Assembly (NCBI GenBank): GCA_029339505.1
Contig: JAQISU010000210.1
Location: 13,173,501-13,237,500, forward strand
DNA length: 64,000 nt
From: Unio delphinus
Lineage: Eukaryota > Mollusca > Bivalvia > Unionida > Unionidae
Reading direction: 5' to 3'
The position numbers and the translations under genes are program-made. Numbering within the stretch: the first letter of the stretch is position 1; each line of letters starts with the position of its first letter. Shown here piece by piece: positions 1-64,000 of the stretch. The notes under the pieces were generated by a model. It worked only from the letters and a program-made list of their open reading frames with translations, did not search any database and was not told the DNA's origin.

Positions 1-1101
1 TGGTGTTCCACAGGGGTCTGTTCTTGGACCTGTTCACTTCATTATATACACATGGCCGCTCTCAAGTGTCTTAGATCATCACCCAGTGTCTCACCAAGTA
101 TACGTTGATGACACCCAAATGTACAAGTCTAGCCACCCAACATAAGTTGATGCTACCATCCACTGAATAGAGAGTAGAGAGGTGCATTTCAGATGTGAAA
201 TTATGGATGATATGTAACAAGCTGCAGATGAATGATGATCGAACTGATCACAACACAAACACTTTCTCAATCACATCCTTTACCTCAGACTGTAAATGTC
301 AGTTACACCGACAATAAATTCTCACAGTCAGTACGAAACATAGGTGTTACTCTAAACAGTGGTCTCACATTGTAACAACATGTCATGAACATATGCAAGA
401 CTACATATCTTGAGCTAAGACGCATCAGTTCCATTCACAGATACAATTCAAAACTAAAACTTGTGTTTTCATTAGTACTTTCAAGACTGGACTATTGTAA
501 TTCAATTCTATCTGGATCGTCACAATATCTACTCCGTAATCTTTGAAGAGTTCAAAGCACAACTGCTCGGATCATCGATCAGAGCACACCTCACCACTGC
601 TCTGTACCCTACACTGACTATCCATTCGATACAGAATCAAACACAAAACTTGTTCTCTATGCTACGTTTTACTGATCGACTCCAGTCCAACATAATTATC
701 CGTCCTCGCCCATGTGTATAAACAAGCAATATACTTACGCTCCTCTTCCGACAATCTTATTCTCCATGTTCACATTATGAAAACAAAGTCATATGGACAA
801 CGTTCTTTTGCATACCAGGACCTGGCAATGTGGAACGAATTGCCATTGAAAATAGACATATATACACAGTGGTCCCTTTCAAGAGTGCTCTAAAATTCGC
901 CTTTTTCGACTTCAGGAACAAACTTAGAGACCTAATATTATTTTATGTCATATGTTTTCAAGATGATTTTTTTTTGTGTGCTAATTTCATAGTTTTTGCT
1001 TTTTGCTTTGTGTTTTCTTGTAGTTTAATTATATCATTATAAATGGAGTAAAGCGCTTAGAGGTTGGAAAGAGAAGGCGCTTTACAAAGACCTCATTCTT
1101 A
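1..1101 (+). pseudogene. LINE (CR1/Jockey-like) reverse transcriptase remnant, 3' part
   Basis: The first bases translate to GVPQGSVLGPVHF, the conserved RT block before the catalytic site, and about 90 bases later to YVDDTQMYK, the Y-x-D-D catalytic motif. Near 820-900 the reading WNELPLKIR...FKSALK matches the usual C-terminal end of CR1/Jockey-type LINE polyproteins. Frames are broken throughout, so this is a dead copy whose 5' part lies outside the window. The last stretch (about 1040-1100), with a short inverted repeat around the words agcgctt and gcgcttt, resembles a CR1-type 3' UTR and leads straight into a (TTA)n tail. Family assignment is by motif recall. Confidence 0.8.
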
Positions 1102-1129
1102 GATTATTATTATTATTATTATTATTAGT

Positions 1130-1194
<65 letters not shown>
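1102..1194. repeat. (TTA)n microsatellite, LINE 3' tail
   Basis: Nearly uninterrupted TTA/ATT triplets follow the LINE 3' UTR directly. Short tandem tails of this kind are typical of CR1-type elements, so it probably marks the insertion end rather than an independent satellite. Confidence 0.85.
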
Positions 1195-1197
<3 letters not shown>

Positions 1198-1221
1198 GCA
1201 AATCGCTTGTTTACATTGCAG

Positions 1222-1376
1222 TGAATAGCACCTCAGTCTCCCAGGGACAGTCAACATTTCCTGTTCAACAAGGAGCTGTCGGTTATGGCTATCACAATGG
1301 TGTCCAGCCACCTCCATATGCCCAGCAGGGAAGTAGCAACCTGGCTTTTCCACCACCACCTCCAGCGAAATACTAG
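1222..1376 (+). CDS. Probable terminal exon of a host gene (proline-rich, PPxY tail)
   Basis: A pyrimidine-rich tract ending in cag (1219-1221) looks like a splice acceptor. It is followed by an open reading, in frame from 1224, to a TAG at 1374-1376. The encoded tail is rich in Q, G, S and P, contains QPPPYAQQG (a PPxY WW-ligand motif) and ends PPPPPAKY. Pro-rich PPxY tails occur in small membrane adaptor proteins such as Shisa-like and CYYR1-like families, but there is too little sequence to choose. The upstream exons would lie left of the window, with the LINE in the intron. Composition is clearly more coding-like than the surroundings. Confidence 0.45.
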
Positions 1377-1440
1377 AAGCAACCATCTCCTTTGGACGTT
1401 TTATTAATTTGTTTTAGGACAGTATTGTGCGATCACATTG

Positions 1441-1443
<3 letters not shown>

Positions 1444-1479
<36 letters not shown>
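1444..1479. repeat. (GA)n microsatellite
   Basis: Uninterrupted GA dinucleotides, about 18 units, in the presumed 3' UTR of the preceding exon. Confidence 0.9.
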
Positions 1480-1482
<3 letters not shown>

Positions 1483-4400
1483 TTTAGTTGCCGATATGTA
1501 TATTGTGCATAAAAAAGAAAACCAGATTTTATTTTTATGCTTGCAAACCTACTAGCTTACTTTAGAATCTTCACTATTATATATTTTTATATACAATATC
1601 TTTATGTTTCAAAATGTATGTATCCATTGTGTATAAATTGGTAAGCATTGCTTACAAATTATTTCCACTAGAAGGAGAATGATTGTTATGACTCCAAATG
1701 GACATAAATAGGTAAGTCCACCAAATCCACCCTATACATCGGAATGAAAAAGTGCTATATGCATATACTTGAAAATGTGGGTATAACCCAATTTATTCTT
1801 TCTAAGTGGCATTCATCATTTAGCTCAAGATCCAATGATTAAACGAATTCTTCCTCACACCAAATACACTCCTTTAAAAGTCGAGTTTTACAGCTATTGG
1901 TATTGTGCAGAATTAATGTTTCTTATTTCAGTCAGTGTCCTTTAATGTTAAATGTTTTCTTAGCCAGATGTTGCATCCACTCTTTCTAGGATGATGGATG
2001 CCATGCAAAACTAACGTCATTGTCGAGACTCAATTTTAAGTATTTTCATTGACATCGAATGCAACCTATATATACAAACCTGGTAAAAACGGATGGCACA
2101 AAATAAACTAGTGTTCTTAATTCGTGTTTCGAATTAGTCTGAAATCGATCCCTGATATCCACAACACGTTCTTCATATGCACAGTCGGAAACAATACGAA
2201 ACTTGTGATGGAAAAAATGATCCAGTGTGCTAACGTTACGCTTCTTTCATTAGTCTAATCCACCTTGGACTTTGACATTGTGACTCTCAAAATCTGACTT
2301 TTCATTACTTTAAGTGAAATCACACCACACAGTTTGATAAATGTAAGAGAACTTGTATCGCATATGGCTGGACGAAACGATGCGATGTGCGTACATAAAG
2401 AAATACAATTATTTGTTAATCTTAATTTTGATATTCTACTGATTTTTAAATATGATTAATACAATTTAACATTTCAAAAAATCTAAATATCATACGATTT
2501 ATGATTTATAAGTATTAATATCTTTTCTATAACGATTTACTTCCTTGTAGCAAATAAATTGTACAGATTTGCCACCAATGTCTTTTGACCATCAAGTACT
2601 TAGTACACAATGTAATTTTCGCCTTCGGACTGATTTAGATGTATTTTCTTCCAACACTCAAAACGATATATTAACTGATCGACATTTAAGTTGTTTATTG
2701 CGTTCATCAATTCGTGACTTAGTGACGTGTATGAGACGCAAAATCTAAATAATTAATATCTTTACTGATGTTTAATGATGTAGCCTCTGTATGCAATGTC
2801 GGACCCTGGTGAGGTGTATACATATTTAAATTAATTTAACTAATTAAATAAACAAAATTGTTCAGCAAATGCTATCAAAATGTCTCTAATGCAATGGGTT
2901 TTTTTTTCTTTTTTTTCAATTACCTCAAAGAAAACACACAGCAATTTTCAACTGCATTAGTTTATTCCACCTATCCAGGGCAAGTAATGGAAGATTATTC
3001 ACTTGTGTTTTCCCTCGAATTGTCTTATTTGTTCCAACATTTAAATTTCCCGTCTCGATTCATTGCGATTGCAAACACTTTATTCCATTAAAGGGACAAA
3101 TGAAACACTGTGCAAGGTACTACTTCCACATGGGGTTAATATTTGAAAATTGTACTGCCATCATATCGTATATTATTGCATCTATAAGCAAAAGTAAGAC
3201 TAGAAAAACAATGTATTGGAACTCATTGGATGTCAGACATTACTGTATATCTTTTTTCTCCCATTACCTTATAGACTGGCATAAAAAGCTTAACAATATG
3301 TGTTAAAAAATACCACGTTCAACATCGCTCTTCTCTAGGAGAACATTTAGCTTTTTGATATCAAATAATGAGACTACTTAACATACGAGGATGAATGATA
3401 TATATCGAGATATCTCTCTGTCTTTACTGACTGCAATCTCATTCAGTGTTTAAATGGCTTTTCTATTGGAATGTCACCAATAAATAGCTTAAGATAGTTT
3501 CTGTATGTTCTGGTTAGGCCATATATATACTGGTTCACGAAGATTCTAGGAGATTCGGATCTGTAATTGGACGTAACCGGTTATGCCCAGAATTGGACAA
3601 TTCAAGTGACACGAACTTACCTTTGCTGGCTTCGGATCTCGTTTTTAATAACTGTAAACTGATATAGCACGAGTTTCAAAATATATCTCATGTGTCTCTT
3701 TGTAGACATTATTACCTCCGACTCAGCGTTATCCTTTTTTTTGTCTCTAAACTCTTCCTTTAATTCTGTTTTCACATAATCGTTTCATATTACATAGCTT
3801 GCAAAACTAATTTGACAAACTCATCTTCTATACAAAGTAAAGATCCCCACACATAAAGAAAGACTTATAAAGTGGTCATAACATACATGTGAATTAAATA
3901 TAAGAATAGAATGATTAATTTGATTGCAAAGATGAGATGGATTGAATCGTACAAGTATAATTTTTTTTATAAAATGTGGATTGAATCACATAAGAAATAT
4001 GTGGATGAAGACCACAAAATTTATTAAGACCGTTACATCTCTGCTAAGTTATAATCCTGGACTTAATGTATTTCTATATTATCTGTCTAGTGTTGGTACT
4101 GTATAGTTTCCCTAACGACCACATGCGGAGAAAGTTCAGTCACAGTACATGCAATAGTAAGTATGTTATGTCAATGTATATTTTACAAACGACAAGAACT
4201 TTACCTCATTCATTCTCCAATCTGAGATAAACGACTTTAGAGCGTCACCGAAGATAAAAATATCTACGACTAACAAAAAAGAAAACGCTTGTGCTTTGAT
4301 AAACTTCGAGATTAATGACCGTATTTCAAATAGTCAGCGTGTAACTAACGTCAACCATAGTGAGATAAAACATTATGTAGCTTGGAAGAGAAACGAACTG

Positions 4401-7400
4401 GCCTTATGTACGTCAATACTTTCACGAGAGAAAGATTGGCAGATTAACTGCTCCGAATAAATTAAATTCAGAAATTATCAAGGGTTATTGCTATCATCTT
4501 TCGTTGATATTTGTTTGATGTTTGGTGTTATTGGAGCTGTACGTAATTTGGATCACAATTAAGTGGCACAGGTTCCACATTTCACATATGTTTTAATTAT
4601 AGACATATGAGTTGAGCGGTCGTTCTTGCCGCGAATTCCGAAGATTATTATGAGAGGTTCAACACGAATAACTTGTTGAAATATTTTCATATTCAAATCA
4701 GCTTGATTAAGTTTGTTTATTGTTGGCATTTATTGTACTTATCAGCAATTAAAAAAACTAAATGTCAACAATAAACACAAAAACAAAATAAAAAAGCAAT
4801 TAGTTATTCAGAAGAAAAGAATTTGAATTGTTGATGTTAAGTTATGGGCTAATAGGAACAAGTCCATTGATTGTTCGGAGTTTCGTCCAAATCATGTTTG
4901 GGGATCATTAATCGGATTGGTGCGTGACTTTGAGGAAAGTCCTACATTCTGAATGGATCACATACTTGTGTCGTTTGTGTCACTCGAGGTGGCGTGATCC
5001 TTTTAAAGTCGGCGATAAATAAATACATTTTTTAATATGCGCATTTGTTTATATCTCTCCGTTTTAAGAATTCGCAAATTGTTGTGATTATTTGTGCGAT
5101 TATCGCAAATCGGTGCAATTGTAATATTGATTCGCCCGAAAACATTATGCAAATAGTAGGGGCAAGAGTTACGTATGAAACTGTCAGTGAGATGCCATGG
5201 TTAACAAGTAATGAATTCAGGTCAACGTCGCGTGAATGTCGGTGAAATAAAATCTTCCCGACAAAGATCTAGTGTTGTACATTTGTGGACTGCAGCGGCA
5301 GTATTTACTATAGCAAACCGGCAATATACACAACTAAATAAATAAGGGTGGACTTAGCAGGTACCGATTATGTTGCCAAGGTGACAAACGTGATGTAGTG
5401 TACTGGCTATTCGTGCTTGGAAACCATCGATCAACTGGGCTATTGGGGCGTAGTTAAAAAAGTTCCCTGTGTTAGTGGAGAGTTCTATTAGTTCTACGCC
5501 GTGAACTATTTGCGGCACGGAAACTAACGAAGGGTCAAAATGCATATGTGCGGTTGATATATTTTAAGAAGGCTGTTTTATCTGTGGTATGGCATTCATT
5601 CGAATAAAACTTAATATAGAATGGACAGGTCGGGATTTCTAATGTACATCTGAAGTTATGTAGAAGTCTTTGTACCTTAAGACTTTAAGCGGGATTCGCT
5701 CCAGGGATTGACAGCCACAAAGTCAAGCAAAGACCACTGGCTTGTAGCAATATATATATATACATATTGTGTGTGTGTGGTTGTGTGTATATACAAATAT
5801 GATTTAAAGCTATTAAAAATACCAATGATATGCTTTATCAAGTGCACTATAATTTATAAACATTTCCTCTTGCTATTAGAAAGAGAAGTGAGATGAACAA
5901 TTTTTTTTTATCATTCTGTTTCTTATTCTCCAGATTCTTCTTCTTATTATTGTTATTATTGGCGGTGGTGGTGATGGTGGAAATGACATGTTAATGTTTT
6001 GTTTATGTTGTTTTCATTTTATTATCCGTCATTAACAATTATTGGAGGTTCTTTATTTTCCTGTTAACTAAGTTGAGTTCATTGCAATTATCCCGTCGCA
6101 TTCGCTTTAGCTTTTAGTTTCCTTAAATCATTTTAAATCATAGACAGAAAACGTTATGCAGTGAATACGATACAAGACATATATTACGTCTTAGTGAGAT
6201 GGCTTCTAGTAGCGAATAGGAAAAGTATATCAGTAAAAAATATAATGTGCAGTATTGAAATAAAATTATTATGTGCTCCAAGAAAAACTAGGTTTGGTTC
6301 CGTACATGTCGAACAATTACATTGAGTAGCATACTAACATATCCTTTGTTTGATTTAAATCTGATAACACCTTGAACTTTACTTAATAATTGACAACGTT
6401 ATATATTTTTTGATATGTAACATATCATTAATAAAGGGATATATCCGGATGTTTATGAAACTTTATAACGTCTTCATAAAGTCGCTGTCACTAAAACAGG
6501 ACATACGTTGTACAAGGGACCAGACTGTACGGTTCTGATCATTGTTTCATTGTACCAAGTTACCTGCATCTATGAACCAGAATAAACCGCTTCAAATGAC
6601 TATTTTGTATCACTGCAGTCTAACTCTATTGGATCCAGCCATATCAACTTTCGGAATGACTATTTTTACGTGGTGCTTTACTTTTTAACCGTCGTGCAAT
6701 CCTGATATTCGTCATAATTTATTGATTTCAATCAAATTGTTTACACGTCCAGATGAATAGGGCGGATATGCAAATAAACACAGACTCGTGCTCATCTTCT
6801 ACACTATAATAACCATAATGAACACGTGGAGAAATACTTGGATCTTTTATACATCAACAAAGGGGTCACTAATAAGTACAATCATTAAGGGCAAGGGATA
6901 TTGATATTGTCAACAATATGTTACATCGTTAGTGCAACTACAATGCCAGCTTGGGGGATGTGGTACAAATGTTCAAAATCAACTTCCTTCACCGATCACT
7001 GTCATCCCACCTCTGTAAAATGTTGATATGTGAGAAAGTTTCCCGTTGGTCGGTAGTTCTTTCCTGTGATCTCCTGGGGTCTTCCGACCTATGTATAGGC
7101 ATTCATGTCATATCCTTTGATACATGCATACAAGGCATTATATGATAACGTAATGACACTTTTTAAGTATTGCATAAACAATACAACAGTGTGATGTTGT
7201 TTTCTAAATGGCAGAAAGAACATCTTTTAAATTAACATTATCACAGAATAAATAATTGTACTTGATGGAACCAATATAGTTTTTTATCATAAAGTGTTTT
7301 TCGTCTATGCTAATACGAAAATTAAGACACATTTATTGGTAGTTACATGTTCTCGCAATATCTAATAAACCCTTCCACATTCATAAACAGCAATAATCCA

Positions 7401-8375
7401 TACATTAAAAGGGTAGAAGACATGAAGGAGCAACATTTCTGGTGTGCTGATTGTTTATGAATAATGTTTCCGAAATAAAAGAAACATAAGGGATATTTGT
7501 AAGGCAACTAACCTCAGATGCTACGAAAATTAACAAGGAATTGCTTTCAATATGTAAAACACCTACGTCAATATCAATTTTTATTGAACAATACTATACA
7601 AAATATATAATAACTATCCCAAAACATACAGTCTACTCCAGGTTGCTATAAATACAACTGTTAAATAATAATATACTTCCAAACGTTTGGTATGCTGCTT
7701 TAAATTCGTGTCCATATTTAGGTACACCGAGTGACTGGGTGTTTTACGGCGCTAAACATTACAAACCAATATCTGCCTGTGCTGAATTCTTAGGTAATTC
7801 TTCCTTCCGTGGTTTGCTACCTGGTTATTCATACAGAACATATATGTATAACTGAATTGCATAAACGTTAAGCACATATAATGCATATACCGCTCCAGAG
7901 GTGCATTTTTAGTGCCTCCGACTCCGATGAGAGAAGGTCGCTAGATTGAAACTCGGCTAAGTTATTACGAAGACTTACAAAATTTGTACTAATAGCTACC
8001 TCGCTTGGCGCTCAACATTACTAGGTTAGTTTTAAGACACGTCGGCTAGTGTCAGGATAATGTGACTGAGTGGGACCTTGTTATACATGTCTGCTGCATG
8101 ATGCGCCATTGATAAACGGACAACTATCTTACAAATCTAAATCACACACCATTCTTACTTCAAATTTATAATTCTTTCTTCTTTACCTTGATTGCTGTAA
8201 CATGACCAATTATCAAAATCTTTAATATGCATTCATAGAGCTCTGAGCTTTATATAATCAATTCGTTATCATCTAAGAATGATCAAAGTATTATACTCCG
8301 ACGTCCCGCACGTTTCCAAGCTGAAGATGTATGTCCTACAAGAAGCTAGTTTGATATCACACTTGTATTCATATT
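1480..8375. other. Gene-poor AT-rich host sequence
   Basis: No convincing gene. Open frames are at most about 80 codons and show no family signature. A 63-codon minus-strand frame at 5354-5545 is the most coding-like piece but is unrecognised. The stretch 7895-8110 has the GC-richer, mixed composition of a dispersed repeat (possibly a molluscan SINE). I know this only as an impression and do not call it. Confidence 0.5.
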
Positions 8376-8624
8376 AGCAGTAGAGAGGGTGAATCCACAT
8401 TGGTTTTATACAGTCCCATTCTCTAAACTAAGGCTTCTTAGAAAAACGTAAATAATAACGTCAATAACAATAACCGAAGCCTCTAACTAACCGAAAGAGT
8501 CAATCTTGGTGTTAGTTAATTTTGTTATTGCTTTTGTCGTCGTATGTTTTTTTTTTTTAATTATTATTATGCGCGAGATGTTTACCCGTTGACACCATAT
8601 AGACGTCACACCCTCTCTGCTGCT
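8376..8624. repeat. Solo Polinton-type terminal module (third element)
   Basis: The stretch starts agcagtagagagggtga and ends with the inverted counterpart caccctctctgctgct, giving a 249-bp unit with about 16-bp terminal inverted repeats. The same end sequences bound the TIR modules of elements 1 (11537-11697) and 2 (38988-39214). The interior is unrelated and AT-rich. About 55 bp further on lies a broken copy of a structural gene from the same element family, so this is read as one end of a decayed third element. Confidence 0.65.
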
Positions 8625-8679
8625 GTAAGTTAAATAAGTAGTATATATCAATACTATGGTATCATAACTTTATACAACT

Positions 8680-9690
8680 AGATTAGCGCGAGAGCGACTA
8701 GAAGCACGAAGGAAAGGCATACCTGTCCGTGATTCTGTCAGACAAACAATACAAGCCTGTCAAGAATCTAAGGTTGAATTGGGAGAACGTTTAGAACAAG
8801 TACTTAGACCTGTCACATTTGTTATTGAGAGAGTTGCAGAAGCTACTGCAGATCCTATTCCATCAGTAAAACAAACAAACATGGCAGAAAGAACTAAGAA
8901 AACAAGAAAACTACATTCGCTGCCTCTCAGCCTCAATCTGTAGATGAAGAAATACTTTAATACATTGGCAAAGTTCGTACTGAAATAGCCCACGTGAAAA
9001 ATAATTTGCACCTAGACCAATTCAATGAAATATGCAATCATTCAGGGTAAATATTATCGAAAAACTTAAAAATACTAAAAACCAGATTTACCAATAAAAC
9101 ATATTAAACGGTATATTCGGAACATGCTTTATTTTTAAACCTGGCAATGAAAATTTAACCAATGATAATCTTATCAAATTGATATATTGCATATATTACA
9201 ACAAAAAAAGAAGCGACATATGATGATTTAATATAGAGAGGTATTGATAATGAAGTGTAAGAACTTTACAATACTGACATAAAAAACTTCAACAAAACAA
9301 TCTTCTTCATATCAATTTCCTCCGCCACAGAATACAAAAGAACAAAAAAAATCTCTTCCACGAATTTATCCACACAATAATAAAATCACAACCTTCTAGA
9401 AAAGGAAATCAATTTGTTTATGGTACGCCTGAGAATGGTGCTATTAGAAGTGGTATTAATACATTAAATACGTAAGGAGGAAATGGATCAGTTACATGCC
9501 CTTTTCCGACATAACACCATTATAAATTAAAATAGGATGAAAATGAGCTGGAAATAACTCACCAGAAATAAGTGATAAAGTCGCTGATATTGTTTGACGA
9601 TTATTTCAATGTGTTATCATGGATACTCACATTTACCGAGAACGTATCGATGTACTAGTGGATAACTATGACAATGACGCATTGTCTGAT
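8680..9690 (+). pseudogene. Decayed homologue of the 349-aa conserved structural gene
   Basis: From about 8680 the sequence reads RLARERLEARRKGIPVRDSV, closely matching the start of the proteins at 18690 (minus) and 47067 (plus). An in-frame stop falls at about 8941. Around 9470-9660 a second homologous block reads GNNSPEIS, then, after a stop, RLF and IMDTHIYRERID, matching the conserved C-terminal domain. The middle is unalignable, as it also is between elements 1 and 2. Divergence is greater than between those two, so this is an older or different lineage. No other gene of the third element was found downstream. Confidence 0.7.
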
Positions 9691-11531
9691 TAGATATATA
9701 GATGTTTCTACATTAGGTACTGTAATTGGTCCCATTTAATAGTCGAATATGGATTTATCCCTCCTCTTTCTGTAATAAAACGTATGTTTTGTTTCCGTGA
9801 CAAGTGATAATGGAGTCAGTTTCATGAAAAGAGGAAGAACACATACATATCCTGTAATCTGTTCCCAAGCTCTCATTTCTTTTATATAAATAGATTGGCA
9901 GGTATGATGAGAAACAGGTAGAGAGTGATAGCAGAGCTACTTAGGTCTCCCGTTCTTGTTTACTACTAAATAGACCAGGGGTTTAGTTACCGTTATAAAT
10001 AGGTTGTTACTAGTGACGCAGTAAAATGTGACTACATTTTCACACGGGTTTTAAATATTGTTATTGTGAAAGTATATTCATAATCTTATTTGTACTTGAA
10101 CGATGCAGTTTGCAAAACGAAAGAAGAATATTAGTGTGTACTTTCCTGCATTGACGTATCATGGAAAGGTGGTGTGTATGTTTTGTAATCAACAGTGTCA
10201 ATACAATTATGCACTTTGCAATAAATCCTCTAACCCTGTAACATACCACACAAGCTTGGTTACGCATAGATTTCGAGTACCAGCATAAACGGTTTACTAT
10301 TGTCTCAACGTATGTAATTATATACAGGTATAATCAATGCAACAAATACCTTAGGAGGCGACATAATACAACTCATACACTTTCATGTATAACCATAAAG
10401 TGTGTGTGGTATGACACAAGACAAAAGTAGTTTAAGTATCAATAGTGTTCATGGATTATATGAGGTCATCGAAATAATCCCTTTTATACTTCAGAGTGGT
10501 GAGTTCCTTTGCTATGACAACTATTAGGACGTAATGCTTACCATCATTCCGTGTTTTAATAAAAGGACTTAAAGCCAGCTGTTATCGCTATAACAAATTG
10601 TGTGTTGTATCAAAATTATTACTAATGGTGAATAGAAGATAAATTGCGGTTAAAGAAATAATGTGATGCAAGTATTTAAACTATTCTGATATAAGGAAAC
10701 ATTCTACTTGTAGCAAAGCAAGTTGTCTCCTCATTTCCATGTGCATTGTTTAAATATGGCAACACTAAATAGTATCTATAAATTGGGTGTAGAACCTGTA
10801 TCTAGAATATCATTACACAGATGTTTCTTTTAAAAGTGTTTGAATAGATACACATGTATCACTGTTTTGTTCATGATTTCGTAATCTCCGTCAGATAGTT
10901 TGAACAAAATTGTCAAATTAACTTTGATCTAGTTGGTATTGAATGGTGATGTGCATAGTGAAAATATAAAACTTATCGTATCTTCATTGTTGCATTTGCA
11001 CCAAGTTTGGGTGAAGTAATTACGTATCCACAACATGAGTAATTAAATAATTTTGCTTGGGTGGCCTCGCGATCTGAAGCTCTCTGTTTTACATATCACT
11101 GCCTGTTACGGATCTATGTACAATCTTTTAAAGTATAATATTTCTTTTTATACACAACTAATGTTGGTTTATGACATTAATATTTGACATTCTGTAACTC
11201 AGTGTCTGGCTAGCACTATCGTAAAGTACATGTACAGTTCATTGCAAAATTATTATTCATAAATCAATGACGATCGTTAATGACAAATCAAAAACTATGT
11301 CGTTTGTCGCGCTTTATTTAATTGGAGGTCATAGGAACATACCATGGTTATACATAGTATATGTGTTCTCTGGGTATATCGAGCACCCACTGGTTGGTGA
11401 TTATTTAGCTACTTTTTGAAGGATTATAAAAGTGTCTTGCATTTCATTTCAATTATATAATTTGAAAGTTTTAAGATTTTCTAGTGAAGCAGTTTCTGTT
11501 TTGTTTAAAGCGTTTATTGAGCCTACTGATT
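9691..11531. other. Host sequence between the remnant and element 1
   Basis: No gene supported. Overlapping short frames at 10061-10288 on both strands show no signature. Confidence 0.5.
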
Positions 11532-11536
11532 TTATT

Positions 11537-11758
11537 AGCAGCAGAGGGGGCGAATCAGACAACTTTTTTTTGTTTTTATTTTTGATTATACCCCCTCCAA
11601 AATAACACTGGACCCTTCTCGCGAAAAAATAAGTCTCTGACCCTTGTCTGAAAACATTCGCGTCGCAACGTCGTTGTCACTCACCCCCTCTGCTGCTAGA
11701 ACTTTCAGTTGGGGTTAACCGAATATTTGATCCAGTCCGATACGATATCGTGTTCGAG
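11537..11758. repeat. Element 1 left terminal inverted repeat
   Basis: It matches 27725-27946 in inverted orientation over 222 bp with no mismatch seen. The outer 161 bp (11537-11697) is itself bounded by inverted ends (agcagcagaggggg and ccccctctgctgct). The inner end carries a copy of the last codons of the packaging ATPase, whose gene ends inside the right TIR. Confidence 0.93.
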
Positions 11759-11782
11759 ACCTTGTCTGGGGGACGAAAATCA

Positions 11783-13078
11783 CTACGATTTCACAAACAG
11801 ACTAATCGCTAACACCTCATCTTGTAAATCAATCAGATTATTGGACTGGTCAGTGAGTTTGAAATTAATTGTGGTTAATGAATTATTATGACATCGCATA
11901 TAGACTGGATTAGTTGGATCCTCAATAATTAGAAACCCTGGAGGAGCTGTTGGTGCAAATGAATACAAAATATATCCTTGCTGAGCTTGATTTGATCGTT
12001 CTAAATTTATTTGATAGCTTCCTTCGATCACATCACACACTAAATTGATTGCTATCACCGATGAAATATTCACATTGAACGGAGCAATATGCCTGCCACC
12101 ACCATCTGGGTCATTATTATGTTTGAGGATAGTTGTTTGTGGTTGTGATGGTGTTTTTTTCCACGTATCATGGATTTTTTTGAAACCTTCATCGATGGCA
12201 TCATCGAGAGATTTTTGTAGTTCTGAGATATTATATCCTGGAAGTTTGAATGTTGGAATATCTCCTATGCGGATCCTATATTCTATTGCAAATAAATCTC
12301 TTGTTTTAGGACTACTGTCACCTAATACTTCTTGAATAATTTGTGAATGAAATGTTTCCATGTCATTGATGATTTTGTTACATGTTTCTACGACACTGAT
12401 AAATTCATCTCGGGTGAGAGTGCCGGATCTAAGAGATATAAACAACAACGAAATATCGTTATTGAAAGCTGTGAAATTTTCAGTGATTTTATCCCGGTTA
12501 GCAAGATGATGAATAAGTCGTACTCTTTCATCATATTCTACTCTAATGAAAAAATATGACTTATCATAATCTTTATAACTCCTTACTGGATTATCAGATT
12601 TTGTCCTGTCTGTGATATAATCGGTTTTTTGTGGTTCTGGTAATTTAACGGTTTTTCCTCCGGGTGGTAATTCAGGCCATCCTAGTACTGTTCTTATTGA
12701 GCTTTGATAGATATCTACGACATAACCCTCTGTGCTTATTTCAATGGCAGATGATAGTGTCGGCACATGAACTGTTATAGCTATTTTTGATTCTTTTCCA
12801 GTAATCGATTTTATTCTACGCGCGAATTCATCATTGATTTGTTCAATTTGATATGATCCGGTTGGTATGGAAACAACGTTCCAGTCTGGGGTACCGTCGG
12901 GTTTATTCTTATTTGCAAATACCAGTGAATTATTCGGTTGTTGACCACCAAATGGTTTTGACCTAATATTTGGCCAACTATGGTATACTCGTAATTTTGC
13001 TAGCGCGATTTCCTTCACTGGGACCGGAGAGGGGAAATTCACACTGAATTCTGGATTCGTTGAGGTTATTGAGATCAT
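11783..13078 (-). CDS. Candidate minor capsid (penton-like) protein
   Basis: This 431-aa protein is conserved in element 2 (53227-54499). I chose the ATG at 13078 because element 2 has an ATG at the same codon. The N-terminal ~150 residues contain EIALAKLRVYHSWPNI, a GSYQIEQIN segment and RTVLGWP. The C-terminal ~110 residues end FKLTDQSNNLIDL...ISLFVKS. The middle ~150 residues barely align between copies. From memory, proteins with this N- and C-terminal signature accompany capsid genes in many invertebrate Polintons; a minor capsid or vertex role is my inference. It lies in the virion block, next to the left TIR. The first ~100 bp of the gene overlap the end of the next gene in another frame. 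Confidence 0.6.
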   Translation of the reverse strand: MISITSTNPEFSVNFPSPVPVKEIALAKLRVYHSWPNIRSKPFGGQQPNNSLVFANKNKPDGTPDWNVVSIPTGSYQIEQINDEFARRIKSITGKESKIAITVHVPTLSSAIEISTEGYVVDIYQSSIRTVLGWPELPPGGKTVKLPEPQKTDYITDRTKSDNPVRSYKDYDKSYFFIRVEYDERVRLIHHLANRDKITENFTAFNNDISLLFISLRSGTLTRDEFISVVETCNKIINDMETFHSQIIQEVLGDSSPKTRDLFAIEYRIRIGDIPTFKLPGYNISELQKSLDDAIDEGFKKIHDTWKKTPSQPQTTILKHNNDPDGGGRHIAPFNVNISSVIAINLVCDVIEGSYQINLERSNQAQQGYILYSFAPTAPPGFLIIEDPTNPVYMRCHNNSLTTINFKLTDQSNNLIDLQDEVLAISLFVKS

Positions 13079-13607
13079 GCTTGTTTGTACTGGTTTTGTG
13101 TTCTCCACTATTTGTTAAAGTAATTCCATCTGTGTTGTCATTGTTATTATACTCATGTTGTATTTCTAATTTTGACATCGCAGAATCATATATATCTACC
13201 ATCGCTGAAAACTCACTCTCTGATATAATTGTATCATCGAGCGATGACGATATCAATGAGGATAATTGCGAGTATGCAGTGGACACAACATGAAATTGAA
13301 TTATGTAGTCTTGTAGTTTCCGTTGGCTGCATGAGGATATTTTTTTTGTGATTATTGAAATTATTCCAGCGATTGTTGTTGCCGCAGAAATGCAAATTGG
13401 AACAGCTATCGGAGCCATCATTGTCACTGAAGACAGTATAATACCAGCTCCGGTGATTACACCACTCACAGCGTACACAGTAACATCAATTGCGGTAATT
13501 CTCCTGCGATATTTTTTAATTTTCAATTCATACTCCTCAGACAAGGTTTTGAGTCTAGTTTGATACTCTCTGACCTGATCATAGCGATATTGAGATGATG
13601 AAATCAT
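12978..13607 (-). CDS. Two-helix membrane protein of the virion block
   Basis: About 209 aa; start at the ATG shared with element 2 (52554). Residues 1-35 are charged and probably helical (REYQTRLKTLSEEYELKIKK). Two hydrophobic segments follow (YAVSGVITGAGIILSSVTMM and a second rich in A, I and P), giving a predicted membrane hairpin. A Ser-rich helical region comes next. The tail is polar and overlaps the start of the candidate minor capsid gene in a different frame, so its last ~35 residues may be unconstrained. No family recognised; a virion membrane or membrane-penetration role is possible. A GCTAGC palindrome lies immediately upstream in both elements. Confidence 0.55.
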   Translation of the reverse strand: MISSSQYRYDQVREYQTRLKTLSEEYELKIKKYRRRITAIDVTVYAVSGVITGAGIILSSVTMMAPIAVPICISAATTIAGIISIITKKISSCSQRKLQDYIIQFHVVSTAYSQLSSLISSSLDDTIISESEFSAMVDIYDSAMSKLEIQHEYNNNDNTDGITLTNSGEHKTSTNKHDLNNLNESRIQCEFPLSGPSEGNRASKITSIP

Positions 13608-13614
13608 TTTTATT

Positions 13615-13650
13615 TTAAACACGCTAGCGTTTTCAATTACGATTTACTTA
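13615..13650. promoter_or_regulatory. ACGCTAGCGT palindrome upstream of the membrane-protein gene
   Basis: A perfect 10-bp palindrome at 13621-13630 sits about 14 bp upstream of the start codon, and the matching position in element 2 (52532-52541) carries it too. It is one of six copies, all inside the two elements. Function unknown: a protein-binding site, a hairpin or a small insertion. Confidence 0.5.
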
Positions 13651-14566
13651 AATTCGCTACGAATTCCACATACCACGTTGTTGAGACCCTAACCAAATGT
13701 TTATCAGTAGATATGATTGTGAACTTTTCAGTTGTATTCTTGTCGATGATCGTTGAAATCGTATTATTGACCCCAGATGAACTGGACGATGAAATATTAA
13801 ATTGAGACGATGGTGTTACTAGTGTTAATCGATAAATACCCTTGACGGTTGCAGTGATGTCTAATTTGTTGTTTTCAGGTGTCCACTCAAATGATCCGTG
13901 TTGGATTGTGTATACCACGTTGTTGGTTTTCTCATGAGGAATTTTTGTTTTTTCAATGGCTGTTATCATCCTCGAAAGATCACCTTTGATGCCTTCGATG
14001 GAAGTTTTCGTCTCATCAATGGATTTTTTAATATCAGGGAGTTTTAGTTCAATTTTATCTAACGGGTTTCCAATAAATTTATCAATGGCGTCGGTTGTTG
14101 TTTTTGTTGCTTCGTTGATAACCTTTTGATCATCAACAAACGTTTTAATTTCAGCGATAGATGGTGTAACTACAATTGGGGATCCAAAGAACTTATGAAC
14201 GACATTTCTACGGAAACTATTGTAGTTTCTTAAATGATCTTCAAATTCTTTATCGTGGTTTGTAAATCGATCTGTAATCGTCGAAAAAAGTACACCCGGT
14301 TTGAGTTTACCTTGATCGGAAAATAGCGCAACGGTGTTCTCGATTGCGTTTTGTTGTTTAACCAAAATATCATCCAGATAAATATTACTGGATTTCAATT
14401 TACCCTGTTTGTCTTGAAATACAACTATTTCATTCGGGTCAACACTTGTTAAGTTCAACGTCTCAGCGATTTCATCTTTAATTTTTTTTTTTATATCCTT
14501 GATAGAATCAGGAGTTGCAGTGTCATCGGGTTTGGGTTTCAGAGGTCTTCCCCAAATATCAATCAT
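13637..14566 (-). CDS. Fibre-like trimeric attachment protein
   Basis: 309 aa. The N-terminus (MIDIWGRPLKPKPDD) is conserved with element 2 and could be the virion anchor. Residues ~20-220 are charged and heptad-like (for example DIKKSIDETKTSIEGIKGDL), with one KFFGSP...SIAEI unit. The last ~90 residues (YTIQHGSFEWTP ... WYVEFVANLSKS) are beta-rich and would fit a C1q/TNF- or knob-like head. Element 2 carries a longer version with about six KFFG...TLAEI units, so shaft length varies. I infer a host-attachment fibre from the architecture; there is no family match beyond that. It starts 7 bp before the protease gene stop in the same transcription direction. Confidence 0.55.
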   Translation of the reverse strand: MIDIWGRPLKPKPDDTATPDSIKDIKKKIKDEIAETLNLTSVDPNEIVVFQDKQGKLKSSNIYLDDILVKQQNAIENTVALFSDQGKLKPGVLFSTITDRFTNHDKEFEDHLRNYNSFRRNVVHKFFGSPIVVTPSIAEIKTFVDDQKVINEATKTTTDAIDKFIGNPLDKIELKLPDIKKSIDETKTSIEGIKGDLSRMITAIEKTKIPHEKTNNVVYTIQHGSFEWTPENNKLDITATVKGIYRLTLVTPSSQFNISSSSSSGVNNTISTIIDKNTTEKFTIISTDKHLVRVSTTWYVEFVANLSKS

Positions 14567-14572
14567 GATATT

Positions 14573-15010
14573 TTATATATCTCTCTCTAAAAAGCGATTA
14601 CTAGTGTAGTCATTTACGACAATGTGTGGTGGTTTTCCCCTTGGGTTACCCAAGGAGTTAGAAATAGCGTCAAGGACATTTAATACTTCACTGCCGCATA
14701 TTGGTGGGTCATTGATTTGTTGTGTTGGTAGCGTAGAATACCAAGTCTTCATTGGAAGGGTTTTTATATAATGCATAAACTCTTTTGGTGGGGCTAATCC
14801 ATATGAATCAAAATAGACAATCCCACGTGGATCAATAGCGTATGCAACCCAGTGAGTTCCAGGTCCGGTGCTGTTATCGAGATTAATAATACCTGTTTCA
14901 GTTTTGTTTGGTTGATGTGGTAATTGATCTTTCATAAAAACACCTCTGAAATTTTTAATCACTAGTTGTTTAGCAGCATCCATTAAATCAAAATTGGACA
15001 TTGGAACCAT
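14573..15010 (-). CDS. Adenain-like capsid maturation cysteine protease
   Basis: 145 aa from the ATG at 15010; an upstream open extension is only the 45-bp repeat region read in another frame. Catalytic residues fit the adenovirus protease/Ulp1 order: His53 in GTHWVAYAID, Asp68 in YFDSYG, Gln97/98 in PTQQIND, Cys105 in ICGSEVL. The size and the short N-terminus agree with Polinton proteases. In adenoviruses and Polintons this enzyme cleaves capsid and core precursors inside the virion, often near GxG sites. GLG/GKG sequences are present in the neighbouring core proteins. Intact in both elements. Confidence 0.88.
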   Translation of the reverse strand: MVPMSNFDLMDAAKQLVIKNFRGVFMKDQLPHQPNKTETGIINLDNSTGPGTHWVAYAIDPRGIVYFDSYGLAPPKEFMHYIKTLPMKTWYSTLPTQQINDPPICGSEVLNVLDAISNSLGNPRGKPPHIVVNDYTSNRFLERDI

Positions 15011-15021
15011 AGATTTCTGAA

Positions 15022-15567
15022 TTAATAAACCGTTCCTTGTAGTCTCAGGCCTGATCCGTGAACGGATCTTCCGCTGTACCATGAATACGGGGTTCCTGGT
15101 AGTCTTAGACCCTTTCCGCTGTACCATGAATACGGGGTTCCTGGTAGTCTTAGACCCTTTCCCTTTTTTTTATACCCTCGACCTTTCTTCGGTTCATATG
15201 ATTCAGCAATGCTCTGTACCGCTTTTGTTCCCAAGCCTCCAACTACCCCCAATGCGGCCGCTTTTGCTACTGCTGGGGCTGCTGCCGCAACCAATGCTGG
15301 TATTGCAGCAAACAACGGAAATATACCACCTGTTTTTATCATATTTTTGATAGCAGCCGCAGAAAGAGTAATCTGAATACCTTTTTTATCCTTGAAAGCA
15401 TCATTGAAATGTTTCACTTGACGAGTTGTCAGCGATAATTTATTTGCCCCGCCATTCATTTGATTAGGTTTCAACGTGATTGTGGTTCCACATTGTTTAG
15501 CGGATTTTGATTGCAATTTTTTTAACTGACCAGGTGTCAATGACACATTGATATTACTATATGACAT
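15022..15567 (-). CDS. Basic/hydrophobic virion core protein with LTxxQ motifs
   Basis: 181 aa. Residues 1-70 contain paired motifs LTPGQLKKLQ and LTTRQVKHF. Then comes a long hydrophobic Ala-rich stretch (GGIFPLFAAIPALVAAAAPAV...), a Lys/Gly-rich segment, and tandem copies of KGLRLPGTPYSWYSG encoded by a 45-bp repeat. Position next to the protease, basic charge and a membrane-active-looking helix recall adenovirus pVI/pX-type minor core proteins; that parallel is inferred. LTxxQ proteins of this kind accompany many Polintons, to my recollection. Element 2 carries a shorter homologue whose start region is frameshifted. Confidence 0.6.
   Translation of the reverse strand: MSYSNINVSLTPGQLKKLQSKSAKQCGTTITLKPNQMNGGANKLSLTTRQVKHFNDAFKDKKGIQITLSAAAIKNMIKTGGIFPLFAAIPALVAAAAPAVAKAAALGVVGGLGTKAVQSIAESYEPKKGRGYKKKGKGLRLPGTPYSWYSGKGLRLPGTPYSWYSGRSVHGSGLRLQGTVY
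15033..15160 (-). repeat. 45-bp coding tandem repeat
   Basis: Two near-identical 45-bp units (15116-15160 and 15071-15115) and a degenerate third encode KGLRLPGTPYSWYSG at the C-terminus of the core protein. The same unit occurs 2.5 times in element 2 (50341-50455). It is open in a second frame, which runs into the protease frame. Confidence 0.85.
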
Positions 15568-15632
15568 TATACAAATACAGATTGATTCTAAATCGTAAAA
15601 CGATTCAATGGAAATATCCTTCGGATTTTCAA

Positions 15633-17098
15633 TTACATATTTTCCACTGGTGCATCTACCACTCTCATTCTTCCACCAACACCTTCGAGTAGCATTGATT
15701 TATCACTGAGAATGACAGCAACTGCTCTATAATTCGTGATAAGGAGGGGAGCAACCCCAGCAACTGGTGGACCAGTCGGACGGGTTACACGGGCTCTAAA
15801 GTGTATATCAACGACAGATTGTCTCGTCAAATCAAGATGTTCCAATGAAAAGTAATAAATCGGATAGAGGCTTTTAAAATCCAATTGTGATATTTGCAAA
15901 CCGGTATCCACATTTTGATCACGTGCCATAAATGACAACAGGTTATGATAGACACGTGCAATATGATTTTGACCGTAATCAAGTTGTATATCCTCGGATG
16001 GTTCCTGCTGTCCGTTTATTCTCAGCGAGACTTCACTAACACCTAACTGATCAAATATCATATGACTTCGTTCTTGATTACCAACTCGCGCAGCATTCTG
16101 TAACGCAATAAATATATGACGTGGAGCTGAAACCCCTTGTTTTGATGCCAGGTGCCATGTGAATGTACCATCAACACTGTCTTGTTTAATATCCGTGGTC
16201 AATGATAACAACTTAACAACGACTTTCCTCCTTGGTCCATAAATGATAGTAGTCGCTGTTCGTCTGTGATTGATGGAGTTAACACTGGCATCCATAATGA
16301 TAGTTTTGTTAAAATGACTTTACCGGCAGCAACCCCAGCATTACGCCAGATTGCATCATCATCAGTACCCTTTCGTACAAGCGCTATTGTGTGTTTGGCT
16401 CCATAAATAACTTTTCTAACATTTCTACAGAATCCAAATATATGATGCAGTGGAATCGCACATGAAAATCGTCGACGCTGCCCATGCAACGTTGCTACAC
16501 GTGTTGCAAATCCTAAATTGAGATTACCATTAACGCCTCCGAGAATATCAAACGTAACTCCGGGGGGTCTAGCTCGACGTTCTGGATTAGCTCCTTCTTG
16601 TTGATTGGCTTCTGCAGTAGCCTGTGCTGTTAACACTTTAATGAATTGAAGGTGATCAGCGTTATCAGTAGTATCCTTTGCAAACATCATAGATGGACCC
16701 GCTGATCTTGTATAATCATCAGAATATCTTGCTAACCCTATGATTGTTGTGGCCATATCAACTTCACGGTCAATGGATTCAATTTCTTTTCCATCAATGA
16801 GATATCTAGCGCTTTCAAATAACGCCATGATGCCGTTATTAACAAAACCAACTCGGACATTTGCATTATCTGCATATGGGGTATCAGCTACAACATTTGT
16901 TACAAGTTCTCCTTCTACTTCAATAAATGCCTCACACGGTAGAAAATATTTACTGGTATCATGAACTTGAAGTTCAATTCGCGATCGGAGATCTGGTTGT
17001 AATGCGTGATAAGAATAAAATTGATAATCGCGTACAGAATCATCTTTACGCACTGGGGCGTCTATATCAAATGCTGGATCAGATGATTTTTTGAACAT
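15633..17098 (-). CDS. Major capsid protein (double-jelly-roll type), frameshifted
   Basis: Two overlapping frames (16199-17098 and 15633-16295) together cover one protein of roughly 490 residues. Compared with element 2, one G is missing from a GG at about 16210-16212, which ends the first frame. Features: YSYHALQPDLRSRIELQV near the start; FLPCEAFIEVEGEL; IDGKEIESID; the C-terminal YYFSLEHLDLTRQS and RAVAVILSDKSMLLEGVGG. This pattern matches the Polinton MCP family (annotated in C. elegans as F54H12.2-like), which is predicted to form double jelly-roll capsomers. The single-base gap in a short homopolymer could be real or an assembly error, given the otherwise young element. Confidence 0.8.
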
Positions 17099-17134
17099 TT
17101 TATTCTATTTATCAGAGTCTAAATCGGATTTTCC

Positions 17135-17181
17135 ATTTCATCGTGAAAAACGCTAGCGTGAAAATCCATAGGATTTCATCG
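17135..17181. repeat. Small palindromic insertion with 9-bp flanking repeat
   Basis: Direct repeats atttcatcg at 17135-17143 and 17173-17181 enclose 29 bp containing ACGCTAGCGT (17150-17159) and AAAATCC-ata-GGATTT. Element 2 has a single copy of the 9-bp sequence at this point and no insert. This looks like a tiny insertion that duplicated its target, just after the stop of the upstream gene and 37 bp before the MCP start. Confidence 0.6.
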
Positions 17182-17607
17182 ACGTGGTTTTCTAAAGCCA
17201 CTTCCTGCTATCATATTTGCAATATTGCTTTGGTCTCCTTGATTTACCATCGACGCTAGTTTTTCATCTACTGCGTTATTTATAATTTTACTAACACTTG
17301 CAGGCATTTCTTCTGTAGACGGTAACGGTTTCTTTTTTCGACTCACTAATGATGTTATTTTATCCTTCGCAGTTGAAAACGCTTTCCCGGCAAGATCTCC
17401 AACAGTACTAATACCCTTATCACGAATAACATCAATGGCTTTCATTCCAAGTTGTTTAGCTAACGGCATCACTTTTGGGGCTGTTCTTGAAAAGAATCCT
17501 AAAATGGTCTTGCCGAGGCCATCTCCGTAGTATGCTCTATAAACTGGAAACCGTGAATTAACTACATAGACGAGGGTTGGTTTATCATGATTGTAATGGA
17601 TGATCAT
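17176..17607 (-). CDS. Small basic virion protein with GLG site and amphipathic helix
   Basis: 143 aa. The N-terminus (VYVVNSRFPVYRAYYGDGLG) leads into an amphipathic helical stretch (TILGFFSRTAPKVMPLAKQLG). A Lys-rich middle (SLVSRKKKPLPS) follows, and the tail ends GSGFRKPRR. The order 'VYR...GxGLG, amphipathic helix, basic tail' is one I know from minor virion proteins in other Polintons. The GxGLG could be a maturation-protease site and the helix membrane-lytic, as in adenovirus pVI; both are inferences. Element 2 carries a closely similar 145-aa copy. It lies between the 349-aa gene and the MCP gene, same strand. Confidence 0.6.
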   Translation of the reverse strand: MIIHYNHDKPTLVYVVNSRFPVYRAYYGDGLGKTILGFFSRTAPKVMPLAKQLGMKAIDVIRDKGISTVGDLAGKAFSTAKDKITSLVSRKKKPLPSTEEMPASVSKIINNAVDEKLASMVNQGDQSNIANMIAGSGFRKPRR

Positions 17608-17640
17608 TATTATAAAAACAATAGTGTTTTCAATTGTTAT

Positions 17641-18690
17641 TTAATCACTATGATACCCATTTGCTAACTTGTCAATGAAATCTCGATAAGTTTTGATATC
17701 CATGATACCACCGGCAAATAATCGTCTACAAATATCAGCTGCTTCATTAATTATTTCTGGAGAGTTATTTCCAGCTCGGAACCCTCCTACAAGAACATCT
17801 AATCGTGATATATCATTGATAACACTATCAGGACAAGTGTTTCCAATCCTTGGATTTTGCAATCCACTTCCGCTATAACCAGCTGCTTCATCTAGTTTTT
17901 CTAAATCCGTAGTTTGTAAATAATCATCATCATCATCATCATCAGGTGGTAGTTGTTGTTTTTTTTGTCTCCGTGTTGGTGTTTGACGTCGTTCTTCTAA
18001 ATCATCATCATCATCAGGTGGTAGTTGTTGTTTTTTTTGTCTTCTTGTTTGTCTACGTGTTGGTGTTTGACGTTTTAGTTCTTGCCGTTCTTCTATTTCT
18101 CGTTGTCGTTCTTCTATTTGTTCTCTTTTATAATTACTAATTCCCTTTTTAAATTCCTTGTACCCTATCTCATCCTTATTCAAACGACCAATCCCTTTAT
18201 TTAGTTTATACAAATAATCGAACCAATCATTACTTGATATTCTATCATTTTTATACTCGTCCTTTAAAAAATCTTTTTTTGAATTATAGCTTTGAGCAGC
18301 AAAATTACCAAAGGCTTGATAATCCTTTGATTTCAATAAACTAGGTTTTTTTATTAATATTTTAGCATGATCAGTAAATTTATTCAACAGAGAAACAGTC
18401 GTTTTTTTCGGATCAGTTTGTTCAGTTTGTTCAGTTTTCGCTGCTAGTTTTTCAAGCTCACCAATAACAGATTTTCCCGTCTCGGGACCATCTCCCAGTA
18501 AAGCACGCTCTACTCCTTTCGTTGCTGTGGTTACTGGTTTAAACAACTCTTCAGACCCCAGAGCAAAATCAGTTTGTAAACTCTGTCGTTGTTGCAGTTT
18601 ATTTCTTACAGAGTCGCGAATTGGTATAAATTTCTTAATTGCATCTAGTCGCTCACGAGCCAATCGGGTCGTTAATGCTTCATTGACCAT
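17641..18690 (-). CDS. Conserved virion-block protein, 349 aa, variable middle
   Basis: Not a family I can name. Residues 1-60 (LTTRLARERLDAIKKFIPIRD) and the last ~60 (DISRLDVLVGGFRAGNNSPE, then DICRRLFAGGIMDIKTYRDF) are conserved with element 2 and with the broken copy at 8680-9690. The middle is different in each copy. In element 1 it holds a duplicated hydrophilic linker, QTPTRRQ...KKQQLPP followed by runs of 5-7 Asp. Three independent relatives retaining the ends but not the centre suggest two functional terminal regions joined by a tolerant linker. The start ATG is shared with element 2 and preceded by the conserved ATTTCAAATAATG-type leader. Confidence 0.6.
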   Translation of the reverse strand: MVNEALTTRLARERLDAIKKFIPIRDSVRNKLQQRQSLQTDFALGSEELFKPVTTATKGVERALLGDGPETGKSVIGELEKLAAKTEQTEQTDPKKTTVSLLNKFTDHAKILIKKPSLLKSKDYQAFGNFAAQSYNSKKDFLKDEYKNDRISSNDWFDYLYKLNKGIGRLNKDEIGYKEFKKGISNYKREQIEERQREIEERQELKRQTPTRRQTRRQKKQQLPPDDDDDLEERRQTPTRRQKKQQLPPDDDDDDDYLQTTDLEKLDEAAGYSGSGLQNPRIGNTCPDSVINDISRLDVLVGGFRAGNNSPEIINEAADICRRLFAGGIMDIKTYRDFIDKLANGYHSD

Positions 18691-19187
18691 TATTTGAAAT
18701 CAGAAACCATTTTTCAATTGTAAAACAATTTTTCCCATCGATGATTCCATCCTTAACGGTCCAATTTTTTATTGCTGTGAAATATTTTTATTTTTTATCC
18801 ATTGATTTTGCCTGTTTTGGTGTCATTTTGGTGGTTTTCAGTTGAAAATCTCAAAGAGATTTTACAGTCAAGTAGTCGATTTTACATGGGATTTTCCATA
18901 AGGAAAAGCTGTTAAAACTCATTTTTGATGATTTTTAGCCATTTTTCATCAATTTTTGCCTGTTTTCAGTGATGTTTGGTCATTTTTCATCGATTTTCAT
19001 CAAAAAACCTCGTAGGGTCAAGTAGTCGATTTTGCATTGCATTTTCCATAGAGAAAAGCTGTTAGGATTCTATTTTATTTTCGCAGTGTGAAATATTTTC
19101 ACTGATTCAATAAAAAAATGACAAAAAAAAAATGAAAATCTCAAGGAGATTTTACTGTCTGACAAAATATATTGAGGGGCTGGTCAA
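18691..19187. promoter_or_regulatory. Noncoding region with leader motif and direct repeats
   Basis: No gene. Next to the 349-aa start is a leader (18691-18730) matching those before both element 2 homologues. Further out, two imperfect ~50-bp direct repeats (about 18867-18920 and 19017-19070) share gtcaagtagtcgatttt and ttttccata. This is the only sizeable gap between gene blocks in the element, and element 2 has a 350-bp gap at the same place, so an origin or promoter function is possible. Confidence 0.4.
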
Positions 19188-19544
19188 TCAAAATAGTTCA
19201 TTTTCTTGAATTAACGCTCGTAAGTTTCTAATTTTAGAATTAACTTCCTTTTTCAATTCATATTCGTTACCCAATTCTTTTCGTATTCCTTCCACGATAG
19301 TATATAACGGAACAAACACATCTACTTCACTGGAAAATGCAAGAGAGTCTCGAATAGAATTTTGAATTTTTTTGATGAGTGCATATTTCTTTGGCAACAT
19401 ATACTTGTTAGTGCTAACTCCGTATTCTATATCCTGAAAATCCGACTTGATTTGATCAGGATTTAACCCATCTGACAATCTAATATTCTGATTTTTCAAT
19501 TTTGCAATTTCAACTATGATGCTATTCATAATTTCAGAATTCAT
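19188..19544 (-). CDS. Conserved 118-aa protein, function unknown
   Basis: Acidic to neutral, helical-looking protein (IIVEIAKLKNQNIRL...PKKYALIKKIQNSIRD...KSKIRNLRALIQEN-like ending). It is conserved in element 2 at 46356-46712, and the shared ATG (MNSE) sets the start. No cysteines, no transmembrane segment, no recognised motif. It sits alone between the noncoding gap and the minisatellite/insertion region, same strand as the virion block. Conservation across two diverged elements supports it being real. Confidence 0.6.
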   Translation of the reverse strand: MNSEIMNSIIVEIAKLKNQNIRLSDGLNPDQIKSDFQDIEYGVSTNKYMLPKKYALIKKIQNSIRDSLAFSSEVDVFVPLYTIVEGIRKELGNEYELKKEVNSKIRNLRALIQENELF

Positions 19545-19599
19545 ATATGATAATACATATTTCTAATTCATTTTTCAAAAATAAAAGAGCCGTTAATAT

Positions 19600-20035
19600 T
19601 TTTAAAAATTCAGTCTGTATATATAACTATCTTTTTTAAAAATTAATTCTGTATATATAAATATCTTTTTTAAAAATTCAGTCTGTATATATAACTATCT
19701 TTTTTAAAAATTCAGTCTGTATATATAAATATCTTTTTTAAAAATTCAGTCTGTATATATAAATATCTTTTTTAAAAATTCAGTCTGTATATATAAATAT
19801 CTTTTTTAAAATTAATTCTGTATATATAAATATATTTTTTAAAATTAATTCTGTATATATAAATATATTTTTTAAAATTAATTCTGTATATATAAATATA
19901 TTTTTTAAAATTAATTCTGTATATATAAATATATTTTTTAAAATTAATTCTGTATATATAACTATCTTTTTTAAAAATTCAGTCTGTATATATAAATATA
20001 TTTTTTAAAATTCAGTCTGTATATATAAATATAAA
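19600..20035. repeat. AT-rich minisatellite, ~37-bp unit
   Basis: About a dozen tandem units built on tctgtatatataaatat and ctttttttaaaa-type blocks, in two slightly different variants arranged in runs. Element 2 has nothing comparable. Uniform spacing without unique spacers rules out a CRISPR array. Confidence 0.85.
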
Positions 20036-21589
20036 TGCAGACAAAAATAAATATCAACCATGATGAGCGATTATCAGTCATTTGGCCCCCTTGATATAGG
20101 CCGTTGTGGTTCTATTTGCATTCATTGGGTCCCTTATTAGGCCTTTGTGTCTTTCATAGGGTCCTTTGTTAGAGCATTTTTCTGTTTCTGTTTTATATCA
20201 GGATTTTTTTTTTGTTTTTGCTCTTTGAGATATGACCCTATGACCGTTTCTATTAGCCTATAATTCATTCTGGGGTTACCCAATGTGCATCCACGTTTTG
20301 GCCGGTAATTCATTTTTGAACACCATACGGGGTAACCCAAATGTGATGGAGAGCTAATTACATCCATGGATGGTATTTATTTTAGGTCATTTATATTTAC
20401 ATTCACCGGAAACATATTTCCCTAAGAGTGAATCTAACTCGTCAAATAACGGGTTATAATCACAAGAGGGTATGTTTACGTGAAATGACCTAGAGGTTAC
20501 ATATATACGACAACACATCTTTGGAACTCCTTGGTTGCCTTCACATCCAAGTAAGCCCAAGGGAAACCCGAAACATACATCTCCGGAAGGGAGGCCTAAC
20601 ATGGCAAACGCCATCTTAGACCGCCCAGAAGATATGCTTGGGGTGACGTCAAAACATATACTTAATTAAGGACAGCACAAATACCGTATATATTTCCACT
20701 GAGTGTTGTGGCAAATTGTAGGTATACATATACTTAATTAACTTAATTAAGGATGGATTATAATTCAATGATGATGGGATTATAATTCAATGATGATGGG
20801 ATTATGATGATGGGATTATGATTCAATGATGATGTAATGTAGGGCATTTATGTCTTTACATTCACATAACATGCAACCCATGAAATTAAATTCATGGTTG
20901 CGTAAGTTGTCAAAAACCGACAACCCACTGCTACCGTAAATTTGATAGCATGGGTTTTGCATGTTATGTGAATGTAAACACAGAGGGGGCGCCTTCCTCC
21001 CCTCAATTAAATAGAAAAAAAAAACATCCAACCGTTTCACCATCAGACAATTGTCTGCTATGGGGCGCGAACATTGGAAGAATAATTGTCTGGGTTTACA
21101 AGCCAAACACGATACCGTTAGACCACTGTTCACGTCTATAAAGAATAAGGTTTTTTAACGTATATATGTTGTAACTATTCATATGGCATATAAAGGAAAT
21201 TAATACATCAATCCGCAAGTATGCTATTTTATTTTCTTGAATTACTTATTAATGGTGTTTCACAGTATTTAAATGAGACAGAATATTTGACTTAAACACT
21301 AGAACAAAGAATATAATTGTTTGAAAACATGTCTTTTCTTACAAAACAATGCCCAGCGCTGAATCACAATACCCATTAAACAAGTTAACACAATCTAAGG
21401 GAGAAAGTATACACGTGTGTTATCCTGTAATGCCTGTATCTCCGGATCACATCCTATGTTATGAAATACGCATTAATCGCACGTGACACAGAATATTTGA
21501 CTTAAACACTAAAAAAAAAAGAAAATATATCTTTTCCTAAAAAGAAATACCAAGCCGCTAAATCACAATGATAACTCCCTTGGTTATTA
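20036..21589. other. Insertion of unrelated sequence in element 1
   Basis: Element 2 lacks this stretch; there the homing endonuclease gene occupies the position. No gene is supported: three minus-strand frames of 75-105 codons show no signature. It contains a ~28-bp inverted repeat (20855-20978), short tandem repeats around 20755-20835, a ~100-bp direct duplication (about 21280-21380 and 21487-21585), and ccaagggag-type words near 21565-21620 of the kind scattered in molluscan DNA. It is probably one or more host-derived repeats or a nonautonomous transposon. Confidence 0.55.
20855..20978. repeat. Inverted repeat (hairpin)
   Basis: Arms at 20855-20882 and 20949-20978 (tttacattcacataacatgc and its inverse) pair over about 28 bp around a 66-base loop. 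A partial third copy of the arm lies near 20395. Possibly the end structure of a nonautonomous element. Confidence 0.7.
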
Positions 21590-21736
21590 TCATTTAAGAG
21601 TAGTCTCCCTTGGTGTTATAGACGGTACGCGTGTACTGTATTTTGACATACGAAAATAGAATTTTCTGATAATACTATTACGGAATGCTTCATAATTAAC
21701 AAGCACGGAGGGGTGAGGTCTGAATTCTTGGTTCAT
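21590..21736 (-). pseudogene. Truncated NUMOD4-HNH homing endonuclease remnant
   Basis: The first ~30 codons (MNQEFRPHP, then NYEA) match the start of the intact endonuclease in element 2 at 45820. Similarity is lost after about 90 bases, where the inserted sequence begins, and the frame ends within 49 codons. The catalytic HNH region is absent. Its place, directly downstream of the Cys-rich gene, is the same in both elements, so the endonuclease was ancestral and has been destroyed here. Confidence 0.75.
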
Positions 21737-21749
21737 TTGTATAATAACA

Positions 21750-22091
21750 CTATTTTTCTAATTCATTGTTTGGTTTAATTATAAGTCTCTGTATATAATC
21801 TTGAGCAGTCTTTATTATTTTGTCATCGTTGGGGTCAATGGCAGTATTTTTTATTTTTTTATCATAATAGCGTTTTAGCTCCCTGTATCGTTTTCCGCCG
21901 CACATAATGCATAATTGCGACCTCCCCCTGACCCCAACCCCACATTGAATACAGGGTAACGGACCTCGGCTTCCACGACGAAAGCTTTGCATATGATACC
22001 AACAGAATTCATTTCTGCATGATTTGTTACACGGTGTCACTGATCCAATCATAAGCCATTTGCAATGATTCATTATACTTAAATCTTTCAT
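21750..22091 (-). CDS. Cys-rich zinc-binding protein, 113 aa
   Basis: Cysteine/histidine pattern: NHCKW, PCNKSCRNEFCWYH, PCIQCGVGVRG, QLCIMCGG. That makes two or more CxxC pairs likely to bind zinc, followed by a basic helix (KRYRELKRYYDKKIK). This fits a nucleic-acid-binding or regulatory role but matches no family I can name. Transcribed divergently from the polymerase-helicase gene with only 24 bp between start codons. Element 2 keeps the gene (45385-45807) with three added 8-residue repeats. Confidence 0.6.
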   Translation of the reverse strand: MKDLSIMNHCKWLMIGSVTPCNKSCRNEFCWYHMQSFRRGSRGPLPCIQCGVGVRGRSQLCIMCGGKRYRELKRYYDKKIKNTAIDPNDDKIIKTAQDYIQRLIIKPNNELEK

Positions 22092-22115
22092 TTAAATACT
22101 TGTTTTAATTATAGT
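22092..22115. promoter_or_regulatory. 24-bp divergent start region
   Basis: The ATG of the Cys-rich gene (minus) and of the polymerase-helicase gene (plus) are separated by 24 AT-rich bases. Element 2 keeps exactly the same spacing (45361-45384). Each promoter must lie in or beyond the other gene's 5' end. Confidence 0.4.
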
Positions 22116-25100
22116 ATGGAGGAGTTCGAGAGATTATCGAAAATTAAGCCCTGGAAAAGTGTTCAATTCAATCTTGATAGAGTTTCTGATACACCAAAGA
22201 ATAAAATTCTTGATAGAACCTTGATTAGTAAAATCAGAGACTGTTTTAATGAATTCAAGCGTGATGGGGCAGCTCATTGTTGGTCAACATTTCGAATTGA
22301 TGGTGTTGTTGACGCTACCATGAATGATGAAAAAGCAGCAGTGATAATCTCACGTCTTGGGGAAGAAAGAAATTTTTTTCGAATAAAATTCCTTATCCGT
22401 GATAATGGAAAATGGATAATTAGGGACAAATACGAGCCTTTTCTTAAGGAAAAAAAAACTGTCACTGTGACTCAGGATTCAAAACCAGGAATTTTGACTG
22501 GACTTGATAAACCCTACTACGAAAGATCTTATCCTGTCACAGTAGTTGTTTACGGGATATATCCACTCAATGAAAAACCTGATATTTCAAAACTAGCACC
22601 CATGAAATATTCGACAGGGCTCAATTGTGTAGCAACACGAATAATAGAACACTTCACAAATGCGTCCCGGGGAAATAAGCTAACTGATCTAAGACGAAAA
22701 AAAATAACCGAATGGGAACTGACAGTGAAACAGCATGGGGCAACAATTCAAGATATAGCCAAATTAGAAACATCATTGAGATTTCCAATATCGGTAAGGA
22801 CAATCACCGGAGAAGTATTATACAAATCGAAATATAAATCACAGGGAGCTCCCATTGAAATTATTGATCATAACGCACACGCGTGGTCATCTGCAGTAAC
22901 AATATTCCCACGGGATAGAACCGTAAAATATCTGTTTGGAACCGAAGAGTTTTTTTCAGAGCAGAAATTATTTGATGCTATTTACCATTTGAGTAAAAAC
23001 GATTCTGTGTCAGTGTGGCTATTTCATAGTACTTCAGACGAAGAATGTAGATTTGATCAGTTTGTAAGGCCCAACGGAGAATTGTACCGTACTGAAGAGC
23101 TGCATAATCAAATGAAACAACTAGCTAGTGAATTTTCTCCCCAGAGTTTTGGGGGGGAAGACAACGATCAATTATTAGCAAACTGTTTTACACTTCCATC
23201 AGTTGTAGCACATTTTGCTAGAAAGAAAAACGCGTGGAAACCAACCCGAAGTGAGTTCTTATCAGATGTCAAATTGTCCTGTCTTGAATACAGCCATGGA
23301 GGATTATGGAACACAAAATACACAGCTGATACCGTTATTTCAGTTGATATGATTGCATGTTATCCAGGAAGTTTTCTTGGGTATGGAGAGTGTGAGAAAT
23401 ATTTCAAACGATTTGGACACCCAACACACGAAATGACCCGTGTTGCTATTAATGGACCACTGCCACATTTCGATTTAACCGGATTCGCTTGTGTAGTATC
23501 ATTTGAAATGGCTGAAGGGCTTCATCCGTGTAGTTATCTTTGGATTGGTAAACACATGTCTGAAAAACACTGGATGCCAATAGTGTTATTACGGTATATG
23601 CTTGATTGTAAGATGTTAAAATCATTAATTGTCAGTGAAGCAATTATATCCTATCGAGCACAGAAATCAGTCTGGTTACCACAACCTGATCTAGAAAAAA
23701 TAATTAGCGAAGAGCGAAAACTGTTTCCTGATTTTAATGAACAACAAATCATGGATTGGTCCAGACAGTTATTTGAAATCAGAAACAATGAAGCAAAAGA
23801 TCTTGGACGAAGAATAATCGGTAAATTTACCCAAGGTGGCAAAGATGATAATACGAGATATTCTTCACGATTGATTATAGACAATGCTGAATACGATTTT
23901 GTAATCAAAGATTTAACGAATAGGGGCTTATATGTCAATCGTAAGGACGCATTTATGTCCGATGGAACCAAATTGGGTACAATTGTTACTTACACTGATG
24001 GATACCATCAGCAGTACACATATTTGAGAGCTTCTATGCTTGGTTATGCTTCTATCAATCTGTTTTCAATGATCAATAGATTTCCTACCACCGCAGTTAG
24101 AGTTGCTACTGACTCATTTTACATAAATAGCAAACTGGCTGATTTTAAGGCTACTGGCAACGAGAATTGGGGGTCATGGAGAATTAAGAAGGAAATGCTT
24201 CATGATTATATTCCATCAGCAGATGTTACCATTGAAAATAATTACTTAGAAAGCAATCAGTGTTCAGAATTTTCTAGTGCACCACCGATTTCTGATCCAA
24301 TCTGTAGATATAAAACAGTTTATTTAAACGGTTGTGGCGGGTCAGGAAAAACAACCCGGGCAATTGAGTTATTCCGTAGAAACGCTAGCGTTTCCAATCC
24401 AAACATGATTGTGCTAACACCGACTCACAGACTCGCCAGAGAGATGAAACAACGAGGGGTAAATGCCTGCACTTATCATAGCTTTTTCCGATGGAAGGGA
24501 GATAAATGGACTCCTGAGCGCATGGGAGAGAAATTTATTCCTGAAATTATCATGTGGGATGAAATAGACACAGTGTCCGAAGATGTCTTAAAAATATTTC
24601 TTGAGTGGTTGTTATTGAAGAATACAAAAGTCGTAATGTGCGGGGATCACGGCCAACCTCCACCATTTGTCGGTGCATCCCCCCATGAATGGCTAAAGGG
24701 TTTTGTAGACTATTATGAAGAAATTGATACTGATCATAGATCACTTGATAATGAATTAAAAGAATTTAAGAAACTAATTAGATTACAACCGGATAGAATC
24801 CAGTGTGAAATAGCCCGTGAAATAATTTCGGAAACTCCCATGAATGAGTTTTGGGAAGCGAGGAGACCAAATGATTTAATCATTGCAAGTAGAAAAATAG
24901 TCAGGGATACACTTCAGATGAAGTTATTTGAATTGCATAAACAAAAATTTGCAACACTTCCAGTACCGTTATGTTATAGGCCATCGGATACACGAAAACA
25001 GAACATCGAAGTTGATATTCCAGGACCAAAATCCGAAGGATTTCAAAGACAGATTCTCGTATTAAATGATATTGTGCTGGTTGATATCAATGTCGTTGAA

Positions 25101-25406
25101 GATGCATTGCGTGCTAATAAATCCCCATGGACGCTAGGTTATGCAGCAACAATACACTCTTCACAGGGATTGACTATATCGGATACAACTGTTTGGATGG
25201 TAGATAATCGCATAGAATGGTCGAATTTAGTCTATCTCGCAGTGTCTAGAGTACGAAAAATAAATCAACTTCGAAGAATTGTCCTGACAGAGTCAGGCGA
25301 TGATGAAATCATTAGCAATGATAATGACACCACAATAAATGATATTATTGATAAAAAACTCTCCGGTTACAAACAACAAGACAAAAAAAAAACAACGAGA
25401 ATTTGA
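22116..25406 (+). CDS. Polymerase-helicase: divergent PolB palm fused to SF1 helicase
   Basis: 1096 aa. The N-terminal ~400 residues are unrecognised; I see no 3'-5' exonuclease motifs and no terminal-protein domain. Palm: motif A SVDMIACYPG (Asp ~411), a motif B-like KDLGRRIIGKFTQGG (~557-573), motif C VATDSFYI (Asp ~666). Helicase: Walker A GCGGSGKTT (~739), TPTHRLAREM, Walker B WDEI (~815), CGDHGQPPPFVG, IHSSQG (~1015), VYLAVSRVRK (~1040), an SF1 Pif1/RecD-like set. In element 2 the same frame continues into an HNH domain; here a one-base difference in an A-run near 25383-25392 puts HNH in another frame. It takes the place of the protein-primed PolB of ordinary Polintons, so it is probably the replicase. 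Confidence 0.78.
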   Translation: MEEFERLSKIKPWKSVQFNLDRVSDTPKNKILDRTLISKIRDCFNEFKRDGAAHCWSTFRIDGVVDATMNDEKAAVIISRLGEERNFFRIKFLIRDNGKWIIRDKYEPFLKEKKTVTVTQDSKPGILTGLDKPYYERSYPVTVVVYGIYPLNEKPDISKLAPMKYSTGLNCVATRIIEHFTNASRGNKLTDLRRKKITEWELTVKQHGATIQDIAKLETSLRFPISVRTITGEVLYKSKYKSQGAPIEIIDHNAHAWSSAVTIFPRDRTVKYLFGTEEFFSEQKLFDAIYHLSKNDSVSVWLFHSTSDEECRFDQFVRPNGELYRTEELHNQMKQLASEFSPQSFGGEDNDQLLANCFTLPSVVAHFARKKNAWKPTRSEFLSDVKLSCLEYSHGGLWNTKYTADTVISVDMIACYPGSFLGYGECEKYFKRFGHPTHEMTRVAINGPLPHFDLTGFACVVSFEMAEGLHPCSYLWIGKHMSEKHWMPIVLLRYMLDCKMLKSLIVSEAIISYRAQKSVWLPQPDLEKIISEERKLFPDFNEQQIMDWSRQLFEIRNNEAKDLGRRIIGKFTQGGKDDNTRYSSRLIIDNAEYDFVIKDLTNRGLYVNRKDAFMSDGTKLGTIVTYTDGYHQQYTYLRASMLGYASINLFSMINRFPTTAVRVATDSFYINSKLADFKATGNENWGSWRIKKEMLHDYIPSADVTIENNYLESNQCSEFSSAPPISDPICRYKTVYLNGCGGSGKTTRAIELFRRNASVSNPNMIVLTPTHRLAREMKQRGVNACTYHSFFRWKGDKWTPERMGEKFIPEIIMWDEIDTVSEDVLKIFLEWLLLKNTKVVMCGDHGQPPPFVGASPHEWLKGFVDYYEEIDTDHRSLDNELKEFKKLIRLQPDRIQCEIAREIISETPMNEFWEARRPNDLIIASRKIVRDTLQMKLFELHKQKFATLPVPLCYRPSDTRKQNIEVDIPGPKSEGFQRQILVLNDIVLVDINVVEDALRANKSPWTLGYAATIHSSQGLTISDTTVWMVDNRIEWSNLVYLAVSRVRKINQLRRIVLTESGDDEIISNDNDTTINDIIDKKLSGYKQQDKKKTTRI
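24379..24394. repeat. 16-bp perfect palindrome gaaacgctagcgtttc in the helicase gene
   Basis: Lies about 35 codons after Walker A and encodes NASVS. The same palindrome is at the homologous position in element 2 (42608-42623). It shares the ACGCTAGCGT core with the intergenic copies. Confidence 0.7.
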
Positions 25407-25608
25407 TATTGATGCTGAATTAATAATTACTCTGAAGCAACAACAGAATAATCACTGCGCGAGTTGCAATTGTATAATGCGTTGGCAGTATTCGGATAAG
25501 GATCCTCGCCAATTCACCGTGGACAGAAAAAATAACAATCTCGGTCATGTCAGAAATAATGTGATGTTGACTTGTCTTGAGTGCAATAGACGCAAGGGTG
25601 CTAGTTAA
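25339..25608 (+). CDS. HNH endonuclease domain (C-terminal part of the replicase)
   Basis: Functional reading starts around the A-run at 25383. Motifs: HCASCNCIM (zinc CxxC), FTVDRKNNNLGHVRNNV (HNH core) and LTCLECNRRKG (second CxxC). It is a compact HNH nuclease of about 70 residues. In element 2 it is fused in frame to the helicase C-terminus. Here the A-run has 10 rather than 11 bases, so it appears as a separate overlapping frame; sequencing error, ribosomal slippage or a true break cannot be told apart. The stop overlaps the convergent integrase stop by 8 bases. A nicking or resolving role in replication is a guess. Confidence 0.7.
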   Translation: MILLIKNSPVTNNKTKKKQREFDIDAELIITLKQQQNNHCASCNCIMRWQYSDKDPRQFTVDRKNNNLGHVRNNVMLTCLECNRRKGAS

Positions 25609-26554
25609 GCCCATGCGGTGGTAATTGAGTATCCTCAGGTATCACTTGTAATTGTTGTCTAGTAAAACCCCGTTGAGGGGCAGTTGAATCCAGTTTATAG
25701 ATTGGAGGTCTACCCGTAGATCGTGTTATACTAGATATCTTATGTGCAGTAACACTCCAAATAGGATCAGTAGCCCTTTTTGTGCCACCCTCAAGCTCTC
25801 CTGGTTCGTATAAGTACCTCACAATGACATTACTACCAAGAATTGGTTGGGAAACGCTAAAATCTTTTTGAATTTCCATTTCAGGTATTGACTTCTTTTT
25901 AATCGCATTGATAGGTTTCATGTTGATGGTTCTAGTAATCTCGTTATTCAGTGCAGTAATCACAGCTGGTAACCTTTTAACCCATTCACGGGATCTTTTT
26001 TCTTGGATGAATTCTTTTGCGTATTGATATCCAAATAACCGCTCAGCAAGGGTTTTATTAAATCGTTCTACAATTGCCTGATCACGATGCAGTGCAGTAT
26101 GCCCTCGTCTGATAGCGACATTGTGATATTTCATTGTAGATAACACTGCACCCTGAAATTCCTTGCCCGGGTCAACTTGTAACAGATTTGGCCAGTGCAG
26201 AGGACTCCTTCGATAAATCCTTTCAAATGCAGAAGCCACTTCAGTGGCTGATTTTGTTTTTAACGGTTCTGCTTCTTTGCATCGACTTGCAATATCAACT
26301 ACGGTTAATGCGTATTTGTAACCATGATCATGTGGCAGAAATAATATATCAGCCTGATGAACTTCATTGGGTCCGGTCACATCAAAATGCGAGAAATTGA
26401 TTTGTTTAGGCGGTGGTAGATAAATTTGCCATAGTGCCTGTTTGGATAACCAATGAGCCGCAGTGGTTTTTTTCACTTTCGCAGCGCTAGCGAGTTTATG
26501 GATTGCTGATTTACCCCTCCAGTATCCTCTTGGGGAATAATAAATAGATTCCAT
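25601..26554 (-). CDS. Polinton-type rve/DDE integrase
   Basis: 317 aa, intact. DDE triad: Asp69 in HQADILFLPH, Asp128 in LQVDPGKEF, Glu163 in AIVERFNKTL (35-residue D-E spacing as in retroviral integrases). The N-terminus starts MESIYYSPRGYWRG, usual for Polinton integrases, with no HHCC zinc finger. The C-terminal ~90 residues (NVIVRYLYEPGELEGG ... RGFTRQQLQVIPED) form the SH3-like DNA-binding region of this family. Expected to insert the linear element at AG/CT ends with a 5-6 bp target duplication, matching what is seen here. Convergent with the HNH/replicase gene; co-oriented with zinc ribbon/PLA2. Confidence 0.93.
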   Translation of the reverse strand: MESIYYSPRGYWRGKSAIHKLASAAKVKKTTAAHWLSKQALWQIYLPPPKQINFSHFDVTGPNEVHQADILFLPHDHGYKYALTVVDIASRCKEAEPLKTKSATEVASAFERIYRRSPLHWPNLLQVDPGKEFQGAVLSTMKYHNVAIRRGHTALHRDQAIVERFNKTLAERLFGYQYAKEFIQEKRSREWVKRLPAVITALNNEITRTINMKPINAIKKKSIPEMEIQKDFSVSQPILGSNVIVRYLYEPGELEGGTKRATDPIWSVTAHKISSITRSTGRPPIYKLDSTAPQRGFTRQQLQVIPEDTQLPPHGLN

Positions 26555-26561
26555 GTTGTTA

Positions 26562-26921
26562 TTAATTACCAGCCCCTAACATCAATTTACTTTTCATAGC
26601 CGATTTTATCAAAAAGGAAGCCAATTTTTCTTTGAAAGATTTATCAGAAATAGCATTTAACGCATGAATTAATTTCACATCTGCTAGATGCCTGTGCTGC
26701 AGATTACTGCTTTTATAAGATACATCATGAAGGTGACAGGCCTTATCAATAGCGTTTATTGGTTCCTCACCGGGTCGGGGCTGATTTTGATCATTGAGTC
26801 TGATATCAAGTCTTGTTCCCGGTCCACAGTAGCTATATCCTGGAAGGTGTTTTTCTCCGGGGTATTTTGCCCATGTGGTTCCAGGGAGTTTTGCTAATTT
26901 GGCTGCAATATCACCTCCTCT
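26562..26921 (-). CDS. Parvovirus-type phospholipase A2 (-1 frame of zinc ribbon)
   Basis: Reads HLPGYSYCGPGTRLD (calcium loop YxGPGT) and NAIDKACHLHDVSY (catalytic His-Asp), then HLADVKL and a Lys-rich helix ending KLMLGAGN. This is the secreted-PLA2 fold used by parvovirus VP1 to escape endosomes and known in adintovirus-type elements. No ATG precedes the domain. The frame is open back to the A-run at 26921-26930 and lies in -1 relative to the zinc-ribbon gene. The same arrangement holds in element 2, so expression as a zinc ribbon-PLA2 fusion by -1 frameshifting is the simplest reading. Confidence 0.75.
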   Translation of the reverse strand, partial: RGGDIAAKLAKLPGTTWAKYPGEKHLPGYSYCGPGTRLDIRLNDQNQPRPGEEPINAIDKACHLHDVSYKSSNLQHRHLADVKLIHALNAISDKSFKEKLASFLIKSAMKSKLMLGAGN

Positions 26922-27091
26922 TTTTTTTTTAAAGGTTCCTTGAGTTCCTTGGGTTTAGAAACAAATCTAAATTTCTTTGTACTACATTGTACGCATTTAC
27001 CAGAAAGCGCTGATCGGTTATTTTTAGTTGTAATCGTCGTCAAGTCATCTGTGCCAGTACGCGCCTTACACTTCACGCAATATAGATCCAT
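26894..27091 (-). CDS. Zinc-ribbon protein (DUF5679-like)
   Basis: 65 aa: MDLYCVKCKARTGTDD ... KCVQCSTKKFRFV, two CxxC pairs about 30 residues apart, then a Lys-rich tail. Short zinc ribbons with YCVKCK at the start are common in Polintons and giant viruses, where to my recollection they are often fused to the PLA2 domain in one frame. Here the zero frame ends just after the A-run, and PLA2 continues in -1. The ATG is only 5 bp from the divergent ATPase start. Confidence 0.75.
   Translation of the reverse strand: MDLYCVKCKARTGTDDLTTITTKNNRSALSGKCVQCSTKKFRFVSKPKELKEPLKKKEEVILQPN
26921..26930 (-). promoter_or_regulatory. Putative -1 frameshift slippery site (A10)
   Basis: In the zero frame of the zinc ribbon the codons are TTA AAA AAA AAA GAG, giving an in-phase A AAA AAA heptamer. 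A -1 slip enters the PLA2 frame with no intervening stop. The element 2 counterpart is A AAA AAC. Confidence 0.5.
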
Positions 27092-27096
27092 AATTT

Positions 27097-27768
27097 ATGT
27101 ATAGAGATATGAATATAATTGATTTTTCAGCGACTAAAACAAGAGAACCAGTGAAGCATCATGCAGCGCTACCAAACTCTATCCGCGCAATTATAATCGG
27201 ACCATCTGGATCCGGTAAAACGCAATTGTTGCTCAATTTAATAATGAGATGGATGAAGTGGGATAAGTTGTATTTAATTGCCCCTAGCGTAGATGATCAA
27301 CGATGCTATGAAGTGCTAAAAGATTTTAATGAAAACGCTTCAGAGATTGCCGCCGAGGATGTTATTGAATTTATAACCGATATTGACGAGGCGCCATCCG
27401 TGAATGACCTCGATGGAAGTATCAACAATTTAGTTGTATACGACGATGTCATGTTAGATAATCAAAACAATCCTGCTAGAATATTTTCCAGAGGCAGGCA
27501 TAAAAACACGGATGTGATCTATGTCACTCAACGCTACACTCAGATTCCAAAAGTGATTAGAGATAACTGTAATATGCTTGCTGTATTCAACGGCGTTGAT
27601 ACACATACGCTACGAAATATTTGGCAGACATGGTGTTCTGATATGGACTTCAATCAATTTAGAAATTTCTTTAGTCATGCTCAGTCTACCCCACACGGAT
27701 TTGTAACAATAAATTTACATGACCCTCGAACACGATATCGTATCGGACTGGATCAAATATTCGGTTAA
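27097..27768 (+). CDS. A32/FtsK-type genome-packaging ATPase
   Basis: 223 aa. Walker A GPSGSGKT (35-42), Walker B NLVVYDDVML (Asp116-Asp117), and a downstream DVIYVTQRYTQIP segment. These fit the FtsK/HerA-superfamily packaging ATPases of Polintons, adintoviruses and poxvirus A32. It would pump the genome into the capsid. The start used is the ATG shared with element 2; a second in-frame ATG is at 27109. The last 15 codons (DPRTRYRIGLDQIFG) lie inside the right TIR, so the left TIR carries a copy of them without a gene. Divergent from the zinc ribbon with 5 bp between starts. Confidence 0.9.
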   Translation: MYRDMNIIDFSATKTREPVKHHAALPNSIRAIIIGPSGSGKTQLLLNLIMRWMKWDKLYLIAPSVDDQRCYEVLKDFNENASEIAAEDVIEFITDIDEAPSVNDLDGSINNLVVYDDVMLDNQNNPARIFSRGRHKNTDVIYVTQRYTQIPKVIRDNCNMLAVFNGVDTHTLRNIWQTWCSDMDFNQFRNFFSHAQSTPHGFVTINLHDPRTRYRIGLDQIFG

Positions 27769-27946
27769 CCCCAACTGAAAGTTCTAGCAGCAGAGGGGGT
27801 GAGTGACAACGACGTTGCGACGCGAATGTTTTCAGACAAGGGTCAGAGACTTATTTTTTCGCGAGAAGGGTCCAGTGTTATTTTGGAGGGGGTATAATCA
27901 AAAATAAAAACAAAAAAAAGTTGTCTGATTCGCCCCCTCTGCTGCT
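27725..27946. repeat. Element 1 right terminal inverted repeat
   Basis: Inverse of 11537-11758 with no mismatch seen. Includes the end of the ATPase gene, then the inverted-ended outer module (27786-27946). Followed by the target duplication ttatt (27947-27951). Confidence 0.93.
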
Positions 27947-27951
27947 TTATT

Positions 27952-30410
<2,459 letters not shown>

Positions 30411-30419
30411 AACAATATT

Positions 30420-32560
30420 AACTTCATCAGTCTCTGGACCTAGTGTGGTCATCGGGGGCCGGTGCTGATGAACATCTGACCAATTCGCATAATTTGTTGT
30501 GATTATGTGTCAATGCCTATGTCTCCTCAAAATCCTTTCCTTGTCCGCTCTGTGATGTTGGCAGGCATGTAGACACTTTGTCTAGCTCTCAATCTGTCCG
30601 CCGGACGCTGCCCTGCAGAACTGTTGTGGATAGGTTGTTGTCTCTAGTTACATGGCCGTACCGTTTTAGTTTTCTTTTCGTTGATGTTGGTGATGAGTTC
30701 TTCATATTAGCCTACTGTGATACTAATGGTGTAATGCAATTCTTCATTTGTGATGTGGTCAATGTAATAGATGACAATGATGGTTCTTTAGCATCTCATT
30801 TCATGTGCCTTGATTCGACGTTCGGTTCTGAAGTCATGGTACAAACTTCACACGAATACAAACAGATTGAAACGACTGGCGCTCTAAATAATCTGATTTT
30901 ATTGTTCAGACAGATATTCTTGTCTCTACAGAGGATTATTAGCTTTGACATAGCTGCCGTTGTTTGTAATGCTCGTGCTTCATTTTCTGAGCGCCTATCA
31001 CAAATTTCAAATATGGAAGACATTTCATCCAAGTTTTTAAATTTGGTGCCAGGCTCGTCTTCACTGCCTGCCATCTCATAAATGGCGTCTGGAAACGTTG
31101 AGATTGGTGATGTTACGCCAGCCAATGCTAACTTTTCCAGATTGTTTTTGCCACGACGTCGCTCATGATGCGCTCTAAATATATGTCTTAAAGCGTGGGT
31201 GATTGGAGACAGCCTTGACGAACTCTTACTGTTGTCTGGAACCAGTCTCTCACATAATTGTGATCAATTACAGCTCTAGTAGCTTTGGCGTTCAGCTGCT
31301 TGATGTTATTGGTAAACGTTTGACCCATGTTGTACTTATGACCTACAATGCCTCATGCCACACTATGTCCATTACTTTTTGAAATATATGAAAATATGTC
31401 ATATGATAGAAGTCTCGTTGATGTCACGATACATTTCCACACATAAGCCTGAGATTAAATATATGTTCACTTGTGCATATACTACTCCTCTAAATTGTCT
31501 GTTCTTCATTGATTATTTCTCCTGCTTGTGGTTTCAGTCTGTCAAGATGATCTTCAACATCACCTTAATAGCATGGCTGACCAAGCTGATAGTTGTGTAA
31601 TTGTGTTATATCTAAAGATTACCTTTATGGAGAGTGTTATAATCAGTGACTGGGTCCACACTTTTGGCCGTCTCCTGTCTGCTGGTACTTATTGCAGATT
31701 GGTGTTAGTAGTTATATCAATGATCCCTCCCCCATTCTAAATTCAGATCGTATGTTGTCTACCAATTCTTCAGTGTTCTTATTTCTGACACCACATATTT
31801 GAGAATGTAAAAATCATCATCCGTTTTCCAGTTGAAACCTATAAGCACCTCTAAGTTTGGTGTAGAGAGATGGGTGTAGAGTCTTTATATACACAATCCA
31901 TCCTTCTACATTGTCACTAGCTTCTGTGAGACATTGTCGATTTTCATATTTTATATTACTGCCTCTCGACCGCTTTTGTATGGTGAGGTCTTTCACAATT
32001 CGGAATGCCGTTTTTATGTTTGTCTTTATCAGACTGTTCTCCATTTGTGTGCACTTGTGTCCAATCGAATCTTTCATTGCTTTCTTATTAGTTTATATTC
32101 TTTATTTCTCGAAACTCTATAGTGTCAGTCATCAATATAACATCAACATCACAAGAATTGGAGCTAATTTTCCTACGAATGTGGCTTGGGATGACTTGCA
32201 GATGTTATGGTCCTTCAGTTGTTTAAGTTGGTTTTGAGTCTGATGTTCCTTGGCTTGTTAATTATTTCAGCCTCAGTCAGAAGTTCATAATTACGAAGTC
32301 GTGAACACTCCCATCATCAGAACCTGTGAACATCCATTTTTCGCTGCTGATGTCAGGTCGGTAACGGTTTTAAACCAGTATGTAGTGGATCTGAATATGA
32401 TGGATTCAATTTGGTGTGTGCCGTGTCCAGCGACGTGATGCTTTTCATTGGCCCAAGGTGTTGGCATGTACCAAGTTGTTGTAGCATCCGAACTGCTGAA
32501 GCCGTCGCCCAATTTATTGGTAAGCAAGAAGGTCCTCAATGATCATAGCAGTTTTTTAGA
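30420..32560 (-). pseudogene. LINE A: decayed non-LTR retrotransposon
   Basis: Minus-strand readings in order from high to low coordinates are as follows. An endonuclease-end region lies near 32540-32290. A linker (NNLKDHNICKS-like, near 32200) comes next, then IKTAFRIVKDLT ... QCLTEASDNVEGW (32077-31817). The C-terminal RT segment AMSKLIILCRDKNICLNNKI / SICLYSCEVCTM spans 31125-30796. The tail near 30440 ends in a short RSRD-type terminus. These match the endonuclease-RT LINE type often annotated as craniofacial-development-protein-like/RTE in invertebrates. Frames are broken repeatedly and part of the RT core is missing or unrecognisable. The 5' extent may reach about 33300. Confidence 0.7.
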
Positions 32561-35500
32561 GCATCTTTGCCAACTCTGGAATCCCATTCTCACTGGATGA
32601 TGAGGATGTCTTTCGTATTAACATGTTTGGAATACCCTGGAGTTGGTTGTAAACCATCATCATTATTGGGAGTTGGATAATAACCTTGGTAAATTGAATG
32701 TTAAAATGATTTGCATTCAGACGACTGGAACCTTGATTGCTTTGTTTACAATGAAGCCTACTCTATTTATGAACAAGTCCATCTCTTCAATATATTAAAA
32801 TATATGTCCATCGTCAATTTGTTTTTTTTTTTGCCAGGGCATTCCATAGAATTTTTTAGAGTCACATAATTTTATATGTGCAGTGTTCCAGCTAATGTAT
32901 CACATCTTGGAGTCTTTAAATTCGCGCCAGAGTTCTAAAGTTACAGCTGGCGATGGCGAAGCTGTCTTTTGCTCTGATTGTATGCAAGGTACCAGCAATA
33001 CACGTGTCACCTCCGTCCTGATGGACAACGTTAGGCACGGTACCTGTTGACCCTGGGGACAACCAATTCGGTATGGTAACCAGATTTGTCTTGGGAAAAC
33101 GTCGTCAAGCGAAGCCCATCCCTCTCCTGACCAAGTGGTTACAGACGGGGGTGTAGTACATCGTCCAGATGCCAGATGTCTCCACTCCGGACTTTTCTAT
33201 AGAGTTTCTGACCTAAGCCGACCTGCAAGGCAGCACGAGACTCTCGTAAAAGCAAAAGCTTCTTTTTCCCGAGTACTGCCACTGCCCACTGCCCGTGTAT
33301 CGTCTTAAACTATATAAACTAAAGATACAAAAACACCATGTGTTCTTTAAACTAAGTAACCAGGCAAAATCATAATGGGTTCAAACAGGTGACACAAAGT
33401 TTAATTAAGTTATAATTATTCGTTCTTAATCATTTTTTGATTCTGAATGTGCTAATTATCCAGAACCAACTTTCTTGATCAGTCAATCCGGTTTTGCACA
33501 TCTTTCTTTAATGAAATCCCAAATAGTATTTGTATCAAAATCCCATATGAGAACTGTGTCATTGCAACATATGGTTAGAATAAATACTTCTTCTCTAAAA
33601 AAAAGAAAAACATTTTCCCAGACGGAAACACCAGTAAGAATGATAATATAAATCTGATTGAATAAGATTCACTTATTATTCTTATATAACTCCACCTACT
33701 GATTGTTGTGGAGCAAGAACTGTTTATAGTACAACATCATATCTATGGTAATGGTATGGTATCATAAACAAACAAGTGAAACAAATTTTGACCATTTGCT
33801 CAATGGACAGATTGAAGGTGTGATATGATGCTGAAGTCATGAGCGATTATTTTGACGGATGAGAGGTACAACAGATCCCGACTAAGAATTACATCAATCT
33901 AGAAATTGGGAGATACTGATTGGCAGCTGTTTCTTTAGTCTTGTTGCAAACAAGAGCACAATTATTTCCGCCACACATGAAGGAGACCCTCTATTGCCTG
34001 AATAGATTATTATGTATGAAATTCTCAATACAAATTATGTATTTCTTCGCGGAGTTTCTGGTGGGTTCACTAAAACCCATTTGTGCTAAGGAGAGATCAC
34101 ACATTTGTATGGTCCTCTCGAGGCTTCTTTGCAAATTTGGCCAAGCCTTAAGGCTCAAGCTAGGATATATATATAAGATTGTAACTGGACTATAACTCGA
34201 CATACTTGTCTGTTGATCATGCTTCATAGAAATGCATAGTCATATAACAACTACATGCGGTTTACTAAAACTAAAACCAAGTGTTCCATATGACGAACAT
34301 TTGTTCTGTTCTAGTGAAATGTACATGAATATACGCGCACTATTTGGACTATAATTGTCGTTACACTTTCATTCAACATAGATATATATATATATATCAT
34401 GTTTTAAAATAATAAGATTCTAGGAAAGTGATTAGAAAATTAGTTGGGTAATTATTTGTATCAGAATGAATGTATTTTGCTTCCATTCAACTACTTGACC
34501 AACAGTCGCCACATTTAGCCAATTAAGCAATTATTCAACATTTTGCGAAAGTGCATTGCCACTCATTGGTAACTGATCCTTTTCATAAATATTGGAAACC
34601 ACTTTCTCAGATTTGGATCGTTAATTTATGGAAACCGTGGATCCACCATTTTTCAAAAATGTTCATCACCGTTCTCTTAGTTTGAGAACAAACGGTTTAG
34701 GAACTATCAGCATACTTGTTAAAAACAACTGGATACAATTCAAGAATGCAGATTGAAATCAAACATCTTAATGCTTGTCTTGTGTTTATCGAACTTAAAC
34801 AATTTCAAAGTTTTAGAAAGGCTCGAACAGATTTCTTACTTGTTATTGAAGAGGAAAGATTTAGTCAATGTTTTTTCATCATCACGCTTAATTATCACAA
34901 TATTAAGCATAGTGCTGTGCAAACGTCATTTGTTCAAGGACATTTATTGGGATCCAAAATTGCCATCCGTCCACAAATTTAATATTAATAAATTATGGAT
35001 CCATATTTAAATACTTAACAAACAGAGAATCTCATTATGTTCAATACATTTAGTTCATTGGCGTTTAGCTTGAAACGTCTTGTGAGATACTACATATACG
35101 ATCACAAATTATTTTCACAGACCTTCTAGCATTTAAACATTTCTCGTATAAACTGTAGAAATATAAAAAGTCATATATGTACTAATAAACAAAACCTTCT
35201 AATTGATTTGATCAGCTTATAATTTATAACATGACTGTCCCCAATGCGTCCATAGCAGATCTTGTTAATATTGGCGATGCAAACCAAACAAGATCCTGTG
35301 GAATAAATTCCAATTATTTAGTTATACGTGTTCTTTCTCGTTGATTCCATGTGAGCAGTCGATGTAAATAATTGCCAAAAAAGCGTGGATAGTATTAGTA
35401 ACAAAATAACATGCCAGAGGACGGGACAACAACAAAAGTGTTTCACTCTAGCAGGCTATCAGTAAATATAATAATATGCCATTATGTATTGGGGTCATAT

Positions 35501-36768
35501 ATAAAATAAAATCAGCCTTATAATGTGGATTAATATACAAAATATGACTCTTCACATTATATATGAAAAATGTTGATATAATGTAATGAGATGTACTCTT
35601 TGTGCACTTTAAACCATGACAGTGACCATCATATTAGTTAATACGTAACATATCATATATCTGTGAATCAACCAACATGGCTGCATAATATATTAATAGT
35701 AATTACATAATATATGTATCCAGAATTTTGTAACATGAATCATTATTTCAATGTATTGTCGTTATGCAAAGATTGCTTGGATGAGATCCACCATTAAATC
35801 CAGTCGAAATGTTAATAAATGATTTTACAAGTTTCTATTACTCCTGAAACCTTCTTTATATTTCATAATTCCTCGTTTACGTCATCCACCAATATGTTAA
35901 TAATTTTACAACATTAGCTATGTTTTATGTTATAATAGCTACATATACAGAAAGATCACCATATGCTGCTACCTTTTTATTTTAACCTTTCTTCAAGAGA
36001 TAATATTATTTTACATATTCGTAGTTCCTGGAACATTTTGTTTCTATTGATGAACAATTATCCAGTAGTTGTTCCCATTGATGTTTATAGTTTTGTATTA
36101 TCTTACTCTGGTACAATATAGTCTTTATTGAATAGACATTGCACATTAACGTTGAAAACCGCATTATAGTCCAGTCATGAAAACCTGTGTTTATTAAACA
36201 TCTCATCTTACCTATATGTTTTATTTCAGGTAAAATGAGTGACCTGGGAATATTTGTACAATGGTTCATTTCAAGTTATTGTGATGACGCAGGGACGAAA
36301 ATTACTGATCGACAGGGTATTGAAGGGTAGAAAAGGACGACACAGAATATAACCCATGAAAGGTACTGCACGGTGAGATGGCCCTCGTGTTAAACGCATA
36401 GCCTTTGCAGGTAGCCATCATAATATTGTAGACAATTTTTTAAAACTGGATTGATGATTAAGAAGGATCTTAAAACAACAAACACAAAATCGTTTAGATT
36501 TGGTCGAATATACATGTTAAATGTCTATGGTATAGAAGTGTGAATTCAGTAATTGATAATATAATTCCTTTAGTTACCTTCGTTCTTTCTGTCTTTCTTT
36601 TAACGTCTTTCATCTATAGAATAAGCAATGCTGGTAAGTTAGAGCTGTTTGTCTCGTTTGCGATTTGCTTTATATTGCTTTTATTTGCATTCGTCTTCTT
36701 TCTCTTCATATATTTTTACATTCTTCGAGGATCATTCCAGTATGATTAATGGTATGTAAACAATAGTG
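32561..36768. other. Host sequence, no gene recognised
   Basis: The GC-richer stretch 32985-33300 may be the 5' part of LINE A or another repeat. The rest is AT-rich without supportable genes; frames reach about 90 codons. A 69-codon hydrophobic frame (36540-36749) is probably chance. Confidence 0.5.
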
Positions 36769-36990
36769 TTGCCCTAGTCATCTTAGCGTTGCGCCGGCTC
36801 TGGAAATGTAACGGTTGACCTCGCCGTCATTAATAACGCTCTCCGACAGTGTGCTACCACGGTAGGTGAAACGGTTCACTACGTTGCATTTTTGGCCGTT
36901 GACTGTGATACTCAACATAGGGCTATTTCGGGGCCGGCTGATGCAGACCTTCAGTCTTCTTCGTTTTTACATATATTTGATTTAAATTAT
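36769..36990 (-). pseudogene. LINE reverse-transcriptase fragment
   Basis: Minus strand reads SITVNGQKCNVVNRFTYRGS, then TLSESVINDGEVNRYISRAGA. This is the familiar post-catalytic RT block (NGQKL..VDKFTYLGS..LS...IDDEVN.RI) of endonuclease-type LINEs. An isolated scrap of about 220 bp. Confidence 0.75.
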
Positions 36991-37741
36991 TTATTTTTAA
37001 TTGTCAGATCCAAATTTGGGTTTTAAAATTCATTAATTGGGAGATTATTCTAGAACAATATCTATAACCATACTTTATCTGTAAACATGATTTTGACCTT
37101 GGCTTGTTGACCTAATTCTGACCCTGCTTCAGACAGTGTCAACAAGCTTCTAAAACATTTGTCTGATTTCAAAGTTATGGCTGAATTTCTGATGATTCTC
37201 ATGGGGGAGTACGTGATTTAGTGAAGGTAGCCTCTTTCTATGACCTTCTATGAACTTCCATAAAATCACGTGATCACTTGTTTACGTAAAAAAACAGGTA
37301 TTTAAATTATTGTTTGGGATAGAACAATTCAGTAGATATTGGGATTTCATATTAATAAGTTGTGTTTTCTGTTTGAATTATAATTTAATTTCCGTGTTCT
37401 GAAAATTGTGTTATTTCGTTGTAGCAAGAAGAATTATTCCATTTATCTGGAAAAGGACATGTGTTCATGATTTTCAGTTGGATTTTTTTAAAAACAAGAA
37501 CTGCATCACGTGACATTGTCAGCCATTTTGGATTACATCGTCTATATTCGAACCTGGAACTATTAGAACATTTATTGTTTCAGGACTCTGGCCATTCCAT
37601 TAGTGGATTATTTTTGCGAATTCTATATTGGATTAATGTTAGATTTGATTCTCTAAAACCAAAGTTTATTTATTTTATGAAAAAAATTGTACTTAATACA
37701 TTCATTGTTAAAGTTTTACAAGCTTGTTAGTTTTCACTCTT
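36991..37741. other. Host sequence, no gene recognised
   Basis: AT-rich, no convincing frame or repeat. Confidence 0.5.
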
Positions 37742-38987
37742 TCTGTGTTGTATTCTAGCCTAAGCACGTAACATTGTATTGATGTTGAGACTAAATATTG
37801 TGCCGAAGCAGGATAACATGTCATTGAGGGCGCAATCATCAGTATAGAAGAAATCCCTGATGATGTCTGTCCTGACCTTTGTTTTCGGATGAAGCCTCCT
37901 GGGATTGGATATATTTGCGTCTGTACGGTACCCGATGTCGATGTCAACCTCTCTGTCTCTGAAATTATTAGTCAGCATGGAGGATAGCATCATACAGAAC
38001 AGAGCCAAAATACAAATCTGATTGACGCCATTGGTTATTGGGAATGGCTCAGATGTCTCTCTATATTCCTGGACTCGTGCCTGCATTCCTTCGTAGAAGT
38101 GCTACACCATATATGCAGATTACTTGGGCATCCGTACTTGGCCATAACCTTTCACAAGCCTTCTCTGCTAACTGTATCAAAGACATTTGTCTAAGCGACG
38201 TAGATGCTGAAAAGAACAGTGTTTTGCTCTTGACATTTATCTGGTAGCTGCCTCGAGTCAAACAACATGTCAATAGTCCAACATTCTTTTTGGAATCCAC
38301 ACTGGTTTTCTGGAAGAAGTTCCTGTTCAAGGTGTGTATTGAGGCAGTTCAGTTTGATTCTCTCTAATATATTTTCTGCAAAAGAGACTAAGTATATTTT
38401 TGGTTCCGTTTGAGCTTCTATATGTGAATTATGGAAGCGAGTTTGAATTTTTGGGATATCGTCCCTTCCTGCTACATCAATTAAAACAGATAGTGGAGCC
38501 TTTACATCATGGCTTTGTCCCCTTCCTAGTCGACATAAGCTGAGATGGAGTCTGATGCAATTATTTTGAATCTTGAGAGCAGATGTATCTCTTTCTGTGT
38601 CTCCGGCAACATTTCAGGAACATCCAGTGCCACGCTGAAGGTAATTTGGAAGACGACTGGTGGCTTCATAATTGATGGTCGAAGTGTGCTTTGCCCTTGG
38701 TTGAAGAACCCTGTCTTTAGAATATTCCCGTCTGAGTTGAGAAAGGGGGATAATCAGGAGTAGTTAGGTCCATACACTTCTTTCTGCGTAGCACTGGATC
38801 TCATCGGTTTTTTTACTCAGCTTCCTGTCTTACATCTGACGCAGCTTCTTCTGTACATTTCTGAGTTTGTTGTTGTACGCATCGTTCCTAAAAATGGACA
38901 GGGGGTTGTTGGGGATGGCTTGAAGCAGGATGAGTTTCTGATTCAGCAAATCCTTGATCTTGTATCAATTCTCATCATACCATTTCA
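37742..38987 (-). pseudogene. LINE B, RT half (split by element 2)
   Basis: Minus strand near 38940-38760 reads NNKLRNVQKKLRQM, a stop, then KKTDEIQCYAER, the linker before the RT. Near 38360 it reads AENILERIKLNCLN and NQCGFQ. Near 38086-37760 it reads MQARVQEYRETSEPFPITNG and FFYTDDCALND, the catalytic box. Several stops and frameshifts. The endonuclease half of the same element, in the same orientation, resumes on the other side of element 2 at 54796, so the virus-transposon inserted into this LINE. Confidence 0.82.
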
Positions 38988-39214
38988 AGCAGCAGAGAGG
39001 GTGAACAGACCACGTTTTCAAGCAAAAATAAGGCTTCCAGATAAGGTTTTCGAACAAAATATGGCCTATAGATAACGTTTTCGAACAAAATATCAGGTTT
39101 CAAACAAATCTCATTTAACCAAAAAAAAGTCTCCATTTTTGCAAAAACGGAGATTTTACGATTTTTTAATCAATTTTGCTCGCAACGATGTGGTCATCCA
39201 CCCTCTCTGCTGCT
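38988..39214. repeat. Element 2 left terminal inverted repeat module
   Basis: Bounded by agcagcagagagggtg and ccaccctctctgctgct, as in element 1, although the interior is different. The interior holds a ~37-bp direct repeat (ttttcgaacaaaatat twice) and a hairpin around ctccatttttgcaaaaacggag. Matches 54568-54795 inverted. Confidence 0.9.
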
Positions 39215-39252
39215 AAAGTTTTCAGTTCTGGGTTAATAATTCTTTTACGATT

Positions 39253-39924
39253 TTAACCGAATATTTGATCAAGTCCGATACGATATCGTGTCCGAGGATC
39301 ATGCAAATTTATTGTTGCGAATCCGTGCGGAGTCGACTGAGCATGACTAAAGAAATCTCGAAATTGATTGAAGTCCATATCAGAACACCATGTCTGCCAA
39401 ATATTTCTAAGAGTATGAGTATCAACTCCGTTGAATACAGACAATAAATTGCAGTTATCTCTGATCACTTTTGGAACCTGAGTGTAGCGTTGAGTGACAT
39501 ATATCACGTCAGTGTTTTTGTGACGCCCACGGGAAAATATTCTAGCAGGATTCTTTTGTTTATCCAACATTATATCGTCGTATACGACTAAATTGTTAAT
39601 ATCTCCATCAATATCATCAATACTCGGTGCTTCATCGATATCGGTTATAAAATCAATGGCGTTCTCACCCTTAATTTCTGATGCATTCTAATTAAAATCC
39701 TTTAACACTTCATAACATCGTTGATCATCTACGCTAGGGGCAATTAAATACAACTTATCCCACTTCATCCATCTCATTATTAAATTGAGTAACAATTGCG
39801 TTTTACCGGATCCAGATGGCCCGATTATAATCATCCGGATAGAGTTTGGTAGCGCTGCATGATGCTTAATTGGTTCTCTTGTTTTAGTCGCCGAAAAATC
39901 AATTATATCCATATCTCTATACAT
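39253..39924 (-). pseudogene. Packaging ATPase, one nonsense codon
   Basis: Homologous over its full length to the intact ATPase of element 1, with Walker A GPSGSGKT and Walker B NLVVYDDIML both present. A TAG at 39688-39690 (a Glu codon in element 1) separates them; the frame is otherwise open to the C-terminal GLDQIFG. A single lesion suggests relatively recent loss. Confidence 0.88.
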
Positions 39925-39929
39925 AAATT

Positions 39930-40274
39930 ATGGATCTATATTGTGTGAAGTGTAATACGCGTACTAGCACAAATGATGTGACGACGGTTACAACTAAAAA
40001 TAACAGATCAGCACTAACTGGTAGATGTGCAACATGTGGTACAAAAAAATTTAGATTTGTTTCTACAAAATCAAAGATTTTACAATCCGGAGATGTTTTT
40101 AAAAAAAACGAGGAGGTGATATCGCAGCCAAATTGGCAAAGCTCCCTGGAACCCCATGGGCAAAATACCCCGGAGAAAAGCACCTTCCAGGATATAGCTA
40201 CTGTGGACCGGGAACCAGACTTGATATCAGACTCAATAATCAAAATCAACCCAACCCCGGTGAAGAACCAGTAA
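39930..40274 (+). CDS. Zinc-ribbon protein, extended zero frame
   Basis: Starts MDLYCVKCNTRTSTND, with CxxC pairs as in element 1 (KCNTR... and RCATCGTKKFRFV). The zero frame stays open past the slippery site because the element 1 stop is read through here (tag replaced by tgg), giving 114 codons. The extra ~50 residues are just the PLA2 region in the wrong frame, so the meaningful product is the ~60-aa ribbon. Start 5 bp from the divergent ATPase start. Confidence 0.7.
   Translation: MDLYCVKCNTRTSTNDVTTVTTKNNRSALTGRCATCGTKKFRFVSTKSKILQSGDVFKKNEEVISQPNWQSSLEPHGQNTPEKSTFQDIATVDREPDLISDSIIKINPTPVKNQ
40103..40109 (+). promoter_or_regulatory. Putative -1 slippery heptamer A AAA AAC
   Basis: A canonical X XXY YYZ heptamer in phase with the zinc-ribbon frame (AAA AAC codons). 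A -1 slip enters the PLA2 frame, and a TAA in the -1 frame lies just upstream, so the switch point is pinned here. Confidence 0.6.
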
Positions 40275-40402
40275 ACGCCATTGATAAGGCCTGTCACCTT
40301 CATGATGTTGCTTATAAAAGCAGCAATCTGCAACACAGGCATCTCGCAGATGTGAAATTAATTCATGCGTTAAATGCTATTCCTGATAAATCCTTCAAAT
40401 AA
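40103..40402 (+). CDS. Phospholipase A2 domain in -1 frame
   Basis: Same calcium loop (YSYCGPGTRLD) and catalytic motif (NAIDKACHLHDVAY) as element 1. No ATG start; open only from the slippery heptamer onward. It stops at SFK about 15-20 residues before the element 1 terminus, so the C-terminal Lys-rich helix is lost. The catalytic region is conserved. Confidence 0.72.
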   Translation, partial: KKRGGDIAAKLAKLPGTPWAKYPGEKHLPGYSYCGPGTRLDIRLNNQNQPNPGEEPVNAIDKACHLHDVAYKSSNLQHRHLADVKLIHALNAIPDKSFK

Positions 40403-40471
40403 AATTGTCTTCATTTTTGATAAAATCGGCTATGAAAAGTAAATTGATGTTAGGTGCTGGTAATTAATAAT

Positions 40472-41393
40472 ATGGAATCAATTTATTATTCCCCAAGAGG
40501 ATACTGGAGGGGTAAATCAGCAGTCCATAAACTCGCTAGCGCTGCAAAAGTGAATAAAAACCACTGCGGCTAATTGGTTATCCAAACAGGCACTATGGCA
40601 AATTTATCTACCACCGCCTAAACAAATTCAATTCTCGCATTTTGATGTGACCGCTCCTAATGAAGTTCATCAGGCTGATATATTATTTCTGCCACATGAT
40701 CGTGGTTACAAATACGCTTTAACCGTAGTTGATATTGCAGGTCGATACAAAGAAGCAGAACCGTTAAAAACAAAATCAGCCACTGAAGTCGCTTCTGCAT
40801 TTGAGAGGATTTATCGAAGGGGTCCTCTGCACTGGCCAAATCTATTGCAGGTTGATCCTGACAAGGAATTTCAGGGTGCAGTGTTATCTACAATGAAACA
40901 TCATAATGTCACCATACGACGAGGGCATACTGCGCTACATCGCGATCAGGCCATTGTAGAACGATTTAATCGGACGATTGCTGAGCGGTTATTTGGATAT
41001 CGATACGCATAAGAATTCATCCAAGAAAAAAGATCCCGTGAATGGGTTAAAAGATTACCATTTGTGATTACTGCACTGAATAACGAGATTACTAGAACAA
41101 TCAACATGAAACCTATCAACGCGATGAAAAAGAAGTCAATACCCGTACAACCACAAAAAGATTTCAAAGAACCAATTCTTGGTAGTAATGTCATTGTGAG
41201 GTACTTATACGAACCAGGAGAGCTTGAAGGGGGTAGAAAAAGGGCTACTGATCCTATTTGGAGCGTCACTACGCATAAGATATCTAGTATAACACGATCA
41301 ACTGGTAGACCTCCAGTCTATAAACTGGATTCAACTGCCCCTCAACGGGGTTTTACTCGACAACAACTACAAGTGATTCCCGAGGATACTTAA
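40472..41393 (+). pseudogene. Integrase, frameshift plus nonsense codons
   Basis: Homologous to the intact integrase of element 1. An extra base near 40553 shifts the frame after the first ~27 codons, TAA at 41010-41012 interrupts it after the catalytic Glu, and a further TAA truncates the last residues. Catalytic segments HQADILFLPH, LQVDPDKEF and AIVERFNRTI remain legible. This copy cannot supply integrase. Confidence 0.9.
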
Positions 41394-42607
41394 TTGCCAC
41401 CGCATGGTCTTAACTAGCACCGTTGCGTCTATTGCACTCAAGACAAGTCAACATCACATTATTTCTGACATGACCGAGATTGTTATTTTTTCTGTCTACG
41501 GTGAATTGGCGAGGATCCTTATCCGAATACTGCCAATGCATTATACAATTGCAACTCGCGCAGTGATTATTCTGTTGTTTCTTCAGTGTAATTATTAATT
41601 TAGCATCAATATCAAATTCTCGTTGTTTTTTTTTTTGTCCTGTTGTTTGTAACAGGAGATTTTTTTTATTAATGATGCTAACATCAATATCACTTATTGT
41701 TGTGTCATTATCATCACCAATGATTTCATCATCGAGGACAACTCTTCGAATTTGATTTATGTTTCGTACTCTGGATACTGCAAGATAGACTAAATTCGAC
41801 CATTCGATGTGATTATCCACCATCCAAACAATTGTATTCGATATAGTCAATCCCTGTGAAGAGTGTATTGTTGCTGCGTATCCTAGCGTCCACGGGGATT
41901 TATTAGCACGCAATGCATTTTCAACGACATTGATATCAACCAGCACAATATCATTTAATACGAGAATTTGTTTTTCACTCTGTCCTGGAATATCAACTTC
42001 ATTATTCTGTTTTCGTGTATCCGATGGCCTATAACAAAGGGGTACTGGAAGCGTTGCAAATTTTTCTTTATGCAATTCAAATAACTTCATTTGAAGTGTA
42101 TCCCTGACTATTTTTCTACTTGCAATGATCAAATCGTTTGGTCTCCATGTTTCCCAGAAATCATTCATTGGAGTTTCTCAAATCACTTCACGCGCTATTT
42201 CGCATTGGATTCTATCCGGTTGTAATCTAATTAGTTTCTTAAATTCTCGTAATCGTTCATCAAGTGATCTATAATCAGTGGTGATTTCTTCATAGTAGTC
42301 TACAAAACCCTTTAGCCATTCATGTGGAGATGCACCGACAAATGGTGGTGGTTGGCCGTGATCACCGCACATGACGACTTTTGTGTTTTTGTTTAACAAC
42401 CACTCAAGAAATGTTTTTAATACATCTAATGACACTGTGCATATTTCATCCCAAATTAAGATTTCAGGAATGAATTTATCACCCATACGCTCAGGAGTCC
42501 ATTTGTCACCCTTCCATCGAAAGAAACTAGGGTAAGTGCAAGCATTTACCCCTCGCTGTATCATCTCTCTGGCGAGTCTGTGAGTCGGTGTTAGTACAAT
42601 CATGTTA

Positions 42608-42623
42608 GAAACGCTAGCGTTTC
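42608..42623. repeat. 16-bp palindrome gaaacgctagcgtttc
   Basis: Same position in the helicase gene as 24379-24394 of element 1; shared by descent. Confidence 0.7.
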
Positions 42624-44869
42624 CACGACGAAATAATTCAATTGCACGACTTGTCTTTCCTGACCCACCACAACCGTTTAAATAAACTGTCTTGTATCTA
42701 CATACTGGATCAGATACCGGTGGTGCATTAGAAAGTTCTGATTGAATTTCAATACGGTTACAACAAAGATATTTATCATCCATGGCAACGTCTGCGAATT
42801 CACAATACTCATGTAGCATCTCTTTTTTAAATCGCCAACGCCCCCAATTTTCTTCGGGATCTGTGAATGCCGCTACAGCTGATTTGTACTTATTGTGTAT
42901 ATACATCGAATCAGTGGCCACTCTAACCGCGGTATTAGGAAATATATTTATCATCGAAAATAGATTAATAGAAGCATAGGCTAACATTGAACTTCTCAAA
43001 TGTGTGTACTGGGAATTATATCCATCACAGTAGGTAACAACCGTACCTAATTTCTCACCATTGGATAGAAAAGCATCCTTACGGGATACAAGTTTTCCCT
43101 GTTTCATTAAATCCGCTACAATAAAATCGTATTCAGCGACATCTATGATCAACCGCGAAGAGTATTTTGCGTCGTCGCATCGTCCACCCTGGGTAAATTT
43201 ACCGATTATTCTTCTTCCGAGATCTTTTGCTTGTTCTTTTTTAATTTCAAATAACTTCTTAGACCAATTTATGATTTCTTCTTCACTGAAATCTGGAAAC
43301 TGTTTTCGTAGTTCGCTGATTATACGATCTAGATCGGGTTGTGGTAGCCAAACTTCTTTCTGAGCTCGATAGCATATAATAGCCTCGGAAACAATCAACG
43401 ATATTAGCATACCACAATCAATCATATATCTCAATAGCACTATTGGCATCCAGTGTTTTTCAGATAGGTGTCTACCGAGCCAAACATAACTACACGGATG
43501 TAACCCTGTAGCTAATTCGAATGATATCACACGAGCGAATCCGGTTAAATCAAAATCAGGCAATGGTCCATTAATCGCAACACGAGTCATCTCATGCGTG
43601 GGGTGTCCAAATCGTTTGAAGTACTCAGCACATTCCCCATATCCGAGAAAACTTCCGGGATAACACGCGGATATATCAATTGAAATCATACCATCACGTG
43701 AGTATTTCGTATTCCACAGTCCTCCATGACCAAATTCGACGCAACTCAATTTAACATCCTCGAGAAAATCACTTCGTGTTGGACGCCATGAGTTTTTTTC
43801 TCTTGCGAAGTGAGCTACCACTGATGGAATAGTAAAACTATCCGTGAGTAGTTTTTCATGGGAATTCTCCGGTGAAAAATCACTAGCGATTTTTCTCATT
43901 CTGTTATCTATATCTTCAAAGCGATATAATGCACCATTTGGTTTTACAAATTGATCGAATTCTTCATCACTTCTAAGTAACCACACTGACACAGGATCAT
44001 CCTTACACAAAGCATGAATAGCATCAAATAATCTCTCTTCATAGAAAACATCCCCGACGAACTCCTTAAGGATATATTTCACGGTTCTATCTCGTGGAAA
44101 TATTGTTACCGCAGGTGTCCACGCGTGTTTGTTATGATCAATAATCTGTATTGGGGCTCCTCGCGATTGATATTTCGGTTCGTATAATACTTCTCCGGTT
44201 ATTGTTGTTACTGATATTGGGAATTTTAATGATGCTTCTAATTTAGCTATATCAGAAATCTTTGCACCATGCTGTTTCACTGTCAGTTCCCACTCGGTTA
44301 TTTTCCTACGTCGCAGATCAGTTAGTTTATTTCCTCGCGATGCATTTGTGAAGTGTTCTATTATTCGTTCTGCTACACAATTCAGTGAACTAGAATATTT
44401 CATAGGAGCTAGTTTTGCGATATCGGGTTTATCATTTAACGGATATATCCCATAAACCATTGCTGTTACGGGATAAGATCTTTCGTAGTATGGCTTATCG
44501 ATTCCGGTTAGAATTCCTGGTTTGGAATCTCTACTCACAATGACAGCTTTTTTATTCTTGAGGATTGGTTCAAATTTATCCCTAATAATCCATTTACCAT
44601 CGACTTCGATAATGAATTTGATTCGGAAAAAATGCCGTTTTTCCCCAACACGTGAAATTATCACTGCTGCTTTTTCATCACTCATGGTAGCATGAACAAC
44701 ACCATCAATTCGAAATGTTGACCAACAATAAGATGCTCCATCACGCTTGAATTTAATAAAACAGTCTCTGATTTTACTAATCATGGCTTTATCAAGAATT
44801 GTATTCTTTGGTGTATTAGAAACTATATCGAGATTAAATTGAGCATCTTTCCAGGGTAATCTCTTGGAC

Positions 44870-45330
44870 GTTTTTTTTGGTTTATCGAGATTAAATTTAG
44901 GACTAATTTTTAATAATCTCTTAAACTCTTTCATGTTTCCGTCTATTAAACGTTTTTTGGGTCTATCGAGATTAAATTTGGGACTAATTTTGTTACGTTT
45001 TTTTGGTTTATCGAGATTAAATTTAGGACTAATTTTTAATAATCTCTTAAACTCTTTCATGTTTCCGTCTCTTGGACGTTTGAGATTAATTTTGTTACGT
45101 TTTTTGGGTCTATCGATATTAAATTTAGGACTAATTTTTAATAATCTCTTAAACTCTTTCATGTTTCCGTCTCTTGGACGTTTTTTGGGTTTATCGAGAT
45201 TAAATCTAGGATTAATTTTTAATAATCTCTTAAACTCTTTCATATTTCTGTCTATTGGACGTTTTTTGGGTCTATCGAGATTAAATCTAGGATTGATTTT
45301 TAATAATCTCTTAAACTCCTTATCAGCATT
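44870..45330 (-). repeat. ~81-bp coding tandem repeat, N-terminus of replicase
   Basis: Five to six imperfect units encoding MKEFKRLLKISPKFNLDKP-type segments followed by Lys/Arg-rich spacers. All units keep the reading frame. Lys-rich content could serve DNA binding or nuclear import. Confidence 0.85.
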
Positions 45331-45360
45331 TTTCGAAGGCGTTCTCCTTAATTCCCTCAT

Positions 45361-45384
45361 GCTATAATTAAGACAAGCATTTAA
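45361..45384. promoter_or_regulatory. 24-bp divergent start region
   Basis: Separates the replicase start (minus) and the Cys-rich protein start (plus) with the same spacing as in element 1. Confidence 0.4.
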
Positions 45385-45807
45385 ATGAAAGATTTTTATA
45401 TAATGAATCACTGCAAGTGGCTTATGATTGGATCAATAACCCCGTGTAACAAATCATGCAGAAATGAGTTCTGTGGGTATCATATGCAAAGCTATCGTCG
45501 TGGAAGCCTTGGTCCGTTACCTTGTATTCTATGTGGAGTTGGGGTCAGGGGAAAGTCTCAGTTGTGTCTAAATTGCGGTGGTAAGCGATACAGGGAGTTG
45601 AAGCGTTATTATGATAAAAGAATAAAAAATGGACAATCAATCAGAAATTTTCACCCTGACGCTGACAAAGTCAGTATTCTTGACGCTGACAAAGTCAGTA
45701 TTCTTGACGCTGACAAAGTCAGTATCAAGGATAAAATCATAAGAACTCCTCAAGACTACATCGAAAGATTTATCATTAAACCAAACGATGAATTAGACAA
45801 ACAATAG
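45385..45807 (+). CDS. Cys-rich zinc-binding protein with added 8-aa repeats
   Basis: 140 aa, homologous to 21750-22091. Keeps NHCKW, CNKSCRNEFCGYH, CILCGVGVRG and CLNCGG. A 24-bp unit (45658-45729) repeated three times encodes DADKVSIL, placed just after the basic helix; element 1 lacks it. The frame is intact, so the protein may still be functional. Followed 12 bp later by the homing endonuclease. Confidence 0.6.
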   Translation: MKDFYIMNHCKWLMIGSITPCNKSCRNEFCGYHMQSYRRGSLGPLPCILCGVGVRGKSQLCLNCGGKRYRELKRYYDKRIKNGQSIRNFHPDADKVSILDADKVSILDADKVSIKDKIIRTPQDYIERFIIKPNDELDKQ

Positions 45808-45819
45808 TATAATATATAA

Positions 45820-46311
45820 ATGAACCAAGAATTCAGACCACACCCTGTGATCACAAATTATGAAGCATCCAGTGATGGTGTTGTAAGAAACCGCAGACTG
45901 AAGAAACCAGTTGGTGTTGTGAATAATCAAGGGTATTTGATGTTTGGTGCTGGAAAGAAGAAATATTACTGCCATCGTTTCGTGTACGAGTGTTTCCATG
46001 GATTGATCGAGGATGATTTTGTTATTGATCATATCGATTCTAATCCGAAAAACAATTCTTTATCAAATCTGCATGCTATCACACAAAGTGAGAATACCAA
46101 ACGAGGAAAGACTGGCACTTGTTCAAAAAAAGCGAGACCAGTAAAATCTTTGAATACAACAACTAACGAAGAAAAAATATTTCAATCATTATATGAAGCC
46201 GGCAAGTATTTCGATATTTGTAGAGCCTCAGTACGAAAAGTTGCAGAGGAGATTTATCGATCGGCTATTTCAAAGGGGACTGGACAGAAAATTCGATTTA
46301 GTTACGTCTAA
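45820..46311 (+). CDS. NUMOD4-HNH homing-type endonuclease with IENR1-like tail
   Basis: 163 aa. Residues ~8-30 (ITNYEASSDGVVRNRRLKK) fit NUMOD4. Residues ~50-95 (CHRFVYECFHGL, FVIDHIDSNPKNNSLSNL) are the HNH_3 core. The C-terminal ~50 (NEEKIFQSLYEAGKYFDICRASVRKV ... RFSYV) fit an IENR1/NUMOD1-like DNA-binding helix. Such free-standing nucleases are phage and giant-virus selfish genes that cut alleles lacking them. It sits as a cassette between two conserved genes. Only a 5' stub survives in element 1. The stop overlaps an upstream in-frame extension of the next gene. Confidence 0.85.
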   Translation: MNQEFRPHPVITNYEASSDGVVRNRRLKKPVGVVNNQGYLMFGAGKKKYYCHRFVYECFHGLIEDDFVIDHIDSNPKNNSLSNLHAITQSENTKRGKTGTCSKKARPVKSLNTTTNEEKIFQSLYEAGKYFDICRASVRKVAEEIYRSAISKGTGQKIRFSYV

Positions 46312-46355
46312 TGCGTCATATTTTTCATTTAGAAATATATCATTATTATAGAATA

Positions 46356-46712
46356 ATGAATTCTGAAAACATAAATAGCATCATATCCGAGATTTCAAAA
46401 TTGAAAAGTTGGGATATTGAACTATCAGATGGGTTAAATCCTAATCAAATCATGTCTGATTTTCAGGATATAGAATACGGAGTTAACAACAATAAATATA
46501 TGCTACCAAAGAAGTATGCGCTCATCAAAAGAATTCAGAATTCTATTAAGGACTCTCTCGCATTTTCCAGTGACGTAAGTGTGTTCGCTCCGTTGTATAC
46601 CATCGTAGAACGAATACGAAAAGAATTGGGGTACGAATACGAATTGAAAAAGGAGGTTAATTCTAAAGTCAGAAACCTACGGGCGTTAATTCAAGAAAAT
46701 AAACAATTTTGA
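46356..46712 (+). CDS. Conserved 118-aa protein, function unknown
   Basis: Homologue of 19188-19544, starting at the shared MNSE codon; an upstream in-frame ATG at 46311 overlaps the endonuclease stop and is not conserved. Similarity runs to the end (NLRALIQEN). No motif recognised. Open in both elements despite other decay here, which supports a real function. Confidence 0.6.
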   Translation: MNSENINSIISEISKLKSWDIELSDGLNPNQIMSDFQDIEYGVNNNKYMLPKKYALIKRIQNSIKDSLAFSSDVSVFAPLYTIVERIRKELGYEYELKKEVNSKVRNLRALIQENKQF

Positions 46713-47066
46713 TTGACCATTTATCATTATTTGATTGTGACCGTCCCTCATAGAGATTTTAATTTTTTTTAGCATTTTTTGATTGACAATGTCAAAAACA
46801 GTGAATGAAAAATTGATGGCTGGTTGGTCCGGTATCAAATACACTAAAAAATTCAAAATGTGGAATCGGCCGATTACATTTTATTTTATATGAAAATTGG
46901 CCGTTTCCGCACCGATGGTAGAGGCTGTTATAGGATGAAATAACGCTTCTATGATCGTGTTAAAAATTAACTGACATGTCTGACATGTAACAAAAAGTGT
47001 TTTCGTCTGTTAGGTGGGGATTGAAAAATTGTTTTGCAATTGAAACATTGTTTCTGATTTCAAATA
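46713..47066. promoter_or_regulatory. Noncoding gap with leader motif
   Basis: No gene. Corresponds to 18691-19187 of element 1 but has diverged strongly. The last ~37 bp (47030-47066) contain caattgaaacattgtttctg and atttcaaataatg at the start codon. This leader is repeated before the next gene. Confidence 0.4.
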
Positions 47067-47966
47067 ATGGTCAATGAAGCATTAACAACCCGATTGACTC
47101 GTGAACGACTGGATGCAATCAGGAGATTTGTACCAATTCGTGACTCTGTACGGAATAAACTACAACAACGACAGAGTCTTCAGACTGATTTCGCTGCGGG
47201 ATCTGAAGAATTGTTTAAACCAGTAACCACAGCAACGAAGGAGATAGAGCGTGCTATACTGGGAGATGATCCTGACGGTAAAAGAAAAGAAGAGGGTCTT
47301 ATTCCTGTGTTAGAAAAAATAGCAAAAAGAACTAAACAAACAAAAAAATCCTTGCAATCACTTCCTCAGGATATATCAACCGCTTCGAAACGAAAATTTA
47401 AAGGATTTCAGGAAGAACTAGTTAGTGGACTACCTAAATCAATTATATTTACCGAGAGCGCTAAACAACAAATTCTCAACGAGGATATAGACAATTTAGG
47501 TGAATTCGCTGCTAACAGCTATGATTCACAAGAGAAGTTTTTCACGGACAATTATTCGGATTATAGAATGTCACATAATGAATGGGCTGATATAGTGTAT
47601 GAAATAAATACTGGGAGTTTAGATAGAAGGATGAAGGAATACAGAGACTTCAAGAGAAAATTTCAACTCCAAATAAGACAGCCATACGATGAGAAGAAAT
47701 TTCTGGGGAGTGGTCTAGTTGGAAACGCTAGCGTTTCATGTCCTGGTAGTGTTCTCAGTGATATATCACGATTAGAGGTTCTTGTAGGAGGGTTCCGAGC
47801 CGGAAATAACTCACCGGAAATAATTAATGAAGCAGCTGATATCTGTAGACGATTATTTCAGGGTGGTATCATGGATATCAGCACATATCGAGATTTCATT
47901 GGAGAGTTAGTGGAAAGTGGTATCATAGTGACTGAATTGAAAAGTCAATTGAAAAATTGTTTCTGA
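47067..47966 (+). CDS. Conserved virion-block protein, 299 aa
   Basis: Homologue of 17641-18690 with conserved ends (LTTRLTRERLDAIRRFVPIRD; DISRLEVLVGGFRAGNNSPE) and an unrelated, shorter middle that lacks the Asp-rich linker. The extreme C-terminus is altered by a one-base difference, so the frame runs through the next gene's leader. A gaaacgctagcgtttc palindrome (47722-47737) adds three residues at a site where element 1 has none. Confidence 0.6.
   Translation: MVNEALTTRLTRERLDAIRRFVPIRDSVRNKLQQRQSLQTDFAAGSEELFKPVTTATKEIERAILGDDPDGKRKEEGLIPVLEKIAKRTKQTKKSLQSLPQDISTASKRKFKGFQEELVSGLPKSIIFTESAKQQILNEDIDNLGEFAANSYDSQEKFFTDNYSDYRMSHNEWADIVYEINTGSLDRRMKEYRDFKRKFQLQIRQPYDEKKFLGSGLVGNASVSCPGSVLSDISRLEVLVGGFRAGNNSPEIINEAADICRRLFQGGIMDISTYRDFIGELVESGIIVTELKSQLKNCF
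47722..47737. repeat. 16-bp palindrome inside the 299-aa gene
   Basis: Present here and absent from the homologous position of element 1, where the sequence is 9 bp shorter and still in frame. Encodes NASVS as in the helicase gene. Confidence 0.65.
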
Positions 47967-47975
47967 TTTCAAATA
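47940..47975 (+). promoter_or_regulatory. Leader motif, second copy
   Basis: caattgaaaaattgtttctg followed by atttcaaataatg at the start codon repeats the sequence before 47067 almost exactly, and also matches 18691-18725 of element 1. It is a likely shared promoter/leader of virion genes. Confidence 0.5.
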
Positions 47976-48413
47976 ATGATCATACACTACAATCATGATA
48001 AACCAACCCCCGTCTACGTAGTTAATTCACGGTTTCCGGTTTATAGAGCATACTACGGAAATGGTTTAGGCAATACCATTGCAGCGTTATTTGCGAGAAT
48101 GGCTCCAAAAGTGATGTCGTTGGCTAAACAACTAGGAATGAAAGCCATTGATGTTATTCGTGATAAGGGTATTAGTGCTGTTGGAGATTTTGCTGGAAAA
48201 GCGTTTTCAACTGCGAAGAATAAAATAACATCATTAGTGAGACGAAAAAAGAAACCGGTACCATTGCCATCTACAACGGAAATGCCTGCAAGTGTTAGTA
48301 GAATTATAAATAACGCAGTAGATGAAAAATTAGCGTCGATGGTTTTAACCCCCGACCAGAGCAATATTGCAAACATGATAGCAGGAAGTGGCTTTAAAAA
48401 AACACGACGATGA
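47976..48413 (+). CDS. Small basic virion protein with GLG site
   Basis: 145 aa, colinear with 17176-17607: VYVVNSRFPVYRAYYGNGLG, amphipathic helix, RRKKKPVPLP segment, tail GSGFKKTRR. Intact. The helix and GLG site are kept, in line with a protease-processed, membrane-active minor virion protein (inferred). Confidence 0.6.
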   Translation: MIIHYNHDKPTPVYVVNSRFPVYRAYYGNGLGNTIAALFARMAPKVMSLAKQLGMKAIDVIRDKGISAVGDFAGKAFSTAKNKITSLVRRKKKPVPLPSTTEMPASVSRIINNAVDEKLASMVLTPDQSNIANMIAGSGFKKTRR

Positions 48414-48453
48414 AATGGAAAATCGCGATTTAGACTCTGATAAATAGAATAAA

Positions 48454-49917
48454 ATGTTCAAAAGGTCACCTGATCCAGCATTTGATATGGATGCCCCAGT
48501 TCTCAAGAATGATTCTGTACGCGATTTTCAATTTTATTCTTATCACGCAGTACAACCAGATCTCCGATCGCGAATTGAACTTCAAGTTCATGATACCAGT
48601 AAATATTTTCTACCGTGTGAGGCATTTATTGAAGTAGAAGGAGAACTTGTAACAAATGTTGCAGCTGATACCCCATATGACAATAACGCAAATGTTCGAG
48701 TTGGTTTTGTTAATAACGGCATAATGGCGTTATTTGAAAGCGCTAGATATCTCATTGATGGAAAAGAAATTGAATCCATTGACCGTGAAGTTGATGTGGC
48801 CACAACAATCATAGGGTTAGCGAGATATTCTGATGATTATACAATATCAGCGGGTCCATCTATGATGTTTGCAAAGGATACCTCTGATAACGCTGATCAC
48901 CTTCAATTCATTAAAGTGTTAACAGCAAGAGATAATGCAGAAGCCGATTAACAGGAAGCAGCTAATCCAGAACGTCGAACTAGACCCGGAGCTGCGTTTG
49001 ATATTCTCGGAGGCGTTAATGGTAATCTCAATTTAGGATTTGCAACACGTGTAGCAACGTTGCATGGTCAGCGTCGACGATTTTCATGTGCGATTCCACT
49101 GCATCATATATTTGGATTCTGTAGAAACGTCCGAAAAGTTTTTTATGGAGCTAAACACACAGTAGCGCTTGTACGAAAGGGTACTGATGATGATGCAATC
49201 TGGCGTAATGCTGGGGTTGCTCCCGGTAAAGTCATTTTAACAAAACTATCATTGTGGATGCCAGTATTAACTCCATCAATCACCGAAGAACAACGACTAC
49301 TATCATTTATGGACCAAGGAGGAAAGTCGTTGTTAAGTTGGTTATCAGTGACCACGGATATTAAACAAGACAGTGTTGATGGTACATTCACATGGCACCT
49401 GGCATCAAAACAAGGTGTTTCAGCTCCACGTCATATATTCGTAGCGTTACAGAATAATGCGCGAGTTGGTAATCAAGAACGAAGCCATTTGATATTTGAT
49501 CAGTTAGGTGTTAATGAAGTCTCGCTGAGAATAAACGGACAGCAGGAACCATCCGAGGATATACAACTTGATTACGGTCAGAATCATATTGCACGCGTGT
49601 ATCATAACCTGTTGTCATATATGTCACGTGATCTAAATGTGGATACTGGTTTGCAAATATCACAATTAGATTTCAAAAGCCTCTATCCGAATTATTACTT
49701 TTCGCTGGAACATCTTGATTTAACAAGACAATCTGTCGTTGATATACACTTTAGAGCCCGTGTAACCCGTCCGACTGGTCCACCAGTTGGTGGGGTACCT
49801 CCTATCCTTATCCCGAATTATAGAGCGGTTGCTGTCATTCTTAGTGATAAATCAATGCTACTTGAAGGTGTTGGAGGAAGAATGAGAGTGGTAGATGCCC
49901 CAGTAGAAAACATGTAA
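48454..49917 (+). pseudogene. Major capsid protein, one nonsense codon
   Basis: A single frame of about 487 codons is interrupted only by TAA at 48949-48951 (a Gln codon in element 1). Everything else matches the element 1 MCP, including YSYHAVQPDLRSRIEL, IDGKEIESID, YYFSLEHLDLTRQS and the C-terminal SMLLEGVGG. This copy shows that the two element 1 frames belong to one gene. Different lesions in the two copies mean they were inactivated independently. Confidence 0.85.
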
Positions 49918-49956
49918 ACGATTTTTCATTGAATTAGAATCAATCAATTATGTATA

Positions 49957-50464
49957 ATGTCATAGTGTTATTAGTGTTGCGTTAACTCCCGGTCAATTAA
50001 AAAAATTGCAATCGGAATCAGCTAAAAAATGTGGAACCACAATCACGTTGAAACCCAACCAAATGACTGGTGGTGCAAATAAACTATCGCTGACAACTCG
50101 TCAGGTGAAACATTTCAATGATGCACTAGTAGCAAAAAAAGGTGTTCAGATTACTTTTTCTGCGGCTGCTATCAAAAATATGATTAAAACAGGCGGTATA
50201 TTTCCGTTGTTAGCTGCGATTCCAGCATTGATTGCAGCAGCAGCCCCAGCGGTGGCTAAAGCGGCAGCGTTAGGAGCCGTTGGTACTGCAGCAGGAATGG
50301 CACTAAAGAAAGCAACTGGGAAAGGATATAAAAAAAAGGGAAAGGGTCTAAGACTACCAGGAACCCCGTATTCGTGGTACAGCGGAAAGGGTCTAAGACT
50401 ACCAGGAACCCCGTATTCGTGGTACAGCGGAAAGGGTCTAAGACTACCAGGAACGATTTATTAA
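49957..50464 (+). pseudogene. Virion core protein, start region frameshifted
   Basis: From 49977 onward it is homologous to the 181-aa protein of element 1: LTPGQLKKLQ, LTTRQVKHF, the Ala-rich hydrophobic stretch, and KGLRLPGTPYSWYSG repeats. At the 5' end, two bases (a TA) are missing next to the ATG at 49957, which breaks the link between start codon and body. The body is open, so loss may be recent. Confidence 0.65.
50341..50455 (+). repeat. 45-bp coding tandem repeat
   Basis: Units start at 50341, 50386 and 50431 (last partial), practically identical to one another and to the element 1 units, suggesting homogenisation. Confidence 0.9.
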
Positions 50465-50493
50465 TTCAGGAACCTATGGTTCCCAAATCTTCG

Positions 50494-50940
50494 ATGGTTC
50501 CTATGTCCAATTTTGTTTTAATGGATGCTGCTAAAAAACTAGCGATTAAAAACTTCAAAGGTGTCTTTATGAAAAATCAATTACCACATCAACCAAACAG
50601 CGTTGAAACCGGAATCATTAATTTAGATAACAGCACCGGACCCGGAACTCACTGGGTTGCATACGCCATTGATCCACGTGGGATTATCTATTTTGATTCA
50701 TATGGATTAGCCCCACCAAAAGAGTTTATGCGTTATATAAAAACCCTTCCAGTGAAGACTTGGTATTCTACGCTACCAACACAACAAATCAATGACCCAC
50801 CAATATGTGGCAGCGAAGTATTAAATGTCCTTAACGCTATTTCTAACTCCTTGAGTAACCCAAGCGGAAAACCACCACATGTTGTCGTGAATGAATACAC
50901 TAGTAATCGCTTTTTAGAGAGAGAAAGAGTTTTACAATAA
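50494..50940 (+). CDS. Adenain-like capsid maturation cysteine protease
   Basis: About 148 aa from the ATG equivalent to the element 1 start; an ATG at 50476 is an alternative. Catalytic His in GTHWVAYAID, Asp in YFDSYG, Gln in PTQQIND and Cys in ICGSEVL are all present. The C-terminus ends ERERVLQ, slightly longer than in element 1. One of the few clearly intact conserved enzymes in element 2. Confidence 0.86.
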   Translation: MVPMSNFVLMDAAKKLAIKNFKGVFMKNQLPHQPNSVETGIINLDNSTGPGTHWVAYAIDPRGIIYFDSYGLAPPKEFMRYIKTLPVKTWYSTLPTQQINDPPICGSEVLNVLNAISNSLSNPSGKPPHVVVNEYTSNRFLERERVLQ

Positions 50941-50941
50941 C

Positions 50942-52496
50942 ATGATTGATATTTGGGGGAGATCTTTGAAACCCAAACCCGATGACACTGCAACCGGTGA
51001 TGTAAAAAAACTAATCAAAGATGAAATAGCTGAGACGTTAAATTTAGCAAGTGTTGACCCGAACGAAATAGTTGTATTTCAAGACAAGCAGGGTAAATTT
51101 AAATCCAGTGATGTGTCATTGAATGACATTTTGATACGGCAGCAAGACGCCACTGAAAACTCTATTGCGCTGTATTCCAACGACGAACGACTTAATCCAG
51201 GTGCACTTGTGTCTACGATCACCGACAAGATTGCCGTCCACGACCATGAGTTGGATAATTCTCTATTAGAACTAGCAACACTTCAATCTAAAATTGAAGA
51301 ACACGGAAAACAGTTTTCAGTTTTTCGCAAAAATGTCGTACATAAATTCTTTGGAACCCCGCTTCTGGTTGGCATGACTCTCGCTGAAATCAAAAACTAT
51401 CTATCGCTATTCTTTTTTAACAAGGACGCGGGAAGGATGATGAATGAAAATGAAATCAAGGCAAATTATCTCGAGATTTCTAAACTAATAGAAGATGAAA
51501 AACCCACTAACGACGTCATTGTTAGGTTTTTTGGATCCCCACCTGTGGCAGACTCGACTCTCGCTGAAATCAGCGAGTTTATTATCAGGCATACTCACAA
51601 TGCCTACGTCGCTAATAATTTCTTTGGTGTCCCCGCTACATCTACGATGACTCTCAACGATATTATTAGGTTTATGGTGAGACAAACAACACTTAATACC
51701 ATCGTGGATAGATTTTTGGGGAGAACACGTGATGAATCTGAAACCACTTCGTTGACAGGCATGACTCTCGCTGAAATTAAAAGCGCGTTTGACGAACAAA
51801 AACTCACCAACGAATTTGTTAAAAATTTCTTTGAGGGCAGTAGCCTCCAAGATATCACGACAAAATTTTCTAACATCGACTGGTATATTAAAGACCAAGA
51901 AAAGCTTGGAATCAGAGATCTTCTGATTTCATTCTTTTCTGACAAGAGGGGGATGATAGATTTTAGCAGAATCAGGGGAAATTATATCGAGATTTACAAT
52001 GATGTTTTTAGACTAAAAGAAAATCAAAAACCAGTCAATGACATTGTTAATAAGTTCTTTGGATTCCCACCTGTGGCAGTCATGACTCTCGCTGAGATTA
52101 GCGCGGCTATCAATAGGATAAAAATTCCACATAGTGTAAGCGTCAATAACATCGTGTACACGGTTGATAGTGGGACTTTTGATTGGATCCGTGGAAATGA
52201 TAATTATCTTTATGTTGGCCACAGACATACTGGTGTACCAGGTTGCTACCGACTTACAATAATACATCACCGTAAATTTGATTTGGAATTCAGTAATATG
52301 TTGTATCACCGGTGTTAACACGCTGACATATATACTAGAGAAAGTACCACCACCTCCACCCTCTATACCAATCCCATTTCCGATTACTATAAACAATTCC
52401 GACGAGTCTGTGATTAGGGAGTCACTACCCTGGATAATAGAATTTGTATCCGGTATCCCCTCATCGGATCCTAAAACCAGGTCAATAATAGGATAA
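50942..52496 (+). pseudogene. Fibre-like protein with expanded shaft repeats, frameshifted head
   Basis: The 458-codon frame starts MIDIWGRSLKPKPDD as in element 1. It then carries about six degenerate units of the form VxxFFGxP...MTLAEI (for example KFFGTPLLVGMTLAEI and RFFGSPPVADSTLAEI), separated by ~35-60 residues. Element 1 has one. The beta-rich head begins (GTFDWIRGND) but the frame shifts near 52300; the remaining head, ending WIIEFVSG, continues in another frame to 52496. Repeat gain and loss in a presumed attachment fibre suggests variation in length or specificity. Confidence 0.65.
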
Positions 52497-52502
52497 TTGA
52501 AA

Positions 52503-52544
52503 GGAAAATCCTTCGGATTTCACAATTGAAAACGCTAGCGTTTT
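52503..52544. promoter_or_regulatory. Double palindrome upstream of the membrane-protein gene
   Basis: aaaatccttcggattt (52505-52520) and the 16-bp perfect palindrome aaaacgctagcgtttt (52529-52544) lie in tandem just before the ATG at 52554. The same two palindromes occur together in the small insertion at 17144-17172. Confidence 0.55.
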
Positions 52545-52553
52545 TAAAATAAA

Positions 52554-53092
52554 ATGATTTCATCAACGCAATGTCGCTATGATCAGGTCAGAGAATTTCA
52601 AACTAGACTCAAAACCCTCGCCGAGGAGTATCAAATAAAAATAAAAAAATACCGACGAAGAATCACCGCAATTGATGTTATTATATACTCGGTGTCAAGC
52701 GTTCTCACTGGCGCCGGAATAATACTTGCATCGGTTACAATGATTGCCCCGGTCGTAGTTCCAATTTGCATGTGGCTACAATCGGGGGTATATCAACCGG
52801 GATAGCAAAAAAGATATCATCATGCAGCCAATGCAAACTGCAGAATTACTTAATTCAATTTCATATTGCATCAACCGCATATTCGCAGTTATCCCTGATG
52901 ATAGCGTCGTCACTCGATAATACAATTATATCAGATAGTGAATTCTCAGAGATGGTCAGTATTTTTGATTCCGCGATATCGAAATTAGAGCGACAACATG
53001 AATATAAAAACAATGACAACACCGATGAAATAAGAAAACACGAAGCCAAAAACCAGAATGATCTCAATAACCTCAACCATACCAAATTGTGA
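52554..53092 (+). pseudogene. Two-helix membrane protein, frameshifted
   Basis: Homologue of 12978-13607. The first 75 codons (YDQVREFQTRLKTLAEEYQIK, hydrophobic hairpin) are open. A frameshift near 52770-52790 in the second hydrophobic segment moves the rest (KKISSCSQCKLQNYLIQFH...) to another frame. The end is followed by a partial tandem duplicate of its own C-terminal region. Confidence 0.65.
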
Positions 53093-53185
53093 GTTCTCAG
53101 TGATGGTCAGTATTTATGATTCCGCGGTGTCAAAATTAGAGCGACAACATGAGTATAATAACAATGACGACACCGATGGAATTAC
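52938..53185 (+). repeat. Tandem duplication, ~151-bp offset
   Basis: Segments beginning at 52938 and 53089 share about 95 bp at ~88% by eye (EFSEMVSIFDSAISKLERQHEY versus EFSVMVSIYDSAVSKLERQHEY). Element 1 has one copy. Confidence 0.8.
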
Positions 53186-53226
53186 TTCAACAAATAGTGG
53201 AGAACACGAACCCAGTACAAACAAGT

Positions 53227-54499
53227 ATGATATCAATAACATCAACGGAACCCGAGTTTAGTGTGAATTTCTCTAGCCCAGTCCCCGTGAAGGAGATAGC
53301 GCTAGCAAAACTACGAGTGTATCACAGTTGGCCTAATATCAGATCAAAATCATTTGGTGGTCAACAACCGAATAATTCACTGGTGTTCTCGTATAAGAAT
53401 AAGGACGACGGTACCCCTGACTGGAACGTCGTTTCGATACCAACAGGGTCATACCAAATCGAACAAATCAATAATGAATTCGCGCGTAGAATAAAATCGA
53501 TTACTGGAGTAGAGTCAAAAATCGCTATAACAGTTCATGAACCGACGCTATCATCCGCAATTGAGATAAGCACAGAAGGATACGTCGTAGATATCTATCA
53601 GAGTTCTATTAGAACCGTACTGGGATGGCCTGAAAAACCACCGGAAAAAATCCACCACCGACTTAACCACGGATGTACAATCATATCATGAAATCAATCC
53701 CAGTTATCGAGATAATTTATCTGATATAAGAAAAGGAAGAATCGGCGATAGATTTATATTCACCAACAAAGACACATTGCAATGGGATTTTATCATTAAA
53801 AGAACAACCGACTCATCTGTTACTATTTCATTTACGCTAACTGACGTCCGTGGTTATTTTAATGAGATTAAACAATTATATGACACACAACTAGAACAAC
53901 TACGGAAAACAAGATCGCAAAAACACGTTGAAACAATAAATCAACTCATATCGGACATGGAATATATCTATGAACTAATTATTCAAACAATAATTAATGA
54001 CAACAGCGACAATAAACAACGATTCCTAACCGATTACAATATCACAGAAGACAATCTGCGTAATTTCAAGTTTCCGAAATACAACGCTGATGAATTAGCA
54101 AGAATTGTTAAAACCGATATCAAAGCGCTACAAAAATCAGATTCAACTGTCCTCCTCAAACATAATAATGATCCAGATGGTGGCGGCAGGCATATTGCTC
54201 CGTTCAACGTGAATATATCCGCAGTGATTGCGCTCAATTTAGTATGTGATGTTATCGAAGGAAGCTATCAAATTAATCTCGAACGATCAAATCAAGCTCA
54301 GCAAGGGTATATTCTTTATTCGTTTTCACCAATAGCTCCTCCAGGATTCCTGATTATTGAAAACCCAATTAATCCTGTCTACATGCGATGCCATAATAAT
54401 TCATTAACCAGAATTAATTTCAAACTCACCGACCAGTCAAATAATCTGATTGATTTACAAGAAGAGGTGTTAGCGATTAGTCTGTTTGTGAAATCATAA
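53227..54499 (+). pseudogene. Candidate minor capsid protein, frameshifted middle
   Basis: The ATG at 53227 matches the start chosen in element 1. N-terminal domain intact (EIALAKLRVYHSWPNI ... RTVLGWP); the frame shifts near 53640. The middle region (53660-54120) is not homologous to that of element 1, but the C-terminal domain (LLKHNNDPDGGGRHIAPFNV ... ISLFVKS) is nearly identical. The swap of the middle between conserved flanks looks like modular diversification of an exposed region. Confidence 0.65.
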
Positions 54500-54567
54500 A
54501 TGATTTTCGTCCTAAGGACTGGATCAAATATTTGGTTAAAATCATTTATTATTTTTGGTTAACTTGT

Positions 54568-54795
54568 AGCAGCAGAGAGGGTGGATGACCACATCGTTGC
54601 GAGCAAAATTGATTAAAAAATCGTAAAATCTCCGTTTTTGCAAAAATGGAGACTTTTTTTGGGGTTAAATGAGATTTGTTGGAAACCTGATATTTTGTTC
54701 GAAAACGTTATCTATAGGCCATATTTTGTTCGAAAACCTTATCTGGAAGACTTATTTTTGCTTGAAAACGTGGTCTGTTCACCCTCTCTGCTGCT
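54568..54795. repeat. Element 2 right terminal inverted repeat module
   Basis: Inverse of 38988-39214 with a handful of mismatches. Same self-inverted ends. Followed by tttga, compared with tttca at the left flank. Confidence 0.9.
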
Positions 54796-55270
54796 TTTGA
54801 TGTTGAGGGTCTTAGGATTTCTGAAGTTGAGTAGTAGACCGGCTATCTGAATGTCGTCCAGTCGTTCTTCACATTCTGATTGTCGAGAGAGGTTGATTTG
54901 AAACATTATTCCAGCGTATCTGCGATTGGAACGTCAGCAATGGCAGAGAGAACATCCTCATACAACGTGAGTTTCATTTAATCTGGGTAGGTGTTTGTTA
55001 TAGCATAGCAAATGATGATGGTTAGGTGCTTTCTTCTAGTCGAGAGGTGGAGTTGCATGGTCATACGTCGGTCGTTTTCTCCCATGGTAGTTCAGGCAAT
55101 TCTCCAATCAGTGCTGTCTTCACTTCTAAACTGACAAAAGCGCTTTTCATTTCCTATTCTGATTAACAAGAACGTGCATCTGTAGCCCATTTCACAGAGT
55201 TCGCTTTCTCCTACAAGCTGGTTTTCTCTTATAGCATCAATGTTCAGTTTGTGTCTGGTAGGTTCCTTTC
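54796..55270 (-). pseudogene. LINE B, endonuclease half
   Basis: Minus strand reads GENDRRMTMQLHLSTRRKHL, then YAITNTYPD and LYEDVLSAIADVP, matching the APE-type endonuclease segment (NDRLM.LRLPL......YAPTM..PD..K..FY.DL...I..VP) of craniofacial-protein-like LINEs. Further up, HKLNIDAIRENQL is the N-terminal part. It continues LINE B across element 2 in the right order and orientation. Confidence 0.72.
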
Positions 55271-58200
55271 TTATTAGGTCGGTAAGATTCTGGAGGCTTG
55301 CTCATGATCTCTGTCCAGTAAGAGGTGCACATTATCTGCCTCAAGTGTGCAGAGGAACATTCATCGTTTTCGTTTTCGTTTTTGTATTTGGAACGCTGCA
55401 GGCAATAGACGATTAGAGCAGGCAATATTTAGAGCACATTTACTAGCCCCATCCTCATGTCTGAGAGCTGAGCATTGCATTTCTTACGAGGGATGCTCAG
55501 TCGCTAAATGGACCACGGAATTAACCGGTGACCCACGTCAGTGGTGGATGACGCTAATGGCCTGAGATGCTTGTGTACTTGTTTGCAGCTATGGCTGCCT
55601 GTGTACCCACACTTGCCGCTTTGCCGCATGCATGACAGTACAGGACTTTAGTGGATGATTAAATGGGATAAGTGGGTGACAAGAATGACATGTGTAGTGA
55701 CTATGTTTGAAGCAAATTAAGAGTTGCACAGTTCGTTGACTTCAATCCACAGACTCCCTCACCCACCTGCATCCAGCAGCACGACCACGTCGAGACGGCC
55801 GGAGACAGAGTTGAATACGTTGGATCACACAAAAGTCATAGGTGTCACGTCGTGCTCTTAAAGGTATAAATGAATATTTCCAAACATATAGGAACTAACT
55901 ATAGTTGTAGTATGAGCTCATTCGAAATGATAAGATTATATCTTTTTTTTTATTCACCCACTCCCTTGTCTGAAGGCATTACATTGTGAAATAATGAATT
56001 GCAAGGAGTTAGCAGACCTGGAAAAGATCTGATTAAATTTATACCACTCTGGTCTAGCTTTAAGTTTTAAGCGATTCATTTGGCCATTTTGAGGAATTAG
56101 TAGGAATTCTATTGGATATATTGCTATATGAAGACGTATGGTACATACGGATGCATTAATATTAAGCCCAACTAGAATGAGAAAGGGGAGATAACCATTA
56201 GCTTGCTATATATAAAATGTTATGGACCACAGTGGCAAATATAACGTTGGAAGTAGACACTATTATACTGACCAGAACCAAATTTATTACTAGCATACTG
56301 AGGAACTAACTAACACCCAAGTTTAATGCTGATAACCTACTAAACATTACGCCACCCGATTGAAAAGTAAACACAACTATTAACTAACACCAAAAATAGA
56401 CTAACAAACAAAAAACAAATAATGACAAACAACTTGTATTTTGAGAGACCGGAGCCCTAACTACATTGAATACAACACGCACAAACTATAACCAATATTT
56501 ACTGACTAACTGGCTCATGTTGCTGAATTTTCAATTTCACCTCTGTGTACCAGTCTTGGCTTACTCTTTAACATCGCCTCCTCTCGTAGCTGGAGTTTTC
56601 CAAACCCTTCGCTACAATGCGTTCTATTACATAATAATTTACTTAATTTACTATTTTGTTCCCACACTCTTTACTAATTTTCTCTAACTATATATGGCTG
56701 ACTTCCCAATTAAGCACCTTGCTGATACATACAAAGATCACTAAGCTCAACTGTTTCCTCGCAGATGGGATGAGCTAATTTGATGAGATGATGATGAGAT
56801 ATATGCTCCATATAAAACTCATTGATTCATTTCTAACATTGGCGGTCACATTCTTGTCTTTTTTGTTCAGTCGACTATGAATGCCAGAATTGTCAAAAGC
56901 ACTACGTTATAGGTGAGAGTTATAAATATGAATCAAAGTTCTCAAAGCGTTTGAGATGTGGACATCTGAATTAAAAACCCCTGGTACAATAAAAAATATT
57001 GATGGAAAGCAAGAAAATCAAAAGCACGTCAAGCATTTGTAAAAGGTCATTATCAATCATGCAAAAAAGTAGAAATATAGAGGAATTAGATTGATTTACG
57101 TTCTCTTCGATTACAAGTTGAATATTCTTAAACATTAAAGTTCAAATGAAGTCATTAATTATTATAACGGTAATCCAGGAAAATTATTGACAAGCAAAGT
57201 ACACATACGCGCGGTCGACACAACATGGGGTTGGATTCTGGTAATCGCATGTACTTAATTATATAATATTTATATAGTATGTAACAACGTTTAGAGGAGT
57301 TGTCAATTTCTAAAATCCAAAATAATCAAAACTGCTCCTTGACAAATTAATCATCCACCAAATGTATTCTTTTTCCATGACTCATTCGCATTGATAACAT
57401 AAAGCGATCAATGTTAGGCATACGAACAGGAAGTTGAACATTATGACACATTACTGGAATCCATCGAACGCTTTCAAACTGCTGCTTAGAGGATAATGAT
57501 TCCTTTTTCAAAGTAATGATAAAACACAACTTCGTATAGGACTATTTCTTGAATGGAGTTCTCACAGAGATCAATGAGAGGAAAGCATGTATATTGTATC
57601 AAAAAAGCATATAAAACATTTCACTTTAAATGATATATTAAACCGGTTAAATGGTCACTTGCATCAATATACCACTATTTTAAGATTTTCATTTATGGAA
57701 TTTAACTTCATATTTCTCCATGATACCATTGCACTTTTTAGTCCTTACCAGGCATCAATTAGTAAATAATTTTAATCCACTAATCCCAGATAGGCAACGC
57801 AAGGATCTAGTAGGATTTCGTGTTCTAACTATCCTGCCATTGGTGTAAGTGTATCTCACTGCTATATTCCCTGTATAGAAAACAATATCTTTTTAATATG
57901 CATTTGGTGCTGTTTTCTACATAAGGAAAGTTCTGGCTTTAAATTTGAAATGGTATGAATGTAATGTGCTCGAGTGAAGGTAAACTGACGACTGATCTGA
58001 TTAACGTGACAAGTGCCACATCTTCACTGTGTTTAAGATCCTTAGGTTCTAAAGTATGATCGCTTGTCCGTCAGTAAAGCCTACCTTATAGTCTGAAGCA
58101 TTATTCTGAATCAATCCATTGTCATATGTACAAACAACGATTGTTTGTTTCTGGCGGTTTTTCAATACCAGACATAAGCTGTACCATTGATGCCAGACAT

Positions 58201-61200
58201 CAGCTGTACCATTGATGTACCATTGATGCTTGTGCATATCATGGTCAATATCTTTTTTTCAAATAACGATACATGTATCGCAAAACAGTAAAATTAAATT
58301 ATTGACAGGAGACACCCAATCATATGTGCATGGACCTAAAGTTTACTTTCATTTACAATCAACTATTATTTACATAGGTACATATTAACTGAAGGCCACT
58401 CGTCTAGTATTGTGTAAAGACGTCTTGACCGAATATGTGAAAATAGATTTTGAGGAATTATAAGTTAATCCTATGTAGAAGACCAACGGTCTATAATTTC
58501 ATTTAAATCCTGGCCAGGTAACGTTTACATTATGTTTATACAACTTATGTTTTGCAAGGAGCAAACAAAAAACCAAATAAACAACTCGAAATTATTTATA
58601 ATTATTGATTCAAGAGCAAATTGCTGGTCTGTATACTCGGTAAAACTTATCCCCTGAATATAGTACAGGGTACTGTACAAGTCACGTGTTGAAGTAACTT
58701 ATTTCGGATGAAAACGACCACACATATGTCCCACAATTTAATTTATGGACATATATTTAAGTATACAACAATCAGAACCTGTACAGTTTATTGCAGTTTA
58801 CATTTATAAACATTCAGTTATGTACTACACATAAGATAAGAGCTTCTGATGCCCGGCATTCTTGCATTCAAAAACTCTACAGTTCGTTTGAACCCACTTC
58901 GATACCAATTTAGAAAAAAAATCTCAAGTTTACTAAAAGAACAAGTGATTGTCATTCCTCCGTGTGTAATGTATACGCTGAGTGTCGTAAAGACTTCAAT
59001 ATCACATCTTATTTTTTGATAATATAAACCACATGATAGCTCGGTGTCAATAAGCAGACAATTCTCGATTTCTGGTATCTAGAGCAGTCCATTTCAGTAC
59101 TTTTTTTTTGTCGGATGCGTATGGTAATATTATGATGCTTACTTGTAATATCGGTAAAACGAACTGATCACATAATTTAAAGTACATTTGTGTTCTCAAG
59201 CGCTTAAGTAGGTCTATAAAGGACTGTATGTAGATGATTATTCTGCTTAAAATCATAACATAACATGTAAAGGCGGCTACCGGTTTGCTCAAGAAATCCA
59301 ATTTTACATTTACAGTTGACAAGTAAAGTGTGTTTGGGGCGCACTGGAAAAAATTATAGATATTATAAATAGATTAATCAAACGTCTAGGATCTGCACAA
59401 TTGGTATATTCTTGATCCTGTTAATGTTTTATCTGTGCGAATAAGATATGGAGGATCTCAAAAGGGTAATGATTTAATATTGAATTTATGAAATAAGTTT
59501 GTTTATGAGTTTAATAATGTCCAACCGATTATATTTATGTACGTTTCTTACCCAGTGTTATTGGAAGTTCCTCCACAATTTTCTTTACATTGATGTAAAA
59601 TTGTCAGAATGTGGTGTTGTTGTTATGTCGTCTGTTGTTTTTGTATTTGTTGCTTTTGTTTTACTTTCCAACAATCGTTTATTCTGTATAAGCAAGACCT
59701 TATTCATCCGCAATATTTCGTACACTCGTATGTATATTTACTAGAAATATTTAAAATCAGTTTTAGTAAACATTACGTAATGGAAGTGATCTACTTTTAA
59801 ATGACACGCATACTTCCAGGCTTATATCCAGATCACCGGGGGTCATAATAATAAAATAGTAGGGATGCTACGCAGAGTCGCTTATAATTAACTTTCAGCC
59901 GCACTTGAGTAAATAACGGGAAAATAGTATGTTGGCCTAAAATATCATTTGACAAAGATGTAAACAGAAGGGTCATTTGATTTTAAGCCGCACTTGAATA
60001 ATAAAGGGTAATTGAACAGTATCCTGCTATATGAAAACATATCGTATAGGGTATTATGAAATATAATGTTTAATGCATGCACCTATTTACTACATGTTAC
60101 ATGCCCGCATACTAGTTGTAGCATTAACAATCGAAATGTACTGACCAGTGGAAAATAAGACGTGAAATATGGAGTCCAGCGACACAGTGGTTACTTTCGT
60201 AACCCGACCTACCCATTTTATTCAAAAATGAGTATCGCTATTCGTCATCGGGTTAGTCGATTAATCTGTTTGGCGGGTAATTAATGTAACTAGGAATTGC
60301 TTAGAAACAAAACACAAACAAATGTTGGTAACTTTATATGTAACGTTTTGCCCTATGCATAGTAATCTAACCAGATGCTTCAAGTACTTTTTTATTCTGA
60401 TTAGTATGTATGCCTTATAATTTTCACTAAAGACTATTTGTTAGGTAATCCTGAGAAATCTGCATTGTTTCGGTCTGATTCAACATGCAATTACAATTAA
60501 GCATGTTCTTGTACACATTTTATCAAAAACCAAACCCTGAACATTAACACAATCTAGATTCGATAAGCAGCGTAAAATAACATAACTGTAGGTGGTGAAC
60601 GCAGAGTAAATGATATTTAGTGGTAAATGAGTAATTTAGTTTGAGTTATAAAAATTACAGTATGAAGATTAATCTCTAGAGTAAGAGACTAAATAATTTG
60701 ACAAATTGTATCGTGCAAAAATACCTCAATAAAACTGAATCCGCCTTTATTAAAATGCGGTTAGAGAAAAGTTTTTTGCTGAATCTTAATATTTGCCACA
60801 TACGATCTTAAAATTTCACATAATTATCCAGACAATTCTACATTGAAAGGTTTGCACAAACAGTCCACAAACGGAAATGAAGCATACACAGACACATCTT
60901 TTTCATAAAAATATGCGTAATGTATAAGCATGTTAGAGTGGCATAAATTTAGTATTTGATGGGTAAGATATTACACTGTTATGGGCAGAGACAAATTACA
61001 TTGTTCATGAAAATCTGAAATTATCTTCCTCAGATACAGGAGTTATGTTCATCATAATGGTGATGTTTGCAGCGTCTCAACTGACCTCCCCCCCCCCAAT
61101 TATACATAAGGATAAAACATAGGAACTTAAATCATCCTAAGCTGGAGAGACAATACAGAACTCCTACGATTTAATGCTTGAGGCGGAAATTCCACAATAT

Positions 61201-63625
61201 GTATTTTCTGCTACCTCTGACTTGTTTAAGAATGCATTTAAATTAATTGATACATTGAATTGTGGAAAAAATGTTGTCTAAATTTCAACCTGTCAGTAAA
61301 TAGGAAAATACTTGGATTAGACATTGTTTCGAAATCAAATTTTGTGTAAGTCTAGTCCTTAGCTGGTTTGATTGATATATAACGAAATATCATATATATA
61401 GGTACATGGAATATTATATTGCGAGATCCATTCTTGATGACGCAGCCTTTATGACAAGAGGCAAATATTACGCAAGTAAATCAAAAAAATATAAACTTAC
61501 AAACCTGTTTGACGTTGACCTATCACGTGGTACCTTTATTACAGCAGCATTACACCACTATTGGCCTTTTTATTAACATCCCATCACACAAACTTTCAAA
61601 TGTTAGATTTTGTTTGGAAATAATGCATGTAACTACAATAAAATCTAAGTAGATTATACAGTAAATTGAGGTTGTAGTGAGGTTGCTGCAATCTTTGTGA
61701 CGTTTACAAGATCCTTTGAAAGTCCAACATTTTCCACTTAATGTATAGGACATTATGAAGTAAACGATTCTGTGGATGCTTCTGTAGAAACTGCAATTTA
61801 TAATGCTCCATTTCAGAATATAGCTCTAACCAAATTCTCACATCACCTTTTTCCCGATACTAATATCAAAGCACAAAGTTTAACATGTAGAAGTTTAGAC
61901 CAAACAAATTAAATGTTTAAATTTTAAAAGGTATGACTTCATAATTAATATCAGAGAATCGTGAAAGCATAACAACGTTTTGGATAATTAATAATAGCAC
62001 TTACTATTCGTAATTGGCGTGAATTCTAGCATTTGATGCGTGAGGTCGCAGGCTGGAAACCCAACCGATTCAAAACCAAAGACAATTTAAAATGTTACTA
62101 ATATTATACTCGGTTTGGTCTCAAAATTCAGAGGTTAGTGTTAGAACTGGATGGTCTGTGGTCACGATAATGTGTGATATATGCAACATGATTGCCCATT
62201 GCCAACCTTCAGACATCGTAGTGACATGACTGTACAAGTGATACAACTACGTTTTAAATCAAAATCAAGCTGACTCGTTAATTCAATGCTAATGTTTAAA
62301 TTGTCCTTAATGTGAAATGTCCAGTAAGTAGTATTATAAGTATTCACTGTATAATAAAAATCCATTGTAATGTGGTTGGTGTGCCTGCATGAAACAAAAT
62401 ATTAAACTGCTATTATAATTTAGATTTTATTTTCTTCAAATTCCTCGACAGCTGCAAACTGTAATACATTTTAAAATCTCTTTATTTTGGAATATGATTT
62501 TTGTAAACTATACAGAATATAGAATATATAAATGAATATATTCATCTATATGATGGATGAGATTTATCATCGTGCCTGCCGGAATTTAAAAGTGAAATGA
62601 TAATTGAAACAGACGGACAATTTATATGTAAGTTTACAACATGATTCACTGATTTTCCATAGGCTGACATTGTCTAATCTGGCAATATTCATTTTGAAAT
62701 CTGTATAATGCCTAGAACTAGTTCATATCACGTTTTCAGTCATAACAATGCAGCCATTGTAGCCTCTGTAAGATTGTGCACAGTTCGCATAACCAAATGC
62801 AAATACATGTCAACCAGCATTCTTTCCAGCGTATACTTTGTCAATGCAAACAGCTTCACAGCATTCCTTTCCTTATATCAGCCCTACGGTATAAATTTAC
62901 CAGCACACAAGTTTAAAACCTATAGACTTGGCACACCTACAATTAATTGACTTTAAAAGCCAACGAATCTTCAAATATCACGTGTTTACTTACTTAGGTA
63001 AATTATGATGTACCTTCGAAAATAGATTCTTAATTCGGAATATCAACGAACCAAAGTTATTGACTATAAAAATATCCATGGGAGGAATAATGAGTTAATA
63101 TGCCATATTGCAGTTACTAGTTTTACTTTATTATTTTAGTAGAATAAATACAATTCCTGCGTTAAGTGTTGTCTGATTAAAATCACAACTCTACATGTAA
63201 ATAACGTTCCTTAAACTGCTCAGTCACTTAACTACAAGTTTTAGTTGACAAGAGAATTCCAATAAAACCCTTCCTTTTATAAATGTACTCATCCACAAAT
63301 CTTGTCGTCGCTTTAATGTATATCAATTAAATATAATATGTGGGTAGTGATTATATTGCGCAGATTATGAGACGATTATGTAAATTGCCGAATTTTTCTG
63401 AGTTTGAGGAGACGAGAGAACACGTAGTTTTGTGAGACATTACTTTTCATTCCTCGAATGGAAAGAGAAAAAATTATAACGAGACAAAAAGAAGGACACT
63501 GTATTTGGGTCACACATTCAAAAGTTGAATCAGCTTTCGAGATATGTTCATAATTACACCCGTTGCATTGTATGTTAAATTGTCATAGAGACATGAATTA
63601 ATTATTAACCAATTATTAAGACAAA
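55271..63625. other. Gene-poor host sequence
   Basis: No supportable gene in 8.3 kb. Frames of 60-90 codons on both strands are AT-biased and unsigned. A short C-run at 61087-61097 and simple TA stretches only. There is no second end of the fourth element before 63626. Confidence 0.5.
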
Positions 63626-64000
63626 ATGGCATCGAATTATTACAGCCCAAGATGACATTGGAAGGGCAAGTTTGCAATTGATAAACTTGTTGATGCGGCA
63701 GGTTTCAAACTTTATATTGCTGTAGCGTGTTTAGCACGACAATCAGTATGTCAAACGTATATACCACCGTCTAAACGAACTCAGTACACATTTCGATGTC
63801 AGCGTTCCTAGAGAAGTTCGTCAAATCGATATTTTATTTGTACCACATTATGCTATCAAAACTGGTAGACGTCAAATAAAGTACAAATACGCATTGACTG
63901 TCGTTGACATTGCGAGTAAACATAAAGAACCAAAGACAGCAACAGAATATAAATAGATCGACAGCAGTTGTATTAGCATTTGAACAAATTTATCAACGAG
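63626..64000 (+). pseudogene. Decayed integrase of a fourth Polinton-like element (partial)
   Basis: Begins MASNYYSPR, then a stop, HWKGKFAIDKLVDAAGF, aligning to the integrase start MESIYYSPRGYWRGKSAIHK. After a frameshift it reads HFDVSVPREVRQIDILFVPH (first catalytic Asp region) and YKYALTVVDIASKHKEP. Several stops. It is clearly more distant from elements 1 and 2 than they are from each other, and may belong with the remnant at 8376-9690 or to another copy. It runs off the window. Confidence 0.82.

Follow-up and report, generated by a model that had tools for sequence, protein, structure and literature searches.

The closest described systems are the Tlr1-like helicases (pPolB-S1H), which occur in Tetrahymena Tlr1, in PLVs and in transpovirons, according to the part of PMC11071308 that deals with them. 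In this account, the proteins consist of a variable N-terminus, a TP-position domain, a vOTU domain with Cys and His, a palm and a C-terminal SF1 helicase, in that order; a C-terminal HNH or GIY-YIG is also reported. The palm is of the protein-primed type, is described without an exonuclease and lacks the first Asp of motif C, as does the palm of mavirus. Because active PolBs with the same Asp loss are known, the claim of an inactivated palm is revised there. The same text reports an RVE integrase in Tlr1 and proposes that, in Polinton pPolBs, the vOTU cuts the priming domain off the polymerase (PMC11071308). Another arrangement has been described in a PLV of Oxyrrhis marina, in which the SF1 helicase lies N-terminal to the pPolB and the exonuclease is kept; TP and vOTU domains were not found in it, as stated in the pertinent portion of PMC12721341.

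The DNA analysed here (the window) is a stretch of 64,000 nucleotides from the bivalve Unio delphinus (contig JAQISU010000210.1, positions 13,173,501 to 13,237,500), which carries two Polinton-like elements in inverted orientation (Table 1). As proposed in a first-pass annotation of this DNA, the only polymerase-like gene found in either element joins a B-family palm to an SF1 helicase and comes with an HNH nuclease.

Table 1. Features of the two elements (window positions; E values from profile searches).
Feature	Position	Strand	Details
Element 1	11537..27946		terminal inverted repeats of 222 bp
Left terminal inverted repeat, element 1	11537..11758	+	begins AGCAGCAG
Adenain-like cysteine protease (weak)	14573..15127	-	PF00770 E 0.0029, below cut-off
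Double-jelly-roll (DJR) major capsid gene	15633..17098	-	PF21738 E 1.2e-8 and 1.7e-5 (second below cut-off)
Replicase ORF	22116..25406	+	1,096 aa, ATG start
Replicase domains (residues)			TP-position ~50-153; vOTU-like 165-256; palm ~392-700; SF1 helicase ~731-1056
HNH nuclease ORF	25339..25608	+	89 aa, out of frame with helicase; PF01844 E 0.0053, below cut-off
RVE-type integrase	25601..26554	-	PF00665 E 6.5e-7, 30.0 bits, below the cut-off of 32.6
A32-type packaging ATPase	27097..27768	+	PF04665 E 3e-11
Right terminal inverted repeat, element 1	27725..27946	-	222/222 complementary to left arm
Element 2	38987..54796	-	bounded by first and last bases of matched terminal repeats
Element 2 replicase, helicase C-terminus and in-frame HNH	41410..42168	-	77% identical to residues 909-1095
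Element 2 replicase, N-terminal domain through helicase core	42178..45411	-	74% identical to residues 1-904
Element 2 capsid fragment	49060..49917	+	PF21738 E 5.7e-15

Ends and accessory genes

About 160 bp in from its end, the left repeat of element 1 repeats its own terminus in inverted orientation. The termini read AGCAGCAG...CTGCTGCT, with TTATT on each flank. Three further elements were located in the genome by their inverted repeats, and all four family elements read at both ends, element 1 included, have perfect 5-bp target duplications, unlike canonical Polintons, in which the duplication is 6 bp. Across the genome, 40 of 40 scored matches to the terminal repeat (751 candidates) are 100% identical.

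With canonical Polintons/Mavericks, the element shares inverted ends, an RVE integrase, an A32-type ATPase, a DJR capsid and, weakly, an adenain-like protease; an RVE integrase is also what the cited part of PMC11071308 gives for Tlr1. The virion, packaging and integration set that had been announced for both elements is well founded for the ATPase and the first DJR match, and weak for the integrase, the second DJR match and the protease, all three below their cut-offs. The integrase also matches the NCBIfam IS481 transposase (1.7e-13, below its cut-off). The capsid gene of element 1 is open as two overlapping ORFs, its longer homologs measure 401-499 aa, and matches to it were found in Sinanodonta and Potamilus.

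Element 2 is a diverged, more decayed and inverted relative of element 1. Its own terminal arms are 97% complementary (74-96% for the 23 other cross-element arms shown), and four of the five bases of the target duplication agree at its flanks. Since the HNH and the helicase C-terminus share one ORF (UvrD_C_2 0.0016, below cut-off) and the rest lies in another, which was delimited mechanically and has about 159 extra residues upstream, this element has no single full-length replicase ORF. An HNH in frame had been claimed for it; this is correct with respect to the helicase C-terminus (41410-42168) and not to the remainder (42178-45411), and copies with the HNH in frame occur elsewhere in the genome. 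No ORF of at least 120 aa covers the region of the ATPase counterpart, only a 121-aa ORF lies within the integrase counterpart, and in both elements the capsid gene is interrupted, with open frames for pieces of it only.

Domain architecture of the replicase

In element 1, a single ORF unites an N-terminal region, an OTU-like region, a palm and an SF1 helicase. The fusion of about 1,100 residues with its named motifs is thus present as annotated, with key residues kept in 30 of 30 sequences (the window replicase aligned with 29 of 64 matching proteins). The span first assigned to it, 22116..25608, has the correct start; the replicase itself ends at 25406, and 25608 is the end of the separate HNH ORF. 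Pfam returned helicase or related NTPase families only (AAA_19, E 1.6e-11; AAA_30, 3.6e-10; UvrD_C_2, 0.15), and the helicase region also matches a Dda-like phrog and PIF1/RecD chains. Together with the Walker A K745 and the Walker B D815 and E816, invariant in 30/30, these profile matches confirm a C-terminal SF1 helicase.

For the middle domain, structure prediction gives a palm of the protein-primed type, like that of phi29 DNA polymerase, which agrees with the first reading of this domain. The structural alignment covers phi29 residues 228-499, compared as one block rather than by the subdomains TPR1 and TPR2. The palm resembles in structure the pPolBs of mavirus and bidnavirus, which are among its matches and which are not known to carry a fused SF1 helicase; the N-terminal model matches the same pPolBs more weakly than the palm does. 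A tie between the palm and canonical pPolB was also sought by hhalign and not established (probability 0.9%, E 0.06, in register only at motif C, with three near-identical sequences on the pPolB side), which leaves this link unproven at the sequence level.

The first 400 or so residues had been considered to be without recognisable relatives. An OTU-like fold was found there by a weak structural match, and an invariant Cys and His lie in this region, which is modelled like OTU proteases, ahead of the palm. Residues 50-153 are predicted to form an alpha/beta fold at the TP position; no terminal protein was among the matches listed in the fold comparison of the N-terminal domain. The stretch 263-390, between the vOTU-like domain and the palm, matches no assigned domain, and no profile of a polymerase exonuclease family matched the replicase, residues 263-390 being barely probed. 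Among 42 genome copies, the vOTU His string is missing in two, and the motif-C string likewise in two.

As far as PMC11071308 describes them, the Tlr1-like helicases share with the window protein the domain order, the vOTU Cys/His, a palm of the protein-primed type with no recognised exonuclease, a motif C minus its first Asp, and a C-terminal SF1 helicase followed, in some, by an HNH. The differences from the known members are the bivalve host, with relatives in Elysia and in mycorrhizal fungi, a diverged motif B and the stretch 263-390. Compared with the Oxyrrhis marina protein, in the described portion of PMC12721341, an SF1 helicase and a protein-primed PolB again occur in one chain, whereas here the order is reversed and no exonuclease is recognised. 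A distinct replication strategy had been suggested for the element; the same domain arrangement already figures in the relevant text of PMC11071308, and the replicase arrangement is likely one already known from Tlr1-type elements rather than a new strategy.

Because it follows the published pPolB-S1H order, the window protein probably belongs with that family, by architecture and description, and works like it: it is predicted to copy the element's linear DNA by protein priming, and the duplex is likely opened by its own helicase. The priming residue would come from the N-terminal TP-position domain, which would remain attached to the 5' ends, and the vOTU domain would cleave this priming domain from the polymerase, in the way that PMC11071308 outlines for Polinton pPolBs. 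Synthesis from end to end of the strand would follow, carried out by palm and helicase without a recognised proofreading exonuclease, and the RVE integrase would insert the product, a step suggested by the 5-bp target duplications.

Conservation of the palm and relatives of the replicase

At E <= 1e-3, 64 proteins match the replicase, among them annotated proteins from Elysia sea slugs and from the mycorrhizal fungi Diversispora and Racocetra; a profile search added a relative in the freshwater mussel Sinanodonta woodiana. Between the replicases of elements 1 and 2, dN/dS is 0.23 overall, and these matches and this ratio together indicate more than a chance ORF. By domain, the ratio is 0.26 for the N-terminus, 0.18 for the vOTU, 0.13 for residues 263-390, 0.21 for the palm and 0.18 for the helicase, so that the palm is about as constrained as the helicase. 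No title or abstract opening in the literature searched names a palm-helicase fusion in a mollusc. From the GTDB genomes came a single match, on a contig of 3,152 bases in an archaeal MAG, with 41% identity and no usable context. In three scans of IMG/VR, the sole match was a phage-type helicase with no palm in its ORF, which was rejected as a relative, and no Tlr1 or transpoviron protein turned up.

A rather unlikely alternative is that the palm is catalytically dead, its role being that of a scaffold or a DNA-binding module. The protein would then in effect be a helicase, and the DNA would be copied in trans by a host polymerase or by the pPolB of other elements in the same genome. A 2016 title by Krupovic reportedly refers to an inactivated polymerase. 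The first Asp is absent from motif C, and the motif-B Lys position, in the register used here, is not conserved (Ser in 18/30, Arg in 5/30, Lys in 1/30). Potential donors are also plentiful, with canonical pPolBs with long open frames in at least 75 scored places of the genome. However, the motif A Asp (D411), the motif C Asp-Ser (D666, S667) and K570, four residues past the motif-B Lys position, are all invariant in 30/30; the constraint on the palm is near that on the helicase; and the claim of inactivation has been revised, active PolBs with the same loss being known (PMC11071308, in the part concerned).

Two findings had been named that would speak against a replicase of this kind, a separate canonical pPolB in full-length relatives and a middle domain that structure prediction shows not to be a palm; neither was encountered. 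Six pPolB ORFs (one partial) drawn from the 75 scored places of the same genome gave no tblastn match below E 0.5 in the window. Among the best-scoring sets of 42 replicase copies and 75 pPolB places, nine of the replicases lie on the same contig as a pPolB place, the nearest such pair being 384 kb apart. Unlike canonical Polintons, neither element was found to contain a pPolB with exonuclease; the element is therefore classed as Polinton-like and not as a bona fide Polinton.

Genome copies and probable sequence exchange

The genome (2.5 Gb in 1,246 contigs) contains at least 42 copies of the replicase, each 98-100% identical at the protein level, and at least 125 integrase copies scored at 98-100%. 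The 42 replicases, all of which were compared, had the best scores among 65,872 first-look candidates, a choice that favours intact copies and biases against private non-synonymous changes; 39 of these 42 best-scoring copies have no stop inside the match. They differ at 289 two-state sites. Variants private to one copy comprise 35 synonymous and 90 non-synonymous changes, or 0.87 of the neutral ratio, those in two or three copies 9 and 8 (0.30), and those in at least four copies 29 and 17 (0.20; Fisher p = 6.5e-5 against private variants). The simplest reading is that the replicase is selected for function in the inserting pool and that copies drift once inserted.

A smaller set of 20 rows for the integrase and the ATPase fits this pattern less well. 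The integrase has 13 synonymous and 5 non-synonymous private variants, with 8 and 1 among the common ones; for the ATPase the private variants number 5 and 12 and the common ones 71 and 49. These rows are the window and 19 of 20 copies taken from the 125 scored integrases, the dropped region matching over only 1,654 of 2,168 bases; as the copies come from the top of a protein-score list, private non-synonymous changes are hidden among them.

Several signals of exchange were found. For 60 common sites, mean r2 is 0.197 within 300 bp and 0.03-0.07 farther apart, and all four gametes occur in 73% of near site pairs and in 80-100% of more distant ones. In 7 of 20 integrase-ATPase copies, the integrase is nearly identical and the ATPase next to it is of a second, diverged type. 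Along the replicase, dS between the two elements is uneven (1.74 in residues 263-390 against 0.35 in the helicase). Template switching in co-replicating DNA accounts for the decay of linkage, the ATPase types and the uneven dS; gene conversion after insertion or chimeric assembly may lie behind the same signals. The copy set suggests that replication worked recently, in a template pool that exchanged sequence, before insertion.

It is quite improbable that the element is now a DNA transposon only, multiplying from its chromosomal copies through host replication and its integrase, with the replicase a relic under no current selection. All genome copies examined are integrated, private replicase variants are near neutral, the capsid gene is broken in both window copies, and what looks like exchange could have come from ectopic gene conversion after insertion or from chimeric assembly. 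Against this stand the strong constraint on shared replicase variants, the stop-free matches of 39 of the 42 best-scoring replicases and the decay of linkage, which implies exchange between templates.

Returning to protein-primed replication by the fused replicase, we advance tentatively, as plausible rather than probable, a wider scenario. An animal-borne lineage of Polinton-like viruses, whose relatives occur in molluscs and mycorrhizal fungi, would have given up the proofreading pPolB in favour of a replicase that processes itself and consists of TP, vOTU, palm and helicase. Here, it may have spread very recently as a freely recombining virus population that swapped short tracts and ATPase types, with selection on the replicase in the circulating pool ending at insertion and with the HNH as an optional passenger whose frame toggles.

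The pPolB-S1H architecture, which the text of PMC11071308 in question describes for a ciliate element, PLVs and transpovirons, is here extended to a high-copy element of an animal genome. With dozens of nearly identical copies, many with open replicases, two standing questions become testable: does a palm that has no exonuclease and a broken DTD motif work as a protein-primed polymerase, and do elements of this kind spread in the manner of viruses? In any genome with many young copies, the second question can be put simply by setting shared against private variants.

The terminal HNH

An HNH pattern is found at the C-terminus of 34 of the 36 replicase matches of at least 1,040 aa, which indicates that the HNH is long-lived in the family. 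Among the genome copies, it is in frame in 22/42 by open-frame count and in 20/42 when read from the start, two having an earlier stop; in the other 20-22 it is out of frame or behind a stop, yet the copies are nearly identical. Its dN/dS of 0.64, although from 84 codons only, is the highest of all domains. The frame split at the junction and this high ratio point to a dispensable homing-type passenger as its likely status.

The idea, also raised in the first-pass annotation, that the HNH nicks the element so that the 3' end primes synthesis by the palm while the helicase unwinds, in a rolling-circle-like manner, has in its favour the HNH pattern of the long matches, the 20-22 in-frame copies and the chance that fused copies complement in trans, but is very improbable given an HNH out of frame or behind a stop in about half of the 42 copies, its dN/dS against 0.13-0.26 in the other domains, and linear inverted ends and a protein-primed type palm that suit terminal priming better.

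The frame difference at the helicase-HNH junction is a length difference that separates genome copies. A tree of the 42 copies, unreliable because linkage disequilibrium is low, gave 15 state changes, and no clade of HNH-out copies is claimed. The homopolymer run at the junction is the longest, so that slippage or length-dependent assembly error is possible there. Ten further homopolymer runs were found in this alignment. Nine of them vary in no more than two copies; the tenth differs in 11 and shows no alignment gap, and has thus changed by substitution.

Packaging ATPases and canonical polymerases

The packaging ATPase occurs as two diverged types, each adjoining a near-identical integrase: one is that of element 1, and the other was found in seven of the 20 fetched integrase–ATPase regions (L065, L067, L069, L072, L077, L078, and L082). 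This difference in ATPase next to near-identical integrases looks as if cassettes had been swapped between element lineages. A separate, canonical pPolB family (PF03175) is also plentiful in the same genome, where a genome search scored at least 75 places, many of them with open frames of about 1,361 aa. At one of these places (L003:1-3536), an ORF with a BIR (inhibitor of apoptosis) domain overlaps the 3' end of the pPolB.

Terminal and internal features

Since the terminal motif of each terminal repeat of element 1 recurs in inverted orientation about 160 bp further in, within the repeat itself, a strand end of this element could fold back. The additional HNH_3 endonuclease of element 2 is of the homing type.

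Coordinates of features in the window
Feature	Position	Strand	Remark
Left terminal inverted repeat	11537-11758		Element 1
34-nt tandem repeats	19531-20035		Element 1, between gene blocks
A32-type packaging ATPase	27097-27768	+	Element 1
120-nt repeat family	44872-45300		Upstream end of element 2 replicase ORF
HNH_3 endonuclease	45820-46311		Element 2, weak NUMOD1-like tail

Relatives in public collections

Relatives were also encountered in MAGs, one on a 3,152-base contig of an archaeal MAG (L002) and another (P0048) in a MAG of Thiodiazotropha, a bivalve symbiont; both are likely mis-binned host or viral DNA. Five capsid proteins with 71–82% identity to that of the window (P0066-P0070) lie on short contigs (1.6–5.8 kb) from public sequence collections, which possibly derive from circulating viruses or from host DNA.
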